A DNA stretch of 64,000 nucleotides from Crambe crambe. Taxonomy: Eukaryota; Porifera; Demospongiae; Poecilosclerida; Crambeidae. A model generated the notes under the pieces. That model was not told the DNA's origin. It ran no database searches and saw only the letters and a list, made by a program, of their open reading frames with translations. This document shows, one piece after another, positions 1-64,000 of the stretch; position 1 is the first letter of the stretch; every line of letters begins with the position of its first letter. A program made the position numbers and the translations under genes. The stretch is taken from contig OZ004587.1 of assembly GCA_963924555.1 (NCBI GenBank), positions 7,394,075 to 7,458,074 of the forward strand. The letters are read 5' to 3'.

Positions 1-10
1 ATAAAGATGT

Positions 11-16
11 TTTATT
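11..16 (-). terminator. Polyadenylation signal AATAAA
   Basis: The plus strand reads TTTATT, so AATAAA lies on the minus strand about 80 bases after the stop codon at 93-95. Position and spacing fit the 3' end of the minus-strand gene ending there. Confidence 0.45.
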
Positions 17-92
17 GACTTAGTTCCACACCACTGGGGGGTGGAGGGTATCAAAGGGACAATTTTGAAACTGGAAAAAAAGAAGGTGCTGA

Positions 93-157
93 CTAAAAAG
101 AGTAATTTTCTTCAGTGGCTAATACCCAATGGACCCTATCTCCTGTAGTACTTAGAT

Positions 158-195
<38 letters not shown>

Positions 196-356
196 ATTGT
201 GGAATGAAATGTCTTGATGCTTCTATTAATAAATGACTTACGCAGCTCCCACGAGTATCCTATTTTTGATAGTGTCAAAGTCCATGTTTTCGGAGAAGTA
301 GTCATACTCACTCTCGTTAATGTTGACGGACTCGGGGTACAGTCGGTAACTACCAG
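93..356 (-). CDS. Last two exons of an unidentified minus-strand gene
   Basis: Two exons are joined by readable splice sites on the minus strand: 242-356 and 93-150. The first follows a pyrimidine-rich tract ending in AG and stops at a GTAAGT donor. Its last partial codon (GC) is completed by the first base of the next exon, which runs to a TAG stop at 93-95. The joined C-terminus is acidic and polar (NESEYDYFSENMDFDTIKNR in the first exon) and ends in EENYSF. A minus-strand AATAAA at 11-16 is well placed as polyadenylation signal. I do not recognise the family. Upstream exons were not found with confidence; the signal-peptide exon at 8522-8645 could be the start of the same gene, but nothing proves it. 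Confidence 0.5.
158..195. repeat. (AAC)n microsatellite
   Basis: Perfect AAC triplet run lying inside the intron between the two minus-strand exons. Similar runs recur at 500-531 and 1695-1729. Confidence 0.9.
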
Positions 357-497
357 CTGCATGATATCCAGAAAAAAGGGAGGAAAGAGCATAATATAGT
401 AGTAGTCATAATGAGTGGATTGAGACCATATTAATATGTAGGCAGTCTAAAGTCAAAGGTGTGTTTAGTTTCAATAACCAAATTTCAAATTTCCAAA

Positions 498-499
<2 letters not shown>

Positions 500-530
<31 letters not shown>

Positions 531-531
531 A
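500..531. repeat. (AAC)n microsatellite
   Basis: Perfect AAC triplet run. Open frames across it give polycysteine or polythreonine peptides and are not genes. Confidence 0.9.
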
Positions 532-970
532 ACCAGCTTACAAAGTGGGTGATTAGCTCTCTGCTGGTGCAAGAGTTAGAGCAGATTATACCAAATGACC
601 AAAGGATTTTCTTGGGGGTAAATAATTGTTTCTTTTAAATTAAAAATGTGAATCATAAAATTGCCTGTTTTTTTATGTATAAATCTATGAAAATTGTTCA
701 CTTACACCCCCGCCCCCTCACACCCACCCTACTTTGTGTCCTTCAGCATTTCCGTGGCAACCATAGTGACAACCCACCCACCCATAGTAATAACCACAGT
801 ATGAAGTACTGGAGATACTCAAAAAATAATTGTTACATTTCCGTCACTTTGAAGAGATACCCAACAAGTAATGGAAAGCAAGAATTAGATTGACAGCTTG
901 TTTCTCAGAATTAGATCAAAAGTTCTGGGCCTTGTTATCATGTAATTTAAATCCATACATATGTACATAG

Positions 971-1105
971 GTGGCATTTTATGTCATGGAAGGACCTTCA
1001 AGGCTCACTCACTTTGGGGCATTGTAGGTGGCATATTATGCATGAAAGGACCTTCAAGGCTTACTTTTAATAGGCTCAGTTTGGGGCATTTCTTGGTGGC
1101 ATGGA
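971..1105. repeat. Imperfect tandem repeat, about 56-bp period
   Basis: Three starts of the word GGTGGCAT are followed in the first two copies by AAGGACCTTCAAGGCT, at about 971, 1027 and 1095. The copies have diverged and no coding function is apparent. Confidence 0.55.
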
Positions 1106-1693
1106 AGTTAATATTTCCAATCATCAAAGAAGAGAGTCATAAAAATAGGTTCAGTTGGTGAAATTAATCGCAATGGTTGTAAGGGTATGTATCCAGGTTT
1201 GTCATAAACCAGTTATCAATAATCAAGAGAGGCTTCCGACTGTTGTTGTGTTTCTTGGGAATCAATTGCAAATGATAAGGTAACACATGTACAAATTTTA
1301 AGTATATCATAACACAGCTATCAATAACCAAAGGAGGAATCAGGAAAAAGGGTTTAAGTTTAGGTAAACAATGGAGAGAATCTGGATCACATGATTGCAA
1401 AACTCTGTATCAAGACACACTGTAACACTACATCACATGTACCACTACAATTTAATTATAGTGGTTCAAATGGGAACTGAATTGAAGGTCTTAGGGTTCT
1501 GTTGCAATGTTCTCACATGCTGCTGCACTGCAGTCACAGAGTGTAGAGAACTAGAACCCCTGTGTCTACGATTCGGTGGTTTCTAATTGTGCAAAAAATC
1601 TTTAAACATACCCAAATTTTCCTCCACACGAAATATATTTTTACATTGATACAAACATCACTCAATATTAAGCATTGGACAGTTTTCTGCTTT

Positions 1694-1694
<1 letters not shown>

Positions 1695-1729
<35 letters not shown>
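1695..1729. repeat. (AAC)n microsatellite
   Basis: Perfect AAC run within a low-complexity stretch. Confidence 0.9.
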
Positions 1730-2635
1730 CATGCACAACTGATTGGACGGGTGCTGCTGTTTCTAAGCTATCTCTCTATTGCTCTACAACGATAACAACA
1801 ATAACAATGACAATATGCGCACAATTGAACATTGAACGGTTTGCTGCCTCTGAGCTATCTTTCTATCTTCTACAAACATCCTAAGTTGAAAGGGGAGTGC
1901 TTGATCGTCCACTAAACCATCTTATTCCAGTTGCTGCTCTCGCTACGGGAGAGTACCTGACCGTGTGATCACCAGCAACCAATCATTAAAACCCCCTTGA
2001 CAGGATAAATGGCTCTCCCAAAGCAACTGAGGAAGCTTGAAACACCAAGGGTGCCGACAATCTGCTATTTTCTCAACCTAAGAAGAGAACGGTCTCCCAT
2101 AGCAACTGTAAACTCAAAGGAAGCTTGCTTCTCAACCTAACAATCTCTTGAGAAGAGAACGGTCTCCCATAGCAACTGGGAAACTCAACACTGAGGGCAC
2201 TGATATATGGGAGAGCACTTTTCTCTAACAAATTATTGTGGTCTGGGAGATTCTGACAGCTGGTTGGGTTGTTGTAATGGGGAATACATGTAACAAGCAC
2301 CATATAAGGATGAATCCCAAACCTCAAACCACCATGTTAGTTGTGGGGGCAAGGTTTTTATTGTTATTGTGCATAGATATAGCTAGTTTACTTTGATGGG
2401 TTATTGCTTCATTTTCCTTCATTTTCGAAAGTAGCAATTCGGTATTGGTGAATTCTCTATATTATTCAGGATGCACACCACAAAGAAAAATAATTATGGG
2501 ACATTTTTCAAGGAACCAAACCATACTGCTAATACAAATCAAAACCTCTCTATTGAGGACAAAAAATAACTGGTCCCAAAGTGTTTCACTGTATGCAAAA
2601 CGAATATTGTTGTGGAGATGAAGACAAAATAATGG

Positions 2636-3035
2636 CATACTTTAGCTCTCCATATCTCGTAGCCTTGAGACTGAAATTTGGTGTGGAGATAGTCCAACCA
2701 TTATGGAATACATTACAGAAGTTTAGGACAAATTGCAATTACTTTTAGCGCTCCATATCTCGTGATTACTAGTAGCCTTGGGGCTGAAATTTGGTGTGGA
2801 GAGTGTCCAACCATTGTAGAACGCATGAACGAAGTTTAGGACAAATGGCATACTTTAGCCTCCATTATCTCATGATTACTAGTAGCCTTGGGGCTGAAAT
2901 TTGGTGTGGAGAGTGTCCAACCATTATAGAACACATGACAGAAGTTAGGGACAAATTGCAATTATTTTTAGCTGTCCATAACTCATGATTACTAGAAGCC
3001 TTGGGGCTGAAGATTGTCCAACCATTATAGAACAC
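2636..3035. repeat. Four-copy tandem repeat, 110-113 bp unit
   Basis: The phrase CTGAAATTTGGTGTGGAG, or a degraded form, begins at 2671, 2784, 2894 and 3007. Each copy is followed by GTCCAACCAT and AGAACACAT-like words. The unit length is 110-113 bp and the last copy is shortened. Long open frames here are by-products of the repeat. Confidence 0.8.
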
Positions 3036-3844
3036 ATTTGGCATGAAAAAAAAACATGGGAGACACTTTTAGTTAATTAGAAAGAAGATAATAAAAGACA
3101 GAACATGAGGTGATGATTGTCCATGCTACAGAACACCCTGGACACCTTGGCAACCTGGCTCTTTTGAACAAGCCTCTATTCTTCTCATGTGACCCTTAGC
3201 ACGCTGTCTTTGAATAAGGACGCGCAAACGTGATAACGCAAACTTGACAATTATTCAATCCATTGAACCCAGCAGGAACAATTCATTATGGACACCTCAG
3301 GAAGCCAACAATTATTACAGAAGGTTAACAACAACTTAAAAGCACTTGAGCATCATCTTTTTTTCCAACCAATGTAATTGTCCAGTTTCTGCCTTATGAT
3401 AATAGCACATCATGAATGACCTTCCATTTTATGGCTCTAATCTATGAAGGAATTTCCAAATTTCCAATTTGGTGTGTGAATTAAGTGAATGAAGAAAGCG
3501 CTCGATTTTCTTGTATGAATGATGTTACTCTAGTATTGAAAGGAATACTAATATATGTGAGGGTGAGCCCGCAGCTTAATATTATGAATAACTCTGCCAT
3601 GAAGATATGTTTGCAGGGAAACGAAACAATGACTGTTTGTCATAATTACTAAAAGAAAAACAATCGTTAGGCAGTCCTGCATGCATGGATCACCAAGCAA
3701 GACTATGGATGCTTACAACGTACATGTGTACATGCCTTCATTCTAAAATCTGCAGTATTATAGCCAAAGAGTGGAAGAGTGGTGCTTCCCCCCATTCTAT
3801 TCTCTCCCTTCCCCCCAACCCTATTGTTACTGAATTAGTATAGT

Positions 3845-3846
<2 letters not shown>

Positions 3847-3883
<37 letters not shown>
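3847..3883. repeat. (TA)n microsatellite
   Basis: Uninterrupted alternating TA run. Confidence 0.95.
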
Positions 3884-3885
<2 letters not shown>

Positions 3886-5280
3886 TCCCTAGCATTTGGA
3901 CCCCCTTATTGCCTAGACCCCCCACCTCCATCCTGACTAGAACCCTGTTTAATACTACCTGTTATCTAATCAGGAAGTTTCCCAAAACCATTGTGCAATT
4001 ATAACAAATTACGTTACCAAGGACACGGGACTTAGGAAGGGAGTTGTGTGCAGCTGGTTTTATGGGCTAAAGAAACCTTTGGAGCGCTCTACTTTTGAAC
4101 TTGAATTACCAGTACAAAGGTGATAAAGTCGAACCTCAGAGGTCAACAAGTCCATGCAGTGGAACCCTTCAATGTGGATTCACGTCACTGAGATGCAAGA
4201 AAAAAACAACAACAACCTAACCAGGACACTTTTCTCTGTCTCACTACAAAGATGGCGTCCCTGTGATGAGTGGTATGATTGTGAAAGGGTGATATTAATT
4301 GGACATTTCCTTCTGCAGATGTGGAAAGCTGGCCAATACAGATTCACCCTTAACATGAGGACAATTCTCCGGATACTAAATTTCAAAAAAGTGTTCACAT
4401 CAAGAGATTTCACCGTACCAAGACCCGACCCAGCAATACTCCAAAAGAAATAAGACCAAGAATGCTTAATATGATGTCTACTGGGACATTGGAGCCTGAG
4501 AAACTAGTTGGATTCATGACCTTTTAAAACTTCATTGCAGCACACATTAGCATAACAAGTTAGTCATAACAGAAGCTCTTTCAGACTCGTTCTAAAATAC
4601 TATTCCCAAAATGATTCAAGCAGGCAAGCAAGCACTCTTCAAGATGTCAGCTGTAATATTACACTATCTTCACTGTTCTTTTATGTGTTAATCGAATTTT
4701 TCTGTTGTTTAACTAGAAATGGATTGTAAAAAACAAAGAAATTTGGGAGCGTTATTATGATTAACTTCATACCTTAGTGAGATTACTGTCAATAAAGTCG
4801 TGCAGTTAATATTGCTAACATCTGAAACAGAGTCCAAATCAACTCCAATATGTACATTCCAACAAATTTTACACATGATGATGATGAATCAAATTTTCAA
4901 ATTTGAACTCTCACATGACTTTTTTTTTTTTTTTTGAATCAGGCTACAATGATGGCATGCATCAGAGCTGACAAAAAATTAATTTCATTATGTGGTTTGA
5001 AAGAAACCACCGCCACCCAAACGTTTATTGAATTCTACGTGCAGGACAACACTGGAGTCACACCTGCGAGTGTGCACAAGCTCCTTGGCTGAAAAGGGTA
5101 CGAGGGGGAGGATTTGGCAACCCCTAGAAGGTGTGATAACCACCATTTTGGAACGACTTGCTAAGTTGAATAGCCTTAATTCTTTTAGCTAAGCCATAAG
5201 AATCAATAGACTCATGATAGAAATTCAATACCCTTGCAATTAACAGCTATGAGAGTGGTGGGTAATTTGCTATTTTAAGC

Positions 5281-5498
5281 ACACCTCTCACTGATCGTTG
5301 CTACATAACAAGGCTCTGGGCATGTCCATGGGAGGAGCTCCTGCTGGCCCAGCCGGTACAGGTAAGACAGAGACCACCAAGGACATGGGGAAAGCTCTCG
5401 GAAAATATGTGGTGGTCTTCAACTGCTCTGATCAGATGGACTTCAGAGGTCTGGAAAGAATTTACAAAGGACTGGCTCAATCTGGAAGCTGGGGCTGC
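5281..5498 (+). pseudogene. Dynein heavy chain AAA1 fragment (broken)
   Basis: The translated fragment carries the AAA1 module of an axonemal-type dynein heavy chain: [10 protein letters not shown], then ALGMSMGG, the Walker A loop [10 protein letters not shown], and [17 protein letters not shown], ending at SGSWGC. A normal chain continues FDEFNRI after WGC; here the homology stops and unrelated sequence plus a CT repeat follow, with no GT donor. The pieces [10 protein letters not shown] and ALGMSMGG are in different frames, consistent with loss of about seven bases near 5308. The usual GLGRI reads GLERI. No flanking dynein exons were found. It looks like a duplicated exon or retrocopied fragment rather than part of a working motor gene. 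Confidence 0.8.
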
Positions 5499-5578
5499 AG
5501 TATCATATTCAGAAATGTTGTCAGTCCGATGAGCATTCCTAGCAAGGGGTTTAGATTACTAGAAAAATATCTCATACC

Positions 5579-5581
<3 letters not shown>

Positions 5582-5665
<84 letters not shown>

Positions 5666-5696
5666 ATGGGCTATACCCCCCCCCCCCCCCCCCCCG
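5582..5696. repeat. (CT)n / (CA)n / poly-C compound microsatellite
   Basis: A long CT run grades into CA and, a few bases later, a C homopolymer. It follows the dynein fragment directly. Confidence 0.95.
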
Positions 5697-6950
5697 GTTG
5701 CCAATGCCCAATATAAACACTTAATGTACCATGAAATAGATTTTGTCAACAATCTTCATACACTCCATCTCCACTAAGTGTGCAGTCACCATTAGCATTT
5801 GTAAAAACATAACTATCACTATTGTCTCTTACAACAAATGTAGAGTATATCAGTGTCATACCACCCTATTTAGTACCATATATAAACAAAAAAACACTAC
5901 CCATTGTACTCAGTGTTGAGATGAGTCGCTAATAAATCCTCAACCATACGTACATATGAAGCCCTAAAGGAGTTCATTGGTCCTAAGGGCATTTGCGCTC
6001 CATCCCCTGAGGGCTCAAAAAAAAACGAAAACAATTGCTCATAATGTATACTTCAAATTCTGAGATCAGGGATCAAATTCTGAGATCAGGAGTATGTACA
6101 CAGGATGTCATTATGCTTTTGCAATATCCAAAGGAATCTTTGTCAGGGTCCCCCTGTTCTGAAATCGCTGGTCAGGGGCAAAAAGGAAAGAAGCTGTATG
6201 CACAGTCATGGTACTGGCATACAAAATTTTTTTTAAAAAACAACTAAAAAACTAAAAAAACTTTAAAAACTTTTTAAAAACTGCAGGATCATTCTATGAT
6301 CTGAGGCAAGGACATAGAAATGTGACTTCACCATGCCATAATAGGTACATGATATGTATATGTACTGATTCAGAGCAGAACTGAACTGACAACCCAGGAA
6401 GTATAGTGGCTTCCTCGCTGGTTTTGGGGAGTAGAACTTCCTGTCGCCCTCTGCCACCGTAAACTTTAAAGGATCAAAGGAGGCATTGGAGGTTTCATGT
6501 GTGCAGAGAGTGCTTGCCTCAGCTTAACCTATGCTGTTACTCTTTCCTCAGCCTTGATGATATTATACACACCTGGTAGTTGTTTTTATTTTTTATTTTT
6601 TAATATAATTATTATCTTAGTTGGAAGATCATCATTGCATAACTGTAGTAAGCTTCAATTTCATGATTTCAGGTTCTTTAACGAGGAAATGACTGAGCTA
6701 AGAGTGAGTGGACTTCCCACAATTGCTACAAGATTGACGTTTGCTGGAGGATTCTCATGACAAAGTTAGATCACCATTGGATTTTGTGGATTTCCTCATG
6801 CTGATAATTTGGCCATGAGAAATAATCACTTTGTGTTTCTCGACAATCTTTGGAACGTGACAAAAAGCTGGACATGTCAGATTCATAAAGCTAGTCTCAC
6901 AATCTTTGGAACATGATGAGAAAAAAAAGTCGGGCATGCGCAAAGCCAGT

Positions 6951-6951
<1 letters not shown>

Positions 6952-7047
<96 letters not shown>
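6952..7047. repeat. (GA)n microsatellite
   Basis: Uninterrupted GA run of more than 90 bases. Long Arg-Glu or Leu-Ser frames on either strand are artefacts of it. Confidence 0.95.
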
Positions 7048-7049
<2 letters not shown>

Positions 7050-8521
7050 CTGATTGTCAGAAATGACACCTTTTTCCCTTGTCAAAATGTCATTATATAG
7101 GGTCTCTTTTCTCTGGGCACTTGACTGTCGTGGGTAAGCTACTTCCTGCTTATTCCAGTAATAACAATTTTTCTTCTAAGAATGAGGAAGCACCCCTACA
7201 TTGAATGACTTAAGCTAGTTACCATTATCATGGAGTGAGTATTATAAAGGACGCTCAGAATAAAGGTATAACTTCTGATACCTAATGCTTGTTGAGGACC
7301 AGCGATAATTGATTTTTAATCTCACACTGACTGCATAAAGGACACAGGCTCTCTATGATGGATGACAAAAATGATTTTGGTCCCCAAACTTGTCTGTTAT
7401 TTTAGAGGCTCGCAAGTATCAGCAACTACCTGCTTCTTGCACGCTTACAGCAAAAAAATTCTGTACTGAAGGTGCCAATAATTAGTCAAGAATTGAGTAA
7501 GTGTGTACACAAGGGAGATGTAGCTTGGCTTTGAAGTTAAAGTGTGTCCAACTTAGGAACTTCATGTTGTTAAACTATGATGCCCCTCATCAAAGCAAAT
7601 AGCAAATCTTTTTTTTTTTCCTGTTAAATTTGTCCCCCAAGTGGAGCAATGTGATGAATATTGGGCTGTGAAGATATGGAATGTAAGGGATAGATAGACT
7701 GAGGTGGGTGGGTGGGTGGGTGGAGCAGAGGTGGGGCAGGGGTAGAAGATGGGTGGCACCAGCATTGTAATTAGCCACTCTTTTATGCAGTTCCTACCCA
7801 TTAAATGCAAGAGGTATAGAACTTAGCAAAATTAATGTAATTTTATGGAGAGCAGTAAAAGAGAGAGAAAATCAGCTATACAATTAATCCCCTGCCACTC
7901 CCTAGATTAGTCACAAGAGGCAGCACATGTTAGTGTCCTGCAGACACAAGTGCAGACGATAAAACACTTCATCCATATAGCAGGGGGAAAAAATCACTAA
8001 CCTTTTAATTGAGCACTGGTAATCTGATAGCTTACAAGCCCTTTCAATAACTACCCCCCAAGCACCCACTTCACCATTGCAGAGCAGATAGAGGCCCACT
8101 GGGCTAGCTACTAGCTGCATGTGCAAGGAGTTCAATCAATCATATTCTTTGCAGAGGATGCTCGAAACGTTTGATATTGTGTTTCCCTAGCTGGTGTTTA
8201 TCAGTCCTCTGAGATCAGGGCCAAACTTTTATATCACTATGCAGTGGAGAAACTAGCCTCGTCCCCAGGCCATCAGAAGGGGGAGGACTAGGGATGAGGC
8301 TTGCACAATCCACTTTCATATGAATGGCCATGATTTCATAGTTGCTAGCTACACAGTGCATTGCCTTTCATCCTACCAGCTGCAATTTAGTTAGGGCCCA
8401 GCTAACCCGAGCTATAGCTAAAGACACAGATTCTTTCTGACTCTCTTACTAGCTATGCTTTAAAGGCAGGACAGATCTATCTCAACAAGCTCTAGTTAGT
8501 TCAGCTAGCTAACTGGCTCAC

Positions 8522-8645
8522 CATTGTATCTCGTGGCATAGTTCCGTCCTTGTAGATAGCCGAGATCCCTCTGTATGGTCGCGGCGTTGTTGCGCTGAGA
8601 GACCAGAAGGATACATACTAAACTGATCACCGCAAACATCTTCAT
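8522..8645 (-). CDS. First coding exon of a secreted or membrane protein
   Basis: On the minus strand an ATG at 8643-8645 opens a 41-codon frame beginning MKMFAVISLVCILLVSQ, a clear signal peptide. It continues with a short mature segment, RDLGYLQGRNYATRYN, and ends with one extra base before a GTGAGC donor. A second in-frame ATG lies two codons in. The exon is head-to-head with the semaphorin-like gene at 9538, leaving about 890 bp between the two starts. I could not find the next exon; it must begin in phase 1, to the left. Family unknown. Confidence 0.6.
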
Positions 8646-9423
8646 TCTCACAGTTGTCTACATTGAAGCTCGATCGATTACGTTACACGATTATCATCGA
8701 ATTCGAATGGGCGTGGCTAAGTCTAATTGAATGCGCATGCCCAGATAGGATTCACTGTGAATGTGGCTTCATGGTAAACTTATTTCATTAGGCACCAAAG
8801 ATAGGTTTCTGAACCTCTACTTATTGCCATACACTTCTGGTTATTCACCTGTGCCCATGAAACTCCCTTATTTATCTTATCAAGTAGCCCTGCAGTGCTC
8901 TTTCTAACTACATCTGACAGTCCAGTGTCAAAATGTCAAATACCTATATAACTCAGTGGAGTAGGAATAACTGCCCCCCCCCCCCCCCAATACTATAGAT
9001 GGAGCCCCTGAACCGCTAACTTGAGTATATTGAAAGTAAAGACCAAGCAAGTACATGCATGAATGCTGTCATTGCAGTGTGATGTCAGCAATTTCACTGC
9101 TGCTTGCTGAGTGTTATCTAATGCATATGCTCAATTTAATGACAGAAGGATTGATATTTGTTGCTATTACTGTGATTAACTTATTATTGTTCCTCCCCTC
9201 CACTCCACTGTAACACATCCTGTAATATCTCACTGTGTTATTTTATTCATCAGTATCAATTCATGATGCAGTCAGTCTAGTTCTTTGTGACAAGACACAC
9301 CATTCACAATTGTCAGTATGGATCCACTCCCATCTCCTTCACATACAATTAGCTCAGTTATGAACGTTACATGATCATAATTATGATTTATTGACCCTTT
9401 ACCTACTAATCTAATCACAAATG

Positions 9424-9433
9424 GCGCATGCGC
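9424..9433. promoter_or_regulatory. NRF-1-like palindrome upstream of the semaphorin-like gene
   Basis: The word GCGCATGCGC matches the core of the NRF-1 consensus and lies 105 bp before the ATG at 9538, between two divergent genes. A weaker TGCGCATGC word occurs near 8731, close to the minus-strand start. Binding is inferred from the motif only. The rest of 8646-9537 shows no other gene. Confidence 0.4.
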
Positions 9434-9537
9434 AATGATAGATTAGCCCCACCCAGTGTCCGTCCTTAGAAACGGATGGGTAGGACCAAAATACTACGAA
9501 CTTCGACTTAGAACTGCTGCAAAACGAGTAGGACAGT

Positions 9538-11945
9538 ATGGAGTTATGCTACCTCTCACTGTTGTGCATGGTACTTAATATTAAGCTATCTTCAGCTGGT
9601 ACCCTGCCCGTTTACGGAAAACACCATCGAGTTCTCTACAATGACACATCTTGTAAGTTGCTTGCTAGCTACTAGCTTTATCTAGAGCCTTTATTAATCA
9701 TTTGAAGAGATCAAGCATAGCAAAATTTAAATCATCGCAAGTTGTATGACTTGTGACAGCCAGCATTCCAGCAATGTTGTGACTTCTAGTCTCCTCCACA
9801 TTTTTCTTCCATACATGTGGATAATTTTATACTCTCTGGGGAATGGATACTAGGCTACAATGTGCAACTGAAGATGCAGCAAATTGCACAAGAAAAAAAA
9901 ACAAACCAGAAGCCACACAGCTAAACTGGTTTAATCATTATCAAAAGCAGTCCGATCGAAGTATGTAGAGAGCACAGAGCAGTACTGTTATGCCCTTATT
10001 GTGAGAAGGCTTGATTCTCAGCTGTTTGAACCTGGATATACAAATTTAGCACTGCATGGTAATAATTTGCACGTTGCTTTTGAGGTAGTTCACAATGGTG
10101 GTGACAGACGTTATATACAAATTGATACACTTACTAGTAATAGGGTGAAAATAATGACTAATTAATATACGATATTTGTGTGTGGTTGTAGCAGTAAAAT
10201 GAACTACAATTTCAGTCAAGCTTTCTTAATTTAGTACTTCCAGCATCATTACCACAAGGGTATTGCACATCATGGCTGATTAAATCCTGTAATGTGATAC
10301 TATACGTCTATGTCCTGTGTGTTGAACCCAATTGGAAGTTGGTGTTTACTATCAAAGTTGAACAGGTGGAGAACTTAAAAAAACACCTGCATGTATGCTT
10401 AGGTAAATGCTCTGTGAGGCATTCAGAATGTGTGATGCAGTGGGAGCTTTCAATTCTTGACATTCTGTCTCTCAGAAACATGTCCCAATCTAATGTTCCT
10501 GTAGACAATAATGCATCTTCAATACAGATACATGAAGTGTTACAGCTTTGTCAGCAGATTCAGATCCCAATAGAGTCTGACATCCTCACAGGTGTGGACG
10601 TATACATTTTAGTGGTTACTACTTAATATTATGCAATAGCCACAGGGGAGACTTTAAAAATTCCTCATGTTTAAAGAGGTGTTGTCATGGAAGGAAGAGT
10701 GTTATACTATTCTCACTCCACTAGCTCTGAACATCAACTCAAGGAGGTTTCCTGACCAAGACGTCATCGCACCAGAAAACTTCAGCTATTTCTTCACAGA
10801 CTTGAGCTTCAGAAGTGGAATAAATGGATACATTCTCTCAGGAGCAGCGTAAGTATGGTATTCTTATTCATATCACGCGGCTGGGGATTTTTCCTTATAT
10901 GAACGTGTACTATTAACCTTATCAAAATTCATGGTGGTAATATGGAACTGAGCTAGCAATATTACAGTATATGTGTAATGGAGAAATGAATTCCATATGT
11001 AATAATTAATGTTATGACTAATACTGGGACTCCTTAGTGCTAAATGAGGACACTTCTCTTCAAAAGTGTTTCAATAATGTACACATGGAATGCTTTTATG
11101 TAGGGACACTCTGTTTCAGCTGGACTCTAACCTCAATATGGTGTCCAACTATGAATGGGAAAGGAATTCAACTCTAGAGGAAGGATGCACACGTTTTAAC
11201 TCTGTAAGTATTGGATAGTTACATGCCTTTATTATGGGCACACCTTTGTTAACCTAATATACGACAACCATAATAATTCCTTGGGGTAGAAGCCCAACAA
11301 AACAAAAAAACAACAAAACCAAAAAACAAACAAACAAACAAACAAAAAAACTAGCTAATCAGCTGCTGACTAACTCCTTTTTTTTTCTTTTTCTTTTTTT
11401 TGTTTTGTTTTTGGCCTGCCTCTTTTTCCTAGCTTATTCTGACAACTTTCATTAAGCCCCTGATAATAATAAGCTATAGGTAAGCCACCGTGTATAGATA
11501 TGCAAATATGTAATTTTGTTAGACCATAGGTATGGTTAGACGCTGCTACTTATGGTATTGGTCTAAGATGGGATGCCCATGTAGTTTCATATAAAAGTGT
11601 AAATGGAACCTTTAATATCGACTCTTCGAATTTGTTGTGATCAAAGCATATCAGTGACTAAATTGAGAGATGTACTTAAGAAGGCATGGATCTCCTACGT
11701 ACGTCTCTATAGGGAGTAAGGACAATACACTGAGCTCAACTAATATAGCAGGGCAATCGTCCTGGATTTTTACCACTTATAGAAAATCTATTTATTGCTT
11801 AATATGCAGACAGCTAGGAAGGGTACACACATATGCTGACTTCAATAAAATCACAAGCCATGTAGTAAACCTCAATTTGTAGAATACAGCAGATTACCTT
11901 GGTAACACAGAGACAGACTTATAATTAAAAGGAAGTTATATTAAT

Positions 11946-12020
<75 letters not shown>

Positions 12021-15000
12021 CTCCTCCAGCCTTACCTGTGCAAGAACTACATTCGAGTCCTCAAGAAAATTCCCACGCATACTAATTTATTACTGGTGTG
12101 TGGAACCATTTATGACCAAATTCCTCAATGCAGAACAATTGATGTGAGTTCAATAATGCAAGAGATGAACTGCAATCCTGTGAGAATATCATAATGCAAT
12201 GTAATCCATGTAAAATAAGCCCCATGGAACAGTCAGAAAAACATCCTTTATGATTGTGTCCTTTCACTATAAACTAAATTTAAAAAAACAAATGTGTTTA
12301 GACCACCTGTCTACACAGTTTTATCTCTTTCCGTGATAGCATGCACCCCTCCAATGATGTCACCTCTCTTATTTTATTAGGATTAATTTTGACCAACGCC
12401 TAATATTTAGATCAGGCCAATATAATAAAAAAAGGAGACCTATTTTCTATTCAGATTATAAAAGAGCCATTGAAAGGTCTCACAGCATTATTTTGAGATC
12501 TTTCCACTCTATTTGAGCCCATAGGTGATTGGCATGAACAGGCTTCACTACACAATGTTCCATAGAGGTGTAGCTTTGTTGCAAAAGTAATTACTCAATA
12601 CACTTTTATCCTAGACAAATTCAGTGGTATTCAGTAGACAATAGTCATTCACACTCAACTAAGTCTTCTCAACTATTCAGCCAGCTACCTACCTAAGTGG
12701 CTCAAGTAATAATGTCCTTGGCACATTACTTAGAAATCTCCTTGGTAAAACCATAATCCTCCTAGTATGTAAAGGAGTGTGATATGAATTGTACTATTCA
12801 TGTCACGAACAAACGGAATTCCGAGTTTCAGTGTAACGAGATCAGCATTTTGTAGCAGTTGTGTAGGTAGGAATGCCTTATCTACAATTGCGAGCTTTGA
12901 TTCTCTCTTAGTGAGGCTTCTTTCCAAAGATACTAGCATGAAATGGTCCCTGTAATGCTTAGTGAGGCTTCTTTCCAAAGATACTATCATGAAATGGTCC
13001 CTGTAATGCTCCTATGTGTGCTATGCAATATCATTAGCAGTGCAATATTCGATACACCAAGTTATGCTCCTGTGTGTGCTTTTTTAACCTTGATGCAAAG
13101 TGATACTATGTAATTAATGGTCTGCTGAAATGTAATATTAACGTACTATGTATAAATTATCACATGCCTTGAATTCTACAACATAGTGATTTCTCACACA
13201 CTGAAATGATCTCTTCCTCCTTCCTTGTTTAGATAAGTAGTGGAAATCTTGGAAATGCTTCTAATCCAGTTGGAGCAGGTGATGGCCTTGTGACATATTT
13301 CCCTGATGCTGCAGGATTTGGAGAATTTATTGATATAGGTGAATAGAACTGGAACTGTGGATGTGTATTTAGAAAATATAAAGTTGTTACTCCATTACAT
13401 AAAGAATTCAATGACTACAGTATACCCTCTTTATAAATTCGATGTAGATGGAACAGAGAATCGCTTCCTCTCTGCTGTTCTCCAAGCCAGAAACAGGGAC
13501 TTTGTTCTCTCATACCAAGATGTGGCATTCAATGACACAACAGATCCAAATACACTGCAGGTGTCCCAGCTCTTCAAAACCAGGCAAAATGATGACTATT
13601 GGCTCAGAAGTAAGCTTTAATTCTCTCATCATATTCAGTATACAGTACCTCATCAATTAGATTAATGCTAAAAAGGCAAATCGAGATTACCCCAACTTAT
13701 AGCATCATCAAGTTTAAATTAAGGATAGTAACATGAATATCCTATGTAGGTCAATAGCATTTGTAACTCATTGAATCATGTGTGCACTTGCACCATCATA
13801 CGCACACAGCCAGCCGGTCTCTCCACCACAAATTGTATCGTATTACAGTTTGTGGACTAATCATGTGCTTCCATAATCACTTGTTGTGACCGAGTTTGTC
13901 CGAGTTCAAGCTAAATCCGTGGCACAATTTCCTGCTCTCATCAATGATTGTGATACCAAGACAAACCAACCTTTAAATAGTATCCACCAATGTTATTGAC
14001 CAGACATGTTTTTCCATTGGAGGTCATTAATTTTGGTCACAGTTTCAACATTGCCATGATATCTATGTGGCCCAAGTAGTGTAGATCAAGTAATGGAGAG
14101 CTAAAGATGAAAAGGATAATCATTTTTTCATTTTTATTCTCTTAGCTCCAGTTACATTTGTGGACTATGCTCGTGTTGATTATCCTCAACTAAGGGCCCC
14201 TGGAGATCAAGACTTCTACTTTGTATTCCTGAGAGAGACTCACACCATCTTTTCTTCCAGAGAACCACAAGAGGTAACAAGTCTAGCTATGTGCATTTTC
14301 ATGAGGCAATAATACCTTTTGAAGGGATTTGGCAAAGATCCTAAGTCATATTATGCACTCAACTACTGAAATGTCTTTTCCCTTAAAATATTAAACTCTA
14401 GGATGCTAATTAATATATTATAGGTGAGTCCGTCATACTAAGGTAGACACTTTGGCTTCAAGTGCAACTAGCACCATGGCAGTTTATATTCAGTCGATCT
14501 TTTTATGGAAGAAACAGCCATTAGCACCTGTTTTCATAGATACATAATATATAGTGCACTTAAATTGATATTTCTGGTTGTAAACAGTCCAAATAGAAGC
14601 TATTGTTAGTACTGTTAACAGACATTTTATGGGTGCAGAAGATTTATGTGGGTTTCCTAAATGGTAGAGTGGAAGTACTGCATCCTCATTGGGATAGATA
14701 CTGAATGCCCACAAACCAGACCAGAAACCCCCCAAGTTGTTCTTATTTTGTTGTATATATTCCTTCTTAGATGATATACAGTCGAGTGGTGAGACTATGT
14801 CGAGTAAGTTTGCTTCATGTATACTACTAATCTACTAGGGGGGGGGGGGGGGGGGGGGGGGGATTCAACAGTGTATTTAAAAGGGCAAATGATAAATGGA
14901 GTGATATAATTATAGCATATCTATCAAAAGGAAAGAGGAGGTTTCAACAATTGGCCTGACAGATTACAACCATTTCAGATGCACTATAGATTAAAGGAAC

Positions 15001-18000
15001 CTCCCCTTCCATGCCTTGAATGGTCTTTTGACATAGTCTGTCCATGAACTAAATAAATCTATGTAATGGTTTGGCAATACATGTCATTTGGTTAGAGTAC
15101 CCTGTTCCCTTTCTAAGTGATGCATTCAAAGGAAATAGGTTTATAATTAATTTTATTAGAGAATACATTGTATTCACGGGAGTTCTGTTTCATACATCTG
15201 TCCATGTAATGATATAGAATGACCCTGGTTCCATGAGTGATAACTTCTTCTCAAATTACATAAAAGCAAGGATATTCTGTCAGTCACGTTCTCCTGCTGA
15301 GAATAGAACTGTTAACACTCTCAACTATCAATATAATGCAATAAGTAAGTGCTGTTGTATACTCTATAGTGTTATTCTGCGGGATATTTTTATGCTTTAA
15401 AAATCCACACAATTGTATTTAATGCAGCAAGTGCAAAGTTCAATGAAGAAGGAAGATATTATGACACTGGGTTATGGAATAAGAAGTTATATGGCGCATT
15501 CATAAGTTCAAGGTACAACAGTATAATAATGTTGGGTAGTACCCTTTTGATCATAGAGATAAGATTATACATAATTATTATTGTAATGAATATCCTTACA
15601 GCATCGGTCCCAGGGGTACGGCCATATGTGCTTATAATGCAAACCCCTTAACCATGCAAGGTGTCTATGAAGCATTCAGGAACGTTCTTGACTACACCAA
15701 TCGGCAGAATCCAACGGAAGTCGAAAGCAATTACCTTGAGTGCTCGGCCACCTCTCCCAGACCTGACAATATAGCAGGAGTACAGATTGAGAGTACTCAT
15801 CCCATCACCCAGATTGGGGAAAACCCTCTACTTATTATTAACGATGTCACGTAAGTATACAGTATACATTGCAATGTGAAAAAATAACAGCTCTAGCCAG
15901 CTAGCTCGAATATTAGTCAATTTGGTTTTTTAGCTCAGTCAAAATAAGCCAAAACTGTAGATTCAAATTCGAAGTCAAATGCAAGATTACATTCTACTGA
16001 AAGTACACAATTTGGATTTTAGAAAGGTTCTTTAACCTTCAAAATTGTATTTTATCCCTAGGGTGACACAGATATTGGTAGACGTCAAGTGTGTGGTGAC
16101 GAGCGCTGATTCAACTATATGCAGGAACCAAGACATCCTCTTCCTAGGCACTGGTAAGATGATTTCAGTCTAGGACTTACCAATATGTATCTTTATGATT
16201 ATCAGTCACTTTTTTTTTTGTTTTATAATTGCAGATCGAGGGAAGATTTTGAAGGTTGTATTTGCTACTAATGATCACCAGACTCGTGACATAGATCCAA
16301 TTATAGCTGAAGAGATTGAGGTAAGGTAACATAATATCAAGATTCCCCTTTCCACTATAATCACAGTTTTAATAGGACTTGTACTATAAATAGAGGGGAA
16401 CGTGGTAGACCATACAAGCAATAAAACTCCAAAAGAGCTCATCATTGATACTGTATTTCAATGGCTGATTTGTTTAATAATAGTGGTGTACACTTTCCCT
16501 CCATCCCCCCCCCCCCCCCTCAACTTCAGATGATAGTAATATTATTATTATTGAAAATTTTTTCCTTTTAGCTGGATGATGGCAATGCAGTGAATAAGAT
16601 GAGTAAGGAGGTAAGCTCACTATTAATTATTAAAAATTTTTTTACTGTGACTTCTCTTGTCAATACAAACTTGTAGAGAATAGGCACTAATGATGTCATA
16701 TTTGCTGCCACTGACTCTAAAATCTACCGTATACCCCTGGAGAGATGTGGTCGTCATGGCAGAATATGTAGCAGCTGCATATTATCACGTGACCCTTACT
16801 GTGTGTGGAATATCAATAGTCAGCAGTGTGAGGTCAGTCCATTTACTCTCACTGGCAGCGGTACAAGCACCGTCAGCTCTTCGTAAGTCAAATGCAGAGC
16901 GAGGTTATGTGTTTTTAACTATTATCTGTTTATTTGTAGGTATGTACAAAGTATTCATTCAGCAGCAACTTGTAAGCAAATTTAGCTCGATCACCCTGTA
17001 ATTTTAGTTAATTAATATTACGTATTTTGTTTTTTTAATCCTCAGATCCAGAGATCAGATTTAGTGAGGATGTGTATGTTGTCACGGAAGCCAATGGAAT
17101 GCTAACAGTGACGGTGGTCTCTAATTTCTCAGTATCAACAAATATCACACTTGAAATAACTTCATCTGATGGTACAGCACGAAGTACGTAAGCAGATTTG
17201 TTTCACTGCTTAATATGAAAATTCACTGATAATTGTACAGAGGTTTTCAGGTTGGTTGACACAAAATTTGCCAACAATGCAGAATTAAAATTCGTGCTCG
17301 CTAAATTTAAGACCATTGCATTTGTATGACAGTATATTTTACTCGCATGAATTTATTTTGCACATGCGCAAATTCTACTGGTCAACCAACCTGAAAACCT
17401 CTGTAGTGATATGCCCCAGTAGTACAGACCTGACAAACCCATGCCATTATAAGCATTAAGATCACTGATAATTGTTACTAGTATACTTTATATACAAACA
17501 CTAGGTGGCATTGATTTTGAAGCAGTATCTCGTACCGTAACCATTGGTCCTTCTCAAACACAAGTGACATTCGATGTGACGATTCGTCCAAACCAAGTAT
17601 TAGACTGCAGCAATAGGACGTTTACTTTAAACATGAGAGGAATTGGTAGTACCTGTGTCTTTGTCCCTGATAGTCAAGCCACTGTGGTAATTGTCGATAG
17701 CAATAGTAAGTGTATTTATTAAGGTATATAAGAATAATTTCCAAGGTCCCAAAGTGCCCACAATAGAGAGGTTTCACTGTACTTAGTGTATCTCTGTAAC
17801 AGTATTGAGGACACCTCTATACTAAGGACAGTTTTCAAGGTCCCAAAGTGTCCACAATAGAGAGGTTCCACTGTACTTTAGTGTATCATTCAACCTCTGT
17901 ATTGAGGACACCTCTATACTAAGGATAATTTCCAAGGTCCCAAAGTGTCCACAATAGAGAGGTTCCACTGTACTTTAAACCTCTGTATTGAGGACACCTC

Positions 18001-21000
18001 TATACTAAGGACAGTTTTCAAGGTCCCAAAGTGTCCACAATAGAGAGGTTCCACTGTACTTTAGTGTATCATTCAACCTCTGTATTGAGGACACCTCTAT
18101 ACTAAGGATAATTTCCAAGGTCCCAAAGTGTCCACAATAGAGAGGTTCCACTGTACTTTAAACCTCTGTATTGAGGACACCTCTATACTAAGGACAATTT
18201 CCAAGGTCCCAAAGTGACCACAATAGAGAGGTTCCACTGTACTTTAAACCTCTGTATTGAGGACACCTCTATACTAAGGACAATTTCCAAGGTCCCAAAG
18301 TGACCACAATAGAGAGGTTCCACTGTACTTTAAACCTCTGTATTGAGGACACCTCTATACTAAGGACAGTTTTCAAGGTCCCAAAGTGTCCACAATAGAG
18401 AGGTTCCACTGTACTTTAGTGTATCATTCAACCTCTGTATTGAGGACACCTCTATACTAAGGATAATTTCCAAGGTCCCAAAGTGTCCACAATAGAGAGG
18501 TTCCACTGTACTTTAAACCTCTGTATTGAGGACACCTCTATACTAAGGACAGTTTTCAAGGTCCCAAAGTGTCCACAATAGAGAGGTTCCACTGTACTTT
18601 AGTGTATCATTCAACCTCTGTATTGAGGACACCTCTATACTAAGGATAATTTCCAAGGTCCCAAAGTGTCCACAATAGAGAGGTTCCACTGTACTTTAAA
18701 CCTCTGTATTGAGGACACCTCTATACTAAGGACAATTTCCAAGGTCCCAAAGTGACCACAATAGAGAGGTTCCACTGTACTTTAAACCTCTGTATTGAGG
18801 ACACCTCTATACTAAGGACAGTTTTCAAGGTCCCAAAGTGTCCACAATAGAGAGGTTCCACTGTACTTTAGTGTATCATTCAACCTCTGTATTGAGGACA
18901 CCTCTATACTAAGGATAATTTCCAAGGTCCCAAAGTGTCCACAATAGAGAGGTTCCACTGTACTTTAAACCTCTGTATTGAGGACACCTCTATACTAAGG
19001 ACAATTTCCAAGGTCCCAAAGTGACCACAATAGAGAGGTTCCACTGTACTTTAAACCTCTGTATTGAGGACACCTCTATACTAAGGACAATTTCCAAGGT
19101 CCCAAAGTGACCACAATAGAGAGGTTCCACTGTACTTTAAACCTCTGTATTGAGGACACCTCTATACTAAGGACAGTTTTCAAGGTCCCAAAGTGTCCAC
19201 AATAGAGAGGTTCCACTGTACTTTAGTGTATCATTCAACCTCTGTATTGAGGACACCTCTATACTAAGGATAATTTCCAAGGTCCCAAAGTGTCCACAAT
19301 AGAGAGGTTCCACTGTACTTTAAACCTCTGTATTGAGGACACCTCTATACTAAGGACAATTTCCAAGGTCCCAAAGTGACCACAATAGAGAGGTTCCACT
19401 GTACTTTAAACCTCTGTATTGAGGACACCTCTATACTAAGGACAATTTCCAAGGTCCCAAAGTGACCACAATAGAGAGGTTCCACTGTACTTTAAACCTC
19501 TGTATTGAGGACACCTCTATACTAAGGACAATTTCCAAGGTCCCAAAGTGACCACAATAGAGAGGTTCCACTGTACTTTAAACCTCTGTATTGAGGACAC
19601 CTCTATACTAAGGACAGTTTTCAAGGTCCCAAAGTGTCCACAATAGAGAGGTTCCACTGTACTTTAGTGTATCATTCAACCTCTGTATTGAGGACACCTC
19701 TATACTAAGGATAATTTCCAAGGTCCCAAAGTGTCCACAATAGAGAGGTTCCACTGTACTTTAAACCTCTGTATTGAGGACACCTCTATACTAAGGACAA
19801 TTTCCAAGGTCCCAAAGTGTCCACAATAGAGAGGTTCCACTGTACTTTAGTGTATCATTCAACCTCTGTATTGAGGACACCTCTATACTAAGGACAATTT
19901 CAACGGTCCTAAAGTGTCAGTACATACCGGTATTTAACCTGCAGCTATAGACTTCAAAGTGTCCATATTACCCATAGCAACAATTGTTAATAATCTACAA
20001 TTCCACAGGTATGGCAATAGAGTTTTCATCAGCAAGTTATTCCATGGCTGAAGGAGACAGATTTGTAAATTTAACCGTAGAACGACGTATCATGAACACT
20101 ATGGATGTGAATTTTGTCATCAGCACAGAAAGTGGTTCAGCAGTAGGTAAGAGTGATCAGGTTACAATAATTTTGTGTCTGGTGAATCTCTGAACCATGG
20201 TGACGATTAGCGTCTGGCACGACATGATGAAATTATAAGGTACCGTGGTTACGTCCATATATGGGTCCCTCAATTTGTTGGATTACCATGGTGATCTCAA
20301 TTAGGTGATGTGGTAATGGTAGTGTGGGACTCTGGTTCATGTAGCCAATGGTAATCATGGTGTTGTGGTGACAATAATTTACGTAGTTCTTCAATGTAGT
20401 TAGCTAATGCATCTTTGATAAACCACTTATCCTACCATGGCAACAATTCCTTTCAGTAATTAAAGTAATGGATCCCTCTAATCGAGTCTGTTGTACCAAA
20501 GATCCCCATAGTACGTTGCTACTTAGAAATTTTACTGAAATGATTATGTGAAGCTGAAGGTCCAAAGTACATCTGTACTCCAATTCGTTGCATGTCCTCA
20601 GAGCCTCTATACTCCATTTTGTTGTGTATCCTTTTGTCTAGCATTTAATATGCAACATTATTTTATATCTACAGCTCCCGATGATTACTCCACCCTAACA
20701 GCTAGTCTTCTCACGTTCACAGCTAACAGCGGTGATGGTAGCATCACGTATACTCTACCAATAGTAAACGACAATTTGGCAGAGGGTGATGAAACTTTCA
20801 CGGTGATACTGGCACTGCCATCGTCCATTAATACTTGTCAAGATGGAGGTGGGATAATGATCGGAGGCATCTCTCAGGCTGTGGTTACAATTCTGGATGA
20901 TGATTGTAAGAAAGGGTCACGAGTAAAGTTCCATGATAGAATACCTTGTTTTGTTCTGAACGCCTGAATAAGTATAACATTTTCTTCAATTTCGAAAGCG

Positions 21001-21025
21001 CGCAGGAATTGATTTTGGAGATATT

Positions 21026-21085
<60 letters not shown>

Positions 21086-24000
21086 ATTCCTTTTCTTCAA
21101 TCTTTCATCTACGATATTATACGATAAGAAACCTCCATTCCTTCATAGATATCCTCATTGGTTTTGAAGTCTCTAATTACACTTTCACTGAAAGGAGTAC
21201 TACTTCATCATATGGAATTCTTATTGAAAAATTTGGAACCAATGCTGTTCCAATTACAGTAGAAATCCGCTTAGAATCTGGCAGTGGCAGTAACAGAGCC
21301 ACAAGCAATGACTCTAGCCTAGTCAATACAAGTGTAACTTTTGGTCCTGCTGATGTGACTAAAGAAGTGAATGTGATGATCTTTAGTGATGAGGATGTGG
21401 AGAATACTGAAACATTTACTCTTCGATTAGCCGTCCTACCCAACACGAGAGTAAATCTGGTACCAGAAAGAAATTCAACAGTAATTAACATCTTAGACCA
21501 AGACTGTAAGTTTTTTTTTTAATGAATGTGTACAATAATGGGGAGCTATGATTAATTATAACTTTTACTTCCTCAGCTGTAACAATTGGATTTATTGGTG
21601 CTACTAACTACAATGTGTCTGAAAGCAGTGGAACTCTTAATTTGACTGTTGGTATTCTTAGTGGTTCTATTGCAGTGCCTGTTGTTGTCACATACTCAAC
21701 AATTGCTGGCGAGGCTTCAGGTATGTGCTGGAGTATTAAGGCTAATTTTGATACAGCAGGACCTTCGAACAATGGAACCTAGCCTTTTGTCCTTTTATAG
21801 AAAGTTTGTGTCCTCTTTTGAGAGGTTATTTTGTATAGAGTGTATATACAATGGTACTTTTAGATTGTCCTTTGTTGACCTCTTTCAGAGAGGCTTCACT
21901 ACATTTTGGGTCATAAGCTCCAATAATTAATTATAGACATGGCTAAGATAATGCTTCTATTTATTCCTTAGAGTCTGATGACTATTCCATTGATAGTGGA
22001 ACGATGGATATTTCATTCACACCCCAGGGAGCATCAAATAGTACTATTCAAATCCGAATCATCAATGATAATGTCTTCGAAAACCTCCTGGAATCATTTT
22101 CAGTGGTCTTGGCTACAAATGACAGCAAAGTTTTACTGGATCCTCAGCATACCAGAGCTTTAGTCAACATAATGGATGCAAATGGTACATTATAAAAATA
22201 AGATCTATATTAATACTTGCTTGGATGGGTTTCCTATACCTACACATGTCAAGTTTGTTTATAAATACGTAGGTGTCACCTTGGGATTTCAAGGACCAAG
22301 CAGCATATCAGCATTTGAATCTGATAATTCAGTTGACGTGACTGTAGTATTGCAAGGAAAGACAGCCATTGAGGTTGATTTCTACTTGTCCACCGTCAAT
22401 GGATCAGCTTATGGTAAGAAAGCCTATCTGGAAATAAATTAAAGTAGTAGCCAATTTGAATCATTACCACTTGACTTGATAGGTAATGAGGACTTTGCTC
22501 CTGTGATATCTCAACTTTTAACCTTCTCGGGTGATAGTAATGCGGCCACTCAACAATACAGCATTTTCTTAGTCGATGATCAAGTGTTAGAGATGGAAGA
22601 GACATTCCGGGTGGTTATATCTACCAATGACAATCGGATCATGCTGCAGCAAAATTCTGTCGACATTACGATCAGAGATAACGATGGTGAGGAATACTCA
22701 TGCAGCTCCACTGTTTCTTCAGTTTTCAGTGGTTGGGGTTTCAGCCTTTCACTCATTTCGAAAATCCTCCAGCTCTGTTAATACATACATAATTAATAAG
22801 CTGTAGTGTCATAAATCACATTCTAATGTCATACAAATCACATTCCCTTTTTTTATTGATAAAAGGCAGTCATTATAGTCCTCAAAAATAAAATTAAAAT
22901 TAGCAAAAAAAGATCGTGACTCACGAATAATTTTTATTATGAGTGTGCGTACTTCACTAGCGTATTGCGTGAAAAATTATTTTCATAGTTACGTATGATA
23001 TTATACTTGCGTACTCTATTTAGGAGTTCAGAACAGTTATATGGAGAATTTGACTTTTTTCATTTTATTATCGTAATCTTTAACTCTGATTTTTCTCTGC
23101 AGATGTCTATTTTGGATTCGAGTCTTCATCCTACACATTTTCAGAAGGTGACAGGACTAGAGGGATCCGAATTACCAAATTTGGTTTCAATGCTATCCCC
23201 CTGAATGTCGCCTTCACCACTAAGGGAAATACTGCAATCCAGAATGATTTTAATGTTACATCATCATCAAATATCACTTTTGGAAAATGGGACAGAGAAT
23301 ATGTCATTAACTTGACCATCACACAAGACAACTTTTTTGAGGGAACTGAGTCATTTTTCATGACTATGATGTTGAGTGCTTCGAGCAATAGCCGGGTAAC
23401 TGTGCAAAGAAATTCCACGGAAGTCTATATTTCGGACAGTTCAGGTGAGCTACATGGTGTCCTGATTATGGGATACAGAAAAGTCTCCAAATCTATAAAG
23501 CATTTTCAGGGAGTTCACATTGATTATATTGATGCTATTATACATACAGTTTTGCAGATCGGCTTTAGTTCTACTGTATACACAGTCATGGAAAGCCGTG
23601 GCAGTGTACAAGTCACCATCACAATACTCAATGATATTTCACTCAATATCCCAGTCTCTGTACACCTGCAACCTTCGAGTTGTACAGCAATAGGTATATA
23701 ATAACATAATTAAGCAAGAAATAGTACAAGGCATCTGACAACCATTGATGCAATGTTTTTGTTGATTATGCATGGCTTTTATAGAGAGAATCTAGCTACT
23801 TTTGGGAAAGGGATGAAATACTCACTTTGATATACTAATGCATGCTTTTGTTATTATTATTATTTTTATAGCTGGAATAGACTTTGATGGCAATGCAATA
23901 CCCCTCACACTCGATGCCAACGGCAGCAGTACTTTCTCTGCAAATATAACCATTATGGATGATGACGTATTGGAGGCCTCAATGGAAGCCTTTGACATTA

Positions 24001-25802
24001 CCCTAGCAGTAAACAATAGTAGAATTCAAGTGGATCCGGCAAGAAGTGTTGCTAGAATTAGTATTATGGATGATGATAGTAAGTTTAACATAGTTGACAC
24101 TATTATTACTTCACTTTTAAACTCCAATAGCGAATATCTTTCAGTTTGCAAGCAGAGACTACAGCATATATGAATCCAATTGCTCCGTATCGCTAAGAAT
24201 TATGAGAATCGGGAACTCTTCCATCCCTGTCACCCTTCTCTTGGAAATTTCAAATATCACAAACACAGATTATAAATATGTACAATCTCGGCAGCAAGTG
24301 GTACGATTTGAACCTGGAGAAGCATACAAGGAGGTTGATGTATCAATTTTAGTCAATACAAATGAAAACAGAAATGAACGTTTTGCAGCTAGTTTGTTGA
24401 AGGACAGTAATGATGAGAGAATAGTATTGAATGAATGGAATACTAATGTTACGATACTGGATGACACATATATTTCATGTAAGTTGTTGCTTTTTGTTGT
24501 TGTTGTTGTTGTTGTTGTTTGTTTTTGTTTTTTATTTTTTGCTTCAGTGCTAGAAATCACCATAGATATCCACTCTATAATATTTAAACCACTGAAATTA
24601 TTATGCTCAACTATTTCCTCACATGTACATTCTGGTATCTAGTACAGTAGTACTCATTAGGATAGTACCTCTAATGTGCTAACATTATCTGCAGGTCCTA
24701 CAGTTACTTGTTCAGTACCACCTACAGTAAGAACTTTCACAACCGAAGCACTAATCAATGTAGGCGGACTGGAGGGCGACACATCAGGCAGTATTTATAA
24801 CAGCATTGGAGCATCAGTAGGGGTACTCATCATTCTCTTACTGATCATTGTGGCTCTGGCTATCACTGTGGGGATACTGGCTCTATTTCTCTGTAAAAAG
24901 GATAACGTAATATTTAAGCAAAAATATAATAAGTAAGTGATAACTAATTATTTTAGTTGTTATTGTCATCTGCTTTTCTTATCAATATTTTTTAGGAAAG
25001 TGATTGCCAGCCCTGAGGACAACCCATCGAAACGAAAAAGTCCATTGCCAGGAGACCTGGAACTCTCAACAACCTACCCTAATCAGAGCTTTTGTGACTG
25101 TAACTCTGACTCTCCACCATCAGGTAACCATTTTCTCAGAGTACGAGTATAGCAAGCTCGGCCTCTAGATAACAAGTATGGCTAACTGAGGTGGAACCTC
25201 CATATGTGATAGTACTTGAGAAAAGGGGTCTTATCGTGCAAAACATTAAGTATAACTCGGGAACAAAATGGGGTATCAATTGGATTTAAAAACCATATAA
25301 ATCTCCAGATCAAGAGCTTTAGAATGATACCAATAACTCCGTTTTGAATTTTTGCTCCATAGGACCCCTTTTCTCAAGTACTATCACATAATTATGATAC
25401 CCAGCCTTTAGTCCTTGGTAGATCCTCTATGGAGATCATTAATTTAGCATATTATGGATTGTCCTTTGTTGAGAGATTTATCCTCTTTTTTTTGGAGTGT
25501 CCTTTAATTATTGGAGGTTTCACAGTACACTTGGAACAAACTATTATCAGCTGTAGTTTATTATGCATAACTTTATTATGGCAATAGGTCATAATGAGAT
25601 GTTAGAGAAGACTGATCTTTCATCACAGAAAAAAGAAGGTGAGACCACTGAAGAAGATAAAAGCACATTCAGCACCAGTCATTTCCTTCATGTCAAGCGT
25701 ACCTCCCATGAGTTACAACATAGTGATGTGTCAACCACATCCAGTGAGAATTCACCTCCCCCTGACAAAAATGGTAGTAATACTGAAGTGTCATCTCTAT
25801 AG
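9538..25802 (+). CDS. Sema-PSI-(Calx-beta)x8 single-pass membrane protein
   Basis: 32 exons, all phases consistent, 1728 codons: 9538-9652, 10725-10848, 11104-11203, 12030-12143, 13233-13338, 13448-13609, 14146-14273, 14771-14803, 15218-15344, 15428-15512, 15602-15850, 16062-16153, 16235-16320, 16572-16610, 16677-16882, 16940-16971, 17046-17183, 17505-17705, 20009-20146, 20675-20905, 21149-21505, 21577-21720, 21972-22184, 22273-22413, 22483-22686, 23103-23444, 23550-23693, 23872-24078, 24131-24478, 24695-24932, 24996-25123, 25588-25802. Signal peptide 1-21. Sema about 45-540, with semaphorin hallmarks (GAADTLFQLDS, NYIRVL, LLVCGT, YSRVVRLC, ILFLGT). PSI about 541-573, with RDPYCVW. Eight Calx-beta repeats 600-1535 (DDY, ETF and DDD-type motifs). 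Membrane helix about 1577-1601 after a Thr-rich stalk, then a tail of about 127 residues with no kinase or plexin GAP domain. Probably a cell-surface guidance or adhesion receptor; the function is inference. The smallest exons (33, 32 and 39 bp) are the least certain. Confidence 0.85.
11949..12020. repeat. (CT)n(AT)n microsatellite abutting an exon
   Basis: CT then AT runs end only nine bases before the fourth semaphorin-like exon at 12030, so the repeat lies in the polypyrimidine region of that splice acceptor. Confidence 0.9.
14838..14862. repeat. Poly-G tract in intron
   Basis: Uninterrupted G run, intronic to the semaphorin-like gene. Confidence 0.95.
17236..17405. mobile_element. Intronic MITE with terminal inverted repeats
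   Basis: The left end reads TACAGAGGTTTTCAGGTTGG and the right end is its reverse complement (CCAACCTGAAAACCTCTGTA). The element is about 170 bp, has no coding capacity, and sits between exons 17 and 18 of the semaphorin-like gene. Its ends resemble the hairpin elements at 27.5-27.9 kb and 29.9 kb. Confidence 0.8.
17740..19915. repeat. Higher-order tandem array in intron
   Basis: About 23 units of 86 or 97 bp lie between exons 18 and 19. Three variants can be told apart. X (97 bp) has GGACAGTTTTC and the insertion GTGTATCATTC. Y (86 bp) has GGATAATTTCC. Z (86 bp) has GGACAATTTCC with GTGACC in place of GTGTCC. The order is XY XY ZZ XY XY Z XY ZZ XY ZZZ XY Z', so X is always followed by Y. 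Every unit ends with GAGGTTCCACTGTAC, a word shared with a dispersed repeat family in the window. Confidence 0.95.
21027..21083. repeat. (TTTC)n microsatellite
   Basis: Perfect tetranucleotide run just upstream of the exon at 21149. Confidence 0.95.
21757..21905. repeat. Dispersed GGAACCTC-family repeat, intronic copy
   Basis: Contains CCTTTTGTCCTTT, the phrase TAGAGTGTATATACAA and CTTTCAGAGAGGCTTC, matching the copies at 43245-43378 and 45215-45388. It is non-coding and lies between exons 22 and 23 of the semaphorin-like gene. Confidence 0.7.
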
Positions 25803-25950
25803 TTCCTTTTTTTAAGTGATAATGTAATCAAACCTGTTTTGTTTTTTCATATTGCTTCCTCAAGTTATTTTAATCTTTTATCATCTTCTTTATAATTTTT
25901 GAAGATCATGAACCAATGATGTGGTGATAATATTGTTGCTGTAGGAAAAT

Positions 25951-25956
25951 AATAAA
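25951..25956 (+). terminator. Polyadenylation signal AATAAA
   Basis: Lies about 150 bp after the TAG at 25800-25802 and is the first canonical signal downstream of the semaphorin-like gene. Confidence 0.6.
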
Positions 25957-27490
25957 ACACTCATCACTTCACAGGAACTCCATTATAATCTCGGCTATGC
26001 TTTTATCATAGCAACGATTGCACTATAGCTAGCTTATTTTTATGCAATTCTCTCATGATATTTATTCATATAACTCTGAGCATGCGCAGCTACCTTAACT
26101 TGCGCATCTGCCATGAACTTTTCGGTGTGCTCCCAGCTAGGTATGGGATGAGCTTATGCCTCCCATTTGCCTTCAACCCAGCTGTTGTTGAATGAGGAGA
26201 GCATCATTTTAGTGGCAACACCTCTGACAACTATTATGAAGGACCAGGTGTACATGTAATTACTACAAAGAATAATGCTAGAGAGTAGTATATAGCAGCT
26301 ATTATTGAATTGCATCTACAAAAGAGTTCAATAGGAAGAGTGTTTAGTGGGAGCAAGTATATAAAAAAAGTGTGAAGTGAGGTACAAGCATCACCCCAGA
26401 TCTGCAAAGCTGATTAAATCACAGCGGTTGTTGAATGGGGAGCTGTATTCAGCCAGGCTGTGGGGTTTGTGATTGATGAGGCCTATATCAAAGTATCATC
26501 GATGGTATGCTGGTTCTTATCTTGGTGCATGGACTTGCTATTTTTTTCCTCAACAAACAGCAGGTGACAATGAAGTGGATGATGTTAAATTGCGGGGTTG
26601 AGTCTCATTCGTTTTGGTGAGCTATAGGTTTTGTAACAGCATAGATACACATATGTATCTATGGTAACAGGAAGCACTTTCTGCACGTGTGACAAATGCA
26701 GTGGGTTCTATTGAGCATGCGCGTTACTATCTATACAAAAACTGCCCAATCACTCCTTATTGCACATGCCCACACACATTAATTGAAAAAAGAAAACACC
26801 GAAATCTGGGTATTAGCTAAGTGCAGCCATTCATTTCTTCAGGTTCTTCTTCACCGCTGCACCTTCTCATTCTCTGCCAAGTGAAAATATTGAAGCCTCT
26901 TCATCAGTCAATCATCCCTGACGAATATAACATTCAAAATTAATCATTGAGCTTTTCTTAGCATATAAATTCAATTAACCCAACTTATAATATTATATTA
27001 TATATTATATATATTATATATTATATTATATTGGGTACGGGTAAGGGGTTACTTGACTCACGTATTGCTGAAGGGGGAGTGAAGAGTAGGGATTTAAGTT
27101 GGGTGTATATATGGGTGTGGATATTGAAATTTTAGGAGGGGTAGGAGTGATAGGAATGCAGCTAAATTTTACTGCTATCCCTACTTCACTTTTTATTTAG
27201 AAGAAATTTTTTGCATTCACTTGTTATTAAAAGAACCAAAATAAAATTTCCAATCACTGCTTAAGGATATAAATTCTTTAGCTATTTCAACTTGAGTGGA
27301 ATGTGAGGGGGCAATGCCCCCCCCCCCCCCCCCCCCCCTTTCCTACGCCTATGTATTTGTAGGAATAAACTTGAAGTTCTGAGCTAAAATTTATTTCATA
27401 CAGTAAATCTATGCCCTAGTGTATTATAGTATCATTGGCATAAGTCTTACCTCACGGATCTTGTCAGAACAGCAACTTTGACGAAAGTGT

Positions 27491-27645
27491 TACAGTGGTT
27501 TGCAGGTTGCTTGACACAGTACTTCAGTCAGCAAGGTCACATGGACCAATCAGATTCATGCTAACATCATTGCCTGCAAATCTGATTGGTCCATGTGACC
27601 TCGGTGGCTGCAGTACTAATGTCAAGCAACCTGAAATCTACTGTA
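27491..27645. mobile_element. Hairpin MITE, copy 1
   Basis: A near-complete palindrome of about 155 bp. TACAGTGGTTTGCAGGTTGC at the left pairs with GCAACCTGAAATCTACTGTA at the right, and the centre GACCAATCAGATT also pairs with its complement. It closely resembles the element at 27745-27900. Confidence 0.85.
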
Positions 27646-27744
27646 TGTCATTCAGCTGTCAACGCGCCTAGCACCTCGGTTGTTAGTTGCTAATGAGAGC
27701 ACGTGATCCGTTTCCAATCCCGCGCCTGTAAACGTTAAACCTCT

Positions 27745-27900
27745 TACAGTGGATTGCAGGTTGCTTGACACTAGTACTTCAGCCAGCAAGGTCACATGGA
27801 CCAATCAGATTCATGCTGACATCATTGCCTGCAAATCTGATTGGTCCATGTGACCTCGGTGGCTGACGTACTAGTGTCAAGCAACCTGCAATCCACTGTA
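27745..27900. mobile_element. Hairpin MITE, copy 2
   Basis: Same family as 27491-27645 with better matched arms: TACAGTGGATTGCAGGTTGC and its complement GCAACCTGCAATCCACTGTA. Confidence 0.88.
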
Positions 27901-28158
27901 CAGCGGTTTTCCAAAATCTTGCAACTGCAGAAAGCGAGTCACATGATCAATATGAGCAATCTGACCAACCAGTTCGCTCCAATCACTTCCGCTTTCCGCC
28001 TTCCTGTTGCAAGGTTTTGGAAAACCGCTGTACACGATCTTTGCAACGGGAAAGCCAAAAGCGGAAGTAATTGAACCCTACTGATTGGTCAGATTCCTCA
28101 TATTGATCACGTGACTGGCTTTTGCAGCTAGTTGCAAAGATCGTGAAATCTTCTGTAC
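27899..28158. mobile_element. Compound hairpin element
   Basis: Immediately abuts the preceding MITE. TACAGCGGTTTTCCAAAA pairs with TTTTGGAAAACCGCTGTA near 28015-28032. A second, larger pairing joins CACATGATCAATATGAG with its complement near 28105. It is non-coding; an open frame across it is incidental. Confidence 0.7.
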
Positions 28159-28645
28159 CTATGTATACGATTGCACATAAATTATGTCACCAGACCACTA
28201 TTACTCAAGTCGGTGGGCGGTGCTATGCCATACTATGCCCGGCCAGAAGCTCAGCTCAGATTAATTGTATTGATGGAAGATGAAAGTAAGTACTATCTGG
28301 ATATGCCTCAAGTTAGTTCTGCTTTCATAATATTAAGCACTGCGCAGTGGGAACAAAATGAAAGTCGAGGGCGGGAGAGTCACACCACATAAATGCCGGA
28401 ATGTCTGGGACAGTCCCGGATTTAAGCTTCTTTGGTGTGTACAGTTTACATAGTGCCTTCTCAGCTATACTGTGTGTGGTGTGTAGGTGTGGCTTTTATA
28501 TAAAGCAGGGGCGTAACTAATATTGTTCATAGGTTGCATGTTAACCCCCCCTTTCACCTACCAACTCTCAATGCACTGAAGTATGGCCATAGCCTAACCT
28601 GGGTAGTTATATACAGTAGTTTGTATAACAATTGTCTTGCATCAG

Positions 28646-29835
28646 GCTAATCTCGTAAACCAGACCCTATGCGCGAAAAGCGGAAGGGTTAGGTGAGTGT
28701 GGTATACCGTAGATATATGACACGGAACAGGATTGGTTACTTCTCCAATTAAGCCTTGAGGTGCGTGCCATCTTTGTTGTCTAGTGTGCAAGCGCGCCAA
28801 GTGGCGGTAAAATTGAAAATAGTGCAAGTGTTTCATTTGCTGCACAATGGCTGGGAAGCTCAAGTCTTGGATGTACAGACAGGAGAATAGTACTTTTTAG
28901 AGTGTCAGGAACTGTTTAGGGCTGCAATTTCCCAAGTCAGAGGCGGAGGAACCACTGGGGCACAAATGTTTCACAATGGCAATATGCCCCCTCCTCCCCC
29001 CCCCCCCCCCCAATTGAAATGATCTTCCTCCACCTCTGCAAGTGATTAAGGAAGCCGGCAAAAAAAATGCAGTCTCCTATGCAGAGAAGTTGTTGAATGA
29101 ATAGGGATGAAGCCATGATAGTTGCCAGCTGCTCCTTTGTAATGGACCTAAGCTTTGACGAAGGTGGCCGCCAAGAGTCACCATGTAGCTAGTGAAGTTG
29201 TATCATAGTTCCAGGATATTGCAAAGGTACATAGTTCTAGGATATTTGCAACAGATACATACATTAACTTAAGTTTAACTAATGAACTAATGCATGCATC
29301 CAAAATATCCGGGCCTCCAATTTCTTCATATTTCAGAACAGTGCATGGATCTGGTGGATAGAGAGGGATCTCATTTACATCAGTGACACTATGTTCTCCT
29401 TGTTTGCTGCCATGGAAGTAGAGTTGAGGTCCCTTCCTCCCATTTCTGCATGCAAACAGGTCATCAGTCTCCAATCCTGTTCCGTGTCATATATCTATGG
29501 CTATACCAGTTTTGTTCCATTCCCCAGGAATTTCTTTGCTTATGGAGAATCACGTGCTCACGTAAAGATTAATAAAATGTGACTGGCTTTGCAAATTATT
29601 TTATCATGGTCACAGGATCTAGGAGTTGGACTACATCGATGAGTGATATCAGGTCAGTGATAGCTTCACTTGACTTACCGCCTGAAGAGAAAGCAAGAAG
29701 AGAGTGCCTTGTGCGTGCATGTTATTACTAATGATATTCATAGGTTAGTGGGCGTGTAATTAAATTCCTCTGCAACAAAACTGATATAGCATACTTCCGC
29801 TTTTTCGCATGTAGGGTCTGGTTCACGAGACTAGC
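28646..29835. mobile_element. 1.2 kb inverted-repeat element
   Basis: The left end has GTAAACCAGACCCTATGCG and AAAAGCGGAAG. The right end has the complements (CTTCCGCTTTTTCGCAT, AGGGTCTGGTTCACGAG). A second inverted pair lies inside: ATATATGACACGGAACAGGA near 28712 against its complement near 29474. The interior has an open minus-strand frame at about 29178-29474 of unknown origin. This looks like a non-autonomous DNA transposon that may carry a captured fragment. Confidence 0.7.
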
Positions 29836-29880
29836 ATCAGGCAGGGATAGGTGGTGGCCTTGAAGTATTTGTGGCTTGGT

Positions 29881-30411
29881 ACTGTAGATTTCAGGTTGGT
29901 TGTCAGAAAGGTTAGGGGAATAGGTGGATACAGTTTGTCCTATGGTTTACACAACTGCATGGATTGAATAGGACATAAAAGGATTGGGTTTCTTAGGTCC
30001 TTGTAAGCCACTACCTATTTCTCATTCCTTATGGACAACCATCCTGAAATCTACAGTAGCAATAAAATGTTTTCATAGCCCTATTGTTCTTAGCTGCTGC
30101 CATCTCTGACAGTGGATTGCAGTAATCTTGCAACATGACACCAAACCAAAATTTACACAGCCTCCTTTAATTGTGGCTTTAGAGTTGTGCTACTTCAAAG
30201 GAGCTATGTAAATTTTGGTTTGGTGTTCCGTTGCAAGATCACTGCTATCCACTGAATTAAGGATGGTTGTCCATAAGGAATGAGAAATAGGTAGTGGCTT
30301 ACAAGGACCTAGATCCTTTATGTCCTATTCAATCCATGCAGTTGAGTAAACCATAGGACAAACTGTATCCACCTATTCCTCTAACTTACAACCAACCTGC
30401 AATGGACAGTA
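29881..30411. mobile_element. Nested inverted MITE pair
   Basis: A MITE at about 29881-30058 (ends ACTGTAGATTTCAGGTTGG and its complement) is followed by a different hairpin at 30110-30254 (ends AGTGGATTGCAGTAATCTTG and its near-complement). An inverted copy of most of the first element follows at about 30260-30411. Together they make one large imperfect palindrome. Confidence 0.75.
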
Positions 30412-31162
30412 TAGTGAGTATTTTAGCTGTGTAAGTGGTTATGTCCTAATTCCAAACCCACTTCTCCAAAAAAGGGTGCAGTTAGTCATAAGTGGGCGTG
30501 ACCAGGTCAAAATTTTTCTGCATGGATATTTCTTTCCCCTTTGTGAATCCCCCTCAATCAAGCCTATATGCCACTGCAAAGTTGCTATATTATACCACGT
30601 TTTTTTTTTTGTTTTTGTTTTTTTGTGGGTGGCTAGATTTCAAGCAAGTAACATGAGACTCTGTCAATATCTCTACCCACTCCTTGAGCAATGGAATAAC
30701 GTGGGAGCTGGCATCACTGCGAATCCTTCTCCTTTTGGGCAAATAGCTACATAGCTAAAAAAGTGCCTTGCATGAACTGAGTGTGCACGCATACAGCACC
30801 ATGGACCATCGTGTATACTTTTCAATGTCACCAAGTCACATGAAAACACAGGAAATATAATTTGAATACTGTGTCCGTTTGCCAAAAAGGTTCAACCAGC
30901 ATCATCAGACCCTCTCCTTCCTTGTGTTGGTGGGGCGAGACTAACAGCAGCTCCAATGTGGACCACCATGTACATCTGATAATGATGTGATAATGATAAT
31001 CATCTTCCCCCACCCCCAGGTTAACTAGGGCACTAGGTTGTGACCAAGTACTCTTTAGAGCTGATAGGCTCCCAAATATAAGTGTAGCGAGTGCTTGCCC
31101 TATATCCACTTTCTAAACTGCTATACTGTAGAAATCTAGTCTAATGAGCAATACTACTGCTG

Positions 31163-31165
<3 letters not shown>

Positions 31166-31194
<29 letters not shown>
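31166..31194. repeat. Poly-C tract
   Basis: C homopolymer of nearly 30 bases upstream of the first tandem paralogue. Confidence 0.95.
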
Positions 31195-31196
<2 letters not shown>

Positions 31197-31522
31197 AACC
31201 ATTTTTTGGATTTGGTCGGACAAAATGTCCTATCAAACTGAAACTCACACTGACTGTAGTAATGGGCCACATGAAGGATACAAGTTAAAATCAAAATGTT
31301 TGCACAATTAAATTTCGCTTAAAGGTTGCACATTACAATCGGTAGAACAACTGATGATAATGCCTTGCATTTTTTGCAGAAATAGCAAGCTGTAAACCTT
31401 ATGTGCATGTGCACGAACTTTAAATGCGTATCTTGCAAATGTATGAACGGTTAACTCACACCTTTCATTGGTTATTCATTATCATCTTTATAATTTTGAC
31501 TATTAGGGTGCAATTATTGAAG

Positions 31523-32860
31523 ATGGGCATGCGTACATTGGGAATCATATGCCTACTCACAGGCATAGTCATAGGCTACTTACTTCTAAGTGCAAGATTT
31601 AAAAGTCTAACATATCATCATTACAAACCAGTATCATCAGTCTGGAGGAACTTTAACCATCAGCAATCGACTCCCATCCATATGAACCAAACTGCCGATA
31701 AACCTCATAATAAATCTGGCTACGTCATAAAATCTGGCTATGGCTACATCATGGCTACACACTATTCAGATCAACTTAGAGCAGGTATGATTAACATATT
31801 TTCCATTCAGTGTTGGGCAGCATCACTGAGAGACAATCTCAGAGTGGTCCTCCCTTTTCTTCGAGATGGTTCACACCATGGTATCGATCTCTCACTGCTT
31901 GCTAACACCAGCTCAACGAAAAAAGATGGTCCTACACTTTTTGATTTAACTGATGAAGATACGTGGATGAGACATGTTGAAAGAAGGAAATTTACTCCAT
32001 TTGTTACATGGGATTATTTCTTGAACGATGCACCCAGGAAATTAATCTTGGTGGACCACTATTGCACTAAGATTGGAGACGCTTTTCGTGATGCTGCCAC
32101 AAAGTTTGCAGAGCAGCATGGATTCGAAATCATAAGGAGCATCTGTAATCCAGCTACTAAGGTACTATCACCAGGAGAATTCAGAACATTAGTGTATGAT
32201 GGAAATATTCCCCATGAAGTGGTCGTTATTTTCTATTTATACGGTGGACTTGATGCAGCTCCAACAGAAATTAGTAGAAAATATCGTGTTGGGGTTTCTG
32301 GTTTACAATATTGTACTAGGAGTGGGAATTTCCAGATGGTCCCAGTCAGCAGGAGGATTAGAAAAAATACCAAACAGTACATCCAAAAGTATCTCTCAGT
32401 GAAGAAAGGCTATGTTGCAGTGATGGCGAGATTTGAAAAACTCTTCATTAAATTTCATTTAGGACCACTTGTTAAGAAACGACTGGAGAAAGGTGGCAAG
32501 TGTATTGATAGTATCATTAATAGGATTAAATCTGATAACATTTTCTTAGCCATGGACAGTTGCAAATATGGCACAGATACCTATAGAAACGGTAAATTAA
32601 AGGCTTCCAATCAACTTGCTAAGCAGCTCTTTGGCAAACTTTTTGGCAGCAGATCAGTTACCTATGAACAATGGGAGAGTTCATTTGAAGATATATCTGA
32701 CTTTAAGGATCCTGGTTATATAGCCACTCTCCAACTGAACATTGCAGCCAATGCTGACATGTTACTGCTTGCAGGTGGAGGGAGTTTCCAGGAGTATGCA
32801 GTACAAATGATGGATTCGAGACATTCAAGAGCTAAACATATTTTTGTAGCAAACTGCTGA
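31523..32860 (+). CDS. Type II membrane protein, putative glycosyltransferase, paralogue 1
   Basis: Single-exon frame of 445 codons. The N-terminus MGMRTLGIICLL starts a signal-anchor helix (about 5-23), then a Ser/Asn/His-rich stem, then a conserved core opening at about residue 73 with YIMATHYSDQLRAG and QCWAASLRDNLRVVLPF. Near the C-terminus are VAVMARFEKLF, MDSCKYGT and NIAANADMLLLAGGGSFQ. This layout is that of a Golgi lumenal enzyme. The late Ala-Asp-Leu-Gly segment loosely recalls the donor-site region of fucosyltransferase-fold enzymes, but that is a guess. An in-frame ATG exists upstream at 31424. I prefer 31523 because all four copies align from M(G/S)MR and an acceptor-like TTTGACTATTAG precedes it, suggesting a 5' untranslated exon. 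Confidence 0.75.
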   Translation: MGMRTLGIICLLTGIVIGYLLLSARFKSLTYHHYKPVSSVWRNFNHQQSTPIHMNQTADKPHNKSGYVIKSGYGYIMATHYSDQLRAGMINIFSIQCWAASLRDNLRVVLPFLRDGSHHGIDLSLLANTSSTKKDGPTLFDLTDEDTWMRHVERRKFTPFVTWDYFLNDAPRKLILVDHYCTKIGDAFRDAATKFAEQHGFEIIRSICNPATKVLSPGEFRTLVYDGNIPHEVVVIFYLYGGLDAAPTEISRKYRVGVSGLQYCTRSGNFQMVPVSRRIRKNTKQYIQKYLSVKKGYVAVMARFEKLFIKFHLGPLVKKRLEKGGKCIDSIINRIKSDNIFLAMDSCKYGTDTYRNGKLKASNQLAKQLFGKLFGSRSVTYEQWESSFEDISDFKDPGYIATLQLNIAANADMLLLAGGGSFQEYAVQMMDSRHSRAKHIFVANC

Positions 32861-33430
32861 TATAATTATTATTTTCTAAATTATGTATGCGCATGCGCGC
32901 GTTGTGATAAACAAGTCTTGGACTCCGCCCCTAATGTATAAATTAGGTCAAAGGTCAAAAGTAAGAGAGAGCAGCTAAGCCTCTGATCGACGCTCATAGC
33001 TGTCAACCGTCCAGGGTTTCCTTGAATTGTCCAGGGATTTGGCCGTATGTCCTGGAATTTATTCATAGTGGCCGAAGTTAGTAAGCTACAGTACTGTCAT
33101 AGCTACTAGTAAATAATTGGCTTGCATATCAACTGCTCTCAAAGGATTTTCTGTGATCTGCTAAGAAAGAAGTTTAGCTAAGTAGTCCATAAAGGGTCAT
33201 CTGATGCTAGCTAGACTGCCTAGTCCATTTTTTTATGAATGTCATAGAACTGGTAAAATAGTGAAATCTATTAAAGATTTTGACTTCCAGCAGTTGGCAG
33301 ATAAGTGGTAGGTAGATAGATAGATAGGTAGGTAGGTAGCAATGTATAGCTATAGGTGGATCTTCCCATTTACATAATTATAGCCATAATTATCATGGGT
33401 GGCATTTTGTTCGTGGCTTGTCTACAATTA

Positions 33431-33641
33431 AGGTAAAGCGGGGCTATTTCGAACGGCGGGTAATTCCGTATTGTTCAAATATTTCTGAAACTACTGAAGC
33501 TTCTGAGCTCAATGTTGTAGGATATAATCTACTATAATAGTAGAATATACCTTTCAAATTAGACCTCATAAGCTCAAGGAGTTTTGAAAATATTTGACCC
33601 TACGGAATAGCCCCACCGTTCGGAATAGCCCCGCTTTGCCT
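33431..33641. mobile_element. TA-flanked MITE (AGGTAAAGCGGGG ends)
   Basis: The ends are AGGTAAAGCGGGGC and GCCCCGCTTTGCCT, near-perfect inverted repeats flanked by TA on both sides. The corresponding site in unit B reads ACAATTACCAGC with a single TA, an exact empty site. Size is 211 bp with no coding capacity. TA duplication is typical of Tc1/mariner-type transposition. Confidence 0.9.
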
Positions 33642-33675
33642 TACCAGCTTGGTGATCTTGGAATTTTTTAATTAG

Positions 33676-35711
33676 CCATAGCTACTCATCAACACTCAAT
33701 AAATTAAATCTACCATGGGAGTCTTATTTACTGCATCAGTGACTATGCTTCTACTTAGCTATCAAGCTAGCTACTAATTATCATCTTTATAATTTTGACT
33801 ATTAGGGTGCAATTATTGAAGATGGGCATGCGTACATTGGGAAATATGTACCTACTCACAGGCATAGTCATAGGCTACTTACTTCTAAGTGCAAGATTTA
33901 AACGTCTAACATATCATCATTACAAACCAGTATCATCACGGAGGAACTTCAACCATCAGCAATCGACTCCCAGCCATGCAAACCAAACTACCGATAAACC
34001 TCATAATAAATCTGGCCATGGCTACATCATGGCTACACACTATTCAGATCAACTTAGAGCAGGTATGATTAACGTATTCTCCATTCAGTGTTGGGTAGCA
34101 TCACTGAAAGACAATCTCAGAGTGGTCCTCCCATTTCTTCGAGATGGTTCACATCATGGTATCGATCTCTCACTGCTTGCTAACACCAGCTCGACGAAAA
34201 AAGATGGTCCTACACTTTTCGATTTAACTGACGAAGATTCGTGGATAAGACATGTTAAAAGAAGGAAATTTACTCCATTTGTTACATGGGATTATTTCTT
34301 GAAGGATGCACCCAGGAAATTAATCTTGGTGGACTACTATTGCACTAAGATTAGAGAAGCTTTTCGTGATGCTGCCACAAAGTTTGCAGAGCAGCATGGA
34401 TTCGAAATCATAAGGAACGTCTGTAATCCAGCTACTAAGGTACTATCACCAGGAGAATTCAGAACATTAGTGTATGATGGAAATATTCCCCATGAAGTGG
34501 TCGTTATTTTCTATTTATACGGTGGAATTGATGCAGCTCGGGTTTCTGGTTTACGACATTGTAGTAGGAGTAGGAACGTCCAGATGGTCCCAGTCAGCAT
34601 GAGGATTAGAAACAATACAAAGCAGTACATCCAAAAGTATCTCTCAGTGAAGAAAGGCTATGTTGCAGTGATGGCGAGATTTGAACAACTCTTCATTAAA
34701 TTTCATTTAGGACCACTTGTTAAGAAACGACTGGAGAAAGGTGGCAAGTGTATTGATAGTATCATTAATAGGATTAAATCTGATAACATTTTCTTAGCCA
34801 TGGACAGTTGCAAATATGGCACAGATACCTATAGAAACGGTAAATTAAAGGCTTCCAATCAACTTGCTAAGCAGCTCTTTGGCAAACTTTTTGGCAGCAG
34901 ATCAGTTACCTATGAACAATGGGAGAGTTCATTTGAAGATATATCTGACTTTAAGGATCCTGGTTATATAGCCACTCTCCAACTGAACATTGCAGCCAAT
35001 GCTGACATGTTACTGCTTGCAGGTGGAGGGAGTTTCCAGGAGTATGCAGTACAAATGATGGATTCGAGACATTCAAGAGCTAAACATATTTTTGTAGCAA
35101 ACTGCTGATATAATTATTATTTTCTTAATTATGTATGCGCATGCGCGCGTTGTGATAAACAAGTCTTGGACTCCGCCCCTAATGTATAAATTAGGTCAAA
35201 GGTCAAAAGTAAGAGAGAGCAGCTAAGCCTCTGATCGACGCTCATAGCTGTCAACCGTCCAGGGTTTCCCTGGATTGTCCAGGGATTTGGCCGTATGTCC
35301 TGGAATTTATTCATAGTGGCCGAAGTTAGTAAGCTACAGTACTGTCATAGCTACTAGTAAATAATTGGCTTGCATATCAACTGCTCTCAAAGGATTTTCT
35401 GTGATCCGCTAAGAAAGAAGTTTAGCTAAGTAGTCCATAAAGGGTCATCTGATGCTAGCTAGACTGCCTAATCCATTTTTTTTATGAATGTCATAGAACT
35501 GGTAAAATAGTGAAATCTATTAAAGATTTTGACTTCCAGCAGTTGGCAGATAAGTGGTAGGTAGATAGATAGGTAGGTAGGTAGGTAGCAATGTATAGCT
35601 ATAGGTGGATCTTCCCCATTTACATAATTATAGCCATAATTATCATGGGTGGCATTTTGTTCGTGGCTTGTCTACAATTACCAGCTTGGTGATCTTGGAA
35701 TTTTTTAATTA
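33676..35711. repeat. Segmental duplication unit B
   Basis: Begins with GCCATAGCTACTCATC-type sequence upstream of paralogue 2; the same sequence resumes at 36201 upstream of paralogue 3. The repeat period before later insertions is therefore about 2.0 kb. Confidence 0.8.
33822..35108 (+). CDS. Type II membrane protein, putative glycosyltransferase, paralogue 2 (chimeric)
   Basis: Single-exon frame of 428 codons, with start chosen by alignment to paralogue 1. The N-terminal half follows paralogue 3 (stem HANQTTDKPHNKSG; IRHVKRRKF; MRIRNNTKQ). From about 34650 the protein is the same as paralogue 1 to the last residue apart from one Lys-to-Gln change (RFEQLF), and the 3' flank also matches paralogue 1. 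About ten residues present in paralogues 1 and 3 (PTEISRKYRV-like, after GGIDAA) are missing near 34537, an in-frame deletion. The core and C-terminal motifs are intact, so it may still be made. The mosaic pattern points to unequal exchange or gene conversion. Confidence 0.72.
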   Translation: MGMRTLGNMYLLTGIVIGYLLLSARFKRLTYHHYKPVSSRRNFNHQQSTPSHANQTTDKPHNKSGHGYIMATHYSDQLRAGMINVFSIQCWVASLKDNLRVVLPFLRDGSHHGIDLSLLANTSSTKKDGPTLFDLTDEDSWIRHVKRRKFTPFVTWDYFLKDAPRKLILVDYYCTKIREAFRDAATKFAEQHGFEIIRNVCNPATKVLSPGEFRTLVYDGNIPHEVVVIFYLYGGIDAARVSGLRHCSRSRNVQMVPVSMRIRNNTKQYIQKYLSVKKGYVAVMARFEQLFIKFHLGPLVKKRLEKGGKCIDSIINRIKSDNIFLAMDSCKYGTDTYRNGKLKASNQLAKQLFGKLFGSRSVTYEQWESSFEDISDFKDPGYIATLQLNIAANADMLLLAGGGSFQEYAVQMMDSRHSRAKHIFVANC

Positions 35712-36198
35712 CCGTAGTCACTGTAATTCAAGCGCCACTATAATTTAAGCGCCAGCTAGCAACTAATCACATTTTATTAGTTGTTAGAAAAGCGCCACAC
35801 CTCTTCCTGTATTATTTTTAGGCGGCGCTTAAATAAATGCAACCCACGTGGTCATTATTGAAGCAGCTTTTTTGAGAGGTGATATCGTCCAAGCAGACTT
35901 CCATCAAGAGCTTTTTGCCATGTTCTTGCTGTGTTAGGTATTCAGCATTGAGCACTGGGGTCCAAACTGCCTGATACACGTGAAATCCCCTCACAACACT
36001 GCTGAATGACAGCTGAAAGTGATTGGCACTGCTAGGAGCCATCTCCACGTTTTTGCAGTCCAGATAAGCTACAATTAACTAAGCGCCACTGTAATTTAAG
36101 CGCCACGCCCAGAGGAAGTGCATTTTTTAAGCCATAAGCTAAGCGCCACGCCTACATTGAATTATTATTTTCTGGCGCTTGAATTACAGTGACTACGG
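35712..36198. mobile_element. TA-flanked MITE (CCGTAGTCACTG ends) with captured fragment
   Basis: The ends CCGTAGTCACTGTAATTCAA and the exact complement TTGAATTACAGTGACTACGG are flanked by TA. Unit A has the empty site TTTAATTAGCCATAG. Size is 487 bp. Inside are further AAGCGCCACTGTAATTTAAGC-like repeats and a minus-strand coding-like stretch. Confidence 0.9.
35818..36060 (-). pseudogene. HIRAN-like domain fragment inside the MITE
   Basis: The minus-strand frame encodes SFSSVVRGFHVYQAVWTPVL, then NAEYLTQQEHG. This resembles the VRGYHVYxxIWxPxxGExL start of HIRAN-like domains found in many invertebrate repeat-associated genes. After about 35 residues the resemblance fades and the frame runs out. 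It is probably a captured and decayed piece, not a gene. Confidence 0.45.
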
Positions 36199-36346
36199 TA
36201 GCCATAGCTACTCATCGACACTCAATAAATTAAATCTACCATGGGAGTCTTATTTACTGCACAGTGACTATGCTTCTACTTAGCTATCAAGCTAGCTACT
36301 AATTATCATCTTTATAATTTTGACTATTAGGGTGCAATTATTGAAG

Positions 36347-37702
36347 ATGGGCATGCGTACATTGGGAATTATTTACCTACTCACAGGCATAGTCATAGGC
36401 TACTTACTTCTAAGTGCAAGATTTAAACGTCTAACATATCATCATTACAAACCAGTATCATCACGGAGGAACTTCAACCATCAGCAATCGACTCCCAGCC
36501 ATGCAAACCAAACTACCGATAAACCTCATAATAAATCTGGCTATGGCTACAATATCATCAAACCTCATAAAAAATCTGGCCATGGCTACATCATGGCTAC
36601 ACACTATTCAGATCAACTTAGAGCAGGTATGATTAACGTATTCTCCATTCAGTGTTGGGCAGCATCACTGAAAGACAATCTCAGAGTGGTCCTCCCGTTT
36701 CTTCGAGATGGTTCACATCATGGTATCGATCTCTCACTGCTTGCTAACACCAGCTCGACGAAAAAAGATGGTCCTACACTTTTCGATTTAACTGACAAAG
36801 ATTCGTGGATAAGACATGTTAAAAGAAGGAAATTTACTCCATTTGTTACATGGGATTATTTCTTGAAGGATGCACCCAGGAAATTAATCTTGGTGGACCA
36901 CTATTGCACTAAGATTAGAGAAGCTTTTCGTGATGCTGCCACAAAGTTTGCAGAGCAGCATGGATTCGAAATCATAAGGAGCGTCTGTAATCCAGCTACT
37001 AAGGTACTATCACCAGGAGAATTCAGAACATTAGTGTATGATGGAAATATTCCCCATGAAGTGGTCGTTATTTTCTATTTATACGGTGGAATTGATGTAG
37101 CTCCGACAAAAATTAGTAGAAAATATCGCGTTGGGGTTTCTGGTTTACAACATTGTAGTAGGAGTAGGAACGTCCAGATGGTCCCAGTCAGCATGAGGAT
37201 TAGAAACAATACAAAGCAGTACATCCAAAAGTATCTCTCAGTGAAGAAAGGCTATGTTGCAGTGATGGTGAGATTTGAAAAACTCTTCATTAAATTTCAT
37301 TTAGGAACACTTATTAAACGACTGGAGAAAGGTGGCAAGTGTATTGATAGTATCATTAATAGGATTAAGAGTCTTAAATCTAATAACATTTTCTTAGCCA
37401 TGGACAGTAGCAAATATGGCACAGATAGCTATAGAAGTGGTGGATTAAAAGCTTCCTATCAACTTGCTAAGCAGCTCTTTAACAAACTTTTTGCTGGCAA
37501 TGGATCACTCACCTATAATCAATGGGAGAGCTCTTTTGAAGATATATCTGACTTTAAGGTTCCTGGTTATATAGCCACTCTCCAATTGAACATTGCAGCC
37601 AATGCTGACATATTATTGCTTGCAGGTGGAGGGACTTTTCAGCAGTATGCAGTGCGAATGATGGATTCGAGACATTCACATTTCAATGTAGCCAAGTGCT
37701 GA
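36347..37702 (+). CDS. Type II membrane protein, putative glycosyltransferase, paralogue 3
   Basis: Single-exon frame of 451 codons beginning MGMRTLGIIYLLTG. It has a signal anchor and a stem carrying a short internal duplication of the KPH(N/K)KSG(Y/H)GY segment, then the same core as its neighbours. The C-terminus differs from copies 1 and 2 (KYGTDSYRSGG, ADILLLAGGGTFQQYAVRMM, ends HFNVAKC). The upstream flank from about 36201 matches that of paralogue 2, so the duplicated unit included 5' sequence with the conserved acceptor-like TTTGACTATTAG. Role as for paralogue 1. Confidence 0.74.
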   Translation: MGMRTLGIIYLLTGIVIGYLLLSARFKRLTYHHYKPVSSRRNFNHQQSTPSHANQTTDKPHNKSGYGYNIIKPHKKSGHGYIMATHYSDQLRAGMINVFSIQCWAASLKDNLRVVLPFLRDGSHHGIDLSLLANTSSTKKDGPTLFDLTDKDSWIRHVKRRKFTPFVTWDYFLKDAPRKLILVDHYCTKIREAFRDAATKFAEQHGFEIIRSVCNPATKVLSPGEFRTLVYDGNIPHEVVVIFYLYGGIDVAPTKISRKYRVGVSGLQHCSRSRNVQMVPVSMRIRNNTKQYIQKYLSVKKGYVAVMVRFEKLFIKFHLGTLIKRLEKGGKCIDSIINRIKSLKSNNIFLAMDSSKYGTDSYRSGGLKASYQLAKQLFNKLFAGNGSLTYNQWESSFEDISDFKVPGYIATLQLNIAANADILLLAGGGTFQQYAVRMMDSRHSHFNVAKC

Positions 37703-37714
37703 TAATCATGTTTG

Positions 37715-38154
37715 TTTTTTTTTTGTTTTTTTTATTTTGTTTTTTTTAGTTAATAATTTTTTTTTTTTAATAAATGGAATTCGATTATACACAGACAAAC
37801 AAACAAGTCCAAGTCATGGCACTCCGTCTAGAGAGTTGGGAGGCGATGTAGCCATAAACAGGCGTTGCCACGCCACAGGGCGATGGCTAGTCGACCAAAG
37901 AGGTGCTTGGAAGAGTTGGAGGTACCCACTTTGTCTGCGATGGCCTTGCCAATGGAGCGAACAGTTTGAATTGTGTCGTCAGCAAGGCCCCCTAATGTTT
38001 CTGCTACCAGAGGAATGAAGTGCAAGCCTGCCGAGCGGCAAGCTGATAAAGAGGATGCTAGCTTGCGGTTCACTCCCACCTGAAGGGCATGGCCTGGGGT
38101 GAAGGAGGCTTCATTTAGAGTCTGCTGCTGCAGGGGGCTGATTACATTGATTAC
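37715..38154 (-). mobile_element. 5'-truncated non-LTR retrotransposon tail
   Basis: A minus-strand frame from about 38154 to the stop at 37828-37830 encodes FIPLVAETLGGLADDTIQTV and HLFGRLAIALWRGNACLWL, typical of the C-terminus of metazoan reverse-transcriptase polyproteins. On the minus strand the stop is followed by an A-rich tail (the T-rich plus sequence at 37715-37770). An in-frame stop near 38157 limits the 5' side, so only the 3' end was inserted or survives. Confidence 0.7.
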
Positions 38155-39612
38155 TTAATCATGATAAGATTGCGCATGCGTAATAATAAATACTCAGACT
38201 CCACCCCCGGGCCCGGGCAATTATAATTATAATAGACTAGCAATTCGCAAGGGACTGGGCCGGCCTGCTTCGAGCAGTAGCTGATGGGTGAGGAGAGACC
38301 ACTGGGGACTGAATAATATTATGATGGGTGGTGGACTTCAAGTAGTGAGTTTCATTGGCCCGGCCGAAACGCCAGGTCTGATCAATCTATCTAGGGGCTA
38401 GTGCAGTGTGGAACGGTAACTTTTTCAATGCTAGCTGGAACTGTGTTCTAGTAACATGATATACGAATCTCTATACAGAGAAGCATTGTTAGCTGTGTGT
38501 ACGGATGCCTTTCTGATATCTGTAGCTGTGTTGTCACTACTGTAGCTGTATAGCAAATTGCAGCAGCTGGCTTGACAACACTGGTATAATGTTGTACAAC
38601 TGTACAATTTTGTTGTTGATTGTATTGCATTCTGAATAATTATACTCAGAGTATTGAGGGTATTAGCTATGTCATTTATGTGCATAAATGTACACTACAA
38701 GAGTGTTCATGCAGGCTTGATATTAGATGAATGATGTGTGAAAAGGAGTGCAAACATGTAAGGTTTACAATTTCAACACCATATCAAACTCTGGATAAAA
38801 TACAGTACTAGCCGCTCAGCCCAACCCTTTGTCCATATATGCATAGTATAATTTGTAGTCTCCAGTACTCTAGACACTCCGTAAAAACGAATCAGCTTCA
38901 TTATGGAGCCAACTCCATCAAAGCCAGGTTTCCTTAGCTACATGTAAACCTTTCAGATAGCTAGCACTGATGGATGTGTTATTTGTACCATACATAGAAG
39001 CATGGAACTGATTTATACAGATATATTGTTTATTCATACCACTTTGCAAAAACAAGAGTAGCTAGCTATGTAGCTACTTTATAGCTACCAAAGAAATGTT
39101 CCTGTAAACTATAAAAAGGTATACAGTTTATACCTTACTGCTTACAAAGAGTTTGCTATGTGACACTTTCACTTCACAGCCTTGCATACCTGTCAGGCAG
39201 TAGCATATGGTAGGGTGGTCCAGCCATTGCACTTCACTGTCTAATAACTGCTTTTTTTAGAGTCAATAATAGCTGCTTGGAATATGGCCAACTATGAATT
39301 TGTGATGTAGAGGAGTTAGAGCAGATTATAGCAAATGATTAATCATGGTACTGTCAATTGAAAATTGCTTATCATTAGCTACAGTGGAACTTCCTAATGT
39401 TTAGGGTATAACAATTAAGTGTCCTGAGTGTCCAGGAGTGACACATTAATTATTGCAGAGAGTGATAGAGGTTTTTGTATTCAAGGGGTCCACATTTAGG
39501 GGTCCACTATAATGATTAAAAGGGTCCCCCCCCCCAATACTACAATGCTGTCGAGGTTTTGTCATTCAGGGAGTGGTTCCAACCTATTGATAATAAATAT
39601 TGTTATCAATTA
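38155..39612. other. Interval without a recognised gene
   Basis: AT-rich sequence with GCATGC-type words near 38175 and short open frames on the minus strand (38431-38685) with no recognisable domain. Nothing else seen. Confidence 0.55.
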
Positions 39613-39645
39613 ATGCAGGGCATCATGCAAGTGCAACCAAAAACA

Positions 39646-40965
39646 ATGAGCATGCGCTCCATGACACTTGTGATAAGCATAGCCTTCATAGCCTTGATCT
39701 ATTTGCTAGGATTCAAGTTTCTACGTCCAGTAGACCACCATCCTTCACCATCTATGAGGATTCCCCCCATGAATCACAGCCATGGAATTGCAAACCATAC
39801 TCTCAATAAACCTCATAAAAAATCTGGCTATGGCTACATCATGGCTACACACTATTCTGATCAACTTAGAGCAGGTATGATTAACATATTCTCCATTCAG
39901 TGTTGGGCAGCATCACTGAAAGACAATCTCAGAGTGGTCCTCCCTTTTCTTCGAGATGGTTCACATCATGGTATCAATCTCTCACTGCTTGCTAATACCA
40001 GCTCAATCAAAAAAGACAGTCCTACACTTTTCGATTTAACTGATGAAGATACATGGATGAAATATGCTAACAGCCAGAAATTTGCTCCATTTGTTTCATG
40101 GGATTATTTCTTGAATGACGCACCAAAGAAACTGATTTTAGTGGACATCTTTTGTACTAAGATCAGGAGATCTTTCCATAATGCTGCCACAAAATTTGCA
40201 GTTCAGCACGGATTTAAGATCATAAGGAGTGTTTGCGACTCGGCAGAGAGAGTACTCTCTGCAAAGGAATTTAGAACATTGATTTATGGTGAAGATTCTC
40301 CTCATAATGTGACTGTTATATTTTATATATTTGGAGGAGTTGAGAAAGTGCCGACAACAATCACCAGGGCTTATCGTATTGGAATATCCGATTTGCAGTC
40401 TTGTTCAAGAGGCAGTAATTTTCAGTTAATTCCAGTTAGTCAGAGAATCAAGGATAACACTGAAAAGTATATCCAGAAGTACCTCCCGACAAAAAGGGGT
40501 TATATTGCAGTGATGGTGAGGTTTGAAAAACTTTTTATCCGGTTTCAATTGAGAAATGTCACAGCCAGGCTTGAGAAAGGGAGGGAGTGCATCGAGAGAA
40601 TTAGTGATAAAATATCAGCTTTGCGTGCAAGATATGATGCTATATATTTAACCATGGACACTTCCAAGTATGGCACAGAATCCCATAGGCGTGGTTGGCT
40701 AGGTGGTGCTTCCAATCAACTTGCCAAAAAACTCTTTGATGGACTTTTTGAGAATGAGTCACTTACCTATGATCAATGGGAGGGTTCTTTCGAAGATGTA
40801 GCCGACTATAAGGAACCTGGTTATATAGCCACTCTCCAACTGAACATTGCAGCCAATGCTGACATGTTACTGCTTGCAGGTGGAGGGAGTTTCCAGGAGT
40901 ATGCAATATATATGTTACACCAGACACATTCGAAAGCAAAAGATTTCAGCATAAAAAATTGTTAA
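39646..40965 (+). CDS. Type II membrane protein, putative glycosyltransferase, paralogue 4
   Basis: Single-exon frame of 439 codons from MSMRSMTLVISIAFIALIYL, a signal anchor. ATGs at 39613 and 39625 are alternatives; TTAATGCAG just before may be a splice acceptor. It is the most divergent copy in the middle (VFYIFGG-like segment, LRARYDAIYLTMDTSKYGT). It keeps the opening core and the final GYIATLQLNIAANADMLLL almost base for base with copies 1 and 2, which suggests conversion tracts or strong constraint. It lies tail-to-tail with the ARMH1-like gene: the stop at 40963-40965 is 22 bp from that gene's likely polyadenylation signal on the other strand. Confidence 0.75.
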   Translation: MSMRSMTLVISIAFIALIYLLGFKFLRPVDHHPSPSMRIPPMNHSHGIANHTLNKPHKKSGYGYIMATHYSDQLRAGMINIFSIQCWAASLKDNLRVVLPFLRDGSHHGINLSLLANTSSIKKDSPTLFDLTDEDTWMKYANSQKFAPFVSWDYFLNDAPKKLILVDIFCTKIRRSFHNAATKFAVQHGFKIIRSVCDSAERVLSAKEFRTLIYGEDSPHNVTVIFYIFGGVEKVPTTITRAYRIGISDLQSCSRGSNFQLIPVSQRIKDNTEKYIQKYLPTKRGYIAVMVRFEKLFIRFQLRNVTARLEKGRECIERISDKISALRARYDAIYLTMDTSKYGTESHRRGWLGGASNQLAKKLFDGLFENESLTYDQWEGSFEDVADYKEPGYIATLQLNIAANADMLLLAGGGSFQEYAIYMLHQTHSKAKDFSIKNC

Positions 40966-40986
40966 CCACCATCTAGCTAGTACTGT

Positions 40987-40992
40987 TTTATT
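40987..40992 (-). terminator. Polyadenylation signal of the ARMH1-like gene
   Basis: TTTATT on the plus strand, so AATAAA on the minus strand, about 190 bases after the ARMH1-like stop codon at 41180-41182. Confidence 0.45.
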
Positions 40993-41179
40993 CTCCTTGC
41001 AATTGAAGAATCATTAATGCAAATACTTACTCTGCCTACTATAGCATTGCTCATCTTATAGTGCTACAAGTTAACTCAGTGCACACCTGGTAAACAGTAT
41101 TGATAGAATTTGAATGTCCATGTAATTGTCAAATGTAAACTGGAAACTGGGAAGTCATGACTATAATATAACTGCATGG

Positions 41180-42744
41180 CTAGTGGTGACCATGTTCAAG
41201 AGAAGCCACCAAGACATCCACTTGGGAGGGAGTCAAGTCATCATAAAAGTTTTCAGGATTTTTCTACAAAAAAAGAAAAAAAAAAGACGGCTAGTTAGCT
41301 AACTACAAAGGAGAACATTTATTTGAGAATATATAGTTATTGCTAACTATATATTATGGCTGATAAAAACTCACAGTGAATGCATAGTAGAAGTCTTTCC
41401 CTGTGTGTGACAACAATTGATTTTGAGCAACAATGTTTTTCTTCACAAATTCCTGCATGCCAAAAGATACATGTGTGGACCCTTATGAAGATTGCAAACA
41501 GATTACAAACTCGATTCTTAAGATTACAAACATATTACAAACAGATTACAAACTGTTTGTAATCTGATTAAGATTACAAACAGCAGCTACAGAGGAACCT
41601 CCGAAGGAGGACAAACCTCTCAATAAAGAGTACACACTCTTTACACCAAAAGAGGACAACCTCTCTCTCTACACAGGACAAAAGGGGACAACTTCTCTAC
41701 AAAGGACAAAAGCCTGGGTCCCAAGTGTCCATTATTAGGAGGTCCCACTGTCCCACTGTATATGCAGCTAAACTTACAGCCATTGTGAGAGAAGCCTCCC
41801 GCTGTGCATTAGGGTAAGCTGTGTTGGCCATGGCAAACATCAAGTAAGGCATCACACCCAACTAATTATATAAAGCAGAAAATTGTTATCAAAGAGAATA
41901 ATGTGCATGAAATTAACCTCATAAATTGAGAGAGCTAACCCCATCAAGTGAGCTTGCTATAAAAATTATATTTAATTATTTACCTCCACAAACCTCTCTA
42001 CCACATCTGTACTCTTGGAACTAAGAAGACTGCAATAGATTATTGTCATTAACCGTTAATGCACCATGCTAGCTACCAACTAACCGTATAGCTTTAGCGA
42101 CACCAGCTTGTTGAACGTAAACCGGAAGAGGTGCTATGAAAAGAATTCAGATGTTCTCTAGCTAGCTGAAGTATGATAGCCAGCTACTATACCTGATGTT
42201 ATTGTGCTGTCATCCTGAAGGGGTTTAGGTAGAGAATGAAGTTCTGGTTTGAGCATATGCACCAGTCCCACCATAATGGGCTGCTGCACTTCTTCATACA
42301 TCACCAGTTCACCCAGCAGTTCAAGTGCTGCATTCACAGGGTTACAAACATGTCCATGATATAAATTCGCCCCTGAAATGAGGCCACCCCTCCAATCAGG
42401 ACACTTCTGCTGGCGCCGGATTAGAGGGAGTCCACAGTGTTAGCTATACCATTCTAACTATAAATACTGACTTTCTTGCTGAATATCGATTTGAAGATTT
42501 CTGAGTAGCTGTAGGACTGGCTCCACAATTGCGGCACTGACCACACCCATTATTTCCTGGACCTGACGCAAAGTATAGGCTGCCATTCTCTGGGCATCGT
42601 CCGAAGTAGAAGAGAGGAGGGCTATCAGTACTTTGTAGACTAGACTTTGATATCGAGGGTTTCCCTAATAAAATAAAACTATTCTATCTTGAGAATAACT
42701 AACTACGGTTAAGCAAAAGCTACTTCCAGACCTTCCCCCCCCCC

Positions 42745-42775
<31 letters not shown>

Positions 42776-43689
42776 ACACACACACATTATGGAGTCCATG
42801 CAGACTCACACTCCTTACCGAACATAACTGGTGGAGCAGATTTCTGGCACATTCCTGGGTGTCTTCAGATGAAGAAAGAGCTAGACATTCAGCCACCAGC
42901 TTAGCACCAAAACTCTCACAAAGAAGTTCCTTGAACTGCCGCCCTTTGTTTGCAATGGAAGTGAGGAGACAAAGGGCCTCGGCTTTATCTTCCTCCTTGG
43001 CTGTCTGGAGACTGATTATTTCAAGCAGTGTCAGCATACCTCCTACTTCAAGGAACTCAGTCAGGTAGTGTTGGCTATTGTATAATAGGAAATCATTACC
43101 TTATAAAACCTTTTAGTAATTACATACCCACTTGTAGAGACAATAAATACAGAAACAGCTCTTAGTAAGACCTGCAGACATGGATTTGTCATGTACCTGG
43201 TAAAAAAAATAATAAAGATATTCTATATGGGATTATTGTTATTACGATGGAACTTCTGAATAAAGGACACAGTTGGAACCCAGCCTTTTGTCCTTTGTCC
43301 TATTTTTGGGTTAGAGAGTGTATATACAATAGATTGAGAGGTTTGTTCTCTTTCAGAGTGTCGAGGTTCCACTGTATTATAAATATTAGTGACTAACGAG
43401 AGTCTAAGCCATGCAGTGAGCCTAGCAAGGAAAAGACTGGCACAATCCTGAAACTGCTGTTCAAGCTCAGGTGCTGTCATGTTCTCACACTGCTCAATAA
43501 ACTCTACAAGCATAGTTTCCCGCACCTTCTTGGAACCCTGAAGAAAGAAAATGATACCAGATTACTTAGTATTTAGTCCTAGGTCAGTGATGTTCCAGCT
43601 ACAAGCTTCTAGTGTGGATCAAAAGGAACTTCTCCTACCTTATCCCACTTTCTCAGGACCAACCTTACATCGTTGACGTTTTCGGACAT
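41180..43689 (-). CDS. ARMH1: ARMH1-like armadillo-like helical protein
   Basis: Eleven exons on the minus strand with consistent phases, 394 residues: 43639-43689, 43398-43537, 43128-43196, 42819-43074, 42472-42664, 42193-42327, 42085-42133, 41984-42029, 41778-41861, 41375-41452, 41180-41263. The order of conserved segments follows vertebrate ARMH1 (C1orf228): a start with LRKWDK, then TAPELEQQFQDCASLFLARL, YLTEFLEVGGMLTLLEI, KELLCESFGAK, GNPRYQSLVYKVLIALL, VYVQQAGVAKAI and NAQREASLTMA. It is all-helical with no catalytic motif. The molecular role is unknown. The gene is head-to-head with filamin, with 133 bp between the ATGs, and has CA/C simple repeats in an intron (42736-42786). Confidence 0.85.
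41544..41568. repeat. 25-bp perfect palindrome in a GATTACAAAC cluster
   Basis: CAGATTACAAAC, a central T, then GTTTGTAATCTG. The surrounding 41495-41585 has several direct GATTACAAAC copies. It lies in an ARMH1-like intron. Confidence 0.75.
41590..41762. repeat. Dispersed GGAACCTC-family repeat
   Basis: Contains GAGGAACCTCCGAAGGAGGACA, AGAGGACAACCTCTCT, ACAAAGGACAAAAG and CCAAGTGTCCATTAT, ending CCCACTGTA. The same words occur in order at 62170-62330 and in reverse orientation at 43245-43378 and 45215-45388. Confidence 0.75.
42736..42786. repeat. Poly-C / (CA)n microsatellite
   Basis: C homopolymer followed by a CA run in an ARMH1-like intron. Confidence 0.95.
43245..43378. repeat. Dispersed GGAACCTC-family repeat
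   Basis: GGAACTTCTGAATAAAGGACAC, CAGCCTTTTGTCCTTTGTCC, TAGAGAGTGTATATACAATA and CGAGGTTCCACTGTA. It lies in the second ARMH1-like intron. Confidence 0.75.
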
Positions 43690-43822
43690 TCTGAGCTGCC
43701 TTATTCTAAATAAAGCCCAGTATTTTTTTTGGCTCGTATCCATGTAAACCGTGCATGCGCAGTTGTGAAATGTAGCCCCACCTTTTTTCTTTTTTCTTTT
43801 GCAACGAGGCGGAGAAGTAAAC
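43690..43822. promoter_or_regulatory. Bidirectional promoter, ARMH1-like / filamin
   Basis: Only 133 bp separate the two divergent start codons (43689 minus, 43823 plus). The interval contains GTGCATGCGCAGT near 43751, close to an NRF-1 site, a pyrimidine-rich stretch just before the filamin ATG, and no obvious TATA box oriented to filamin. Shared regulation is inferred from geometry. Confidence 0.55.
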
Positions 43823-46800
43823 ATGTCCCGTGCGGAGATACTGAAGCATAATGTCGAGGTGGTGAAAGATAAAGAGAACTGGAAGAAAATCCAAGAGAAG
43901 ACCTTCACGAACTGGTTCAATGACAGGCTCAGAGGTCACTTGAGAGTAGCAAAGAGACAAGTGAGTGTGGAAATGTGGGTGGACCAAGACTTTAAAATAG
44001 GGGAGGCCACTTTGAGATGCTGTGTGTTATAGCTAGCTAGCACTCAGCTATCATGATTATAGCTAATGTCCTTCTAAACCTGGTGCATAGTGCTGTAAAT
44101 GCTATAGCTCTGCTGCATGACTAGCTCCAGTCCATGAGATCACCTGCAGTTTGCTAGAAATGCTTGAGCCAGGCCGGTTTTTTAGTGACCAAGGATTCAT
44201 TTATGCTAGATATAGCTAGAACTTAGTAAGTGAGAAAATATCACGAGACCCGATTGAGAAATTCTTCTACAGTTGTCAGTCATCACATGAAAATCCGAAT
44301 GCATTATAAGATACTCAAATCGTTTTCAGATTCAGAGTTTGGAAACAGACTTGGAAGATGGGACCATGCTTATTGAACTCCTTGACAAGCTTGCTGCCCC
44401 AAAAAGTGTTGGGAGATACAATAAGAACCCAAAGCAGAAACTGCAGATGGTGGAAAACCTTGGTTCTGCACTCCAGTTCATCGCTAAGGAGAAAATCAAG
44501 CTAGTTAATATTGGTAAGTTGGTGGATCTAATAGCTAGCAAATTTTGATTAAAAACATGGGTCCATGGTGATTTAGAAAAAACGTTCTTGCAAGAAAGGA
44601 CCTCTACTTGCTCCTTTATTGATTGGATGATTTACTGATATCATCAGCTAGCTACATCTTTTCTTAGTATGAATGTCATTTAAAAGCTGTTAAGCTGTTA
44701 TTCATCTACCTGTTTTCTTCTCTTCGTGAATATCTACTCTTGCCACACCCTGTACAAGCAAGAACTTTAGACCTACATGTAGCTGGATCACGTCAATATA
44801 ATAATTATCATGGACTGTGTCACTACAGTGTTACTCATTGTAACCAGCATGAAATTTTCATGAGGTTAAAAGTTTCATGCGAACCACAATAGCCAATCAG
44901 TAGCTAAGGTATTCCCTTGTCACGTTTTGTGTATAATATTGAATAGCTAATTCATGAAAACCCCACGAAAATTCCTCTCTAGCTATATGATATAGCCAGG
45001 TTCCACTGTAATTGGTGAGCCCCACACTAGAATAGGGCGATGAATGGAGATTTTTGAGATCCAGCTATTGAATAATTATGAATCATACGTTCTGACATTG
45101 CAGTTTCTTTACGTAATGCCCTGGGTTTACGTAATGCCCCGGGTTTACGTAATGCCCCGGGTTTATGTAATGCCCCTGGGGTAAACTGAACATGTACACT
45201 TCCCCCTATCATTAATTATAGTGAACCTCCTAATAATGGACACACTTGGGACCCATCCTCTTGTCCTTTGTAGAGAGGTTGTCCTCTTTTGGAGGTTATT
45301 TTGTATAGAGTGTATATACAAAGGTACTTTTAGATTGTCGAGGTTCGTACTCTTTCAGAGTGTCCTTTATCAGAGGCCACTGTGGTTAATTCCATCTTGT
45401 ACTCTTATAATACAGGTCCTGAGGATATCCATGGCGGAAACCTAAAGTTAATTCTCGGCCTAATTTGGACCCTCATCAAAGCCTACCAGATCAAATTCTC
45501 GGGAAAGGGTATATCAACCAAGAAGGCTATGCTGACCTGGGTGAACTCGCTCATCCCCGAATACGATGTGACCAATTTCAACACTAATTGGAACGATGGG
45601 CGTTGCCTCTGCGGTGTCATGAATTACATCCGTCCGGGGGCGTGTCCCAACCACCAAGCACTGGATCCTGCAAAAGGCCTTGAAAATTGCAGGCTAGGGA
45701 TGGATCTTGCCGATCGTATGCTCAGAATTCCGAAAGTGATGGACCCAGAGGATTTGAATAATCCGAATGTAGATGAGCTGAGTTTGATGACTTATATGTC
45801 CTATTTCTGTAATCCCGCAAACGCTCTCCTCCTCGATTGGATCCAGAAGAAAATCCCTCAAAACAACATCAAGAATCTCTCTACCGATTGGAATGATGGA
45901 ACGAACCTCGGAGCATTGGGAGAAGCCTGTTTTTCTGGTTTATGTCCTGATTGGAAAGACATGGTCCCCACGCAAGCTATCGAAAATAATAAACGGCTTC
46001 TTGGTCTCATGAAAGATCGGTTAGGACTCGAGTGTCCTATAACTCCTGCTGGATTGGCAGATCCAAAAGTCGATGAACTTATCGTAGCCACATACTTGAG
46101 TCAGTTCCGGAATGCAAAATTGAAAGCTTCGCCCGAAGAATTCGGACTTCGCGTTCCAAATCTGCCTGCAGGATCTGCTTTGATCAAAGAGCCTGTGATA
46201 TTTCAAGTTGATTTGACGGACCAAACGGCTAACCTGAAGGATGACATTCAAGTTTCTGCTCACGGTCCTTCTTCTGATGTCAAAGTCAACTTGAAAGAAA
46301 AGGGGGGAAATGGATTGGAAGCCTGCTTGATCCCAACTGAAGCTGGCTGTTATGATGTCGTGGCTGTTTTCCAAGACCAGAACATCGCTGGGTCTCCATT
46401 CACTCTCTTTGTTGCCGATCCAAGCAAGTGTGCAATATTTGGAGATATTCCTTCTGATATGCAGATCGGTCAGGAAGAGACGCTCACAGTGAAGGCAAGG
46501 GAAGCAGGAATCGCCCAATTGACATGTACATTTGAGGATAAGGATAGTGCCACGACGAAATCCAGTCCTGTGGCCATGAGTGAAGTGAAAGAGCAGGAGA
46601 ATCAGCAATATGAAGTGAAGTTGATTCCAAAAAAGGTTGGATCAACTGATGTGCACCTAAAATGGGCTAATGTCGACATCCCACGTACTCCGTTTCCTGT
46701 GAACATCTGTGACGCAAGCAAAGCTTCCGTTTCTGGAGTCCCAAATGAAGGGAAAGTCGGTGATCCTGTCGTGTTCCAAGTCAAAGCAGCAAAGGATGAG

Positions 46801-48420
46801 TGCGGGAAAGGTCAACTAAAGGTCAGTCCCCGTGGTCCGAGTGCTAGCTATAACACCGACGTGAAGAAGAAAGACGATGGAACATACGATGTGAAATTTG
46901 TTCCATGGGAAATAGGCCCGCATAAAGTCAATGTTGAATATGGCGGGGGTGCTGTTCCCGATAGTCCATTTCCAATGGATATCACTGCTGCTCTAGATGC
47001 TAAATCCTGCAGTGCATCTGGTAAAGGATTGAAGAAAGCTGTAGCTGGAGAAGAAACGTCTTTCCAGATCCTATCTCCAGAAATTGGATTGCTCACAAAG
47101 GATCCAGCCGGTCTCGAAATTGCGATTCAGTCTCTTCTTGATAAAGCCTCCACTGACACTACAGATAACAAAGACGGGTCCTATACTGTGAAATACACAG
47201 CACCCACCCCAGGCAGCTATGACATAAGAGTGAAATTTTACGACAAACACATTCCTGGAAGTCCTTTCACACTCAACGTTGTTCCATCAGCTGATGCTTC
47301 AAAATGCAAAGCATATGGCCCCGCCCTTCATCCAAATTCCCTCCACATTGCTGGGAATCCACTTGATATGTTTGTGGACACAACTCAAGCTGGTACTGGA
47401 GATCTGAGGGTGATCATAACCGGACCCAACGACTCGAAACCGAAAGTGTATCTAGCGAACGAAGATGGGACCTATTCCATGAAATGGGATGTTCCCGAGC
47501 CGGGGCGTTACCATGCTCACATATGGTGGGCGGAGCAATATATCCCGGGATCTCCATTTAAAATTAAAGTCAGTCCTGGACCCAACGCTGCTATGATCCG
47601 GGCATATGGTCCCGGTTTGGCTCCGAGTTTCGAGATTGGAACTGATTCCAGTGATTTTACCATCGAGACGAAGGATGCCGGGATTGGAACTCTGACCATC
47701 AGGGTTCATGGGGTCAAAAATGCCTTTAAGATACAAGCCCGACCTGCCAGTGAAGAAAACCCTCGCACTCTCAAAGCTTCCTATCATCCAACGGAAGCTG
47801 GTGATTACATCATAGCCATTCGTTGGTCGGGTGCTCACATCCCTGGCAGCCCCTTCAAAATTGGAATCAAAGAACCGCTGAATCCTGAAGAAGAAGCGTT
47901 TAAGGTGAAGAAAGAGAAGGAAAAATCAAAACCCTTGCCTCCGAATATTTATATGAGCTACACTGGTGCTTCTGAGAAACAGAATGATGAAGAAGATGAT
48001 GAAGGTAGCAATGCTGATGATGATGTGCCTGAACCGACACCTCTGGAGAAGGTGAAAGAAAAGAAGAAAAAGAAAGGTAAAAGTTCACTGAAGGCACAGT
48101 CACATGTGCGTATCGTGGAGGATAATGAAGGTAGGGGAGAATCGTCGACAGTTTCTTTACCAACAAACACGAAATTAAAAGCACAAATGAGTCAAGAAGA
48201 GATAAGGCAGCAACAGATGGAGATGCTCAGACAGAGGGGTGCGGTGCCGGGGGTTGTACCCGGGACAATTCTGATGTCCACGGCACCACGTATGACACAA
48301 GTAGTGCATCAGCAACGTGCGATGAAGCAAGTCAAGACTGTGACCACCACCAGTGGGAGTGACATAGCAGCCCATAATGGCAGCGGGGAGAAAAAGAAGA
48401 AAAAGAAAAAGAAGTTTTGA
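43823..48420 (+). CDS. Filamin-family actin crosslinker with three CH domains
   Basis: Three exons (43823-43960, 44330-44513, 45416-48420), 1108 residues. CH1 about 13-135 (WKKIQEKTFTNWFNDRLR; DLEDGTMLIELLD; NIGPEDIHGGNLKLILGLIW). CH2 about 141-242 (KKAMLTWVNSLIPEY). CH3 about 243-342 (LLLDWIQKKIP; DPKVDELIVATYLSQF). Six filamin Ig repeats about 350-928 follow, most closing with IPGSPF or a variant. The tail of about 180 residues is acidic, then basic and Gln/Met-rich, ending in a lysine run. Vertebrate filamins have two CH domains and 24 repeats; a triple-CH filamin is known for insect jitterbug. It should bind F-actin; whether it dimerises through the last repeat cannot be seen. More than 90 percent is one exon. 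The start is the first ATG before WKKIQ. Confidence 0.92.
45109..45180. repeat. 18-bp tandem repeat, four copies
   Basis: TTTACGTAATGCCCCGGG, with minor variants, four times in a row in the second filamin intron. Confidence 0.9.
45215..45388. repeat. Dispersed GGAACCTC-family repeat
   Basis: GTGAACCTCCTAATAATGGACAC, TTTGTAGAGAGGTTGTCCTC, TAGAGTGTATATACAA and CTTTCAGAGTGTCCTTTATC. It ends only 27 bp before the large filamin exon, so an old insertion lies close to the splice acceptor. Confidence 0.78.
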
Positions 48421-48758
48421 AGGAGCTAGACTCTTATGGTATATACACATGCTGACATGTACAACTCTCTAAGTATAATAACATTATAATTATATCCTAT
48501 TCTTTTTGTAACTTTCCTCTTGCAGTATTACAATTTTGATGATAAAAAAAATATTTGTACATGTAGTTATACATAATGAACTTACATCGGAATTTTTGAT
48601 GAAGGAGCCCCCGAGTGAGTAAGAAGAGTCAGAGAATACAGTCATACTTCCCAACTACACTCCACAAATGGACAAGCAAGCGTGTCCATTACATACCAGA
48701 AAGGGCCTTACATTGCCTCTAAATGAAATTACAGTGAAAAAAAAATTTTTTTTCATGA

Positions 48759-48764
48759 AATAAA
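48759..48764 (+). terminator. Candidate polyadenylation signal for filamin
   Basis: AATAAA about 340 bp after the TGA. The interval 48421-48985 otherwise holds AT-rich 3' untranslated or intergenic sequence with no gene. Confidence 0.4.
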
Positions 48765-48985
48765 TGTGTATAATTGGAACTAGTTCACACAAGGAAGAAA
48801 AATCACGTTATGTGCTTCTAACAGCAAACAAAAATAACAGTGAAATATAAATTCAATATTAAAAATCTTTTTTTTTCTTTCCTTTTTTTTTTTGCTTTGT
48901 CTTTAAAATATATAATAACGAACATTAGTAGTCTATTATTGAAGAGATAATAACAGTATTTATACTTGCTGCGGAGGAGGCGTGG

Positions 48986-51423
<2,438 letters not shown>

Positions 51424-53473
51424 TTTGAACTAAAGGTTAACTACCTCCACCTGGAGAAAATACCCAATTGTAAAACAATTCCAAATAATGCACATCAATT
51501 TTGAAATGACACACACCTGAGTAATGAGTTAGTTTGCAGGCACCTTAAGTGATGGTATTATTACATACAGTTGTTGTGGCTGGTCTATCACACACACACA
51601 CAATTGCAAACCTCAAGACCACAAAATTGTTCCCTTATCATGATGCTATACTGACTTGATAATTTTGGACAACTCATAAAAGATGCTCTCAATCAAAGGA
51701 GCCCTCTGAAATGAGCAAGGATACTGACAGTCACCCTCTAAGTATCAGTATGAAGTCTCAGACGTAACACACCAAAAAGCTTGAGGAGGTGCCACATTCA
51801 TTGAAGTGAGGAAATGGATTGCCACGTAGTCATTACTGACCTATGTGGGCAGAACCACTGCCCTAATCATAACATCACACAATGCATCCCTCCCACCCCC
51901 ATTTGGATAAAGAAACTTCAAAGAAAGTGGGCTGGGTCTATGGCCTCATGAATATACTTAAGCACCCTGTTTAAAAGTACCCATTCCAGCTATTTCAACC
52001 TCCTATCATTCGTAGTATGCAGGTTAGACCTGATCTTGATACACAGACAAATATAGGCCACCATACATACAAGCTGGAATCAGTATTGCTATCATGAGAT
52101 CTTATCTGGATCTCATCTCTATCCTATTCTATTGGGATTTATAACAGTGTGTCCTAATGAGGCCATTGTCTAATATTAGGCCATGTAATTAATACTACAG
52201 TCTGTATAACCAATATTGCAGCCTGTCCTAACAGCATAAATTCATCTCATCTTCTACTACTGGGTCATGTAACTCCTGTCCTACTAGCATAAATTCTAAC
52301 TTATTCCACTGGGACGTACCTAACAGCATAAATTCATCTCGTCTGTCCTAACAGCAGGAACTCATTCCAGCCTTTGTTGAAAAGGTTGTAAAATTTTCTA
52401 ACTACACTGTTTACTTTTGGTGCACTGAAAAGCATTTCTTTCTCACAAGGTTTTTTTCCCCCCTCAAGTCATAGAGTTTATTACTTAGACCCACAATATT
52501 GTGAGCAGTTCTTTATTCTAAGCAAACATTGCACACAGGTTTTCTAAACAAGGTCTATAATTGGCACACATGTTGTGCCAAGTTGCATTTTGGGAGAGGA
52601 GAGAGCATCACATGACAAGTTTGGGAGGTGATTGTAGTCAAAAATTCCAAGGGAGGAATGGTTTCTAAATCAACCACACCTCCTATAAGAGCTAGAAATG
52701 AGACACTCAATTTGATCAGTCATTAGGTTTCCCTGTAATACTTAAAATATAAAAAAATTGCTCTGCCATTTCCAAGAAATGGAGCAGTTATTTTTAGCCT
52801 GCCCCCCACCACCCTAGCAAAATTCCCCTAGCTTGTGAGGATATACTTAAATATAACATTCACCAGTTCAAAGGTTCATCCTATAATTATGCCACTTGAC
52901 AACCACTTCTAAATTTGGATTATGATAATTGAAGAACACCCTTTAAAGAATTGCACCTACTAATGATTAAGGTAATTCTGAATACAGGGTAATTACCCCC
53001 TTGGAGCTCCATAACCAAACTTCAGATACAGGTAGGACCTACCTGCATTTCATAATTACCCTGTACTCAGTATTACCCTGACTTACCTGACTTTACTGTC
53101 AGAAATTAGAGCTGACCAATCAAATTACAAGCTGCTATCGATTGGGTTGGATCACACCCCACTGGCTTCACAAGCCATTACACTCGCACACCTCACCTTC
53201 TGGTATTTAAATAATGCTAGCCATAGAACTGTTTCTAGCTAAGTTCAGCCCACATATATTAATACCACTAAGTTAACTGTTGTCTAGATACATAAACTGT
53301 AGCTAACTAGCTGACCAGATATTCTCATCTGGATATTCTTATCTAGCCAGCAGTTTATTTGTGCCGAGATTAATAACACACCTAGAATTTCTTTCCCTCT
53401 CTCTCTCCCCTTCAGAAGGCGGCCGTAAAGGAAACTCGAGTTGTGCCTGGTTGATAAAGATATGGACCAGCCC
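51424..53473. other. Intergenic, Rab11 to TPGS2
   Basis: No coding exon seen. The interval may hold 5' untranslated exons of Rab11. Sequence around 52140-52380 repeats phrases such as CTAACAGCATAAATTCATCTC and CTATTGGG-like words, a decayed repeat. Confidence 0.5.
52970..53087. mobile_element. Short MITE-like palindrome
   Basis: AAGGTAATTCTGAATACAGGG at the left pairs with CCCTGTACTCAGTATTACC and CTTACC at the right. The ends resemble the element at 59625-60144. Confidence 0.6.
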
Positions 53474-53520
53474 AATATGGCGGTTTGATCGTATATCCGT
53501 AATTACCGGAAATGACGTCA
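53474..53520 (+). promoter_or_regulatory. YY1 / ETS / CRE motif cluster before TPGS2
   Basis: AATATGGCGG at 53474-53483 (YY1-like), ACCGGAAAT at 53505-53513 (ETS-like) and a perfect CRE palindrome TGACGTCA at 53513-53520 overlapping its last base. The cluster ends 70 bp before the TPGS2 ATG. Motif matches are seen directly; factor binding is inference. Confidence 0.5.
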
Positions 53521-53590
53521 GTAAAGTAAATGTGACTATCACGTTTCTATTCGATTGCGCGTTAATTAGAATAAGTCCTTTTCCTATAAA

Positions 53591-55826
53591 ATGACTGATT
53601 CCGTCTTCTCTGGACTTGTAGAATACTTAGGTGAGTTTCTAGGGTATATGACGTACCTTATAAGATATTTCTGTTTTAGGAGGCATCTCTGCTGTGAAAG
53701 ATGTGAAATTCACACGTGGCGACCCTTTACCCAATGATAAAATTGTCGCATGGGAGAGAGTAAGTATTACGATCTCTGTCATGAATCTAGTTTATGTATA
53801 TCATTACTGAATGCATAGTTAGATGTAAAAGTAGCAGTATCTGGTCCATTAGCTCAGTTGGTAGAGCGTTGTGCTGATAATGTGAAGATCGAGAGACTCT
53901 CGTGGACCACTTTTTTCTTCTTTTTATCTAAATGCATAAGTTTTATCATGCTCCTGTATTACTGGTTATAGTTATACTATTGTGCATTGCCTGAAGACTT
54001 GAAGCAGTTTTTCTTATCCAATAATGGAATTGCACTTCACTGGAACTACCAATACAATGGTAAAATGATGTGCATATCAACATACTGTGGCTGAGATTTC
54101 ATGCTGGGAAATTGTTTTATCATTTTCAGATTCCACTCTTAATCTTGGAAGAATCGGTGTGAACGCTCTGAATGAGATGATACCCCTTCATGTAGAGAAA
54201 GACAAGGACCAAGATGACACACAACCTTCTCTGCTGGATCTAGATCGTGGCAATTCCTTAGGTACTTAATATGCCGGTATCATTAATGCTAGCTAGAGCT
54301 ACAAATGAAAGAGCTAGAGTGGGTCTAACTAAATGCGGTTGCCAATATATTATAGCTAGGAGCTGTATGAAATGCAGCTTTAATATTGCTATAACTGAGT
54401 CTAATGCAGTTGCCAATGATAATTCATCGAGGAAATAATATGCAGCTGCCAATAGCTATATAGCTAGGAGCTGTATGAAATGCAGCTGTGTAATGAAAGG
54501 ATTCTTTTACTTAAAAAAGCTTATAATATTGCTAACTAAAAATGAAAAATGAGTCAACTAATACAGCTTCCAATGGGAATTCATAATGCAATTTGAAGTT
54601 GTACAGTAGTAGTAACATAATAGGACTTCAGTAGACATTACAGATTCTTTTATGGTATTTCAATATACCATTTTTTCCTCATGAGATGGTGACGATTCAT
54701 GGAAGCCCTCATTTGGCGGAGGCACGTGCAAAATCTTCTCCATTGATTACTGTCCAACCTGTGGGCACATCTGCCTGGTTTATAACACCAAGAAGAAAGG
54801 TGAGCTCTCATGGTAAATGTAGTCCATTCTTTCATTACTTTATACACAATCTTGTGTGACCACCATAGACTGTATTCATTGTCTAATATTCTATATTCAT
54901 GACTTCGATTATGCCATGAGTGGTCACTAGCAATATGGACAGATTTCACTATGATTAACGTTATTAATATCCATAGTGGATGAGGAGTGTAGCATTTGGC
55001 TGTTGGATCTCTCTCTCACTTGGCACTACTTTTGTCCCTCTTTCTCCGACTTCATCCGATTGGCTGTAGTCCACTTGGGCTTATTTCAGTGGCCGTACAC
55101 CTTCACTCCATACGGACCTAGTCCACAATATGAGGTGCACTACAATAATCAATGATTGGCCAACGGTCTGTCACGGGACATTCTGTCCCTATCACTTTCT
55201 GCCTTTATCAAAATTTCTATTATAACGATTTGGCATAAGGGGGATTAAACTAGGCAACCGGTTACTAAATCTCAAGTGAGTGCAGCCATGGCTATGTTGG
55301 ATAATCATGCGTTGCATGCCCTGCCATTCTAATTGTACGTAAATTATAAGCAGATACACACAGAGTTATAGAGCTACACAATTAATGTGTGATATGTAAT
55401 TTTCTTATTCTGTTCATGCAAATGCAAAATACATCCTGAAGAAATGGTTCCACCTGTTGGTCCCTAAGCGATTGGAAATGGACTTGAAGCATGGCTCACC
55501 TGCACTTCTGTCCTACAATAGTTCTGCCAACGCACCTCCAGGGGACATAGAGAGCTCAGCACAAGTACAACAGAGCAACAGCAATCCAGTTAAACCTAGT
55601 GTCCTTCAAACATCCTCTTTCATAAACCACTTGGATTCTTCTAAAGTTCTCTTTTCTAAGTCTCTACGGGATAGGAGGTAAGCCATTATTTATTCACCAA
55701 AGATTTCATGAGCTAGCTATGACTCGATAGGAGACTAACTTATCCACTTTATCTGATAATTGCAGCAGATCAAGGCCGGTCTCTAGTTCATCTATAAAGA
55801 AATCACAAACTTATTCAACCAAATAG
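53591..55826 (+). CDS. TPGS2: Tubulin polyglutamylase complex subunit 2
   Basis: Eight exons, phases consistent, 302 residues (human about 300): 53591-53630, 53680-53759, 53972-54059, 54130-54261, 54686-54799, 54977-55134, 55442-55677, 55766-55826. Segments match TPGS2 in order: GISAVKDV, ALPEDLKQFFLSNNGIALHW, LGRIGVNALNEM, HICLVYNTKKK, CSIWLLDLSLTWHYFCPSF, HLGLFQWPYTFTPYGPSPQ, then LDSSKVLFSKS and a Ser/Lys-rich tail. The middle contains CPTCGH, where vertebrates have a different loop. TPGS2 is a non-catalytic subunit of the TTLL1 complex that adds glutamate chains to tubulin in cilia and centrioles. A degenerate tRNA lies in intron 2. Confidence 0.92.
53843..53909 (+). tRNA. Degenerate tRNA-Ile-like sequence (anticodon GAT), probable pseudogene
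   Basis: GGTCCAT at 53843 pairs with GTGGACC at 53902-53908 as acceptor stem. GCTC-AGTTGGTA-GAGC makes a D arm. The anticodon arm is TTGTG-CTGATAA-TGTGA, mostly wobble pairs, with anticodon GAT. The T arm is collapsed: GAGAG and CTCTC are separated by a single A, so the seven-base TTC loop, and with it most of the B box, is missing. It is unlikely to be transcribed or functional. Confidence 0.6.
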
Positions 55827-56254
55827 CTACCTAGTGCTGTACTGAGACCTGTATTTCCAGTGGATAAAACTTGAAAGTAGCTAGGTATAGAATCAGCTAG
55901 CAGCTTATTACTAGATAACTGAGCCATAGCATGCAGAATCTACTGGATATACTAGCCATGCTATGTTTTTTATTGTCATTCTCATCAGCAATATTTTTCT
56001 TGACATAAAATTAATTATGATGCTTAGCTATAATTATCCTTAAATTTCATTTGTAGAGAGGTTATCAATTAATTTTCATGTTACTAATTTTCCGTTGCTG
56101 AACATGACCACGAAAATAAATCAACATCGAAAATATCCCCATTTACGGTATAAAGAAGATTAGGCACAATGCCTATTTTTTCCTGGGAATACGGAAGGGC
56201 TGTCCACATAGCTACATGTTTTGTATCATGCATCATTCCAGTACCAATTCTTCA
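55827..56254. other. Convergent intergenic gap, TPGS2 / GT92
   Basis: About 430 bp of AT-rich sequence between two genes running toward each other. No further feature seen. Confidence 0.6.
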
Positions 56255-57616
56255 TCAACAATACTTCTTGACATACATATCTTTAAATTTCAATGCAATG
56301 TTATTTTTCGTTAGTTTATGCACCGGGGGGCAGCCATGGATGTTGCCTATTTCTTCTTTGTAGTGAGCACTGATCCCGATTCTGGCAGGGACTTTGTACG
56401 TCATTTTATAAGTTGGGAGACTGGCAGTCACTCTGTGAACAGATGCACGTAGCACTGCTTTAGGCCTCATTATCAGTTTAGTTCGAGAATAGTAGTGGAA
56501 ATGACATAGTGAAGCACTACACTTAGTGAAATACTTTGGAATTTTGTTTTTGCATTCAGGCAGTGAGGGAGTCGTCATCATCCCTTGTTCTTTGACTGCT
56601 GTGAAATATCTGTTCAAAAACATGAAACTTGCAAAATTCTTGTTCCTTTTGAGTTTGTCTATCATCTCTATCCAGTTTCTATCCTTTGTAGGCAGTATCA
56701 TTTCATCAAGATCTATCATTGCCAAGTATTCAACTTCATGCATATTGCGATACAAACAATCACTTATCAATGGCAGTTGTCCATAGTAGTGCAAAGGGTG
56801 ATGCTTCTTGAAACTTCTCCACTCTATAAAGTTCACCGTTTTATGATAAGCATCTGATATGTACTGCAAATCCTTTCCATCGAGTTGCATGGGCCCAACA
56901 TAAATGGTGATGAGCTCGGCACCTAATAGCTGGCTCATTTCAATGAACTCAACCAAATCCTGGAGAGTATGGGAGTTTCGTATGACTGGACCTTCCAAGC
57001 ATACTCCGAATTTCTTAACCTTGTGCTTAGTATCATAACGGTGACGATTTCGCACTGGAATCATTCCTGATGTGGACATCGGATCACATTTACTACTATT
57101 GCTTATTGTGACGAAGAGAGGGGATTCGTCGTCGTTGGTGCTTAAAGAACAGATGCAATGGATTGGTTTTGCTATTGTCACATCAGTGATTCTTGCACGG
57201 TTTACCTTCTGTTGTATAGCAGGACGATCGGAGCATGTTCTACTGCCGTTTGGAAATCTGAAGCCACAGTACAAGTTGGTGTGTATTGTCCGATTGACGT
57301 AACCAATCACGATCACTGCTGGTCTTCCTGGTGCTGTCTCTCTATTATCAAAATAAGCTGATATGAAGTGGTAGGAGTATTTGCCTGTTACATGCACTGA
57401 AGTCCAATGAAGCTTAAGGACATTACTTATAACATGAGATTTATCACTATTCAAAATCTTTCTCTTTAGTAGATTATGTTCTCTGTCATCTTTTTCTCTG
57501 TCATCTAGATCACCTCTGTTGATTATGATGGTGCCAGAGTACGAAATTGACCACAGACAACTCAGAATAGATACTGCGCTGATGAAGAATATCCACTTTA
57601 ATGAAGAGGCTCTCAT
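56255..57616 (-). CDS. GT92-family glycosyltransferase (type II membrane)
   Basis: Single-exon minus-strand frame of 453 residues starting MRASSLKWIFFISAVSIL, an uncleaved signal anchor. The lumenal part has KKFGVCLEGPVIRN, then LVEFIEMSQLLGAELITIYV, HYYGQLPLISDCLYR and the acidic motif DLDE at 302-305 (MIDLDEMILP), followed by a Cys-rich HFHYYSRTKLIMRPKAVL region. This series is that of the DUF23/GT92 family, which includes C. elegans galactosyltransferase GALT-1 acting on fucosylated N-glycans. DLDE is the likely metal/donor-sugar motif. The exact acceptor is unknown. The length is normal for the family and the frame is intact. Confidence 0.82.
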   Translation of the reverse strand: MRASSLKWIFFISAVSILSCLWSISYSGTIIINRGDLDDREKDDREHNLLKRKILNSDKSHVISNVLKLHWTSVHVTGKYSYHFISAYFDNRETAPGRPAVIVIGYVNRTIHTNLYCGFRFPNGSRTCSDRPAIQQKVNRARITDVTIAKPIHCICSLSTNDDESPLFVTISNSSKCDPMSTSGMIPVRNRHRYDTKHKVKKFGVCLEGPVIRNSHTLQDLVEFIEMSQLLGAELITIYVGPMQLDGKDLQYISDAYHKTVNFIEWRSFKKHHPLHYYGQLPLISDCLYRNMHEVEYLAMIDLDEMILPTKDRNWIEMIDKLKRNKNFASFMFLNRYFTAVKEQGMMTTPSLPECKNKIPKYFTKCSASLCHFHYYSRTKLIMRPKAVLRASVHRVTASLPTYKMTYKVPARIGISAHYKEEIGNIHGCPPVHKLTKNNIALKFKDMYVKKYC

Positions 57617-57756
57617 TATCGTGTTGATAAGTTCTTTTTAGCTTTCCTAGCCATAGCACTGATCCTTTCCTGGCGTGGCCCGACTTATTGTGTAAACAGA
57701 AGCATTAATTTTTGCTTCGGCACCGGAGTGCCGAGGCGCAGTGCCGGGATCAACTA

Positions 57757-57799
57757 TGGTGGTGGTGGTGGTGGTACGTACGTACGTACGTACGTACGT
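57757..57799. repeat. (GGT)n(ACGT)n microsatellite
   Basis: GGT run followed by a self-complementary ACGT run, 140-180 bp upstream of the GT92 start codon. Confidence 0.95.
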
Positions 57800-58459
57800 C
57801 GTAATAGTAGCACACCCGCGCGTTCATGTAACTTACACCCACGCAATCTAGATTGCACGTGTAGATATATATAGGCAAACAACTAGCTGTTATTCAAGCG
57901 TGAATGGACCGAGAAAGTAACGGACATAAACAGCAGAGACGGCAGTCTACGCTAATTCGTGATCGGACAAGTGAACATTTCAACAAGGTAGTGTACATTT
58001 GGCACGATTAGCCAGGCTACAGGAAAGCCAAGAGCACCAGAGAACATCGACTACATGCCAGAAAGCAACAGCAGAGACGGCAGTCTAATCATGAAGAAAG
58101 CTTAAGACAGGCTAGCTGGCAACAGGAAAGCCAAGACCACCGAGAGAGAGAGAGAGTAAAGAACAGAGACACCACATGTCATGTCAGATGATGGGAAAGG
58201 CAAGAACAATGAGATCAACTACAGGCCTTGCATGAAAGTGAATATTTGAAAAGCCAATCAGAGGGCACTGACTAACTCGAATTTCATTTGATGTTTATAA
58301 TTATTAAAGCTTAGCTAGAATTGAGTGTGCACTGTACTACCTCATGTTCTACCAGTGCCGAAGCACAGGTCTTTTTGATGACAAACTTTGATGGAGATGG
58401 CGCGGGGGCTATTCGATCGCGCGCATGCTCAGTCCAGTCTCGATCAGCTACAGCGAATC

Positions 58460-59283
58460 GGGACAGTGTAAAAGCTGGACTCTGGACTGGACTATGGACT
58501 GGAATATGCACTCAATTCAGTTTCTAGAAGCTTCTAGCTATGGTAGCAAGCCAGGATTGGGCAGGGTGATTCTACAGCAGCCCTTGACACATTTTCAGGT
58601 GCCAGCAGAGCTTGCTTTTTATTCCACTTTCTTGTATGGATCTCCCTCCCCTCTCCACCAAGGACCCTTAGTCTTGATGCCAAGATTTCTTCTTCATACC
58701 CCCCCCCCCCCCTGAAGTGAGACCATCGGGATGTGTTGGCTTGTATTGATCAGGCAATGCCTGACCTGCCTGACCCAGTGCTACACCTATATGTGTTGGG
58801 GCTAGTAACAACACCCCCCCCCCCCCCCCCCCCCCCCAACTCATAATATATCAATTATGTAGTTGCCAAGCAAGAAGTTGTGGGAGCAGGTATGTACCAC
58901 AGCTTCTGCTTTACATATCTCTCCTGTGCTGGTGATGTAATACACCAGTGTTAGGGGCTGTAGGATTGAGACTAATAGCACCTAGCTTTGCCCCTCTCCA
59001 CATGGGAGGTGAGAGTCTGGTAGCTACAACTGTATGGTGGACTGGAATATGGACTCAATTCTAGACTCATTTTCAAGCTTTTAGCTAGCTGAGGACTTGG
59101 CTAGGAGCACTGTTGCAGAGGTGTAGCAGTATTTTGTGCAATGGTCAGGCAAATAGTATTGCTAGCTCATAATACTGAGTGGTATGAAGTGGGAGGTGTA
59201 GGTGTAATCATAGGACTGAAGTCACATTAATGAGTCCATGGTCCAGTCCAGAGTCCAGAGTCCTCCAGCTTTTACACTGTCCC
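58460..59283. mobile_element. Inverted-repeat element
   Basis: GGGACAGTGTAAAAGCTGGA at the left has its complement at the right (CCAGCTTTTACACTGTCCC), with adjacent ACTCTGGACTGGACTATGGA also mirrored. A third partial copy of GGACTGGAATATG lies inside near 59040. Size is about 820 bp; no enzyme gene. Confidence 0.65.
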
Positions 59284-59624
59284 TAGGGAATCTTGCAAAA
59301 TGCTGAGTGTGCATTCTCGCGCATGCTCAACTTTTGAGCCTCGAAAATCTCACCGGAGAAGGTGAATAACATGCTAATAGGTTAGAACTATACTAGAACA
59401 GTCACTAGCTAGCTAGCTCTTCAAAGCTTAAAGTCCTGAACAAATCTGAGCACAATTTCAAAAATTCAAGCAGTGGAGGTTGCTAGCTAGATCTATCTAG
59501 AGTGTCCGGAAGCTATCGCCGTCCGTAAAATTGCCGCTGATCTGTATCAATAATCTTTCGGAACGAGGCAGGATCTAGGAATAGATCAGATCTTTGCTAC
59601 CTATATCTCAGCGCGGTGGGCATA

Positions 59625-60144
59625 AGGTAAGTTAGGGTAATTCAGAATACTTTTTCGGCTTATCTCTGACTGGGAGCAGATAGAAACATGCTGCAAAGTG
59701 CAGATGAAAGATGAATCTTTTCTCTAACTAGCAGTGAAAGTTTCATAGATATAATTATTGTGGATAATTTATTATAGAGCCAAGAATAAAGGCACTCAAA
59801 AATTGGTGGGTTGGGTAATTCTGAATGATTGCTGTGGCCACACAAAGCATAAGCTGCTTAGCCTTACAACTTGCTTTTCAAAACTTCATCCCTAGTGCCA
59901 CCTTCAAAGGGCTAGATCAATCTCTCATCATTGTCTGATTCTGCTGACAATCTCCAGTAAGTTTTAGGAAGTTCAAAATCAAGGGGCATTATTCAGAGTT
60001 AGCAGTGCACAAGAAGCTTGATCTTCAAGAGTTGTTGCAAAGACAGTAGTTTATGTGTATCAAGTTTGAGCTTGAAACTCCTCTTCCTTTTGAACTAACC
60101 TCGGGTATTCAGAGTTACCCTGTATTCAGAATTACCCTTTGCCT
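59625..60144. mobile_element. TA-flanked MITE immediately upstream of the GT14 gene
   Basis: The left end AGGTAAGTTAGGGTAATTCA and right end GGGTAATTCTGAATACAGGG (as its complement, finishing ...CCCTTTGCCT) are inverted repeats, flanked by TA at 59623-59624 and 60145-60146. The tips AGGTAAG/AGGCAAAG match those of the MITE at 33431-33641, suggesting mobilisation by the same transposase type. Confidence 0.75.
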
Positions 60145-60173
60145 TACTTTCCATTCCATTTTTAGACTAGCAG

Positions 60174-61577
60174 ATGCATTGCTGTTGCAGCGGTGGCTTA
60201 AATCAGTGGCAGTGCGGTATGCGAGAAAAGAAGGCATTTCTTCTTCTCCTGGGTGTATGCATCGCAATGATAGTATTCATTACAAGAGCTGGTATAGTCA
60301 CTGTGCAAAGTCGGACCTACCAACTAGCATTTTTTAATACCACTTCACAATCACAAAGTCAAATATTTATGCCACCACTTCTAAATAAGTGTGAGCTCCC
60401 TTCTGAAGGGTTCAGGGCATGGAAGGATGGAGTAGTAACTACGCTTACTCCAAATTTTGCCAGAAATTGCCCAAAACTGACCTCAGGCGATTGGAAAGAG
60501 ATAAAGCGTGTCACACGAAACAAAAAGAAATGGAAGAATGCCGTATCTGATTCAAGTTTATTTGTAAAGATGCAGGATTGTGCTTGGGTGAGGAACTACT
60601 TTGGTAATAATTTGTATATCACTGAAGTAGAACGAGATTTCTCTATTGCTTTCCTGTTCTTAGTACATGATAGCCCACAGCAAGCACTGAGGCTTCTCCG
60701 CTTGCTTTATCGACCTCATAATTCATACTGTATCCATGTTGATGCAAAATCTCGCTACACCGAATTCTTCAAAAGCATCGCAAACTGCTTACCCAATGTG
60801 ATAATCCCATATAGATCAGAACAGGTGGTTTGGGGTTATTATACCATAATGGAGGCACAGATTGATTGTTTGACTGACTTAATCCGTTTGCGAGCCACAC
60901 AGGAGCACAAGTGGAAATACGTCATCAATCTTTGTGGGAAAGAGCTACCGTTAATGACAAATAAGGAGATTGTCGTCCGTCTGAAGAAGTTGAATGGTAT
61001 GTCGTCGATTGTGGCAAGAAAAGTCAGTAGATATGACTATGAGATTAGTTCTAGAAATAAGTATATGATTAGTCTAGACGACGAGAAGAAGAAAATAGTA
61101 GTGAACAAACGAATAGAACTCAAAAAGAAACAGCCTTTTTTCAATATGTATAAGAGCATGTCATACAATGCCCTATCGTACCAGTTTGCATATCATTTAG
61201 TCTTCAGTCGCCTTGCACAGAGAATACATAACTATTTCAGGTACTGTAGGAGTTCAGAGGAGCATATCTATGCCACTTTGTTCATGATGCCAGGTATTCC
61301 TGGTGGTTATGATCCCAGAGTCTCAAAGGATATATTCGAAGTGGAAAATGTATTTTGGATGATTCCAAACCGTTTAAAGAAAAAAAATATCCGCTGTCAT
61401 GGGGAAGTTGTCCACGATATTTGCATCATTACAAGTGCCGATTTGCACCATGTGGTTGCGAGGAATTATCCTTTTCATAACAAGTACTTTATGGAGCTGG
61501 ATCACACTGTCATGGATTGCATGGAAGAAAGGATAGTCAGTCAAAATCAGTTGGATTATCGAAGAGAGTGCATGTAG
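60174..61577 (+). CDS. GT14-family beta-1,6-N-acetylglucosaminyltransferase-like
   Basis: Single-exon frame of 467 residues, type II, with an anchor about 20-40 (AFLLLLGVCIAMIVFITRAG). The core resembles core-2/I-branching enzymes: SIAFLFLVHDSPQQALRLLR near 155, YCIHVDAKS, VVWGYYTIMEAQIDCL near 220, YVINLCGKELPLMTN, and GVRC-like C-terminal cysteines (RCHGEVVHDICI). The family transfers GlcNAc in beta-1,6 linkage to mucin-type O-glycans or poly-LacNAc, without a DXD motif. The second Met (residue 16, MREKKAF) is an equally good start. ACTAGCAG after TTTTTAG just upstream may be a splice junction, so a 5' exon is possible. Confidence 0.85.
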   Translation: MHCCCSGGLNQWQCGMREKKAFLLLLGVCIAMIVFITRAGIVTVQSRTYQLAFFNTTSQSQSQIFMPPLLNKCELPSEGFRAWKDGVVTTLTPNFARNCPKLTSGDWKEIKRVTRNKKKWKNAVSDSSLFVKMQDCAWVRNYFGNNLYITEVERDFSIAFLFLVHDSPQQALRLLRLLYRPHNSYCIHVDAKSRYTEFFKSIANCLPNVIIPYRSEQVVWGYYTIMEAQIDCLTDLIRLRATQEHKWKYVINLCGKELPLMTNKEIVVRLKKLNGMSSIVARKVSRYDYEISSRNKYMISLDDEKKKIVVNKRIELKKKQPFFNMYKSMSYNALSYQFAYHLVFSRLAQRIHNYFRYCRSSEEHIYATLFMMPGIPGGYDPRVSKDIFEVENVFWMIPNRLKKKNIRCHGEVVHDICIITSADLHHVVARNYPFHNKYFMELDHTVMDCMEERIVSQNQLDYRRECM

Positions 61578-62776
61578 CTAGTTAATAGGTACAAAGAGCT
61601 CATCATATAGAAGTTGTTTAGACAGTGTCATTGTTTTTTTTTCTATAACATTATGCGGAGCATATTAAAAATTACAACTACATAACTTCCTAAGAGTAAC
61701 TTGTGGGACACTATGACCTCATAAACCACTTCCGGTTTGCACAATCAGCACTTTCTGTCCAAGGTGGTGATTAGGCATGCACACACTTCCCTGAGGATGT
61801 TTAGCTACTGATCAGCTATATAGTTCTGCAGGAGAATAAAAAGTTCCCTAAAGATACATAATCACTTGAAGGTGTAGTTAGCTAGCTGTATCAATTTAAT
61901 GTCAGAAAGAAACTGGTGTTGGATACTTTAGTTCAGTAGCTATATAGGCAGTGTTCCATTTCACTGTATCTAGACACCCAGCTTAAATAATTGTGCCAAA
62001 CTATATTTTATTGGAGGGCACCAAAATTATGTTACTGACTGTACATTAGGGTTAGCTCAGGGGGGAGAGGCCCCTAGCTAGCTAGGAGTATATACTCCCC
62101 CCTCCCCCCCTTCCTATTATATACACAATGCCATAGCCCCTGCCCTATTATTATGCTCAACCCAAAATACAGTGGAACCTCCAATAAAGGACACTCTAAA
62201 AGAGGACAAACCTCTCGACAATCTAAAAATTAACACTCTATATAAAATAACCTCCAAAAGAGGACAACCTCTCTACAAAGGACAAAAGGATGGTCCCAAG
62301 TGTGTCCATTATGAAAGTGTACACTTGAAGACCAAATTGTTGGTATGGACAAAGTAAGCATAATATGAGCAGAAAGTACAATTAGTGTCGTGTGTGTGTG
62401 TAACTTCTGTTTTTATAGCAAAGTAACTTTGAATTTATATAGTCAACAATCGTTTTCAAGTTGCAACATCATCTAAGTATATATAATCTTCTTGCAAGTT
62501 AGCTTGCCTTGAGTAAAGAAAACAGCTGATTATAAATAGAAATACTTCTCTTTACCACCACTAATTGGCTGCTCTTGCTAGCAATTCTACTGGGTTTATA
62601 ACAAAGGAAGTCAAGAGTACCCCATACCTGACAACCAGGACTCAATACAGTTTTTGAGGATTTTAGGTGTGCTGAAGCATTTTCCATCTTGTAGGATTTT
62701 GGACATTACTTAGTGTCCCAAAATGCTGGATACTTCTTACAATAGCATAATAAAAATCATAATACTAAATTTGAGG
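61578..62776. other. Interval without a recognised gene
   Basis: AT-rich sequence with one dispersed-repeat copy (62170-62330). No coding exon seen. Confidence 0.6.
62170..62330. repeat. Dispersed GGAACCTC-family repeat
   Basis: TACAGTGGAACCTCCAATAA, AGAGGACAAACCTCTCGAC, CAAAAGAGGACAACCTCTCT and CCAAGTGTGTCCATTATG; same orientation as the copy at 41590. Confidence 0.8.
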
Positions 62777-63006
62777 TCATGTACAATAGTACAGGTCTCT
62801 GTAGCTTAATAAACTCTTGTTCTTTTTTGTGCAATTTCCCTGAAGCCACACCCTGCTGCTGATGGAATTGCTGGATGAGCTGTTCTGTTCTTGCAACAGA
62901 GTGAGAGAAGACGAGGTGCTGGATGGAATATTTGAGACTTTTTGGATTCTTCGAGGGACAAATCCTTTTGAGCCATCGGGTCCTTTAGGCTGATGAACAA
63001 TTTGAC

Positions 63007-63049
<43 letters not shown>

Positions 63050-63826
63050 ATATAATAGTCCATACGTATTGGAAAACTATGAAACTATGATAACTTACAC
63101 ATTGATGTGGGAGCTTGATGACATCTGTTTTCTCATCAATCGCTCTGGCCTCACATTAGCACTGCATAAAATTAAGGAGCAGTTATTATACTGAGCCTTG
63201 TTGAGCAGACTGTGTTTTTAATTTTTTTATTATTTTTTTATTTTATTTATTTATTTATTTTTGTTCAGATACAGTGGAACCTCTGAATAATGGACACTCT
63301 TGGCCCGTTGGGACGTAGCCTTTTGTCCTTTGTAGAGAGGTTGTCCTTTTTTTGGAGGTAGATAATATTATATTCACTATAAATGTATAAATGTATGTAT
63401 GTATAATTATATGTTTGGCGAGTGAGCTTAACCCTGGCCGGGATTCCAATACGTAGGTCACATTTAATATACATGAGCATAAGTTTGTTTGTCCTTTGAC
63501 CACACAAATGAAACATGCCCACAATGAATTAAAGAGCTAGAGCTTATCGCTTTCTACAGCATTATTATTCTACAGCCTAAAGTACAAATGACTTTAATCA
63601 CCTGAGTTTCTTGACATGAATAGCATTGTTCTTCTTGGCCTTTGTCCCTGGTGACCAGTAAAAACTCCACTTCATCCCCAGAATGAAGATCAGAAAACTC
63701 ACAGCCGCTCGCCATCAAGTTCATGTGAAAGAAGATGCTCTCACCTCCTCCACCACCATTTCCAATTCCAGATCCATCTCCATTCCCACCGTTGTGTTGT
63801 TGGTAATTCAGAGTAATGAATCCATA
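62777..63826 (-). CDS. CSDE1: 3' end of a CSDE1/UNR-like cold-shock domain protein (partial)
   Basis: Three minus-strand exons: 63602-63826, 63099-63161, 62777-63005; the 5' part lies beyond the window. The first holds a cold-shock domain with YGFITLN, SIFFHMNL and SGDEVEF, but an A-run at 63660-63664 (T-run on this strand) puts what follows out of frame. With one base fewer the frame reads AKKNNAIHVKKL, as in CSDE1, and the phase then fits the next exon (ANVRPERLMRKQ). The last exon has HQPKGPDGSKGF, matching the RQPRGPD motif of the CSDE1 SUZ-C tail, then a Ser-rich end and TGA. CSDE1 binds RNA and regulates translation and mRNA stability. A glycine-rich insertion (GGNGDGSGIGNGGGGG) lies inside the cold-shock domain. 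Confidence 0.8.
63009..63045. repeat. (GA)n microsatellite next to the CSDE1-like terminal exon
   Basis: On the minus strand this CT run forms the polypyrimidine tract of the acceptor at 63006. Confidence 0.9.
63272..63360. repeat. Dispersed GGAACCTC-family repeat (partial)
   Basis: CAGTGGAACCTCTGAATAAT, GGACACTCTTGG, CCTTTTGTCCTTTGTAGAGAG and GGTTGTCC, then degenerates into AT-rich sequence. Confidence 0.75.
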
Positions 63827-64000
63827 CTGTACGTAAACAGATGAACAAAATTAGTCATCAGGACTAATGTATCCACTATATGTAGCATAAAGTTTTGAAG
63901 CTTTGCATTGATTTGGGAAGTAGTGCAGTTTCTAAACTTGAAATAGATCATAATTATGAACAACTAATTTTATACTATTTAAGTATAGTTTTGAGTTTCA

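Follow-up and report, generated by a model that had tools for sequence, protein, structure and literature searches.

What kind of protein joins a Sema domain to a series of Calx-beta modules, and does a single gene encode it? The question arises from a 64,000-nucleotide stretch of the genome of the demosponge Crambe crambe (hereafter the window), in which an initial annotation proposed a semaphorin-type receptor with a Sema domain, a PSI domain, eight Calx-beta modules and one membrane helix. The account that we favour, and hold to be probable though well short of certain, is that one gene encodes a single-pass transmembrane semaphorin whose plexin-binding head belongs to the Sema-FN lineage and whose Calx-beta stalk is partly stiffened by calcium.

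Gene structure and domain order

The window gene was assembled by hand as 32 exons at 9538-25802 on the plus strand (5,187 nt, encoding 1,728 amino acids; Table 1). Its only stop lies at the end of the frame, phases are consistent across exons, and all 31 introns have a GT donor and an AG acceptor. The product comprises, in order, a signal peptide, Sema, PSI, eight Calx-beta repeats, one membrane helix and a short tail. The signal peptide was judged by eye because a hydropathy scan leaves the N terminus unflagged. The same scan places the helix at about residues 1574-1602 (renumbered from the 34-exon model described below) and marks a weaker stretch within repeat 4 (up to 1.81 versus 3.42). 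The initial annotation had called for a Pfam run on the predicted protein, and this recovers Sema, PSI and all eight Calx-beta repeats, the latter scoring 33.7-63.8 bits against a curated cut-off of 27 bits; no Pfam domain exceeds its cut-off in the cytoplasmic tail (exons 31-32). The continuous frame and the domain calls bear out the proposed architecture, and the early-animal origin suggested for it holds for a sponge.

Table 1 Features of the window gene and its head-to-head paralog
Feature	Position	Strand	Content
Exon 1	9538..9652	+	Start codon, probable signal peptide (by eye); donor gtaagt; phase 1
Exons 2-15	10725..16882	+	Sema propeller and PSI; Sema 1.8e-13, PSI 1e-06, Semaphorin-3A 5.5e-23
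PSI (exon 15)	16677-16882	+	
Exon 16	16940..16971	+	32-nt link exon, phase 2 to 1; flanking introns 57 and 74 nt
Exons 17-18	17046..17705	+	Calx-beta repeat 1, intron-split; 49.4 bits
Intron 18 minisatellite	17725..19918	+	86-bp unit, 22.7 copies from 17892; longer periods from 17725
Exons 19-20	20009..20905	+	Calx-beta repeat 2, split; 60.2 bits
Exon 21	21149..21505	+	Calx-beta repeat 3, one exon; 44.2 bits
Exons 22-23	21577..22184	+	Calx-beta repeat 4, split; 63.8 bits
Exons 24-25	22273..22686	+	Calx-beta repeat 5, split; 53.7 bits
Exon 26	23103..23444	+	Calx-beta repeat 6, one exon; 41.3 bits
Exons 27-28	23550..24078	+	Calx-beta repeat 7, split; 52.9 bits; CALX CBD1 acidic positions 9/9
Exon 29	24131..24478	+	Calx-beta repeat 8, one exon; 33.7 bits
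Exon 30	24695..24932	+	Juxtamembrane segment and membrane helix
Exons 31-32	24996..25802	+	Cytoplasmic tail, ends ...EVSSL, stop
Paralog exon 1	8522..8645	-	Probable signal peptide (by eye)
Paralog exon 2	242..356	-	Gene runs past the window to C10:7383204

Two additional exons near the N terminus give a 34-exon model that also keeps an open frame. These exons (2 and 3) have no homology and are unlike the structure of the paralog; they were removed because exon 1 joins the exon at 10725 in frame, through a phase 1 intron placed as in the paralog. The 32-exon model agrees with the numbering of the initial annotation, whose exons 15-17 are the PSI, link and first Calx-beta exons. The hydropathy scan, the intron and identity alignment, the searches with a model of the window repeats and the Pfam check for IPT, plexin and tail domains used the sequence from the 34-exon model, which differs solely by 102 extra residues N-terminal to the Sema domain.

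The Calx-beta stalk

Each of the 13 exons that encode Calx-beta begins and ends in phase 1. Repeat 7 aligns to CBD1 of the Drosophila Na/Ca exchanger CALX, in which nine acidic positions act as calcium ligands. It retains all nine, whereas repeats 2, 3 and 5 retain seven, repeats 4 and 6 five, and repeats 1 and 8 four. The proposal of calcium-dependent stiffness is compatible with some repeats only, repeat 7 among them. Judged from these residues, calcium binding along the entire stalk is not supported, given the low retention in repeats 1, 4, 6 and 8, and stiffening is conceivable at part of it.

Outside the gene, the best-scoring Calx-beta relatives form an array about 0.85 Mb away on contig C10, which also carries the window gene; they are 28-38% identical. 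This would speak for the possibility that the protein serves mainly in adhesion or self-recognition, with a stalk whose Calx-beta modules work as in sponge aggregation factors and a Sema head for homophilic contact. Aggregation factors, which act in adhesion and allorecognition, do contain extracellular Calx-beta (PMC10815962). The proximity of the array is weak evidence: in a genomic Calx-beta search that scored 150 of 1,021 candidates, and whose list lacks the window's own repeats, most of the listed matches lie on C10 anyway. Taking the array for aggregation factor genes is a guess. To our knowledge aggregation factors are proteoglycan core proteins that lack both Sema and PSI. We regard this alternative as unlikely, although it is the one that fares best beside the favoured semaphorin reading.

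The Sema-PSI head, its relatives and the junction with the stalk

The Pfam Sema match (1.8e-13) covers only the C-terminal part of the domain (350-517). Against solved structures the Semaphorin-2A match spans residues 39-516 of the 520 given, and the domain aligns with those of its paralogs over nearly its full length. PSI follows directly (543-573; 1e-06, above cut-off, 30 of 52 profile positions). The best semaphorin structure, Semaphorin-3A, scores 5.5e-23 and the best listed plexin 6.6e-9; even the weakest listed semaphorin, Semaphorin-7A (3.5e-10), outranks that plexin. Pfam calls neither an IPT/TIG nor a plexin cytoplasmic (GAP) domain in the window protein, and the 51 genomic matches to the plexin cytoplasmic domain are all on contig C8, none being at the window gene. 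By sequence the head is that of a semaphorin and not of a plexin, which would place the protein on the ligand side, with reverse signalling possible.

A paralog lies head-to-head with the window gene, their start codons 893 bp apart. It encodes Sema, PSI, a link exon (38 nt, with the phases of the 32-nt exon of the window gene), one degenerate Calx-beta and a membrane helix. Pfam does not call this Calx-beta even at E 1, but a model built from the eight window repeats gives it 30.6 bits, and the top score among 2,000 shuffles is 11.0. The module is acidic at five of the nine CALX CBD1 positions and has no clear counterpart among the window repeats in a repeat tree in which none of the six inner branches is strongly supported; the one-exon repeats 3, 6 and 8 group there at 82/90.

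A protein search of the genome added a further gene (C11), which has a related Sema domain and two fn3 stretches (5e-13). This gene is assembled in part (13 exons, with 10745-14771 of the joined stretch open), and the FNIII stalk is attributed to it on the basis of position. The window-repeat model detects no Calx-beta in the 30 kb around it (best E 4.2). Most Sema introns are common to the window gene, the paralog and C11 by column and phase: 11 of 12 in the paralog lie within five columns of a window-gene intron (9 exactly) and 10 of 12 in C11 within six (8 exactly), in a comparison biased towards agreement by the choice of C11 and paralog exon ends with the window gene in view. The window head is 42.8% identical to C11, slightly nearer than to the paralog (38.9%). 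In a five-row Sema tree the three group at 100/99 and the window gene with the paralog at 86/93, the latter branch falling under the program's strong mark and the C13 and C65 branches being flagged as long. These last represent Sema-PSI-TM semaphorins of the same genome (one on C13, two on C65; helix by eye), for which Amphimedon Sema-1A to 1C offer a comparison (PMC6374515). They share Sema, PSI and one helix with the window gene and differ from it in being intronless, in having no stalk modules called and in being only 23-27% identical to the window gene, paralog and C11. Sema gene counts are lower bounds, as the genomic family search gave four matches and did not pick up the window gene, owing to the shortness of that gene's exons. 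None of 69 pattern-matching stretches in prokaryote genomes encodes a relative, which is expected and says nothing on animals.

The initial annotation described semaphorins as carrying Ig or thrombospondin modules after PSI. This is incomplete: a survey of early-animal semaphorins describes FNIII stalks beside Ig and TSP ones, and Sema-FN proteins with an FNIII stalk occur in choanoflagellates, a sponge (Amphimedon) and a placozoan (Trichoplax) (PMC6374515). Pfam calls neither fn3 nor SEA in the window protein. Because the FNIII-carrying C11 gene shares its Sema domain and most introns, the window gene looks like a member of the known Sema-FN class with a different stalk. Its head appears to share ancestry with that of C11, the published Sema-FN proteins being compared by description alone, and the suggested direction of the stalk exchange rests on that published class. 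A bolder proposal, which we offer only tentatively, is that the loss of FNIII from a Sema-FN gene and its uptake of Calx-beta, a module type through which sponge aggregation factors achieve calcium-dependent self-recognition, gave rise in sponges to a separate 'Sema-CalxB' class. Such a class would link plexin signalling to the recognition of cells in an animal that has no nerves.

These comparisons make the label of receptor doubtful, and the protein is more likely to be a ligand of plexins or a contact molecule. A truncated plexin-like receptor would account for Sema-PSI, one helix and a short tail, and Amphimedon has four plexins with a short intracellular part (PMC6374515). Against this stand the rank of semaphorins above every listed plexin, the lack of called IPT and plexin cytoplasmic domains, and the homologous C11 gene, whose FNIII resembles Sema-FN. 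We consider the receptor alternative improbable.

The introns between PSI, the link exon and the first Calx-beta exon measure just 57 and 74 nt, which makes two genes unlikely. Phases fit across this border, no stop interrupts the junction, neither intron contains AATAAA or ATTAAA, and the same junction recurs in the paralog. A single gene, as assumed at the outset, is very probable, and it would be transcribed as one unit. That a Sema-PSI semaphorin and a neighbouring, separate Calx-beta membrane protein were joined on paper alone is most improbable: most Calx-beta matches among those listed are indeed on C10 and a break is physically possible in the minisatellite-filled 2.3-kb intron after repeat 1, but a scan of that intron found no hydrophobic ATG exon with a phase-1 donor and no AATAAA or ATTAAA.

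A semaphorin head on a Calx-beta stalk

In the favoured account, one gene would yield a single-pass transmembrane semaphorin whose Sema-PSI head derives from a lineage that also carries FNIII in the same genome, the Sema-FN class. The stalk would have been swapped to Calx-beta modules, eight in the window gene and one degenerate module in its head-to-head sister. The head would most likely engage a plexin of an adjacent cell, and the genome does encode cytoplasmic domains of the plexin type. Given the size of a Calx-beta module, the stalk would keep the head tens of nanometres away from the membrane. Calcium may stiffen it at some joints, and the short tail may anchor the protein or signal back.

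The claim that the Sema-PSI-Calx-beta combination is new stands in part. The literature searched, including the available text of PMC8242945, PMC11788884 and PMC5460417, describes no fusion of Sema and Calx-beta (eukaryotic sequence databases lay outside this search), but the head is of a known semaphorin kind resembling Sema-FN. Semaphorin classes differ in the modules after the Sema-PSI head, and a stalk of Calx-beta modules would define a further class. Three genes of one genome with mostly common introns and different stalks show how classes may arise through phase-1 module exchange. As sponges have no neurons, the protein would also be a concrete molecule for asking what semaphorin-plexin contact did before axons.

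Among known systems, we know of no Na/Ca exchanger, integrin beta-4 or Fras/Frem protein with a Sema domain. These proteins share Calx-beta with the window protein by sequence (integrin beta-4, PMC11788884; Fras/Frem, PMC5460417), and the nine acidic positions of CALX CBD1 recur in repeat 7; unlike them, the window protein has an eight-module extracellular Calx-beta tandem. Plexins share Sema, PSI and one helix with it and differ in their IPT and plexin cytoplasmic domains, neither of which is called here, and in their lower similarity. Sponge aggregation factors, likened by description alone, share extracellular Calx-beta in a sponge (PMC10815962), whereas the aggregation factor is a secreted proteoglycan core and the window protein has a membrane helix. 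The Sema-FN class has in common with it an N-terminal Sema and PSI, extracellular modules, one helix and no conserved cytoplasmic domain (PMC6374515); what sets the window protein apart is its stalk of eight Calx-beta modules.

Gene structure and domain order

The window gene comprises 32 exons, assembled by hand from the sequence and then verified by script, that encode 1,728 amino acids with the sole stop codon at the end; all 31 introns have GT/AG ends. Pfam, run on nine pieces (eight of the window protein and one of a contig C65 gene), calls Sema (1.8e-13), PSI (1e-06) and, above the cut-off, all eight Calx-beta repeats (R1–R8). A hydropathy scan finds one strong membrane helix after the repeats, and the assembled protein bears out the domain order of the initial annotation. 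The repeat-coding exons 17–29 are all phase 1-1, with R3, R6 and R8 being single exons and the other five repeats each split by one intron. The N terminus resembles a signal peptide by eye, and is left unflagged by the hydropathy scan. The tail of ~126 amino acids beyond the helix has no Pfam domain over its cut-off and ends in EVSSL, which we take to fit the class I PDZ-binding pattern.

Judged from the sequence, a split into two separate genes at the Sema/Calx-beta border is unlikely. The introns at the exons 15–17 border are 57 and 74 nt long and lack AATAAA and ATTAAA; they cannot accommodate a gene end followed by a new promoter and signal-peptide exon. The sole intron above 1 kb in the Calx-beta array, the 2.3-kb intron 18 after R1, is filled by a minisatellite, and a scan of it for ATG exons that are hydrophobic and end in a phase-1 donor was negative. 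An exact 22-base core of this minisatellite occurs at 2 of 57 loci examined, both overlapping the window gene.

The window, C10:7394075-7458074, also holds four tandem intronless ORFs, mutually similar by eye, three of which were scanned and have no Pfam match at 0.001, together with a filamin-like gene and glycosyltransferase-like ORFs.

Coordinates of features (positions within the window unless a contig or stretch is named)
Feature	Position	Strand	Description
Window gene	9538-25802	+	
Minisatellite	17725-19918		86-bp unit
Sister gene	8645 to C10:7383204	-	leaves window
Sister segment between Calx-beta and helix	C10:7383749-7384334	-	~145 aa
Dynein heavy chain motor fragment	5295-5774	+	Pfam AAA_6, 4.2e-29
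Tandem ORFs	31424-40965	+	445-481 aa
Filamin-like gene	45334-48417	+	one open frame; two CH domains, six filamin repeats
GT92 and core-2/I-branching glycosyltransferase-like ORFs	56258-57637 and 60171-61574	- and +	
Calx-beta arrays	C10:6130000-6576000		large; same contig as window gene
Plexin cytoplasmic-domain matches	C8:8055467-8423774		whole-genome search (G000)
Intronless Sema-PSI genes	L031 310-2286; L032 650-2713		C65 stretches; hydrophobic stretch

A head-to-head sister gene

A paralogue starts 893 bp from the window-gene start and encodes 1,035 amino acids with a probable N-terminal signal peptide. Pfam calls Sema (4.5e-09) and PSI (8.9e-06) in 955 of these residues, the first two exons being omitted. 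A 38-nt link exon, with phases as in the window-gene link exon, is followed by one Calx-beta-like domain (two phase 1-1 exons) and a segment that Pfam assigns to no family at E 1; a membrane helix and the tail complete the protein. The Calx-beta-like domain is unreported by Pfam even at E 1, and scores 30.6 bits with a model of the eight window repeats, above the best of 2,000 shuffles (11.0), indicating that the Sema-PSI-link-Calx-beta junction is present twice. The 8.2-kb first intron contains the dynein fragment, either a gene piece or a pseudogene.

The Calx-beta stalk

As a single query, R2–R7 match the calcium-binding domains of NCX/CALX. At nine positions that are acidic in CBD1 of the Drosophila Na/Ca exchanger CALX, and have a role in calcium binding there, R1–R8 keep 4, 7, 7, 5, 7, 5, 9 and 4 acidic residues. 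R7 looks competent for calcium and the two stalk ends, R1 and R8, do not; the calcium-dependent stiffness originally proposed may hold for part of the stalk.

The repeats share 17–37% pairwise identity, which marks the array as old. Outside the gene, the Calx-beta with the highest scores belong to an array ~0.85 Mb away on contig C10 (28–38% identical), but by hand count roughly 110 of the ~150 matches listed lie on C10, and the nearness of a related array proves little. The large C10 arrays might be aggregation factors. Sponge aggregation factors contain Calx-beta and have roles in adhesion and allorecognition (PMC10815962), and in the sponge Halichondria panicea one gene of the plexin group and one with a Sema domain are upregulated 6 h after LPS (PMC8242945); both observations serve as leads.

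Affinity and origin of the Sema head

Against the PDB, the window Sema head ranks semaphorins first (best Semaphorin-3A, 5.5e-23), with the best plexin (6.6e-9) under the weakest semaphorin listed. All 51 plexin cytoplasmic-domain matches in the genome (143.14 Mb, 119 contigs) cluster on contig C8, probably as several tandem plexin genes. Together these results favour a ligand or contact role, which is likelier than the plexin-like receptor first envisaged.

A genome protein search, with PSI-sized C8 matches set aside, places the Sema head at six sites: the window, the sister gene, contigs C11 and C13, and C65 twice. The C13 and C65 genes, of which C13 and one C65 copy were run through Pfam, lack introns and encode Sema and PSI plus a hydrophobic stretch; the near-identical C65 copies lie ~10 kb apart on this 18.6-kb contig. 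The C11 gene shares most window-gene introns, an agreement somewhat helped by picking C11 and sister exon ends with the window gene in view. An open stretch 3′ of its PSI matches fn3 twice (5e-13) and is hydrophobic at its end. Sema heads are 38.9–42.8% identical within the window–sister–C11 trio and 22.8–27.2% between the trio and C13/C65. A five-row tree groups the trio (100/99) and, under the program's strong mark, the window and sister genes (86/93), with long branches flagged for C13 and C65.

In the simplest story, a gene of the Sema-FN class, semaphorins with an FNIII stalk, would have exchanged that stalk for Calx-beta modules ahead of the split between window and sister gene, a direction that we infer. 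No Sema joined to Calx-beta was found in the literature searched, with subscription papers and eukaryotic protein databases beyond its scope, and 'Calx' does not occur in the main text of a published survey of semaphorins in early animals (PMC6374515). That survey describes Sema-FN in choanoflagellates, Amphimedon and Trichoplax as perhaps among the earliest semaphorin forms. We limit our claim to a new stalk, Calx-beta, on a known head, Sema-PSI.
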